A DNA stretch of 28,726 nt from a virus: the IMG/VR virus record IMGVR_UViG_3300024518_002942, positions 1 through 28,726 of that record; one strand, given 5' to 3'. The notes under the pieces are model-generated. The model had not been told where the DNA came from. It saw nothing but the letters and a program-made list of their open reading frames with translations, and searched no databases. A program made the position numbers and the translations under genes. Of this stretch, positions 1-28,726 are shown piece by piece. Numbering within the stretch: position 1 is the first letter of the stretch; the number at the start of each line of letters is the position of its first letter.

Positions 1-247
1 AGGTAAAGAACGGCATGGCGCGATTCGAGCTCGTTGGCCGACGGCTGCACGCAGCTACACCGTCGGTTGCCAAGTACCCGTCGTGCAGCGACCCCCAGTC
101 GCACGCCAGGTTGAACCCCGTGAGACCCTCCGTGCCGTTGTTCCAAAGAAGCGTCGGCCAGTAGAGCGTCGGCTCCGTCCAGCGTTCGCCGCGCACGCCG
201 ATCGCGGAGTCGAGGAACTCGTCCGAACTGAGAGGGGTGTGGGTCAT
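1..247 (-). CDS. Partial tail protein, N-terminal 82 codons, runs off the left edge
   Basis: An open frame starts with ATG at 247-245 and stays open to the window edge. The ATG overlaps the tape measure stop as ATGA, the usual junction in this operon, which supports the start. The protein begins MTHTPLSSDEFLDSAIGV and contains a Trp-rich stretch (ERWTEPTLYWPTLLWNN). Genes directly after a siphovirus tape measure usually encode the distal tail protein or another tail-tip component, and that is the only basis for the call. I recognise no family from this fragment. Translational coupling to the tape measure is likely because no separate ribosome site is needed at an ATGA junction. Confidence 0.7.
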   Translation of the reverse strand, partial: MTHTPLSSDEFLDSAIGVRGERWTEPTLYWPTLLWNNGTEGLTGFNLACDWGSLHDGYLATDGVAACSRRPTSSNRAMPFFT

Positions 248-3200
248 CGGGCAGCCTTCTTGATCGACTGGTTCAGCCCACGGTTCACACCCTGGGAGAT
301 TGTTTGGGCGAGCATCTGCTGGATGGCTCCGGACTGCTCGGACAGTTTCTGCCTGAAGGTGCTTGGGTCCGTGTCGGTGATCTGGATGACGATCTGCGGA
401 GCGATGGTGATCTGCTGAGACTGCTGTGAGCGTGCACCGTCGCCGAGCATCTTCACGGGGATCGCGCGACCGCCCGGCAGCGGCACGACGGCCTCCTTCA
501 TCTTGCCCTCGCCGACGCGGTAGAGAGAGTCCTTGATGACTCGACCGCCCGCCGTGATGTTCTCGATCCGCTGCGGGATTCCACCTGAAGCGAACGCCTG
601 TACGACAGCTCCCGGTCGGCCACCCATGACCCCCCCGTTCGCAAGGCCCGCCGCCGCTGCAATAGCGGCAGCCTCGAGCGCGATAGCTGCCTTGGCTGCG
701 GCGAACCCCATCGAGATGATCGGCGACACGGCACCCGTTGCAGCGCCGGCCATGCCCTCGATCGGGATTATCGAGGTGAATGCCGCAATATCCATACCTT
801 GGATCGAGGGCGCGGCGAAGGAAGACGCCAGGCCGACTTGGTCCAAGCCTATGTATGCGTATGCCGCCTGCCCGCCAAGGATCCCAACCTCGACTGCGGC
901 TGCACTCGTCGCTGCGGTGAGTGCTTCGTCCGCTGCGAGAGCCGCAGCGTCCGTGCCGATGTCGCCGAGCTCTTCGGCAGCCTTATCTGCGGCACCGAAC
1001 AGGAACTCACCGATGGTGCCGATGGTCTTCGTGAGGATCCCTTGGATCGGAGCGATGACCAGTTGAGTGATCGACTGCGACAGTTGCTCGGACAGGGTCG
1101 TTGCAACGGTGTCGCGCAGGGCCTCGGAGAAGACCTCCATCGCGTCTACGCCCTCCCGCCCGACAAGTGCCGCGTGTAGTCCCTGCTGGACAGGGTCGTG
1201 CACCATCGCGACGAGCCCCTCTGCGAACTGCGTGCCTCGGGAGCCGAGGTTGCCGAAGTCGTCGAGCGCGTCCTGGATGCCCGCCGAGAATCCGTTCTTG
1301 AATCCACCCTGCTTGTCCGACTGCTCCTTGCGGACCTTCGCGACCAGGTCGGCAATCGCCATCCAGTTCTTCTCCTCTTCGGCGAGGAGCGCCTGGAGAC
1401 CTTCATGATCAGCGAGCTGCTCGGCGGTCGATCGCTCGATGCTCTGGTTCATCGCCTCGACCCGCGTGAGGAACGGATCCTGCGCGGCGATGTCGTCCTC
1501 GCGGAGTGCCTTCAGTTTAGCCATCTCCGCTTCCTCCCAAAGCCCGGTGAGCATCTGGACCTCTTCCTGAGCCTTGCCGACAAGGGTCAGTTGGAAGAGC
1601 GCCGCGCGTGACGCCTCCGTAGCCTTCAGGAACTGGCGCTGTGCTTCGGTCGCGCCCATAACGTGAGCCCGCATGTCGCTGACCAGTTGCTCCTCTTCGA
1701 TGAGTTCCTCGAGCCTCGTAGACTTGAGCGCGTTGTCCCGCGCGAGTTCTGCATCGACCCAAAGGGTTTTGAGGATTTTTGTAGCCTCCGCCGTCTCCTT
1801 GGCGTTTTCGAGATCGAAGAGTTCTAGGCGGGCTCCCGCGCTGGCGCTCCGGAACTCCATGTCGGCCTTGGTGGCACCCACGATCTCCTCGCGGAGTTTG
1901 CGGATCTTCTCGGTGCTCTCGATGATCTCCTTGATGTCAACGATGCTGTTCTTGTTGTCCTCTTCGTCGAGAGCTTCCTCGCGCGCCGCCTTCACTAGCT
2001 TGTAGAGCTCCCTGAACGCCTCTGCCTCGTCGGGCGTCTTGGTTAGCAGGCTATTCTCAAAGGCTTTGTCCTGCGCTCCACCGATCACCTTGTCTAACTC
2101 TCGCTGCGCCGCCGTCGTGTCCTCGATCTCTTGCCGCATGTCACGGATCTGCTCCTTGCCCTCGACGAACAACTCGAGGTAGGTGTCCAGCGCACCCTTG
2201 TCCGAGAACAAGAACCCTTGAGGCAACTCCAGGCCCGTGATGCCCCTGAGCGACTCCTCAACGATTGCCTGAGCGCGAGACGGGTCGATCCTGAAGATGT
2301 CGTTCAGCAGGTTTTCTTCGTCTGCTGATATGCCGCCAGGCGCAGTGATCTTCACGGCAGAGAGCGCATTCTGGAACTCGTTGCTGACCTTGGCGGCGAG
2401 TTCGCTCGCCTTGTCCTCTGCGGCCTTGTCCGCCTGTAGTCCCCTGAAGATATCTTTGAGTGCGCCCGACAGGCTGTCCTTGCCCATCTTGGCGATCTGC
2501 CTAACGACGATGTCGAAGCGTTCGCTGAACGAGAGGGTCACCCCGTTCATGAACTCGTTCCAAGCCTCCTCCATATCCACGTTGGCCGTCTCGAAAGACT
2601 TGGACAACTCAGATACGCCGGCCAGGAACTCCTCATCAAACACCGCTTCCGGGCCAACCATGTCGCGCAGACCCGCGCTGCTGTTGAGCGCGTTGAGGAG
2701 CTCCTCAGTCTTCGCTAGTTTCGCATTCGTGCGCTCGATCTCTGCGGTGGCGTGCTTGAACTCATTCAGGCGCTCCACCTGGCCGAAGGTCATATTGCTC
2801 GCCAAGTCGTCGGTGAAGAGGCCGTCCTTCATCAGCGCGATCCGGGCAGCGTTCGCTACGTTTTCCAGCTCGATGAGCTTGTCAATCTTGTCCCTCTTGC
2901 TCTGGATCGTGTCCGCGAGCATCGTCTCGAAGCCTTTATCGTCGAGCTCTATCGCGAAGGCTACGTCTGGGAACGGAAGGTCGATCGCCTCTTGCTCGAA
3001 AGGCTGAAGCGCGACCAGCGCGTTGATCGCCTTCTTGAAGTCAAACGAGACTGCACGAATGATCTTCGGCAGGCGCAGCAGCAGTTGAACAAGCATCTGT
3101 ATGGCAGTCACAACCGAGCTTACGATCCTGCGCCCGATCTGGCCGACGAGTTTCCCAAGGCTGCCCATGAGCTCCTTGGCGCGTTCGATCCCGCCAAAGC

Positions 3201-4473
3201 TGACGATGAAGGCGTCGATCTGGTCGATCGTGTCGCCGATCGCCTGAGCGGCTCCCTTAGCAACACCCTTGAGGGCCTCGAACCCCACAGCGATCTTATC
3301 CACGACGAACTCCACGCCTCCGCGCGCTTCGATGCCGTTGCTCAGTTCGGTGATGAAGGTCTCGCCAACTTGACGGAGCCTGAGCCTCAAGGCGTTGAAG
3401 AACACCTGGAACCGCTTGAACGGGTTCGAGAGGAGTTTCTCGATCGAGCCATCCACGCGACCGAACGCTTCATTGTTCGCGTCGAGCACCTTGTTGAACT
3501 GCTCGTACTGGTTGCCCGTCAGCGCGAGGATCGGGATCAGCGCACGGATGTTGCCGAAGATCTGAGAGTAGGCAGCGGCGTTGTCCCCGAGCTTGTCGCG
3601 CAACTCGGTGATGACGGATGCGAACCCCTCGCTCCGGATGCGGGCCACGCTCACGTCGATGTTGTATCGCTCGAGGATCGCGGACGCCTCGATGCTCGGC
3701 TTGAGCAACTGGTTGAACGCTTGACGCAGTTGGATGACTGCCGTGTTCGTCTCGATGCCACCCTGGGTGATCGTCGCGATGGCGGCGGAAACCTCTTCAA
3801 GGGAGATCCCGAGTGTGGCCGCGATGGGCAGCACCTGGCCGAGCGATGTCGCCAGCTCGGGGATCGTCGTCTTACCCTTGATGACCGTTTGGAATAGTAC
3901 GTCAGTGATCCGAGCGGACTCTTCCACTTCGTTCCCGTACGCCTTGATGACCGAGGTCACAAGGTCGATCGTCTGCTTGATGTCAGCGAGGCCGACTGTC
4001 GCCAGTTTCGCGGACGACTCCAAGACCACCATCGCGTCTGCCGCGTCGGTGATATCAGCCGAGATGATCTGGTAGAAGCCCTTGGCCGCGATGGTCTCCG
4101 CGAACCCGAGCGCCTCGCTGAAGGAGAGGATCCGGTCCTCGACCATCTGCAACTCTTCGTCCGTTCCGCTGAAGATCGTTCCGATCTCGGCGATGGCGAG
4201 ACCGAACTTCTGCGCGTCGGCGATCGACTTGAAGATCAGCGCGGTCCCCGCCATCGTCGTAAGCATCGCAGTCCAGCGCCCTGTGAGCGACCGGACTGCG
4301 CTTGTTGTCTTCTTGAGCGACGTGCGAAGGGGCTTGAAGGACTTAGCTGCCTTCTTTGCCTTGCGGTTCGCCTCGGTAGCGAAGTTGTTCAGCAAGCGAA
4401 CCGTCTTCCCCAACTCCTGAGCCACTTGGCCCTGGATGTTGATGGTGATGGTGATCGTTTCGTTTGCTGCCAT
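244..4473 (-). CDS. Tail tape measure protein
   Basis: This 1409-residue protein sets tail length and occupies the tail lumen before DNA ejection. Residues about 80-330 match the TP901-type core (PhageMin_Tail), with phrases such as GFYQIISADITDAADAM and TQGGIETNTAVIQLRQAF. A hydrophobic segment lies near 445-480. Charged, coiled-coil-prone sequence follows from about 500 to 1090 and includes three related units of roughly 75-80 residues near 773, 855 and 930. Ala/Gly-rich hydrophobic sequence lies at about 1190-1300. The C-terminal end has a GEGKMKEAVVPLPGG motif typical of tape measures. The start at 4473 lies three bases after the G-T stop and has an AAGGGAAG ribosome site. At about 0.15 nm per residue, a rule from the family, the tail would be near 200 nm long, which favours a siphovirus. 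Confidence 0.96.
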   Translation of the reverse strand: MAANETITITINIQGQVAQELGKTVRLLNNFATEANRKAKKAAKSFKPLRTSLKKTTSAVRSLTGRWTAMLTTMAGTALIFKSIADAQKFGLAIAEIGTIFSGTDEELQMVEDRILSFSEALGFAETIAAKGFYQIISADITDAADAMVVLESSAKLATVGLADIKQTIDLVTSVIKAYGNEVEESARITDVLFQTVIKGKTTIPELATSLGQVLPIAATLGISLEEVSAAIATITQGGIETNTAVIQLRQAFNQLLKPSIEASAILERYNIDVSVARIRSEGFASVITELRDKLGDNAAAYSQIFGNIRALIPILALTGNQYEQFNKVLDANNEAFGRVDGSIEKLLSNPFKRFQVFFNALRLRLRQVGETFITELSNGIEARGGVEFVVDKIAVGFEALKGVAKGAAQAIGDTIDQIDAFIVSFGGIERAKELMGSLGKLVGQIGRRIVSSVVTAIQMLVQLLLRLPKIIRAVSFDFKKAINALVALQPFEQEAIDLPFPDVAFAIELDDKGFETMLADTIQSKRDKIDKLIELENVANAARIALMKDGLFTDDLASNMTFGQVERLNEFKHATAEIERTNAKLAKTEELLNALNSSAGLRDMVGPEAVFDEEFLAGVSELSKSFETANVDMEEAWNEFMNGVTLSFSERFDIVVRQIAKMGKDSLSGALKDIFRGLQADKAAEDKASELAAKVSNEFQNALSAVKITAPGGISADEENLLNDIFRIDPSRAQAIVEESLRGITGLELPQGFLFSDKGALDTYLELFVEGKEQIRDMRQEIEDTTAAQRELDKVIGGAQDKAFENSLLTKTPDEAEAFRELYKLVKAAREEALDEEDNKNSIVDIKEIIESTEKIRKLREEIVGATKADMEFRSASAGARLELFDLENAKETAEATKILKTLWVDAELARDNALKSTRLEELIEEEQLVSDMRAHVMGATEAQRQFLKATEASRAALFQLTLVGKAQEEVQMLTGLWEEAEMAKLKALREDDIAAQDPFLTRVEAMNQSIERSTAEQLADHEGLQALLAEEEKNWMAIADLVAKVRKEQSDKQGGFKNGFSAGIQDALDDFGNLGSRGTQFAEGLVAMVHDPVQQGLHAALVGREGVDAMEVFSEALRDTVATTLSEQLSQSITQLVIAPIQGILTKTIGTIGEFLFGAADKAAEELGDIGTDAAALAADEALTAATSAAAVEVGILGGQAAYAYIGLDQVGLASSFAAPSIQGMDIAAFTSIIPIEGMAGAATGAVSPIISMGFAAAKAAIALEAAAIAAAAGLANGGVMGGRPGAVVQAFASGGIPQRIENITAGGRVIKDSLYRVGEGKMKEAVVPLPGGRAIPVKMLGDGARSQQSQQITIAPQIVIQITDTDPSTFRQKLSEQSGAIQQMLAQTISQGVNRGLNQSIKKAAR

Positions 4474-4476
4474 GAC

Positions 4477-5285
4477 TTACTTCCCTTCTCGTTTCAGGTC
4501 TTCGATGGCGGCCTTCTCCGCGTTGATGATCCCTATGACGTGCGAGACGCAAGCCGCTTGGTCGTAGGAACCCCCAGGGTCAGGCAAGACCCCATTCTGG
4601 AACGCCGACCACATGGTCAGAGCCCGTTGCTCCTCGAGGCCGACGATGGACGCCGGGCACCGATAGATGTATTGGTCGCCGCGCCCCTCGCAGAGTCCGC
4701 AGGGTTCCCCGTCGAGCACCTTGTTCCCGTGACACCTGGGGCATGTGATGCCGAACACCGGAGTCGGTGCTGGTACATCGCAGCCCCAGGCCGCACGTTG
4801 GAGTTCGCTGCTCTTGCAAGTGGGGCACCGTGGTACGTCTTCAGAAAAGGCAAGGTGCGCGGCGACCCTCAGTTTCCCACATCTTTCTCGTCCGACACCT
4901 TGCCCTGTTGGAACAGGGCAGACATCGCTTCGGCTCGGTGGTTGAAACTGAACATCTGGATCTGGTCGTAAGGCAGCTCGCCCTCGACCCACTCGTCCTT
5001 GAAGGGGATCGGCTGACCCTCTTCATCGACGGCGTTCTCCCAGCCCACGACGCGCTTGGCGAAGATTGAGTTCACCTTGCTCGCCTTGAACTGGAGAAGG
5101 ATCGCCTGCTTGCCCTCGCCGTCGTCCGAGAACGACGACTCGAGTGCAGCGTCAATGAAATCCTCTTCCTCGATCTTCGAGAGAGGGGAGAGGAAGAGCG
5201 CAAAACGCTCTCCCTCTGCAACGTCTGATTGACCTGAAAGCACATGCTTCCAGCGTCCACGTCGGGTGAGTATTAGTTTCGGCAT
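4477..5285 (-). CDS. Tail assembly chaperone G-T fusion, made by -1 frameshift, zinc-finger C-terminus
   Basis: This is the frameshifted product of the G gene. It reads residues 1 to about 136 of G, slips at the heptamer 4878-4872 and continues in the -1 frame to a TAA at 4479-4477, giving about 269 residues. The T part contains Cys pairs CPTC, CPRC and CGLC; the CPRCHGNK and CGLCEGRG boxes resemble the CxxCxGxG zinc motifs of DnaJ. Further Cys residues lie between and after them. In lambda-like phages gpG and gpGT bind the tape measure and help recruit tail tube subunits. The gene sits exactly between tail tube and tape measure, as expected. Frameshift efficiency is unknown. The -1 frame is also open upstream from 4992, but that part only mirrors G. 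Confidence 0.9.
4869..5285 (-). CDS. Tail assembly chaperone G (unshifted product)
   Basis: The 138-residue product starts at ATG 5285, with an AGGAGG ribosome site eight bases upstream, and stops with TGA at 4871-4869 directly after the slippery heptamer. It is acidic and soluble-looking with no membrane segment. I do not recognise the sequence family; the assignment rests on position after the tail tube and before the tape measure, and on the frameshift signal at its end. In siphoviruses this short form is made in excess over the frameshifted form, and both are non-virion assembly factors. Confidence 0.88.
   Translation of the reverse strand: MPKLILTRRGRWKHVLSGQSDVAEGERFALFLSPLSKIEEEDFIDAALESSFSDDGEGKQAILLQFKASKVNSIFAKRVVGWENAVDEEGQPIPFKDEWVEGELPYDQIQMFSFNHRAEAMSALFQQGKVSDEKDVGN
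4872..4878 (-). other. -1 ribosomal frameshift slippery heptamer GGGAAAC
   Basis: Read on the minus strand, codons run gtG GGA AAC TGA, so the heptamer fits the X XXY YYZ rule in the zero frame of G and is followed at once by the stop. After slippage the next codons are CTG AGG GTC, entering the open frame of the zinc-finger extension. Lambda G/T uses the closely related GGGAAAG. No strong downstream pseudoknot was worked out. Confidence 0.92.
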
Positions 5286-5332
5286 GGTCTAGCCCTCCTA
5301 GCTATGCCCTTGGGTACACGGGGTAGTCAGGA

Positions 5333-5995
5333 TCAGCGTGCGAACACGGCGTCCTGGTGATAGCTGAACACGAACTCTCGGTCAGAACCATCCACGCCTT
5401 CCGGGTTCTTGCCAGAGGCAGAGAACTGGAGGTCGCGCGTAGCAAGACCGTTCCGATCGCCACCACCCTCAGAGGTGATGAAGCAAGCGGCGGTCGAGAG
5501 GTGGAACTGGTTGGCTGCGGTGTCGCCCAGGGTGACGCGCTGGCGGAACGTGGTCCCGTTCCGGAAATTCGCGAGGAACGGGAACGAAGCCTCGGGGCGC
5601 ACGCTCGGGTCAAAGGACCCGGTGACCGCACGACCACTGATGAAGGCTGCGCCCCTGGTGCCGTCGGTGGACGCCGCGCATCGCTCGATCGCGACCTCGT
5701 TGGCGTACTCCACGGACCAGGAGTTGATGCAGGCGGTGTGCTCGTTCGCCGGCGTGACCGCAGGCGAGTCGGCAGCAACGCCGTAACCGATCTCTAGGAA
5801 CACCGGGGGGACCTTCGAGGTCGGGACCGGGGTTCCCGTGAGCTGGCCGTCGCTGATCGACGCGATCAAACCCTTGAAGGTGAAGTCCATGAACATCGGC
5901 TCGCCGAGGTTCGCGGTGAACGTCACCGACCCACGGCAGCCCTTCAGCAGGCGCTTGACTCCATCCTCGATCACGCCGAGGGAAACCGAGGGCAT
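5333..5995 (-). CDS. Tail tube protein, C-terminal part (separated by frameshift)
   Basis: The 220-codon frame from ATG 5995 contains a tail tube-like middle: VSLGVIEDGVKRLLKGCRGS, then MFMDFTFKGLIASISDGQL and KVPPVFLEIGYG. Phage tube proteins usually carry such a stretch in one chain with the N-terminal domain found in the frame just upstream. Upstream of this ATG the same frame stays protein-like (FDGRGFTDTAGTKTFEV, SGSGGFITTPT) back to about 6080, where the other frame takes over. The ATG at 5995 is therefore probably internal, although separate initiation cannot be excluded. The tail tube forms the channel around the tape measure and is the most abundant tail protein. Confidence 0.75.
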   Translation of the reverse strand: MPSVSLGVIEDGVKRLLKGCRGSVTFTANLGEPMFMDFTFKGLIASISDGQLTGTPVPTSKVPPVFLEIGYGVAADSPAVTPANEHTACINSWSVEYANEVAIERCAASTDGTRGAAFISGRAVTGSFDPSVRPEASFPFLANFRNGTTFRQRVTLGDTAANQFHLSTAACFITSEGGGDRNGLATRDLQFSASGKNPEGVDGSDREFVFSYHQDAVFAR

Positions 5996-6801
5996 CGTCG
6001 GGGTCGTGATGAACCCCCCCGAGCCAGAGACCTCGAACGTCTTCGTTCCTGCGGTGTCGGTAAAACCTCTCCCATCGAAAGGAAGTCGCCGATGTCCAGG
6101 AGTTTGAAGTCAACCAGGCCGGCTGTGCTGGCACCAAGTGCTTCGGCGGCTTCAATGACAGCACCCCCGGTGCCGCCAATGTAGATGTCGCCGATGTCGA
6201 TGTCGCCAGAAGTCGTCGTGAGCTCCAGTTCAACGAGCGGGGACGAGACGGGCATCCACGCCCAGCCGCACTGCGGGTCGCCGGCAGCGGTGCTCGCCGT
6301 TGCCGTAGACAACGACGTGGCACCCGTGATCAAGCCAGTTACGGGGGTCGTCCCGGTGTGGTAGAGCTTCGTAGCGCCCTCCCACGTGTCGTGGACGACC
6401 TTGCCCGTTCCTGATCCAGACCCGGTTCCGGAGAGTTCTTCGCCGGAATAGAAGGCGTCTGCGCCGCCAGCCGTGATGGCCCCGATGTCCGTGGAGCTCA
6501 TCTCGTACTTCTTGAGACCGCAAGCCTCCAGGAGGATGCTCCAGTCCGGAACCGCGTCGGCGGTTGAAGTACCCGCGACTTCAACGCGGAACGTGCACTC
6601 GGCCTCGACGACGCCGGCGATCGGCGTCAGCGGGGTGAGCGATGTCCGGTTGATCTCGCGCTCGTAGGTTTCTCGGTCGTAGGTGACCTGGGGATCGGAG
6701 ACGAGGAGTTTGGCGTTCGCGACATCGACAAGATTCGACGCGGCGACCCCCGGTTGATCCTCGACAGCCGCCAGTAATTGGAAGAGTCTCTTTGTTGCCA
6801 T
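5971..6801 (-). CDS. Tail tube protein, N-terminal part (separated by frameshift)
   Basis: The protein starts at ATG 6801, nine bases after the tail terminator stop, with only a weak ribosome site. Residues 1-100 (LVDVANAKLLVSDPQVTYDR, AGVVEAECTFRVEV) look like the start of a siphovirus tube protein. Residues about 105-235 form a Gly/Thr/Ser-rich insertion with repeated TGxxTGATSL-type turns. After GDFL (about 6080) the frame becomes Arg-rich and non-protein-like (QERRRSRSLARGG) and stops at 5971. A -1 shift near 6075-6090 joins it to the downstream frame and gives one chain of about 489 residues. No canonical slippery heptamer is present there, so a real deletion or a sequencing error is likelier than programmed shifting. 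Confidence 0.75.
   Translation of the reverse strand: MATKRLFQLLAAVEDQPGVAASNLVDVANAKLLVSDPQVTYDRETYEREINRTSLTPLTPIAGVVEAECTFRVEVAGTSTADAVPDWSILLEACGLKKYEMSSTDIGAITAGGADAFYSGEELSGTGSGSGTGKVVHDTWEGATKLYHTGTTPVTGLITGATSLSTATASTAAGDPQCGWAWMPVSSPLVELELTTTSGDIDIGDIYIGGTGGAVIEAAEALGASTAGLVDFKLLDIGDFLSMGEVLPTPQERRRSRSLARGGSSRPRRCPRFPSA
6070..6090 (-). other. Inferred frameshift junction inside the tail tube gene
   Basis: On the minus strand the upstream frame reads ggc gac ttc ctt tcg and the protein-like downstream frame reads cct ttc gat ggg. Moving back one base at the CTTTC run restores a continuous tube protein. A run of seven G lies nearby at 6014-6020, but the downstream frame is already protein-like before it, so the run is not the likely site. 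One missing base in this interval would explain the split. Confidence 0.6.
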
Positions 6802-6810
6802 CTTGTTATC

Positions 6811-7296
6811 TCAGGCTGCTTGGGTGGGGTCCGCCGTGTAGTGGCGGAAGGGGATAGTGACGACGATCTCCGCTGCGCTGACCGGCTGACCGCCGACTAG
6901 CTCGAAGACATCTACGCTTTCGATGATCGTGTCTATGGCGAGACCGCCACGCTTCAGGTCTGCAAGCAGAGCCTTCTGAGCGTCGGTCGCCATATCGCGG
7001 ATCGCTTTCTCGAGTGCCTCGTTGTCCTGAGACGGGCTCGGTGGACTGAGCAAGGCACACGTGACTGAGAGTTTCAGGTCGATGCGCTCGAGGCCATTCG
7101 GACAGTCGTGACTGTGCGGAGAGTCGAGCGCGGTGACGATGAAGCAGGGGTACTCCACAGCCTCCAGCACGTTCCCGAACATTCGGAAGACGCGCGGGGT
7201 GGACGTGTAAAAGGTGTTATTGCCGTCCGTTACCTTTTCGAGCGCGGTGATCACGCTCTGGACGACGCGCCATTCGACGGAGTTTCCGAGGCTCAT
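6811..7296 (-). CDS. Tail terminator / tail completion protein
   Basis: The 161-residue protein starts at ATG 7296, which overlaps the previous stop as ATGA; a longer frame back to 7332 would only extend into the upstream gene. It has the pattern of gpU/gp17-type terminators: a helix near the start (VEWRVVQSVITALEKV), a central segment listing a date of helices around IRDMATDAQKALLADLKRGG, and an end reading IVVTIPFRHYTADP. These proteins cap the tail tube at the head end after the tape measure has set its length. Its place between connector proteins and tail tube fits. The call rests on pattern and position, not on a clear signature. Confidence 0.65.
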   Translation of the reverse strand: MSLGNSVEWRVVQSVITALEKVTDGNNTFYTSTPRVFRMFGNVLEAVEYPCFIVTALDSPHSHDCPNGLERIDLKLSVTCALLSPPSPSQDNEALEKAIRDMATDAQKALLADLKRGGLAIDTIIESVDVFELVGGQPVSAAEIVVTIPFRHYTADPTQAA

Positions 7297-7646
7297 CGCT
7301 TCGTCTCCTTCAGGCGCAACGACAGCGACCAACTGGTGGCGCTGTCTTGGATGATCTCGAGGTCGCTAACCATCCGGCACTCGACGATGGCGGTCCCATC
7401 CGGGGGGATGTAGTTCACCGACCCGACGCGCCCTACGGCCTCGTACGCGCGCTGAACCAGGTACGCCTTACCCTCCGAAGCGTTCGCCCATGTGAGGTCA
7501 AACGTACGGAGCGTGCGCCCCGTGAGGAGCGTCGGAAGGATGACCGACTCGGCGTCATCCAGGATGCCGCTGATCTGCGTCTCGTCCGTGTGATCGAACT
7601 CGGGGCAGATGTCGAGGTTGTCAACTCTAAGATCGACGAGGCTCAT
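7293..7646 (-). CDS. Small structural protein of the head-tail joining region
   Basis: This 117-residue protein is joined by ATGA overlaps to both neighbours. The sequence has one aromatic-rich strand region (RTLRTFDLTWANASEGKAY) and a closing amphipathic part (ATSWSLSLRLKE). There are no Cys pairs, membrane segments or catalytic motifs. I recognise no family. Lying between a gp10-like protein and the tail terminator, it is probably a minor neck or tail component. A DUF2460-like tail role is possible but unproved. Confidence 0.7.
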   Translation of the reverse strand: MSLVDLRVDNLDICPEFDHTDETQISGILDDAESVILPTLLTGRTLRTFDLTWANASEGKAYLVQRAYEAVGRVGSVNYIPPDGTAIVECRMVSDLEIIQDSATSWSLSLRLKETKR

Positions 7647-8374
7647 TTCTTGGGGATCCCCACGAACGAGTCCTTGAGCGCCTTCCCAGCGGCGGTCGTC
7701 AAGCGGCGGCGCAGTTTCCCACGGGCCACCTTGTTCGTGGCCGTGTCAATCATCCCGAGGCGCGACGCCCTCTTCTTGGGTGACTTAGGTCCAGGGATGA
7801 CGACGCTCTTCCTGAGCGCGAACAGGAACTTGAGATCCTTGACCTCGACACCCTTGTTCCGCTTCTTGCGGCTGACCGTGTGCGTGCGGCGCACGTAGTA
7901 GAGCGTGTCTCGGTTCTTGCCAGACTCGAGGAAGAACCCATCGACGATCTCGGGGTGCAGCGGGCTGTCCCATCGCGCGCTGCCACCGGGCTTGAGGTTG
8001 TCCTCGATCGGGATAGCGAGGAATCCGCCAGCCCTCTTGGCTGAGATCCTGCCGCCGAACTCCTGCAACGGCGCGTACTCGCTGTCGCTCCACATGCGGA
8101 GAGAAAGGTCGCTCAACTTCGTTCCGTTGACGCGCTTGTGCAGCGAGTTCCGGAGAGCGTTGGTGCGGTTACTGAGCGTCGATTTGTTGTTTTGGGATCC
8201 GTACGTCGGCGCGTCGCCCCTGAAGCGGTCGGCCATCTTCCCAAACCACCAGTCACCCTGAAGGCGCAGGGCCTTCTTGAGATTCCGGTTCAGCGCCGTC
8301 CCCAAGCTCGGGAACGACTTTTTCAAGCGGTTCATGTCCCGCTTGCTTACGCCTGATTTCTTCTTGCGTGCCAT
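7643..8374 (-). CDS. HK97 gp10-like neck / tail-completion protein
   Basis: ATG at 8374 overlaps the connector stop as TAATG, so the real product is 243 residues; the open frame extends upstream to 8722 but that part is an Arg-rich shadow. The protein is very basic at both ends (MARKKKSGVSKRD, GKLRRRLTTAAGKAL). The middle has SEYAPLQEFGGRISAKRAGG followed by FLAIPIED, which resembles the Y(A)xxxExG strand motif of HK97 gp10-like tail-component proteins. C-terminal helices end in SFVGIPKK. Proteins of this family join the head connector to the tail. Position right after the connector gene agrees. Confidence 0.72.
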   Translation of the reverse strand: MARKKKSGVSKRDMNRLKKSFPSLGTALNRNLKKALRLQGDWWFGKMADRFRGDAPTYGSQNNKSTLSNRTNALRNSLHKRVNGTKLSDLSLRMWSDSEYAPLQEFGGRISAKRAGGFLAIPIEDNLKPGGSARWDSPLHPEIVDGFFLESGKNRDTLYYVRRTHTVSRKKRNKGVEVKDLKFLFALRKSVVIPGPKSPKKRASRLGMIDTATNKVARGKLRRRLTTAAGKALKDSFVGIPKK

Positions 8375-8973
8375 TAGATCTGGAGCATCCGGTGGCGTGA
8401 GAAGCGGCGGTGGACATCCTTCAGGAGTCCGAGCTGGTCGAACTGCTGGACGTAGGATCCCTTGAATCCGATAGACCCCGTCCCCGCGTTGATGCGGCGA
8501 AGGTACTCGATGATCTGCTGATCGACCGCGCCGGCGAGCGCGGGGTACGCCGCGACGAACGCCGCAGTCAGCGCCGCAGCGGTCGCGCCGGTCACCATCC
8601 CTCCGGTGTAGGTCACCTGGACGAACCCCGGCGAGTACGGAGTCGGGCCACGGAGGAACAACTCTCCGCTCTCGCTGTCGGTCTCGTACAGCTCGGAGGA
8701 CATCGCCGTGACCCCGCCCCACTCGCCCGTGCGAAGGTGGTACTTGACCGAAGCGACCGAGGCGACCGGGAAGCCAATCAGGCGCATCCGGTGCTTGTGT
8801 GCACGGACCTGATAGACCTCGGTTCGGGATTCGGAGGAGACGTGACGACCCAGGAACTGCTCGCAGTCATCAGAGATTTCTGCGATCAGTTCGTCGAGGA
8901 GATCGTCGTCCGTCTGCGTGGTTATTCCACGGCGGCGCTTCACTCGGTCTTTGGTCGTCAACTTCGTCACCAT
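8374..8973 (-). CDS. Head-tail connector protein (gp6-like)
   Basis: This 199-residue protein has the layout of gp6/gp15 connectors: an N-terminal helical segment with DDLLDELIAEISDDCEQFLG, then FPVASVASVKYHL and ESGELFLRG, a strand FVQVTYTGGM, and closing Ala-rich helices with VDQQIIEYLRRINAGTGSIG. In HK97-like phages a ring of such subunits docks beneath the portal and leads to the tail. The ATG at 8973 overlaps the preceding stop as TGATG. A downstream alternative start would cut the first helix, so the long form is preferred. Confidence 0.82.
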   Translation of the reverse strand: MVTKLTTKDRVKRRRGITTQTDDDLLDELIAEISDDCEQFLGRHVSSESRTEVYQVRAHKHRMRLIGFPVASVASVKYHLRTGEWGGVTAMSSELYETDSESGELFLRGPTPYSPGFVQVTYTGGMVTGATAAALTAAFVAAYPALAGAVDQQIIEYLRRINAGTGSIGFKGSYVQQFDQLGLLKDVHRRFSRHRMLQI

Positions 8974-9278
8974 CAGAGATCAACCCCTTCCTCTTCCTCG
9001 CGGTCGCTCCAGGGGAACACCGCGTCTTCGTCCTCGGGATCCTCCTGGAGAGGCTCGTCCAGCGCGGGCTCTTCCGGCTCTGGTTCGGGCCGAGGGGCCA
9101 CAGGGGCAGCCTCGGGGACCTCCAGGACAAGGTCACCCTCGATCTCCTCGTTCACCGAGCAGACCTGGTTCGGGTACATCTTGGCGATGGGATCATCGTC
9201 GGGGAGCACGGTGCCCCTCGTCGCGTAGATCGTTCCGTCACTTGGGTTCGTCAGCGCCCGGAGTGCTTTGACCGGCAT
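8973..9278 (-). CDS. Small acidic head-region protein, function unknown
   Basis: This 101-residue protein starts at ATG 9278 with a very strong AAGGAGGA ribosome site, although the start lies 41 bases inside the preceding gene. The first 55 residues look folded (MPVKALRALTNPSDGTIYAT). The remainder is a Pro/Glu/Asp-rich tail with repeated PEPEPEEPA-type sequence. I recognise no family. Small proteins with acidic tails occur between capsid and connector genes of siphoviruses, some as head decoration or stabilisation proteins, but nothing here proves that role. Confidence 0.72.
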   Translation of the reverse strand: MPVKALRALTNPSDGTIYATRGTVLPDDDPIAKMYPNQVCSVNEEIEGDLVLEVPEAAPVAPRPEPEPEEPALDEPLQEDPEDEDAVFPWSDREEEEGVDL

Positions 9279-9738
9279 CGGAGTCCTCCTTGGGGGTCGT
9301 CGGGCGAGTCCGCTTCGTACGGCTACCCGTGGGGGTCGTGTCGAGGCCGGGCAGACCGCCAGCCTTGGGCTTGGGCTGATCCGCCGCGTTGTCCTTCAAC
9401 TTGTCGCGGCGCGAGCCACGGCGAACATCAAGGCGCTTGACCAACTTCTGATTGACGAGTTCGTTCAGGATCGGTCGCGGATAGCTCTGCTGGTCCTTGA
9501 CCTTCCCGCGAGCCTCGTCGAGCTCGCCTTTGGGCACGGGCTCGAGGAACCTCTCCTGCCCGAAGAGGAGCATCGACTCCTCCTTCCGATCTAGGTCCAC
9601 CACGTACCCAGCCTTTCCGCGATCTCGCATCGGGTGCTGGATGGGATTCATGATCGACTCGGGCCACTTGATGTTCTTTCCGGGCTTCACGCGCCAGAGG
9701 CCGGTCATCGTCGAAAGGTTCGTTGCGGGGCGTGCCAT
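9238..9738 (-). CDS. Unknown head-module protein with basic disordered C-terminus
   Basis: This 166-residue protein lies 75 bases after the capsid gene, with a strong hairpin between the two. Residues 1-75 appear folded (GLWRVKPGKNIKWPESIM, DRKEESMLLFGQERFLEPVP). Residues 95-166 are Lys/Arg/Pro/Thr-rich and probably disordered. No Shine-Dalgarno is visible; the ATG follows an AACCCCCGAAC element that also precedes the start at 17646. The function is not recognised. A capsid-associated or DNA-contacting minor head protein would fit the position and charge. Confidence 0.68.
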   Translation of the reverse strand: MARPATNLSTMTGLWRVKPGKNIKWPESIMNPIQHPMRDRGKAGYVVDLDRKEESMLLFGQERFLEPVPKGELDEARGKVKDQQSYPRPILNELVNQKLVKRLDVRRGSRRDKLKDNAADQPKPKAGGLPGLDTTPTGSRTKRTRPTTPKEDSDAGQSTPGADEPK

Positions 9739-9769
9739 GTTCTGTTCGGGGGTTTCGGGGGTGGTTGGG

Positions 9770-9793
9770 AGGCGGGGGCCGAAGCCCCCGCCT
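9770..9793 (-). promoter_or_regulatory. Stable hairpin after the capsid gene (UUCG tetraloop)
   Basis: AGGCGGGGGC and GCCCCCGCCT form a perfect 10-bp stem. On the minus-strand transcript the loop is UUCG closed by C-G, an exceptionally stable tetraloop. It begins about 20 bases after the capsid stop. No U-tract follows, so it is more likely an mRNA 3'-end stabiliser or partial attenuator between capsid and downstream genes than a full intrinsic terminator. Confidence 0.7.
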
Positions 9794-9813
9794 GTCAGCG
9801 ACTCAGCTCAGAC

Positions 9814-11097
9814 CTACAGGTGGGTCGAGCCGATCGTGAACGACTCGAGGTGGTCGATCGACACGTCGGCATACATGATGCCACGGACGAGCGTCTGGTC
9901 TTTCAGGAACGTGCTCGCGCCGACATCAGTCGTGCGGAGCTCCATCGTCTTCCAGAACGGGACGCGGATCTGACGCCAGTCGCCGAAGATGACGGTCTCT
10001 TCGTCGCCGGAGTAGGAGGTGTGCGCCAGGAGTGTCGTGGTGCGGATCGGGTAGCCGAGCAGGTTCGTGTTCGCGCCGTCAGACACGACGAGGCGGTTGA
10101 CATCGACATTCGAGGTGCCAGAGGTCATCTGGACAGCACGCGACCAGTCGGTCGGGTTCATGACCCAGCCGAGGCTTCCGCGCAGAGCGTTGACGTTCAT
10201 CAGGTCGGTGATGAACTCCATCGCCTCGTTGTAGGTCCACGCGGCTCCGATGCCGACAGCACCCGAGGCCAGCTCGCCCGACATGAGCGGGCTTGCGTTC
10301 AGCAGGCCGGTCGGGTTCGCGCCCGAGCCGCTGCCCTTGAGGACGGCGGTGTCGAGAGCCGTGCGGAACTGCTCGATGAGGTTGTCTCGGATGATGCCTT
10401 CAGCCATCGGTCGCGAGTTGCTCAGGAGCATGTTGGACACGCGGACGGCACCGGCCAGGCGACGGGGTCGCATGGTGTGCTCGCCGAACGTCGGGTCGGT
10501 CTCGCCGATCGTCGTGTTCTCATAGGACCACGTCGCCGAGGCACCTGAGAGCAACACGGGGATCGTGACGGTGCCGAACATATTCGGCATCGCGCGTGCA
10601 CCCGACTGGAAGACGACCGACTCTGCGTAGAACAGGTCGATGATCTCGTTCATGTGCTCTTCGGGCACAAGGTGGGGGCCGTTCAGCCCATCAGGAGACG
10701 CGACGTAGCCGGTATCGCCGGCCTTGGTCGAGACCGCAGCATCCTTGGTCTGCGCGGCGAGCCATGCGCCGCCATACTGCTTCTCCATGTTCTTGAAGCA
10801 CTCGAACTCGTACGGGGCGAGGTCGGGGTTCTTGAGACGGATGGCGTCGAGCGCGCGGGCGAACTCGAACTTCTGACCCTTCTCTTCGTTGACTCCGGGG
10901 AGGCTGAAGTTGGGGTTTTCCTTCGCGTACTGCGCGATGGCTTTCGGGACCAGCTCGTCGAGCATGTTGCTGACTTTCTGAGCAAGCTCGGTGTCGCGGT
11001 CGTCGAAACGCTTCGCGATCTCTCCGTTTAGGGTGGTCAGCAAGCCCTTGACGGCGTCTTGCTGCTCGGAGAACGATTTTTCTTGGGTGTCGGACAT
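9814..11097 (-). CDS. Major capsid protein, HK97 fold
   Basis: This 427-residue protein forms the icosahedral shell. Residues 1 to about 65 are helical and charged (a delta-like scaffolding region normally removed by the protease encoded upstream). From about 135 the order GPHLVPEEHMNEIIDLFYAE, SGARAMPNMFGTVTIPVL and ATWSYENTTIGETDPTFGEH is typical of the HK97 N-arm, E-loop and P-domain. The C-terminal half has LRGSLGWVMNPTDWSRAV, LLGYPIRTTTLLA and an end with VRGIMYADVSIDHLES. The start lies 18 bases after the protease stop without a clear Shine-Dalgarno, odd for the most highly expressed virion gene. The gene order portal-protease-capsid supports the call. Confidence 0.95.
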   Translation of the reverse strand: MSDTQEKSFSEQQDAVKGLLTTLNGEIAKRFDDRDTELAQKVSNMLDELVPKAIAQYAKENPNFSLPGVNEEKGQKFEFARALDAIRLKNPDLAPYEFECFKNMEKQYGGAWLAAQTKDAAVSTKAGDTGYVASPDGLNGPHLVPEEHMNEIIDLFYAESVVFQSGARAMPNMFGTVTIPVLLSGASATWSYENTTIGETDPTFGEHTMRPRRLAGAVRVSNMLLSNSRPMAEGIIRDNLIEQFRTALDTAVLKGSGSGANPTGLLNASPLMSGELASGAVGIGAAWTYNEAMEFITDLMNVNALRGSLGWVMNPTDWSRAVQMTSGTSNVDVNRLVVSDGANTNLLGYPIRTTTLLAHTSYSGDEETVIFGDWRQIRVPFWKTMELRTTDVGASTFLKDQTLVRGIMYADVSIDHLESFTIGSTHL

Positions 11098-11115
11098 AAC
11101 GGTGGTGGTTGAGGT

Positions 11116-12273
11116 TCAGTTCTGTTCGGAGCTGCCCAGTAGGGCGATGCGTGCCTGCTCGGCGACGCGCTCCATGAAGTTGTCCTCGCCGCGAGCGTCG
11201 GGATCCTGCGAGGGTTCGTCGAGCTCATCGCCCGCGCCCGTCGCCACCGCTTCAGCCTTCGTGAGGTTCGCAACCAACGTGTCAACGCAGGCCGTGAGTT
11301 TTTCGATCGCAGAGCGCGACTCCTGATCGAGCGCGACAAGTGTGCGCTCGGGGAGTTCGCGGCTGTCCGCCGACGGCTCTTCGCCGGGCGGGGTCTCGAC
11401 TACGGTCTTCTGGCGCTGCTCCGGGGGAGCCTCCGCAAGACTGTCGATCGTGTCGTGGTATTCGTCGGGGACGAAACCGCCCTGCTCGACGGACTCGCGC
11501 GTGACCGCGACGCTCTTCATCGCGAAGATGCGGCGGCGGTTGATGAGTTCTTCGTCCGTGGTGAAGTTGAGGGCTCGCTCGAGGTGCTGGACCATCTCGG
11601 GATCCCAGCCAAACTCCTCAGCCTTGCCGAAGATCTCGCGGCCAGCATCGACCATCTTCTTGCGGAGAGCGTTCTTGTTCGCGGGGACCGGAACGACGGA
11701 AAGCTCGAGGAGTTCCTGCTCCTGGTGCAGCACGCCCCACTCGCCGAGGCCGAGTTTCGTGCGCTCTTCGTCGCTCTTCGGGTACGTGAACGCCTTGGGG
11801 ATGAACCCAACGGAGACGCCAGGCAGAGCGCCGGCCTCGACCAGTTTGCGGACAGCGTCGGCGTGAGCGTTCGTGTCCGCGTCGTGGAAGACTGAATCCG
11901 TCATGAGCGCCTTGGCCCCGTTAGTCTTCCCCTTCCAGACATTGGAGACGTTGCCGATCGGAAGGCTCCTCTGGTCGTGAGCCCACAGGAGTTGCGGGTT
12001 CGACTTGAATCGGTCGAGCCCCCAGCCGGCGACGAGGATGATGTCGCCCATCGAGTCCACGGACTCGTCGCTTGCGACGTGCCGGAACTTCTGAGCCTTC
12101 TCGTCCCCAACGGCCTTGGTCGCCTCAACCTTGTGGGTTCCACCGACGAATCGGTAGTGCATCTCAGACCGATCGCCCTTGATGGCGACCATGTCTTCAC
12201 GCGAGAGGTCTTTCAGATCGTCGTTGGACGCTAGTCCGCATTGGATGCGCTGTGCGCGTTCGATGAGTTTCAT
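11116..12273 (-). CDS. Prohead maturation protease, S78 family
   Basis: The likely start is ATG 12273, seven bases after the portal stop, with AAGGA upstream; the open frame extends to 12342 but that part overlaps the portal end. The 385-residue product has the herpesvirus/HK97-type serine protease core: FRHVASDESVDSMGDIIL, the catalytic His in LLWAHD (residue 99), the catalytic Ser in LPGVSVGF (residue 154), then ELLELSVVPVPANKNA (about 187-202). The C-terminal 180 residues are acidic and helical and may act as an internal scaffold domain. It would cleave the capsid N-terminal region during head maturation. Confidence 0.93.
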   Translation of the reverse strand: MKLIERAQRIQCGLASNDDLKDLSREDMVAIKGDRSEMHYRFVGGTHKVEATKAVGDEKAQKFRHVASDESVDSMGDIILVAGWGLDRFKSNPQLLWAHDQRSLPIGNVSNVWKGKTNGAKALMTDSVFHDADTNAHADAVRKLVEAGALPGVSVGFIPKAFTYPKSDEERTKLGLGEWGVLHQEQELLELSVVPVPANKNALRKKMVDAGREIFGKAEEFGWDPEMVQHLERALNFTTDEELINRRRIFAMKSVAVTRESVEQGGFVPDEYHDTIDSLAEAPPEQRQKTVVETPPGEEPSADSRELPERTLVALDQESRSAIEKLTACVDTLVANLTKAEAVATGAGDELDEPSQDPDARGEDNFMERVAEQARIALLGSSEQN

Positions 12274-12280
12274 GGTCTGG

Positions 12281-14683
12281 TCAGTCCTTGACGATGGGTC
12301 GCGTGACGCAGCGACAGTTGATGACATCCTCGGGAGCACCAACTGGGTCGCCGGGGTGTTTCAGTTGAGAGGTATCCCTGAAGGAGTCGCCGACAGATCG
12401 GATGACTCCATCGAGGATCACGTGCGAATGGGGGCTTGCGTTGCGTACGTGGGAATCTCCAGAGGTCACCCATTGGTGCTCGGTAATTCCTTCGCGCGAC
12501 ATCATCTCGAACCGCGTGCCGCTGGCAGCGCGGTTTACTTCGGTGCGCGCGATCGTGCTCGCCCGAGCACTGCGCGACTTGAACACCTTCCTGAGCTCTC
12601 CCCGGATCTCGGGGAGGACTTGGCGCACATGCTCCTGGAGCGTCGCCATCGAGAAAGGTCTCTTCCTAAAGACGCGGACCAACGCATCGCGCACGTCGTG
12701 CTCGAGCGTCGTGTTGACAGCCTGGGAGAGTCGGATGCGCTGAGACTTCAGGTAGTCGAGAGCCCAGGGGTCGCTCGACGTAAGAGCGTCTGCGCCCAGC
12801 TCGACCGCGAACTCTTCACTCGCCTCGCGAAGCACGTTCGCAAGCGGACCCTTCAGCTTGTCGGCCAGCTTCGCGTTCCACTCCGCAACGTCGAGCAGCA
12901 GGATGTTGAGGAAGTTGGGGTCGTCGATGATGTTCTGCGGAGAGACGTGGACGCCAACCTTCTCGACGCTGGCAGTCCGGAAGCCTTCCGAGCCCTTCTC
13001 CGCGTAGTCCTCGACGCGCTTGATCTGAGCTGCGTTGTAGCGGCCCAGGTAAGCGTTCGCCGCCTTCCTAACTACGCGCTCGCCGGGCTCAAGGACGTTT
13101 GCCTCGTAGCCCTTGTGGTAGGTAGGGGGGGCCTCCTCGTAGTCACTGGACGCGGTCGTATCGTCGCCCTGGTGTTCCTTGGAGGAGACCCCTTTGCCAT
13201 CTGATCCGGTGGGACCGTTCGACCCGCTCTCGCCGCCGTTCGATCCAGGGAAGTCGTCTTCCTCTTCGCCGGAACCGCTGGAGGGAGCCTCCTGCCCGTT
13301 CTCGCCCGGCCCCTCATGGTTCTTCGATCCGCGCAGGGCGTCCTCTGCGGCGACGATGTTCGGGGGCAGCCATGCGATCTTGCCGAACTCGGTCTCGACG
13401 CCGACTAGGCCAACGATCTTCGCCGACTCGTCGTACGAGAGGCCGATGTTCGCCTGGCTCATCGAGATGGCGAGTTCGTGTTTCTTCTGGCTGTCGTCCC
13501 GGAGCGCCTCGACGTGCGAGGTGTCGAACCGCGCAATAAACCCGCGCGTGCGCGAGTCCTTCATACGCAGGATGAAATCGTTGTTGATCACGTCTTCGAT
13601 CGACGCAAGCAGCGCAAGGACTCCGTTGCCGTTCTGCCAGAACTGCGCGACGGCGGTCGCGTAGTTTGAGTAGGTCGCTTCCTCGAGTACGCCGAGCACC
13701 GGGAGCGGGACGCCAAGGATCGCAGCGGTCTTGTTCCGGACTGCCATGAGCAAGTCCTTGAACTCCATGTCGCGCGGGCCGAACTTCGCAGCCTCGTACT
13801 TGACCTTGCCCGAGATCACGCGCCAGCGGCCCTTGTTCTCAAGAGAGAACTCGTCGGCTGCCTGCCGCTCGGCTGCACGCTCTTCCTCTCGCGACAACTC
13901 CTCTTCGTTGATGATGTAGCCGCCAGGGTCTCCCGAGTTGGCGAGCATCGCCTCGAGGTATCTCTGCGCGCCGAACTCGAGCGCGAGGTCTCGAAGTAGA
14001 ACCTCAACGTCGCCGAGTCCGCGCAGCGGGTTCGCCGGGTCGTAGTCGGCGAACTGCACAACGGCAGGCGACGGGAACCGCGTCTGGTCCTTGCTCGGGT
14101 AAACCCAGCCGGCAGGGAATCCGTTCTTCCCAGGGATCTCATCGACGGTCGATCCCTTCACCGGGATGATGAAGGCGGGCAGGTCAATCCTTCCGTCTCC
14201 ATCGGGCTCGAGGGGGTGCTTCGTTCGGTCAAAGCAGAACCAGAAGTCTTCGCCGTCGATCTTCCTGTGGAGCGTCGCGGCTTCCCAGAACTTCGCCGCA
14301 GTCATGAACTGGTTCGGGCGGCGGAAGAGATTCACGATCGGGTGGTCGGTGACCTCCCTCGCGCTCGCGTCCTCTTGCGGATCGACTTCGTAGAATCGCA
14401 ACTTGCAAGACCTCACCGCCGAGCTGATCGCCTTCAGCGCAACGTGGACCCAGCCAGCCTGCTCGTACGGGCGCTCGATGTTCTCGCCGCCCGCGTACCT
14501 GGCCTCGCCAGACAGGACGGTTCCCATCCAGTTTCCGTTGCCGCCAGCGGGACTTTCCCACTCAGCGACGGTACGGGCCTCGATGGAGGTCCCGTTAGTG
14601 CGGACGAAGGGCTTCGCCCGCGTGGGCCTTGGGGCGGTCTTAGCGACCATCCACTCAGGTTTTGCGGTTCGTGAGGCGATCAC
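12281..14683 (-). CDS. Portal protein fused to a MuF-like head morphogenesis domain
   Basis: This 800-residue protein has two parts. Residues about 60-440 are an HK97-type portal, with WVHVALKAISSAVRSCKLRF, HPIVNLFRRPNQFMTAAKFW, NPLRGLGDVEVLLRDLALE and AAILGVPLPVLGVLEEATYS. A Gly/Ser/Asp/Glu-rich linker follows at about 465-530. The C-terminal domain carries the Mu gpF signature: STIARTEVNRAASGTRF (709-725), GDSHVRN and an HS-rich box (742-755), then LKHPGDP and NCRC (775-792). The portal is the DNA channel at one head vertex; MuF domains often travel inside the head and are usually separate genes. The listed start is GTG at 14683; ATG at 14650 (MVAKTAPRP) is an equally possible start 11 codons later. 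Confidence 0.93.
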   Translation of the reverse strand: MIASRTAKPEWMVAKTAPRPTRAKPFVRTNGTSIEARTVAEWESPAGGNGNWMGTVLSGEARYAGGENIERPYEQAGWVHVALKAISSAVRSCKLRFYEVDPQEDASAREVTDHPIVNLFRRPNQFMTAAKFWEAATLHRKIDGEDFWFCFDRTKHPLEPDGDGRIDLPAFIIPVKGSTVDEIPGKNGFPAGWVYPSKDQTRFPSPAVVQFADYDPANPLRGLGDVEVLLRDLALEFGAQRYLEAMLANSGDPGGYIINEEELSREEERAAERQAADEFSLENKGRWRVISGKVKYEAAKFGPRDMEFKDLLMAVRNKTAAILGVPLPVLGVLEEATYSNYATAVAQFWQNGNGVLALLASIEDVINNDFILRMKDSRTRGFIARFDTSHVEALRDDSQKKHELAISMSQANIGLSYDESAKIVGLVGVETEFGKIAWLPPNIVAAEDALRGSKNHEGPGENGQEAPSSGSGEEEDDFPGSNGGESGSNGPTGSDGKGVSSKEHQGDDTTASSDYEEAPPTYHKGYEANVLEPGERVVRKAANAYLGRYNAAQIKRVEDYAEKGSEGFRTASVEKVGVHVSPQNIIDDPNFLNILLLDVAEWNAKLADKLKGPLANVLREASEEFAVELGADALTSSDPWALDYLKSQRIRLSQAVNTTLEHDVRDALVRVFRKRPFSMATLQEHVRQVLPEIRGELRKVFKSRSARASTIARTEVNRAASGTRFEMMSREGITEHQWVTSGDSHVRNASPHSHVILDGVIRSVGDSFRDTSQLKHPGDPVGAPEDVINCRCVTRPIVKD

Positions 14684-14702
14684 GACCCGCTGGTTACGGG
14701 AC

Positions 14703-14735
14703 GACTGGAGTCAAGTCCAGTCTTGTAATACACTC
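14703..14735 (+). promoter_or_regulatory. Inverted-repeat operator and -10 element upstream of the RHH gene
   Basis: GACTGGA (14703-14709) and TCCAGTC (14716-14722) are perfect 7-base arms with a 6-base spacer. A TGTAAT box at 14724-14729 matches the sigma70 -10 at five of six positions and is placed right before ATG 14742; no good -35 is visible. Ribbon-helix-helix proteins commonly bind such repeats and repress themselves, so autoregulation is inferred. The minus strand of the same repeat contains TTGACT, a possible -35 for the divergent portal operon. Confidence 0.45.
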
Positions 14736-14741
14736 CGTGGT

Positions 14742-14948
14742 ATGGGTATACGCTTCGGCCACATCAAGGAGGGGGGGCACCAGGGGGAGCGTCTGAGCAA
14801 GATGATGCCCGTCCGGCTGACCCCGTCGCAGCACCAGGGAGTGGTCCGTGCGGCCCGTGAGACCGGATTGACGGCCTCCGAGTTCGTCCGGCGCAGCGCG
14901 GAAGAGGCGCTCCGCAGGCGCGAGGCGGTGCGGCGGATCAAGCCGTAA
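14742..14948 (+). CDS. Ribbon-helix-helix DNA-binding protein
   Basis: The 68-residue product starts at ATG 14742; the open frame extends upstream to 14403, but that section only mirrors the portal gene. Residues 22-58 (MPVRLTPSQHQGVVRAARET, then GLTASEFVRRSAEEAL) have the strand-helix-helix order of Arc/CopG/MobC-type RHH proteins: a short strand with alternating residues, then two helices with an xSEFVRxSAxxAL second helix. It is the only plus-strand gene between late minus-strand blocks, divergent from the portal and convergent (five-base gap) with the MptE-like gene. A local repressor or late-region switch is the simplest role. Confidence 0.82.
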   Translation: MGIRFGHIKEGGHQGERLSKMMPVRLTPSQHQGVVRAARETGLTASEFVRRSAEEALRRREAVRRIKP

Positions 14949-14953
14949 CAGGC

Positions 14954-15625
14954 TCAGACCCCCGGTGGAAGATTCATCAGTTTCACGCCGTTCTTCTCAC
15001 AAGCATCTCGGCTTCTCGTCATCAGCGAGCGTTCGCCCGCCCAGCGTTTGATCCACTTGGCCTCGCGGCCTTTCGCGGCGCTGCGGATCGAGTCCGTCGC
15101 GCAGGCGTCGTGATATCCGAAGCCGCCGAGGTCGCACCCCACGAAGTAGACGTGAGAGAAGCGCCGGCGCACCGCCCAGGAGATCGCCATCGTTGAGCTG
15201 TACCGAGGTCCGCTCTTGATCGCGACTCGCAGCCACGTTGGTCCGTCGTCAGCGATCTCTATCGCGGGCCACTCGAAATGCGGGATCCCCAGATTCTTCA
15301 GCCACTTCTCCCAGCCTTTCACGCGCTCTTTGTTCGTGACGATCGTGGGGCGCAGTTTGAGGAACGCCTCGCGTGCGTGGTCGTGGATGTGGTTGGGCGT
15401 GTCATAGCAGATCCACCAGTCGCAGCGCGTGAGCCCCTTGAGGGCCACGTTGATCGCTGCGACCGGCAGGTCGTCCGGCAGGTCGTCCGGATGAAAGGAC
15501 GGGCCGGGGCAGGCTAGGGCTAACCCGCGCGTCTCACCCTCTGGATCACGGCTAGGACATCTTCGGGGTAGATCCTCCCCATCGCGTCCGTGCAGTGATC
15601 GCAGGTCCGACTCATTGATCCGCAT
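14954..15625 (-). CDS. MptE/DUF115-like Rossmann protein
   Basis: This 223-residue protein shows the phage MptE-like pattern: a GPS loop (LALACPGPSFHPDDLPDDLP), a second strand VAAINVALKG, a long middle with a WICYDTPNH motif, then HVYFVGCDLGGFGYHDAC where the GxDLGG box is typical. Such proteins occur in glycan-modification gene clusters; the real substrate is not known. The only canonical start in this frame is ATG 15625, which has an AGGGG ribosome site but overlaps the upstream GT9-like gene by 106 bases. The first 30 or so residues are Arg-rich and precede the GPS loop. A perfect 12-base direct repeat encodes PDDLPDDLP. Confidence 0.72.
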   Translation of the reverse strand: MRINESDLRSLHGRDGEDLPRRCPSRDPEGETRGLALACPGPSFHPDDLPDDLPVAAINVALKGLTRCDWWICYDTPNHIHDHAREAFLKLRPTIVTNKERVKGWEKWLKNLGIPHFEWPAIEIADDGPTWLRVAIKSGPRYSSTMAISWAVRRRFSHVYFVGCDLGGFGYHDACATDSIRSAAKGREAKWIKRWAGERSLMTRSRDACEKNGVKLMNLPPGV

Positions 15626-16323
15626 GGCGACCCCTCGGTCTCGACGTATAGGTTTTCATGTTCTGGATACCCCAGGATGTTCGGATCTGATCGTCCGCCC
15701 CAGATGACGACTGCCGGGATCTTGAGCGCCGCTGCCGCGTGGTGCAGGAACCCCTCGGAGCAGAGCACGGCCCCCGCGAAGGACATGATAGCCATAGCCA
15801 TCCGGACCTCTTCCTGCACGCGACCCGAGACGCCGAACATCGTCGGTGCTCTTCCGGGCGACATCTGGACGGTCTGAACTTGCGACACGCGCAGCTTGCC
15901 GACTACGCGGATCCAGCCGCTCATCGGCCACTCCTTATTCGTGCCAGAGAACGTCCCCTTCACGTAGGGGTCGAACGCAACGAACCCCGGCTCGACCTCG
16001 CGGTCAGACATCCACTCGCGGGCACGCTTGAGCTCGTCGTCGGTGAAGTGGAACGATCCGCGCATGGGCGTGTAGCTCGATCGCAGCACCTGCTTCGATC
16101 CTCCCGACCTGGCGTAGTCGATGTAGGGGCGATGCCCTGGGCAGTTCAGAAGGCTGACCGCGCCCTTTGCGCTCTCGCCTCTCTGTATCAGCCACGGAAC
16201 CTTCTCAAACACCGGGCTGAACCGCTGCTTGCCTGTCGAGTCGATGATCTTCACCTTCCTCTCGGCGTTGCGGTGCAGTCGCTCGGCCTCGGCAACGGCT
16301 ATCAGTTCATCACCTAGTCCCAT
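15520..16323 (-). CDS. GT9-like (heptosyltransferase-type) GT-B protein
   Basis: This 267-residue protein has the C-terminal half of a GT-B glycosyltransferase. AVLCSEGFLHHAAAALKIPA and VVIWGGRSDP (residues 186-214) correspond to the GT9 nucleotide-sugar site, usually xDSGxxHLAxAL followed by GPTxP; here Glu190 stands in the usual Asp/Ser region. A Cys cluster CGSMSRTCDHC lies near 235-246. The chain is shorter than typical heptosyltransferases (about 320-350), with a reduced N-terminal domain, so acceptor binding may be unusual. ATG 16323 follows GGAGG closely and overlaps the upstream stop by 14 bases. Likely donor and acceptor are unknown. Confidence 0.75.
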   Translation of the reverse strand: MGLGDELIAVAEAERLHRNAERKVKIIDSTGKQRFSPVFEKVPWLIQRGESAKGAVSLLNCPGHRPYIDYARSGGSKQVLRSSYTPMRGSFHFTDDELKRAREWMSDREVEPGFVAFDPYVKGTFSGTNKEWPMSGWIRVVGKLRVSQVQTVQMSPGRAPTMFGVSGRVQEEVRMAMAIMSFAGAVLCSEGFLHHAAAALKIPAVVIWGGRSDPNILGYPEHENLYVETEGSPCGSMSRTCDHCTDAMGRIYPEDVLAVIQRVRRAG

Positions 16324-16909
16324 GCGACCTCCAGAGGGCTTGGCCCTTTACGGTTCGTCCGATCCACTGACCCTTCAGTTCTTTCCACTCAAGCCAATTC
16401 TCCATCGCCGCCCACTGCCCCGCTCTCCACTCCGGGTAACCGTAGAGGTCATCGAAGAGCAGCAGAGCGCCGGCGTGATCCAGCCGGTCGTGCAGAGAAC
16501 CGAGAACGCAGAGCGTGGACGAGTAGATGTCACAGTCGAGGTGCGCGAGGTCGATCCTCCCGACCTCGCGGTCTACCGTGTCCGCGAACCACCCCTTGTG
16601 AAGGTGGACGCGGTGGTCGTCGAACTCAGGAACCGGGCAGGCGAAGTGCCCAGCCCGCGTGATCTCAACGAGCTCATCGCTATCCGACCTCACCCAGTCA
16701 TCAGGCAGACCTTCCCATGAGTCGTACAGGTGTAGCTCACCGTCCGGCTTCAGCATCTTGAGTAGGTGTCTGGCGCTCTTACCTTCGCGCACGCCAAACT
16801 CGGCCCATCGCGTGCCCGCCGACTCAACTGCTGCGAACGCGCGCAACTCCTTGCGGCTTCCGAACAGGGGCGCGACCGCTACTTCTTCAGGGATCGAATG
16901 GTTCGGCAT
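16310..16909 (-). CDS. TylF-like class I SAM methyltransferase
   Basis: The 199-residue protein has the TylF/macrocin-O-methyltransferase layout: WAEFGVREGKSARHLLKML (about 35-53, the SAM glycine region), LYDSWEGLPDDW (about 61-72), a DLAHLDCDIYSST box (about 119-132) with acidic residues that bind a metal or substrate in relatives, and GALLLFDDLYGYPEW. Family members O-methylate sugars. It overlaps the previous methyltransferase by 31 bases and the GT9-like gene by 14, so it is part of the same transcript. Sugar methylation in the encoded glycan is the inferred role. Confidence 0.85.
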   Translation of the reverse strand: MPNHSIPEEVAVAPLFGSRKELRAFAAVESAGTRWAEFGVREGKSARHLLKMLKPDGELHLYDSWEGLPDDWVRSDSDELVEITRAGHFACPVPEFDDHRVHLHKGWFADTVDREVGRIDLAHLDCDIYSSTLCVLGSLHDRLDHAGALLLFDDLYGYPEWRAGQWAAMENWLEWKELKGQWIGRTVKGQALWRSHGTR

Positions 16910-17646
16910 CTGTCGATGAAGGCGTGATGGCTAGCAAGAGGGAAGGACTTTCGCATGGCCCCTCGGTCTTGAAAGAGAACCCCAGCGGACGGGTTCCGAG
17001 TGGCCGATGCGAGAATGATCTTCCCGCCCGTCGGGGGCTTGTGCGGAGCGATCGGGTGTGGGTTGTTCACCGGACCTGTCTGGTCGTACAGATCTACCCC
17101 GCCGAAGCCGCACAGCTCGAGAAGGTCCAGGAAGTTTGACGGCGTGTAGTGCCTCAAGTGGAACGGGTTCGAGTCGAGGCGGTGCGGCTCGACGTTGATG
17201 TTGGGCACCGAGAAGAAACATCTCGAGTCCGGCCTCGTCTTCACCCAGAGGTCCACAAGGAAGAGTTCCGGCATGACCAGGTGCTCGATGACCTCGAAGC
17301 AAACCGCAGCGGTGAACCCCGCCTCCAGGTTCTCGAGCGAGTGGAGTTCGTGGTGCTCGAAGTCTAAGTTGGGGCGCTCTTCGCCCCAGTAGTGCTTCGC
17401 GAGCTCGACGGACTCCTCACTAACGTCGATGCCGGTCGTGTGCTCTGAGGCTTCAGCCAGCAGCGCCGATCCGTATCCCGTTCCGCACCCAGCGTCGAGG
17501 ACTCGCTCATGGCCCTCTAGTTGGCTCGCGGCCCACCTGTACCGTTGCGTGTGGTTTGCCTTGATGGCGTCGTGCGTTACACCGTACTGGCGCTCGCCAG
17601 TCGGGATCATGCGCTCTCTGAGTAACTGTGCTTCTGATGCGTTCAT
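16879..17646 (-). CDS. SAM-dependent methyltransferase, paralogue A
   Basis: This 255-residue protein starts at ATG 17646 (MNASEAQLLRERMIP). Motif I is VLDAGCGTGYGSALLAEA (about 46-63), followed by TGIDVSEESVELAKHYW and FEVIEHLVMPELFL. It is a paralogue of the next upstream gene over its whole length, with shared AKHYW, FEVIEHL, NPFHxRHYT and DRCRxIR blocks. No Shine-Dalgarno is seen; an AACCCCCGAAC element precedes the ATG as at 9738. The substrate is probably a sugar or glycan precursor, judging by neighbours, but the Methyltransf_11/23 class also acts on many other small molecules. Confidence 0.87.
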   Translation of the reverse strand: MNASEAQLLRERMIPTGERQYGVTHDAIKANHTQRYRWAASQLEGHERVLDAGCGTGYGSALLAEASEHTTGIDVSEESVELAKHYWGEERPNLDFEHHELHSLENLEAGFTAAVCFEVIEHLVMPELFLVDLWVKTRPDSRCFFSVPNINVEPHRLDSNPFHLRHYTPSNFLDLLELCGFGGVDLYDQTGPVNNPHPIAPHKPPTGGKIILASATRNPSAGVLFQDRGAMRKSFPLASHHAFIDRCRTIRSLKK

Positions 17647-17660
17647 GGTCAGTTCGGGGG

Positions 17661-18425
17661 TTAGGGGGCGGCGTCCTTGACGCCTTGCGCCACGCGGATC
17701 GCGCGGCATCGGTCGATCATCGCATCCTGAAACTTCTGGGGCAGGAGGCCCGTGAGGTGACCGATAGCGAGGCGATCCATCTCATAGTACGGGTCAACGA
17801 TGCCAGCGCAGATCACGATCTTTCCGTCAGCGTCGTCCGGTGTGTGGCGGATCTCTTCTGAGCCGCTCTGCGAGAACGTCCCGATGACGTTGAACCCGCA
17901 AGCCACCAGCATTTGCCGTAACTCCTGGGCGGTGTAGTGCCGGATGTGGAACGGGTTCTTAGCGACGCTGTGAGCCTTTACGTTTGAGTTCGGCGAGCTG
18001 ATGAAGATGGTCCCGCCTGGGCCGATCTCTTTGCGTACGCGCAGCAGGAACAACTCTGGCAAGACCAGGTGCTCGATGACCTCGAAGGCGACGACGCTAG
18101 AGAACGATGCAGCCGAGGTGAAGCCGTGCAACTCGCGGTGCAGGAACCGAACCTTCGGGTGCTTCCAGTAGTGCTTCGCGAGGCTGACCGTTTCGAGGCT
18201 GACATCCATCCCAACGACAGACGCTACCCGCTCTGCAAGAACCGTCGATCCGTAGCCGACGCCGCACCCGGCGTCGATCACGTCGTCCCTGTCGCTAACG
18301 ATGTCCCGCGCCCACACATAGCGGTTGAGGTGCGCGCCCTTGATCTGATCGAGAGTCAGCGGGAACTGCCGCTCGCCACGGCGCTGCATCAGCCTTCTAA
18401 GAGTTTGCGCTTCAGTCTTTTCCAC
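17661..18425 (-). CDS. SAM-dependent methyltransferase, paralogue B
   Basis: The start is taken as GTG 18425: it has an AAAGGA ribosome site six bases upstream, and the resulting VEKTEAQTLRRLMQRRGERQ aligns with the start of paralogue A. The longer frame to 18485 would overlap the upstream gene by almost 100 bases. The 254-residue product has VIDAGCGVGYGSTVLAER, GMDVSLETVSLAKHYW, FEVIEHLVLPELFL and NPFHIRHYT. Tandem duplication with paralogue A followed by divergence is evident. A pair of closely related enzymes could methylate two positions of one sugar or two sugars of a chain. Confidence 0.85.
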   Translation of the reverse strand: MEKTEAQTLRRLMQRRGERQFPLTLDQIKGAHLNRYVWARDIVSDRDDVIDAGCGVGYGSTVLAERVASVVGMDVSLETVSLAKHYWKHPKVRFLHRELHGFTSAASFSSVVAFEVIEHLVLPELFLLRVRKEIGPGGTIFISSPNSNVKAHSVAKNPFHIRHYTAQELRQMLVACGFNVIGTFSQSGSEEIRHTPDDADGKIVICAGIVDPYYEMDRLAIGHLTGLLPQKFQDAMIDRCRAIRVAQGVKDAAP

Positions 18426-19288
18426 GGGGTTCCTTTTTCGATCTCGGGGATCGTCCATTGGGTGTAGGCGAGCTCGGCCAGCCATTGGTACTTCCTGGAG
18501 TCGTCAGCAAGCCACGGGTCGGTCAGCCGACCGAGGTGGTGGTTGGCGACATCGTACGCGGGGCTTCCTGTATCCATCGCCCACGTTGGAACTCCAGCGC
18601 AGATCGACTCGATCGCGCTCAGGCTTGTGAACGTGATGACGGCGCACGCGCTTTCCAGATCGCGTGCCAGGCCCTTCGCGGACAGGTCGTTGGAGAGTTC
18701 CGCGTAGGAGGGGGGCGTGAACGACTCGCGGTCGAGCGGGTGGGGCCGGATAATGATCCGTAGGTCCGGCGCGTTCACCTTGACCTGCGCCGCCATCGAC
18801 CTCGCCCAGTTGCGCACGTCTACCCCACGGAGGCTCGCGTCGGTGTTCTTCTGGAGCATGATAAGGGCGCTGTCGCCGCCGTGCTTCCAGTCGCGGACCT
18901 CGATCCCTTGCTTCTCGGCGATCATGTCGAACCGATCGCCGTCCACTCCCTCGTTGGCATAGTCGGCCTCGTCGCGCAGGAACCCGTTGAGGCCAACGCG
19001 CCAGAACTCAACCGGATCAACATTGAGCCCTTGACGGAAGCAAGGCGACTCGATGACTACGCGGCTCTTCGGGTGGATCTGGATCAGCGTCGAGCGGTCA
19101 GTAGAAAGCCTCGAGTCCCTCAGCCGGCCACTCTTCACGCCGCTCGCGTGCACCGCGACATCGCAGGGATCGAAGAGGTCCGTCGTGAACTCGCAGTCAT
19201 CGCCAACAGCAAGGCATCCCTTCCGGAACGCCTCGAACGCCGGTCGCCCGCCTGAGCTGATCGCGGGTGTCATGATTCGTACTTTCAT
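18389..19288 (-). CDS. Capsule-type glycosyltransferase-like protein
   Basis: ATG 19288 overlaps the upstream stop as ATGA, giving 299 residues; the frame continues to 19651 but only as a shadow of the neighbour. The C-terminal half shows a GT-B/KpsC-like pattern: LRIIIRPHPLDRESF, then the strand-loop ESACAVITFTSLSAIESICA, then GVPTWAMDTGSPAYDVANHH and a closing YTQWTIPEIEKGTPWKRLK that resembles phage and capsule glycosyltransferases. The RPHP and TFTSLSAIE blocks are the strongest evidence. It most likely transfers a sugar from a nucleotide donor; the acceptor is not known. Confidence 0.75.
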   Translation of the reverse strand: MKVRIMTPAISSGGRPAFEAFRKGCLAVGDDCEFTTDLFDPCDVAVHASGVKSGRLRDSRLSTDRSTLIQIHPKSRVVIESPCFRQGLNVDPVEFWRVGLNGFLRDEADYANEGVDGDRFDMIAEKQGIEVRDWKHGGDSALIMLQKNTDASLRGVDVRNWARSMAAQVKVNAPDLRIIIRPHPLDRESFTPPSYAELSNDLSAKGLARDLESACAVITFTSLSAIESICAGVPTWAMDTGSPAYDVANHHLGRLTDPWLADDSRKYQWLAELAYTQWTIPEIEKGTPWKRLKRKLLEG

Positions 19289-19974
19289 CGGATCGCGTCC
19301 TTGAGTGGTCGGTATGGAAATGTTCTGAGGGCAGACGCCTTGTTGCAGTTCCAGACGTTCGAGGATCCGTACAGAGGCACGCGATCGAAGTCGTTCCGGT
19401 AGGTGTCGTAGTGGGACTCTGGTGGTCGCATGTTGTCTGGGTAGTAGTCGTGGAAGTTTACCGTCCTCCCCTTCTCGCCCCGCATGTCGAACCCAATCAG
19501 GTAGATGTTCTCTGCGCCAAGAATGTCGGCCATATTGACCGCCACCAGGCCGCTGTTCGAGAAGACGGGCACGCCGGTAATGAAGTCGGAACCCCACTCT
19601 TCCTGCGAGCACTCCATCACGTGGCATCCGTACTGGCTCTTCGTGTTCCAAACCATCGCCTCGAGCGCCGCTCGCACGCCGACGATGTCGTTGAAATCGG
19701 CTTCTCGCGAAGCTCGCATCAGGAGCAGGATCGAGCCGAAGTACGCGATCGTTGGCTTCGCCGCTCGGTATCCCATGTTGACGGTGATGACCTTGCGGCC
19801 CTCGAGCACGGAGAGGTCGTGGTCGAGCACAGACGGGCCACCGCCGACAATGAACACGTCTTCTCCAATCCAGTCGAGGTCGGCAAAACTGTCGTTGAAC
19901 CTGGGTTTGTGCACCCTTGGGAGTTGACCGCTATTCAAGCGGGTGAAGTAGTTGTCTCGCTGCCAGGATCCCAT
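19285..19974 (-). CDS. MptE/DUF115-like Rossmann protein, second copy
   Basis: This 229-residue protein has the same general pattern as the gene at 14954-15625 but is clearer: VFIVGGGPSVLDHDLSVLEG, VITVNMGYRAAKPTIAYFGS, then VFSNSGLVAVNMADILGAEN, IYLIGFDMRGEKG and NFHDYYPDN. The GGGPS loop and IGFDMxG box define the family. Proteins of this kind occur in phage and bacterial glycan loci; some bacterial relatives act in flagellin or surface glycosylation, but the phage function is unresolved. It joins both neighbours through short overlaps. Confidence 0.82.
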   Translation of the reverse strand: MGSWQRDNYFTRLNSGQLPRVHKPRFNDSFADLDWIGEDVFIVGGGPSVLDHDLSVLEGRKVITVNMGYRAAKPTIAYFGSILLLMRASREADFNDIVGVRAALEAMVWNTKSQYGCHVMECSQEEWGSDFITGVPVFSNSGLVAVNMADILGAENIYLIGFDMRGEKGRTVNFHDYYPDNMRPPESHYDTYRNDFDRVPLYGSSNVWNCNKASALRTFPYRPLKDAIR

Positions 19975-20378
19975 CAGGCTTTGAACCTTTCCCAGTTGTT
20001 GTCCGGTCGAGCCTTCAGCTCACGCGCGAATGCCTGGAGGTCTTTAGGGTTCGCGAACGTGATGACATCCACGGAGTAGAACCCCAGAGCCTCTGCGGCG
20101 AGTAGCCGCTGGTTCCCGACCTCAACAACAAGAAGGCTGCCGTCGATGTCGCGCCCGCGCGGGTACTCTGCGCGCTTAGGCTTCACCGACTCCCATGCCT
20201 CCCACTCATGCTCGAGGTATCGGCGGGCGAGCAACGGGAAGCGCATCCCAAACGAGACCACGTCGTCAATCAGGTCTCGCAGCGTAGGCCAGTCGCTCGG
20301 CCACCGAACCTTCGGGGTTAGGTGTTCAACAGCGACCATGCGCGCGTTGGGGAACTCGATATTGGCGGCGAGGTGCAT
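19974..20378 (-). CDS. ParB/sulfiredoxin-like domain protein
   Basis: ATG 20378 overlaps the GT8-like stop as TGATG, giving 134 residues; the longer frame to 20582 is Arg-rich shadow. The sequence follows the ParB N-terminal layout: WPTLRDLIDDVVSFGMRFPL, then SLLVVEVGNQRLLAAEALGF and YSVDVITF. In ParB-like proteins the equivalent G(N/E)xRLxAxxxLG segment contacts nucleotide. The N-terminal G(E)RR-type box is not obvious. Stand-alone phage ParB-like domains can be nucleases, NTPases or regulators. Its place within a glycan cluster is unusual, and its role there is unknown. Confidence 0.68.
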   Translation of the reverse strand: MHLAANIEFPNARMVAVEHLTPKVRWPSDWPTLRDLIDDVVSFGMRFPLLARRYLEHEWEAWESVKPKRAEYPRGRDIDGSLLVVEVGNQRLLAAEALGFYSVDVITFANPKDLQAFARELKARPDNNWERFKA

Positions 20379-21139
20379 CAGTCTCGTCCGTCCATGATCA
20401 GCTCGCCATCGAACTCGAGCTCTTGCGCGAGAAGGGCGATCCTCCGGTATGTCTTCACCGCCGCATAGTCCCGGTGCGACGGGCGACCGAACTGCGCCTC
20501 GTACGGATACCACGGCTGCGTGCGCGCGTTCGTGTAGTGCACCAGTCCGGTGTTCGCGACGACCTTGTCGGGCTCGTTCCAATGGCGCGACATCGACGGG
20601 TCGATGAGCCCGCGCTTTTGGAGGATCGACCGCAACTCGTACATGGTGCCGGACCCCTGCTTCTGTTCAGAGATCGAGGGCCACCAATCCCACGTGCTAA
20701 ACGCAGCGCAATCGAGGACCATCACGCACGCTTTCATCTGCGAGAGGTAAACCGGTTTTGGCGTGGCCCTACCTTCCTCCCACAGTTCGCGGGGATCCTT
20801 GAGAAAGAACTGGTCGCAATCGCAGTAGATCGCGTGGCCCTCGAAATTCCGGAACTCAGGGACGGCCCAGCGGAAGTGCGTGAACGGCGTTCCCCATCCC
20901 CCGCTCTTCGGGTACACGTCGCCGAACTCGCACCCGGTATTCCACGATCCGTCTAGGCCGTCTTTGGATGTCTGCCAGGTGCCGCCCTTGATGAGGTGGT
21001 CGCTTGACGGCGTCGCGCGCATCCAATGCAACTTGTACGGGCCGGTGGCGACCGCCTGCACCGCAGCGGCGAAGAGTTTTTCACCGCCAGCTCGACGTTG
21101 AAGATCGTCCGATCCGACGCAGATGTGCAGGGTGTCCAT
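20378..21139 (-). CDS. GT8-like (GT-A fold) glycosyltransferase
   Basis: This 253-residue protein has the DxD sugar-nucleotide/metal motif in AIYCDCDQFFLKDPRELW (Asp107-x-Asp109), with preceding FTHFRWAVPEFRNFEGHAIY, typical of GT8-like enzymes. Downstream LSQMKACVMVLDCAAF and DKVVANTGLVHYTNA match the region that completes the active site. It would use a UDP- or similar nucleotide sugar with Mn2+ or Mg2+. It is the first gene of the glycan cluster, 18 bases after the winged-helix regulator stop, so it is probably on that transcript. The start is ATG 21139 with only a weak ribosome site. Confidence 0.82.
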   Translation of the reverse strand: MDTLHICVGSDDLQRRAGGEKLFAAAVQAVATGPYKLHWMRATPSSDHLIKGGTWQTSKDGLDGSWNTGCEFGDVYPKSGGWGTPFTHFRWAVPEFRNFEGHAIYCDCDQFFLKDPRELWEEGRATPKPVYLSQMKACVMVLDCAAFSTWDWWPSISEQKQGSGTMYELRSILQKRGLIDPSMSRHWNEPDKVVANTGLVHYTNARTQPWYPYEAQFGRPSHRDYAAVKTYRRIALLAQELEFDGELIMDGRD

Positions 21140-21157
21140 GCCCCGAGCAGAACGAGG

Positions 21158-21952
21158 TCACAAGCCCAGTTCAAGTACGACCTTGAGCAGGTCGCGAATC
21201 AGCGGTCTCTGCGGCGAGGGACGGCCCGCCGTAAGAGCGGGGCCGCTTCCGGCAAATTCCGGGCGGCGTGGGCTCCTCCAGGGCGTCCCACTAGGTACAC
21301 GTGGAGTGGTCCGGCGTTCATCAGTTGGAGAAGGGTTCTTGGATGTAGTCAAAACTTCCGAACCGGGCCAGCGCAGGCGTGAGGCGTGCCGGCGCGGGGT
21401 CTTGAACCTCCCGAAGGCGTCCATCACGTGAAGTAGACCGAGCGATCTCAGCCGCAGGAGGGCTCTCCAGACCGCCGAGGCCGAGCAGTCGAGCCATCTC
21501 GCGAGGGTCCGCGCCCCGTAGGTCTTGCGCCGGCTCGCATCCTGCCGGATCCTCCACCAGACGGTCATCTGGATCCCGGTGAGACCAGCTCGGGCGACCT
21601 CGACGGGGACGACCGCCTTCCTCATGGTGCCCCAAACCTGCCTTCCTGAGCCCGTAACGCGGTATCTGCCGTGATATGCGTCCACCCAGCCCCTCAGAAC
21701 AGCCCTCTCGATGCAGGAACGGGCAGCACGCTGTGTTACGCCCCTGTAAAGGGCCAGGGCGGACGACGAGGCGACCCCCCCGAGGTAGACCCCCGCAGCG
21801 AGCGCCCAAGCTGCTGATCTGTCCGATTCGTGGACGATCGGGACCACCACATAGCGTGGGTTCACCCTGCTCGAGCGGTCCTGGACCCCCTTGATATTGG
21901 GGGGTGCTCCTTGCACGCGCCTAGCGCGGCGCTTAGTCTGGGACACAGACAC
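21158..21952 (-). CDS. Winged-helix DNA-binding protein, probable regulator
   Basis: The 264-residue protein probably starts at GTG 21952, with GTG 21946 as an alternative; AAGGG lies just upstream. Two helix-turn-helix regions are visible. The first (about 70-110) reads YRGVTQRAARSCIERAVLRG then a wing-like YHGRYRVTGSGRQVW. The second (about 135-175) reads TLARWLDCSASAVWRALLRL then RSLGLLHV. The last 90 residues are Arg/Pro/Ser-rich and probably disordered. Such tandem wHTH proteins can be repressors or replication initiators. Its divergent position next to palindromic promoter elements favours a regulator that controls the early operon and itself. Confidence 0.65.
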   Translation of the reverse strand: MSVSQTKRRARRVQGAPPNIKGVQDRSSRVNPRYVVVPIVHESDRSAAWALAAGVYLGGVASSSALALYRGVTQRAARSCIERAVLRGWVDAYHGRYRVTGSGRQVWGTMRKAVVPVEVARAGLTGIQMTVWWRIRQDASRRKTYGARTLARWLDCSASAVWRALLRLRSLGLLHVMDAFGRFKTPRRHASRLRWPGSEVLTTSKNPSPTDERRTTPRVPSGTPWRSPRRPEFAGSGPALTAGRPSPQRPLIRDLLKVVLELGL

Positions 21953-22012
21953 GCCTTCCCTTCTCTTGCGGGGTGGGTGCGCTGGCCTGCGCTTGTGTTG
22001 ATGTTTGCATAG

Positions 22013-22070
22013 CTGCGACCGTACGGACCCCGGTACTCCCGGTCAAGTCCGCACGGTCGCAGTCTTTTGT
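22013..22070. repeat. Large inverted repeat in the divergent control region
   Basis: Arms CTGCGACCGTACGGAC (22013-22028) and GTCCGCACGGTCGCAG (22047-22062) are complementary at 15 of 16 positions with an 18-base spacer. The one mismatch is A-C on the plus strand but G-U on the minus-strand RNA. TCTTTTGT follows on the plus side (22063-22070), so a plus-strand attenuator is possible. On the minus strand TTGACC (22046-22041) and TACGGT (22023-22018), 17 bases apart, make a weak promoter overlapping the repeat. Operator, antiterminator hairpin and replication origin all remain possible. Confidence 0.7.
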
Positions 22071-22075
22071 GGCAA

Positions 22076-22135
22076 GGGAAGTATTCCCCAGGTGGTTCTT
22101 GAACCCCTATGGCTTGATCCGGTATTTTCCGGGAC
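22076..22135 (+). promoter_or_regulatory. Early promoter with three palindromes
   Basis: TTGAAC (22099-22104) and TATTTT (22123-22128) are separated by 18 bases and match sigma70 boxes at four of six positions each. GGGAAGTATTCCC (22076-22088) lies upstream, GGTTCTTGAACC (22094-22105) covers the -35, and CCGGTATTTTCCGG (22119-22132) covers the -10. Transcription would begin at or next to the A of ATG 22136, giving a leaderless mRNA. The palindromes are candidate operators for the divergent winged-helix protein. Confidence 0.55.
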
Positions 22136-22369
22136 ATGAGCAACAAGTCCAAGATGGTGATCCCTCGGGGGGTCCGGTACGACAAGAAGTTGGATCGCAC
22201 CTTCGAGCAATACACGGCAGACGATCGCAAGAAGTTGATCCGCCAGATGCGGAAGCAGTCAGAGCGACCGGCGACCGGCCTCGTCTACCCCGAGGGCTCG
22301 ACTGCGATCGACAGGCTTCGCGAGAAGAACCCCGCGTGGGGCAAGCAGAGCAAAGGTGGTGGAGCGTGA
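22136..22369 (+). CDS. Unknown small basic protein, first gene of the early operon
   Basis: This 77-residue protein is Lys/Arg-rich (MSNKSKMVIPRGVRYDKKLD, then DDRKKLIRQMRKQSE) with no recognisable domain. No Shine-Dalgarno precedes ATG 22136, and the predicted transcription start coincides with it, so leaderless translation is likely. An internal ATG at 22154 also lacks a good ribosome site. It is followed by a GTGA overlap with the next gene. Confidence 0.72.
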   Translation: MSNKSKMVIPRGVRYDKKLDRTFEQYTADDRKKLIRQMRKQSERPATGLVYPEGSTAIDRLREKNPAWGKQSKGGGA

Positions 22370-22653
22370 CCGAGCCCGCCGAGACGTACCCGCAGAAGGC
22401 GGCGCGGATCGCGGAGCGGTTCCGCAGCGCAGAGGGCGTAGGCTCGCGGCGCGATGTCATGCAGAGTTTGGCGGGTAGCCCCGACTTCTCGCTTGGGACC
22501 ATCGAGTCTCTGCTGGTCCAGCACACGCAGATGCTTGAGGCGTTGGAGTCATGCCGAAACCTACTTCTGGGCGTGCTCGACTTTGACCGTGACTCCCGCA
22601 TGGTGTTCATGTTGGATCGGACCATCGCCGCCGCGAAGGGCGAGGATCTCTAA
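22366..22653 (+). CDS. Unknown early protein, GTG start
   Basis: The start is GTG 22366, overlapping the previous stop as GTGA with GGTGG and GGAG just upstream; the frame is open far upstream but only within non-coding and overlapping sequence. The 95-residue product is helical and charged (PQKAARIAERFRSAEGVG, VQHTQMLEALESCRNLLLGV, FMLDRTIAAAKGEDL). No family is recognised. It ends in a TAATG junction with the next gene. Confidence 0.72.
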   Translation: MTEPAETYPQKAARIAERFRSAEGVGSRRDVMQSLAGSPDFSLGTIESLLVQHTQMLEALESCRNLLLGVLDFDRDSRMVFMLDRTIAAAKGEDL

Positions 22654-22994
22654 TGGGCGAACTCTTTCCAGACCGCGCACGTGCACGCAACTCGGATCCC
22701 GGTACGTCGCACGCGGCGGCAGCGCGAGCGAGCTGCAATCTGCGGGACTCGCAGATCACGGTGCTCGCCCAGTTCGCCTCCAGCCGCAAGATGACCGACG
22801 AGCAACTCGTCGATCGAATCAACGAACAGAAGATCAAGACGACGGACAGCGGCATCCGATCACGCCGCGCGGAACTCGCGAAGGCCGGGATGCTTGAAGA
22901 GTGCGGGAAGGTCCCGCTCAGAAGTGGAAGCAACGGTCGCCTGTGGAAGGCGACAGACAAGGGCAACACCTACCTCGAAGCAATCCAATGGTAA
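22653..22994 (+). CDS. Winged-helix-like early phage protein
   Basis: This 113-residue protein has the phage pattern NSDPGTSHAAAARA followed by a winged helix: LRDSQITVLAQFASSRKMTD, EQLVDRIN, SGIRSRRAELAKAGMLEECG and a wing GSNGRLWKATDKG. Proteins with this arrangement are common among small early phage genes and usually bear no assigned function; sequence-specific DNA binding is inferred from the fold. The ATG forms a TAATG junction with the preceding stop. Confidence 0.75.
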   Translation: MGELFPDRARARNSDPGTSHAAAARASCNLRDSQITVLAQFASSRKMTDEQLVDRINEQKIKTTDSGIRSRRAELAKAGMLEECGKVPLRSGSNGRLWKATDKGNTYLEAIQW

Positions 22995-23269
22995 TGAAGA
23001 ACGAAGAGGACCCGCCGCAGATGCACTTCTTGCCTCTGCCGCCAGATGTCCAAGAGGCGCTGGCCGGGATCATCGACAGCGGCAAGAGCCAGATCAGCGA
23101 GGCTGAAGTGTGGGCGACGAAGATGCGCGCCGAGGCAATCGGTCTACAACGCGCGCACAGGCTCGAGACGAGAGAGCGCGTGATCTTTTGGCGGCACCTT
23201 CGCTACATCGCGTGGGCCGGTATCGGCTGCATCGCCCTCGGCGTACTCGACGCGGTGCTCGGCTCATGA
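22994..23269 (+). CDS. Small protein with C-terminal membrane helix
   Basis: ATG 22994 forms a TAATG junction and gives 91 residues; ATG 22988, two codons upstream, is an alternative. Residues 1-65 are soluble and helical with many charges (VWATKMRAEAIGLQRAHRLE, TRERVIFWRHL). The final 22 residues (RYIAWAGIGCIALGVLDAVL) form one hydrophobic helix, so the protein is probably tail-anchored in the inner membrane with its bulk in the cytoplasm. No family is recognised; lysis timing or exclusion roles are only guesses. Confidence 0.7.
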   Translation: MKNEEDPPQMHFLPLPPDVQEALAGIIDSGKSQISEAEVWATKMRAEAIGLQRAHRLETRERVIFWRHLRYIAWAGIGCIALGVLDAVLGS

Positions 23270-23481
23270 TGCGCCAACTACGCCCCCACTCAGCCTTCCT
23301 TAGAGAGCCCACGAAGGAGGCCGCGAGGCGCTGCGAGTTCCTGGGGTTCAAACTGTACGATCGCGTTGGCTGCCAATGGATGGTCGAGTCCCCGGAGGGC
23401 TTGCACGTCTACCTCCACAAGATCGACGACATCAACGCACTCATGAACCTGGTCGAGGAACTCCGGAGGGAGGAACGATGA
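23266..23481 (+). CDS. Unknown small early protein
   Basis: ATG 23266 overlaps the previous stop as ATGA, and a second in-frame ATG follows at 23269. The product is 71 residues: FLREPTKEAARRCEFLGFKL, then YDRVGCQWMVESPEGLHVYL, then a charged helix NALMNLVEELRREER. The upstream continuation of this frame to 23110 is an Arg-rich shadow. There is no membrane segment or known motif. Confidence 0.68.
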   Translation: MMRQLRPHSAFLREPTKEAARRCEFLGFKLYDRVGCQWMVESPEGLHVYLHKIDDINALMNLVEELRREER

Positions 23482-23771
23482 GCAAAGTACGATTCCGCCT
23501 GCGCTTCTCGAAGCGCCAATGGGTCCTGTACCGATCCAGCTCAAAGAAGGCGAAGGCCCCCGACGACCCCGATCTAGGGTGGGCGCTGGACTCCTACCAC
23601 CCCTCGATCAAGTCAGCCCTCCGCTACCTGCTCGACAGGCTGGTGGCCGAGGGGCACGAACCGGGTGGCGTGGCATCGCTCCTTGAGAGAATGGAACAGG
23701 CCGAACTCCGCGTGATGGAGTTCGGCGAGAAGTTGGACGGAAACCAAGATGCAGAAGTTGAGTCACTATGA
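23478..23771 (+). CDS. Unknown small early protein with strong ribosome site
   Basis: The 97-residue product starts at ATG 23478 (ATGA overlap) behind GGAGGGAGGAA, the best ribosome site of the operon after 9278 on the other strand. The N-terminus is basic with alternating residues (SKVRFRLRFSKRQWVLYRSS). The middle holds HPSIKSALRYLLDRLVAEGH and the end is an acidic helix (LERMEQAELRVMEFGEKLDG). No family was recognised. The strong site suggests higher expression than neighbours. Confidence 0.7.
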   Translation: MSKVRFRLRFSKRQWVLYRSSSKKAKAPDDPDLGWALDSYHPSIKSALRYLLDRLVAEGHEPGGVASLLERMEQAELRVMEFGEKLDGNQDAEVESL

Positions 23772-24148
23772 AGACCTCCACGATCCTCGCCGCGATGGCG
23801 GCACTCACCGTTGGTGCCCTGATCATCGACCGGACGGACCTCTCCGCTGAAGACCGCGAGCTGGTCACACACATCCTGCTCGTCGATGACGGCGCGGGAG
23901 GCGTCAAGCCCACCCCCGTCAAGGGGCAGCCGAAGAACGCGCTGCCGCTGATGCGTGTCCGCGCGAAGGATGGGTACAGCACCTTCCGCTACATGGATCC
24001 CACTAACGACGGCTGGTCCGTTGTTGACGGGTCGCACCGCAAGAGGATCGACCAGAACTGGATCGTCATCGACGACGAGACCGGGCGCGAGATTCGGCTC
24101 GACCTCATGGGCATGGGTGTCGTCGGCGCGAACGAGGGTGCACAGTGA
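23768..24148 (+). CDS. Exported or membrane-anchored unknown protein
   Basis: The 126-residue protein starts at ATG 23768 (ATGA overlap). Its start, MKTSTILAAMAALTVGALII, is a signal peptide or N-terminal anchor: positive n-region and a hydrophobic core without a clear cleavage site. The rest is soluble and contains many Asp and Lys residues (DDGAGGVKPTPVKGQPKNAL, YSTFRYMDPTNDGWSVVDGS). It would sit in the periplasm or on the outer face of the membrane. The next gene, only 28 codons, is also membranous and is coupled to it. Confidence 0.7.
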   Translation: MKTSTILAAMAALTVGALIIDRTDLSAEDRELVTHILLVDDGAGGVKPTPVKGQPKNALPLMRVRAKDGYSTFRYMDPTNDGWSVVDGSHRKRIDQNWIVIDDETGREIRLDLMGMGVVGANEGAQ

Positions 24149-24231
24149 ACCCCTGGATCTTCCCGGCGCTGATCGCGGTCGTCGTCGTCTTCGCCGGCTG
24201 GCGCAGGCATCTCGCTAGGCGTAACGGATGA
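24145..24231 (+). CDS. 28-residue single-pass membrane peptide
   Basis: GTG 24145 overlaps the previous stop as GTGA. The product MNPWIFPALIAVVVVFAGWR plus RHLARRNG is a hydrophobic helix with a basic C-terminal tail, a classic small membrane protein with its tail in the cytoplasm. Its stop overlaps ATG 24228 (ATGA) and lies one base before ATG 24233, so it is well fitted between two genes. Small size leaves some doubt. Confidence 0.6.
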   Translation: MNPWIFPALIAVVVVFAGWRRHLARRNG

Positions 24232-25433
24232 CATGGCTAATCCCTACCGCCCTACGTCCCTCAGCCTGTGCTCAGGCATCGGGGGCCTCGACCTTGGAGT
24301 TGACGCCGTACTCGGAACCCGAGTTCTGGCCTTCTGTGAGCGGGATCCCTATGCAGCGACCGTCCTCCTGGAGAGGATGGAAGACGAGAGCATGGAGCCT
24401 GCGCCTGTTTGGTGCGGCGATGTCCGTGAACTCGACCTCGCTCCGTTCGTGGGTCGAGTCGATGTCGTCACCGCCGGATATCCGTGCCAGCCGTTCAGCG
24501 TCGCCGGGAAGCGCAACGCCGAAGAAGACTCCCGACACCTTTGGCCCGAAGTCCTCCGCGTGGTTCGCGAAGTGGGAGCGCGGGTCTTGGTTGCCGAGAA
24601 CGTCCGAGGGCACCTTTCCCTGGGCTTCGACCGAGTTCTCGCTGATCTTGCCGATGCGGGGTTCGATGCGGAGTGGACGGTTGTTCGAGCGTCGGACGCA
24701 GGAGCCCCTCACCGACGCGAGCGGTTGTTCATCGTGGCCTACGCCAATCGTGGGGGATTCACACTTGAGCAGTACGCCAGAGGCAGCACGCCGACGGCTT
24801 GCGGAGGGGAAGGCAACGCTATCGCGGGTAGTGCAGTCGAGGAACTGGCCTACGCCGATGTGGCCGACGGCGACAGCGGGCGACGCGCGGGCGGCGGGCT
24901 CGAGGACGAACGCGAGCAGCGCGGCGAACGACGGTGTGTCGCTGACGGACGCGGTGATCGGGTCGAGGGGTGGGGACGACCTAGCCCCCCGGTGGGCGAC
25001 GCCGAACGCCCGCGACTGGAAGAGCGACGGGCCGGATCACTCCCCGGATCATTCCCCGCCCCTTGGCCGCCAAGTCCTTCAGGAGACTGGGCCGGCATCC
25101 CCGAGTGGTGCCACCCCGCCGTGGCCGACCCCCCAAGCGTCAGACGAGAAAAGGGACAGGGCGTCTACGGCGCAAAAGACACGACACCGGGACCGACCCA
25201 ACAGCAGCAGGGATCTACCAGTAGACGCAGCCCTTCACAACAACCCCACCAAAGAGAACCGGCGACTCAACCCGACCTTCGTGGAGTGGCTGATGGGATT
25301 CCCTCCGATGTGGAGCTCGCCCAGGAGTTCCGCGTGGACCGACTCCGAACCCTTGGCAACGCCGTCTGCCCCGCGCAAGCGGAGGCCGCAATCACCGAAC
25401 TGCTTGAGAGGAACTGATGAGACGAGGAAATGA
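24228..25433 (+). other. Second open frame overlapping the whole methyltransferase gene
   Basis: A 401-codon frame runs from ATG 24228, which overlaps the preceding stop as ATGA, to 25433 inside the next gene. Its C-terminal two thirds contain SSWPTPIVGDSH, RNWPTPMWPTATAGDARAAG, WATPNARDWKSDG and NPTFVEWLMGFPPMW. From memory these phrases resemble a phage protein family often annotated as DNA methyltransferase. The same bases read in the other frame give FIVAYAN and RGVADGIPSDV. It may be a translated overprinted gene or a consequence of conserved codons. I treat it as unproved. Confidence 0.3.
24233..25417 (+). CDS. C5-cytosine DNA methyltransferase
   Basis: This 394-residue enzyme transfers a methyl group from SAM to C5 of cytosine in DNA. 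Visible motifs: I, LCSGIGGLDLG (12-22); IV, GYPCQPFSVAGKR with catalytic Cys85; VI, ENV (122-124); VIII, RRERLFIVAY (161-170); X, RVDRLRTLGNAVCPAQAEAA near 368-387. Residues about 172-345, where the target recognition domain should lie, are rich in Arg, Gly and Pro and poor in hydrophobic residues. A second frame overlaps the full length (see 24228-25433). The stop overlaps the next ATG as TGATG, so it is in the operon. It probably protects phage DNA from host restriction; no cognate nuclease is seen. Confidence 0.9.
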   Translation: MANPYRPTSLSLCSGIGGLDLGVDAVLGTRVLAFCERDPYAATVLLERMEDESMEPAPVWCGDVRELDLAPFVGRVDVVTAGYPCQPFSVAGKRNAEEDSRHLWPEVLRVVREVGARVLVAENVRGHLSLGFDRVLADLADAGFDAEWTVVRASDAGAPHRRERLFIVAYANRGGFTLEQYARGSTPTACGGEGNAIAGSAVEELAYADVADGDSGRRAGGGLEDEREQRGERRCVADGRGDRVEGWGRPSPPVGDAERPRLEERRAGSLPGSFPAPWPPSPSGDWAGIPEWCHPAVADPPSVRREKGQGVYGAKDTTPGPTQQQQGSTSRRSPSQQPHQREPATQPDLRGVADGIPSDVELAQEFRVDRLRTLGNAVCPAQAEAAITELLERN

Positions 25434-25758
25434 CGACGGCGCGTACTTTGAGGAGTGGTTTGCCGAGTGTTCGGTTGAGAAGCCCAAGCACGGCATCCAT
25501 CCCGAAAAGCATAGGGCTATATCCATGCTGGCCTTCGAGGCTGGGCGTCGCGCCCCCGCGCCCCCGTGTCCGTTCTTCACTTCCTGGGCTCGCTACGGGG
25601 TGCACAACCTCGTCGGTCACCCGGTCATGTGGATGTTAGGCGTAGCGGGTATGCGCCGCGCCGCGCTCTGGGTCCACGAACGCACACTCCCAAGGAACGT
25701 GCGTGGCTTGCCTCTACGCCAGGCGATTGAAGCCGGGGAGCTGTTCAAATGCTCGTAA
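25417..25758 (+). CDS. Unknown 113-residue protein
   Basis: ATG 25417 overlaps the methyltransferase stop as TGATG. The first half is charged (AYFEEWFAECSVEKPKHGIH, EKHRAISMLAFEAGRRAP). The second half holds an aromatic, His-rich stretch FFTSWARYGVHNLVGHPVMW followed by MLGVAGMRRAALWVHERTLP. The VGHPVMWMLGVAGM part is hydrophobic and could dip into a membrane, though it is short and contains His. No family was recognised. Confidence 0.7.
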   Translation: MRRGNDDGAYFEEWFAECSVEKPKHGIHPEKHRAISMLAFEAGRRAPAPPCPFFTSWARYGVHNLVGHPVMWMLGVAGMRRAALWVHERTLPRNVRGLPLRQAIEAGELFKCS

Positions 25759-26399
25759 TGCCCGCAAACAACGGCAAGTGGCAGGTCCACTACTGGCAAG
25801 GTCTCTACGGCGGTCTCGGACACCTGTATGGCCCCGGTCGAACCTTCGCTCCGATGCCGCACTTGCCGTACGCGCTAGACAATGGAGCGTTCCCGGCATG
25901 GACGAACGGAACGGAGTGGGACGAGGAGTCGTTCCTGCTTCACGTTGAGCGAGCAGCGGTTCAGTTGGCGCTCGGGAACCCCCCGAGGTGGATCGTTGCC
26001 CCGGATGTGGTGACGGACGCCAAGGCGACCCTTGCCCGCTGGCCCGCCTGGCGAGAAGTGATCGAGTCGCGCGGCCTCGTCGCGGCGCTTGCCGTGCAGG
26101 ACGGGATGACCATTGAGGTCGTGAAGGAGCTAGACCCCGCCGTAATTTTCGTGGGGGGCTCAACGGAGTGGAAGTGGCTCTGGCTTGAGCGGTGGTGCGC
26201 CGCCTTTCCTCGAGTCCATGTCGGCAGAGTGAACACCCACAAGTGGCTCACGCGCTGCCACAACGCTGGCGCTGAGTCTTGCGACGGAACGGGTTGGTTC
26301 CGTGGCCGGCGCGAACAGCTCGAAGGGCTGAGGCTTTACCTTGAACAACAATCCCAGGGGCTGGTCCCCGCTGACCGGGGACTCTTCGCTGATGACTGA
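25749..26399 (+). CDS. Short tRNA-guanine transglycosylase-like protein (TGT/DpdA-like)
   Basis: This 216-residue protein looks like a reduced TIM-barrel TGT. YALDNGAF (41-48, Asp44) matches the DSGGFQ region with its catalytic Asp; WIVAPDVVTD lies at 81-90; LAVQDGM (114-120) matches the QGG box; IFVGGSTEW (133-141) matches GGLxxGE; RVHVGRVNTHKWLTRCHNAG, then SCDGTGWF (177-184, Asp179), match the last catalytic strand. TGTs exchange guanine for 7-deazaguanine in tRNA, and DpdA relatives do so in DNA. Bacterial TGT is about 375 residues with a Zn site; no complete CxCxxC site is seen here. Lying after a DNA methyltransferase favours a DNA role. Starts: ATG 25749 (GGGGAG upstream) or 25758 (TAATG). 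Confidence 0.65.
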   Translation: MLVMPANNGKWQVHYWQGLYGGLGHLYGPGRTFAPMPHLPYALDNGAFPAWTNGTEWDEESFLLHVERAAVQLALGNPPRWIVAPDVVTDAKATLARWPAWREVIESRGLVAALAVQDGMTIEVVKELDPAVIFVGGSTEWKWLWLERWCAAFPRVHVGRVNTHKWLTRCHNAGAESCDGTGWFRGRREQLEGLRLYLEQQSQGLVPADRGLFADD

Positions 26400-26517
26400 A
26401 ACTATGAAAGAGCTCCTAACGGAGATCTACGGCCACCCCCCCGTGTTCCCGGTGCGATTCTGGTACGTCCAGCAGAACGCACTCCGGTCGCTCCTCGTCT
26501 GGAACTTACGCCGATGA
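26392..26517 (+). CDS. 41-residue unknown protein
   Basis: ATG 26392 overlaps the TGT-like stop by eight bases, with an alternative ATG at 26404. The product (MTETMKELLTEIYGHPPVFP, then VRFWYVQQNALRSLLVWNLR) has an aromatic, amphipathic C-terminal half and no known motif. Its stop overlaps the next ATG as ATGA, which supports it as a real gene despite the short length. Confidence 0.58.
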   Translation: MTETMKELLTEIYGHPPVFPVRFWYVQQNALRSLLVWNLRR

Positions 26518-26780
26518 CCTCTGGAGCTTGGAGGGAGCTTCTAGGCGCGTGCCAGCGCCTGGTGCGAGCAAACTGTCGGCAGCACCGCGAACGTCACACA
26601 CAGGCGATCCAGGGAGCCCTCGACCGCATCGACGGCGCAGGCGACCTGCGCGACCGGGACTTCCTCCTGCACGACCTCGCGGAGTACGCGCTCGAGTTCC
26701 AGGAGGACCCAGAGGCCGCAGACCTCGTTTCCCGGTGCCGGGAATACGGGGTCCTTCCTAAAGAGCCCGAGCGCCGCTAA
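26514..26780 (+). CDS. Unknown 88-residue helical protein, last of the early operon
   Basis: ATG 26514 overlaps the preceding stop as ATGA. The sequence is helical and charged (WRELLGACQRLVRANCRQH, RDFLLHDLAEYALEFQEDPE, ADLVSRCREYGVLPKEPERR) with no membrane segment. No family was recognised. It is followed directly by the structured RNA region and terminator. Confidence 0.68.
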   Translation: MTSGAWRELLGACQRLVRANCRQHRERHTQAIQGALDRIDGAGDLRDRDFLLHDLAEYALEFQEDPEAADLVSRCREYGVLPKEPERR

Positions 26781-26880
26781 GGTCGGATCAAGCGCCAGGC
26801 GGCGCACGTTGGAGCAACGAGCGCATACCCCGTGGGAGCAGGGTTTGAATGGAGCCAACCGAAGCGCCTGGCGCTTTTTC
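26781..26880 (+). ncRNA. Structured 3' RNA of the early operon, possible small RNA
   Basis: A perfect 12-bp stem, AAGCGCCAGGCG (26790-26801) with CGCCTGGCGCTT (26865-26876), encloses 63 bases. Inside are GCGC-A-CGTTG-GAG-CAACG-A-GCGC (26802-26824, nine pairs and one A-A mismatch) and weaker pairings ACCC/GGGT (26827-26830 with 26841-26844) or GGTT/AACC (26842-26845 with 26857-26860). It ends in the T-tract of the terminator. It is either a highly folded 3' UTR or a small RNA processed from the operon. Confidence 0.5.
26862..26880 (+). terminator. Intrinsic terminator of the early operon
   Basis: AAGCGC-CTG-GCGCTT forms a six-pair hairpin whose 3' arm runs into TTTTTC. It lies about 80 bases after the last early stop and at the convergent junction with the minus-strand gene ending at 26879. 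The right arm can pair instead with 26790-26801, giving a longer stem before the same T-tract. The minus strand has no T-tract here, so it acts on plus-strand transcription. Confidence 0.75.
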
Positions 26881-27079
26881 AGTTGAGTTTCGTCACCGCT
26901 TCCTCCCACTCGTCCCATTCATCCTTGGGGACGATCTTGCCGTAGTCCTTGCGTCCCGAGCTGGCCGGGGGGCGCATCAGCGCACGCGGCGGAATGCTCG
27001 GCTCCTCGATGCCGGTTACTACAAACTCGCGTCCACCGGGGATCCGGAACTCGTCGCCAACTTTGGGGGGCCATGCCAT
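26879..27079 (-). CDS. Unknown 66-residue protein
   Basis: ATG 27079 follows AGGAGG by five bases, so this start is preferred to the upstream in-frame ATG 27151. The product is MAWPPKVGDEFRIPGGREFV, then VTGIEEPSIPPRALMRPPAS and a charged end KDEWDEWEEAVTKLN. It resembles a small beta-barrel followed by a helix, a shape common in tiny phage proteins. Its stop lies at the edge of the early terminator. No family is recognised. Confidence 0.68.
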   Translation of the reverse strand: MAWPPKVGDEFRIPGGREFVVTGIEEPSIPPRALMRPPASSGRKDYGKIVPKDEWDEWEEAVTKLN

Positions 27080-27099
27080 CGCATCCTCCTGGAATGATT

Positions 27100-27131
27100 G
27101 CCGCCCGACAGCCCGAGGACTGCCGAGCGGC
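27100..27131 (-). promoter_or_regulatory. mRNA hairpin before the 66-residue gene
   Basis: On the minus-strand RNA, GCCGCTCGGCAG and CTGTCGGGCGGC form 12 pairs, two of them G-U, with an eight-base loop. On the plus strand those two positions are mismatches, so the structure belongs to the minus transcript. It lies 21 bases upstream of the start codon and could modulate translation or mRNA processing. No T-tract follows, so termination is unlikely. Confidence 0.5.
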
Positions 27132-27163
27132 GAGAGATATCCACGGACCAAAGTGTAGCCCTT

Positions 27164-27418
27164 TCACCCCACCATTGGGATATCGCCCTTCGTGCGGATC
27201 AGCCTCTGGTGCGCCTCGGGCGCGCAGTCGAGCGCGAGGATCGTCACTAGGCGGTGGGTCCAACCGAATATGTCGTCCGAATCGAACGTCTCCACGACCT
27301 CGCTGACCGGGCCTCTGGACGAAGTGCCGTAGCGAATGACGACCATCTCACCGAGTTCGGTCAAGACCCTCTCCACCTTCGCGCGACCGTAGTCCTTGCG
27401 CTGACTCGCGCCGATCAA
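27164..27418 (-). CDS. Unknown 84-residue protein, probable TTG start
   Basis: TTG 27418 overlaps the preceding stop as TTGA, and AGGAG lies about nine bases upstream; the alternative is ATG 27463 inside the preceding gene. The product has basic RKDYGRAKVERVLTELGEMV followed by VIRYGTSSRGPVSEVVETF and DDIFGWTHRLVTILALD. A small beta-barrel-like protein is possible. No family is recognised. Confidence 0.6.
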   Translation of the reverse strand: MIGASQRKDYGRAKVERVLTELGEMVVIRYGTSSRGPVSEVVETFDSDDIFGWTHRLVTILALDCAPEAHQRLIRTKGDIPMVG

Positions 27419-27654
27419 ACGACACGCTCCTGCTCGGCAGCGCCGGTCATGATCTTGAGGCACCCCTCGGTCACGGTCTCGTCTACCCAGACTGGCAGCC
27501 CGCAGATCTGTTGCAGGCGACCGCTATTCGCCAACTGGCGCATGAGGCTCGATGTCATCAACACCCGCAGCCCGACCTCCTTGCCGCCATCTTCGATTGC
27601 TGCCCGTTGGTAGCGGACCCAGGACTCAGCCTGCTCGATTGTCTTCACGATCAT
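27415..27654 (-). CDS. Unknown 79-residue protein
   Basis: The protein starts at ATG 27654 behind a modest AAGAAGA site. It reads MIVKTIEQAESWVRYQRAAI, then GLRVLMTSSLMRQLANSGRL and LPVWVDETVTEGCLKIMTGA. It is coupled to the next gene by the TTGA overlap. I recognise no domain. Confidence 0.68.
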   Translation of the reverse strand: MIVKTIEQAESWVRYQRAAIEDGGKEVGLRVLMTSSLMRQLANSGRLQQICGLPVWVDETVTEGCLKIMTGAAEQERVV

Positions 27655-27707
27655 GGGATCTTCTTTGGTTGAGGCCGGCGCGATTCGCCAGCCGGGTTGG
27701 TTGGCGA

Positions 27708-27935
27708 TCAGCCCAGCGAGCCACCGGAAAGGTGGCGCTGGACGTTCATCACGGCGTCCTCGAGTTCCCCGTCCGGCTTACCCTCCATCAGCGAGAGGAA
27801 GCGAAGCACCGACGACTCGTCGATCATTCGCGTCCCGTCGTCGAGGGTGTAGATGGTGAGCTCGAGATCTCCGAGTTTCATGCTGCCCGTGTGCGTGACG
27901 GTCGGCAGCCGGTCGCCGGTAGGTTTCTGTTCCAT
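27708..27935 (-). CDS. Unknown 75-residue protein, P63C-like start possible
   Basis: This protein starts at ATG 27935 and includes DLELTIYTLDDGTRMIDESS, then VLRFLSLMEGKPDGELEDAV. The phrase resembles the LEDGTR(V/M) opening of the P63C/KilA-type phage domain (inference from memory), but the chain is much too short for the whole domain. A hairpin with TCGCCA/TGGCGA arms (27685-27707) follows its stop without a T-tract. It may be a truncated regulator. Confidence 0.6.
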   Translation of the reverse strand: MEQKPTGDRLPTVTHTGSMKLGDLELTIYTLDDGTRMIDESSVLRFLSLMEGKPDGELEDAVMNVQRHLSGGSLG

Positions 27936-27955
27936 GCCACCAACCTAGAGGGTCA

Positions 27956-27997
27956 GGGAATCGTTTCCCATAGTGTTCCGTAGATTTCCGGGGTCAA
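27956..27997 (-). promoter_or_regulatory. Possible promoter and operator for the gene at 27935
   Basis: TTGACC (minus strand, 27997-27992) is a good -35 with a weak ACTATG or TATGGG 17-19 bases downstream. GGGAATCGTTTCCC (27956-27969) lies at the predicted start of transcription. The same GGGAA/TTCCC arms occur upstream of the early promoter at 22076. It lies in the 84-base gap between two minus-strand genes. Confidence 0.35.
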
Positions 27998-28019
27998 TCA
28001 AAAGTTACAAGTCGGGTGC

Positions 28020-28193
28020 TCAACCATTGTGGTCCACCTCCTCGGGTTCCTTGCACATGATCCGTCGAATGCGTCGGTACTCCCGGAAGTCTCCGATCAA
28101 CGACAGCGCAATCACCACGATCATCATCGAGCCGAAGACGATGCAGGTGCCGTAGAAGGCTAGTGTCAACTCGCGTGCTGCTTGTCCGCTCAT
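28020..28193 (-). CDS. 57-residue single-pass membrane protein
   Basis: ATG 28193 overlaps the preceding stop as ATGA. The product MSGQAARELTLAFYGTCIVF, then GSMMIVVIALSLIGDFREYR has one membrane helix at about 11-33, followed by a basic segment RRIRRIMCKEPEEVDHNG on the cytoplasmic side. The longer open frame at 27994-28197 covers the same bases but is Arg-rich and lacks a fitting start. No family is recognised. A regulatory or lysis-related membrane role is only possible. Confidence 0.68.
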   Translation of the reverse strand: MSGQAARELTLAFYGTCIVFGSMMIVVIALSLIGDFREYRRIRRIMCKEPEEVDHNG

Positions 28194-28618
28194 CCATTCT
28201 CCTCGGGCTCGGGCGTGGGGCGGAGTCTTACGCCCTCAATAACCTCGGAAGCAAAAGCTGCCAGCGCCTCGTCCCGCTCGCGGCGGGCGGTGTCGCGCTC
28301 TGCAACAATGCCCACTACCCGGTTCGGCAGGCCCGCATCGTCCACGGCTGCCTTCTCGGGAAGTGCGCCGTGAACCCGGCTGATAACCAAACGCGCCTCG
28401 CCCCGCTCCTTCTCCGCAGCGGCGAGCGCCTCCTGCGCCTCCGCGAGCTTCGCCTCGAGTTCCCGGAAGTCCGCTGTCCACTCCTCGAGCGCCTTGCGCG
28501 CCTCTTCGGGGTGATCCCTCTTCACCTGGTCGGGGAGGACATCGGGGGGCTCGATCCACTCACCCTCGCGGTGAATGTTCTTCGCGTCGCTGTGCGGGGG
28601 GTGTTGGTTGAAGGACAT
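28190..28618 (-). CDS. Coiled-coil protein, function unknown
   Basis: The likely start is ATG 28618 (MSFNQHPPHSDAKNIHREG), which forms a TGATG junction with the frame upstream, giving 142 residues. Residues about 38-80 (ARKALEEWTADFRELEAKLA, EAQEALAAAEKERGEA) and 104-126 (AERDTARRERDEALAAFASE) have heptad-like Ala/Leu/Glu patterns typical of coiled coils. No catalytic or membrane feature is present. It is probably an oligomeric early protein. Confidence 0.68.
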   Translation of the reverse strand: MSFNQHPPHSDAKNIHREGEWIEPPDVLPDQVKRDHPEEARKALEEWTADFRELEAKLAEAQEALAAAEKERGEARLVISRVHGALPEKAAVDDAGLPNRVVGIVAERDTARRERDEALAAFASEVIEGVRLRPTPEPEENG

Positions 28619-28726
28619 CAGGATCGCCCCCTCGTCCGCACCAGCTCGCACTCGGGTCTGGCCCAGGAACCCTGCCACTTACACCGACGCTCATAGCGAC
28701 GATGAAGTGTCCCCATCGTCTTCAGA
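28618..28726 (-). CDS. C-terminal end of an unknown gene running off the right edge
   Basis: A frame open from the window edge ends with TGA 28620-28618, overlapping the next ATG as TGATG, the typical junction here. The visible part ends in RRYERRCKWQGSWARPECEL plus VRTRGRS. It contains ATG 28716, so it could also be a complete 32-residue gene. Nothing more can be said about its function. Confidence 0.45.
   Translation of the reverse strand, partial: LKTMGTLHRRYERRCKWQGSWARPECELVRTRGRS

Follow-up and report, generated by a model that had tools for sequence, protein, structure and literature searches.

Phage DpdA (phrog_887), known from Enterobacteria phage 9g, CAjan and Rosebush, inserts 7-deazaguanines into DNA; its loss made CAjan DNA digestible, and His196 (9g numbering) is its diagnostic mark (PMC6884629). 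A second type, DpdA2 of Vibrio phage nt-1, is likewise related to the tRNA-guanine transglycosylases (TGTs), acts on DNA and lies in a preQ0 cluster, but is without His196 (PMC6884629). Here we analysed a viral contig of 28,726 nucleotides (IMGVR_UViG_3300024518_002942, the whole of which we call the window) and found a gene for a 216-residue protein that is, with a probability of roughly two in three, a compact DNA-guanine transglycosylase which would add a third, shortened type to phage DpdA and DpdA2, exchange of guanine for a 7-deazaguanine in DNA being the most likely chemistry at about the same overall probability. On this reading the protein adds a compact variant to DpdA rather than defining a separate kind of system, and its clade may already bear a published name.

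The open reading frame (ORF) starts with ATG and overlaps the preceding 113-residue ORF by 10 bp, and the methyltransferase, 113-residue and transglycosylase genes look like one operon (Table 1). The initial annotation, made from the letters alone, had proposed a short TGT/DpdA-like enzyme near a DNA methyltransferase, and this arrangement was confirmed, with the PF00145 gene one small gene upstream. Dozens of viral contigs and bacterial genomes hold relatives at 40-58% identity, and this, together with a match to phrog_15826 ("unknown function") at E 4.7e-34 in a PHROGs profile search, indicates from sequence that 25749-26399 is a real gene. The DpdA profile phrog_887 ("queuine tRNA-ribosyltransferase") matched the protein weakly when it was searched alone (E 0.028) and in the search of the window (E 8.6e-4), and matched relatives at E 1e-8 to 1e-4, the family forming a separate PHROG. 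No Pfam or NCBIfam model matched the 216-residue product, phmmer and profile searches against PDB sequences gave chance matches only, and PF01702 (TGT) was absent from the window even at E 10 while it matched in 14 of 14 control genomes. The kinship with TGT and DpdA is therefore visible only by profile-profile or structure comparison. Elsewhere in the window, between the portal and early genes (15520-19974, minus strand), SAM methyltransferase genes and weak matches to glycosyltransferase-9, MptE-like and capsule-synthesis-like proteins form an unusual cargo beside the phage head module.

Table 1. Coordinates of the transglycosylase locus and of its conserved active-site positions, in window numbering ("60/60", invariant in the 60-sequence family alignment).
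Feature	Position	Strand	Basis
C5-cytosine DNA methyltransferase	24233..25417	+	PF00145 E 1.2e-34; phrog_363 E 6.7e-64
113-aa ORF, weak phrog_36447 match	25417..25758	+	overlaps methyltransferase and transglycosylase genes by a few bases
GGGGAG, ribosome-binding-like	25735..25740	+	read directly; 8 nt 5' of ATG of the 216-aa ORF
Compact TGT/DpdA-like transglycosylase, 216 aa	25749..26399	+	phrog_15826, AF2 model, VIA-align, hhalign to phage DpdA
Asp44 codon (DNG box)	25878..25880	+	60/60; aligned with 9g DpdA Asp72 (LDSGAF)
Asp86 codon (PD box), predicted guanine-binding, = TGT D156	26004..26006	+	60/60; 9g DpdA Asp114 equivalent
QDG box, Gln117-Gly119	26097..26105	+	Q117 and G119 60/60; matches TGT VQGG; His141 in 9g DpdA
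Gly136-Gly137 (VGGS box), base-binding loop	26154..26159	+	60/60; hhalign with GG of TGT and DpdA
His157 codon	26217..26219	+	60/60; hhalign with DpdA-diagnostic His196
Asp179 codon (CDGTGW box), predicted nucleophile, = TGT D280	26283..26285	+	60/60; 9g DpdA Asp215

An AlphaFold2 model built on the 60-member family alignment (mean pLDDT 95, pTM 0.91) predicts a complete minimal (beta/alpha)8 barrel of eight short strands (residues 2-4, 25-27, 41-43, ~81-82, 112-116, 132-135, 156-158 and 177-179), with the conserved residues at the strand ends. Foldseek ranked human TGT first (E 6e-5) amid mixed TIM barrels, and after VIA-align re-ranking of the top 1000 chains each of the best 50 listed was a TGT, archaeosine TGT included (Z 14.0-14.3, ~207 residues aligned, 3.4-3.9 A). 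The model thus did not show a fold unrelated to TGT, the outcome that the initial annotation had named as counting against its reading. Several phage DpdA proteins were among the best matches to the model in a viral structure library. The profile comparison with both enzymes that had been proposed as a check came out in the same direction: aligning the family profile with four phage DpdA proteins in hhalign gave E 1.5e-7 and a score of 57 over 144 columns, with the catalytic residues in register (D44-D72, D86-D114, Q117-H141, GG-GG, H157-H196 and D179-D215, 9g numbering second), compared to scores of ~23 or less among the column-shuffled controls listed. Against nine TGTs the score was 31 (E 0.0019), also above the listed shuffles, with VQDG placed on VQGG. 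Consistent with these alignments, Rinkes gp3, a canonical phage DpdA, matches phrog_15826 (E 5.8e-5). DpdA2 is longer (464 residues), and no profile similarity between it and the family was detected (hhalign probability 0.1%, with the single nt-1 sequence used); among the viral structures matching the model, an nt-1 protein as long as DpdA2 was listed at E 7e-3. The fold and profile comparisons thus identify the family, on predicted structure and alignment, as a shortened TGT relative that is nearer to DpdA than to TGT, and a TGT/DpdA-type fold and active site in the 216-residue protein appears near certain.

The boxes that the initial annotation had placed in TGT order (Asp44, QDGM, VGGS and CDGTGW with Asp179) proved to be the conserved core of the family, to which the DNG box also belongs, in the order seen in TGT and DpdA. 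Twelve positions are invariant in the 60 sequences: D44, N45, P85, D86, Q117, G119, G136, G137, K142, H157, S177 and D179. Asp44 is presumably the counterpart of the general acid/base Asp of TGT (D102 of the Zymomonas mobilis, Z. mobilis, enzyme), and hhalign aligned Asp179 with the SCDSSSW motif of DpdA and the FDC of TGT. The invariant Lys142 was considered as a stand-in for Glu235 of TGT and dropped, as the profile alignment puts Glu140 there. The family shares with phage DpdA the fold class, the catalytic Asp pair, the GG loop, the His196 equivalent, a SCD(S/G)(S/T)(S/G)W box, the lack of a zinc motif and, in many viral relatives, a place beside QueD, QueE or QueC genes, but differs from it in size (~215 versus ~290-317 residues), in missing the extra DpdA segments, and in carrying Gln117 for His141 and DNG for DSG.

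To learn how the gene is accompanied in its relatives, 50 viral contigs with a family member were searched over their full length for QueD, QueC and QueE. QueD (PF01242, over cut-off) was present in 17 contigs, QueC (PF06508, over cut-off) in 6 and QueE (TIGR04508, E <1e-5) in 5, only one of the QueE matches lying above the model's own cut-off, and NCBIfam scans of sampled contigs agreed with these assignments. At least one Que gene was found in 20 of the 50 contigs, always adjoining the TGT-like gene or at most about two genes away, and QueD was absent from 30 unrelated viral control contigs. The gene order is QueD, TGT-like, QueE, QueC in contig L019, QueD, QueE, TGT-like in L020, and QueD, QueC, TGT-like in five others (L022, L025, L045, L053 and L057); in a Verrucomicrobiales contig (L101) QueC lies immediately 5' of the TGT-like gene. 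The viral members nearest to the window protein (L018, L019, L020 and L026) all have adjacent Que genes. Under random placement, and treating as independent contigs that are not fully so, the chance of finding all 17 QueD genes this close is ~1e-13. On a maximum-likelihood tree of 73 family members, whose labels predate the QueE search and score L018, L026 and L054 as unlinked, Que linkage changes nine times, with at least six changes forced by well-supported branches, indicating that the linkage recurs. The sole phrog_887 match in the 50 contigs was the short gene itself, so that no other DpdA was found there to use the precursor. The QueD/QueE/QueC operons of the relatives strengthen the idea that the family would exchange guanine for a 7-deazaguanine.

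The window itself yielded no QueC, QueD or QueE in the profile search, as the initial annotation had stated. Its suggestion to search the rest of the genome could be followed on a second contig, IMGVR_UViG_3300024520_000197, which is 99.97% identical to window positions 2285-21034 and adds 18.5 kb leftward: preQ0 genes just past the left end of the window were considered on this basis and rejected, none being recognisable in the added sequence. The phage sequence covered in this way comes to ~47 kb and ends rightward at window position 28726; a RecT-like gene lies near the far end of the second contig. In L097, the nearest relative of the window phage, no Que genes were seen either. Given that neither the window nor the 18.5-kb extension holds preQ0 genes, the enzyme of the window phage probably uses host precursor, a source that the initial annotation had also named. 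A host supply is plausible for many bacteria, since 16 of the 18 genomes carrying a relative also encode a tRNA TGT.

The neighbourhoods also bear on an unlikely alternative, that base exchange or removal takes place on free nucleosides or nucleotides, either making deoxy-7-deazaguanosine for the polymerase or hydrolysing dG nucleotides. In seven contigs (L003, L005, L066, L072, L075, L080 and L085) the TGT-like gene is immediately preceded by a gene for a PF05014 nucleoside 2-deoxyribosyltransferase-like protein (E 1.1e-10), which may supply the base in another way; at 216 residues the barrel offers almost nothing beyond its core for holding nucleic acid; and PMC6884629, which reports a heavily preQ1-modified virus without DpdA, leaves a route through free nucleosides or nucleotides open. 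However, homology and active site match enzymes that act on nucleic acid, and no deoxynucleotide kinase was recognised among the recurrent neighbours.

Still less likely is an RNA target, with the protein acting as a short phage TGT on host or phage tRNA and the Que genes raising the supply of queuosine precursors. Among solved folds TGT comes closest, sharing with the family the barrel (Z ~14), the active-site order and the VQ(D/G)G and GG boxes, Gln117 fits the TGT motif and not the His of DpdA, and TGT enzymes are reported to act on RNA hairpins (PMC10103133). Set against this, the zinc/tRNA-binding subdomain is missing from all members: the CxCxxC motif was present in none of the 60 family sequences compared to nine of nine TGTs, and the median family length of 215 residues is little over half the ~370-390 of bacterial TGT, bearing out what the initial annotation had said about both the zinc site and the size. 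Moreover, the sequence link is far stronger to DpdA than to TGT, the equivalent of the DpdA His196 is invariant, and in many contigs the gene lies among replication, primase, polymerase and DNA methyltransferase genes, all of which speaks against an RNA target.

The family extends well beyond Que-linked phages, with at least 80 viral loci and 65 loci in the genome collection. Searches by tblastn matched 23 phage records, of which several carry the annotation "DpdA-like tRNA-guanine transglycosylase", and 181 plasmid records. Pseudomonas accounts for 146 of the plasmid records, many being megaplasmids of 160-500 kb; among the matches listed, nearly all plasmid members are annotated as hypothetical. 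The proteins of Fishburnevirus mycobacteriophages and Arthrobacter phages that bear the DpdA-like label belong to the same family (phrog_15826) and have no preQ0 genes directly adjacent, the full DpdA and QueC of Arthrobacter phage Sonali lying ~2.4 kb off. Near the short gene of the isolate StevieRay, too, no Que genes were seen. The member in Erythrobacter phage ZS04 (L008, 5887-6525) is labelled "DarB-like antirestriction protein" in GenBank, a label that the family profile does not support (phrog_15826, E 1.9e-83).

Several branches do not fit a single role. Twelve mycobacteriophage records carry a family member by tblastn, and mycobacteria are without the Q pathway (PMC6884629). The short protein coexists with a full DpdA and preQ0 genes in Sonali and the queuovirus phiG7, and in Vibrio phage R29Z it accompanies a preQ0 gene cluster; in these phages, therefore, it is not simply a replacement for DpdA. 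In the plasmid and chromosome branch (Burkholderiales, Pseudomonas) the gene lies near DndC-like PAPS reductase genes (25 loci) and SMC/SbcC-like and SbcD-like genes (SMC/SbcC-like at 25 loci), not near Que genes. Four such loci from Caballeronia, Paraburkholderia and Pseudomonas (L106, L112, L129 and L183) show the DndC-like PAPS reductase with an SMC/SbcC-like ATPase and an SbcD-like phosphatase, a ParB-type HTH accompanying the DndC-like gene in L129 and Ku and LigD following in L183, and the whole looks like an undescribed gene set. A PAPS reductase gene also adjoins the member in Rhodococcus phage ReqiPine5. The family may thus have more than one role, and it is to the viral, Que-linked members, which include the window protein on the tree, that the assignment to 7-deazaguanine applies. 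The negative mass spectrometry for the DpdA-only phage Orion (PMC6884629) was considered as counter-evidence and set aside, as no cluster B1 phage was found with family members in our tblastn searches and the Orion enzyme therefore seems to be of another family.

Whether bases differ between lineages can be put in two ways. It is doubtful, though conceivable, that the family is a minimal DNA transglycosylase that chooses its own substrates, with 7-deazaguanines installed where Que genes are linked in phages, an additional base or motif where a phage already has DpdA, and a base other than deazaguanine in the plasmids and chromosomes with DndC-like and SbcC/SbcD-like genes. That the window enzyme itself shares a non-7-deazaguanine activity of the plasmid and chromosome branch, as the DndC-like and SMC/SbcC-like neighbours and the ReqiPine5 locus might suggest, is less probable than either alternative above, because on the tree the window protein falls among the viral, Que-linked members and not in that branch. 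A degenerate or regulatory protein without catalysis, for which its very short length for a TGT and the split copies in phiG7 and SHIN8 could be cited, is highly improbable given that all catalytic and base-binding positions are invariant (60/60). The split genes of these two E. coli phages consist of two overlapping ORFs (phiG7, L013 4881-5473; SHIN8, 24434-24999) next to DNA polymerase and clamp genes, and may reflect a frameshift, a sequencing error or a real split.

For the compact DNA-guanine transglycosylase that we favour, the analogy with TGT suggests the following course. A deoxyguanosine would flip into the barrel top, where Asp179 would attack its C1'. Asp86, Gln117 and the Gly136-Gly137 loop would hold the guanine as it leaves, to be replaced by a 7-deazaguanine, either preQ0 or a different intermediate of the pathway, and the glycosidic bond would be re-formed with Asp44 as acid/base, so that the base would be exchanged rather than removed. 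Many relatives would make the precursor with their own QueD, QueE and QueC, and the window phage would draw on that of its host. From the CAjan precedent (PMC6884629) we infer an anti-restriction purpose: the modified bases would protect the phage DNA against restriction nucleases of the host, alongside cytosine methylation by the methyltransferase encoded two genes upstream.

If this reading is correct, a bare barrel of 215 residues suffices for guanine exchange in DNA, and as a scaffold for exchanging DNA bases the protein would be very small. The phrog_15826 family, of "unknown function" and spread over many environmental phages and the 181 plasmid records, would then be a candidate DNA-modifying, anti-restriction enzyme, and operons of the QueD-TGT-QueE-QueC type make the claim directly testable. 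7-deazaguanine modification of DNA would extend to phages that are currently counted as unmodified.
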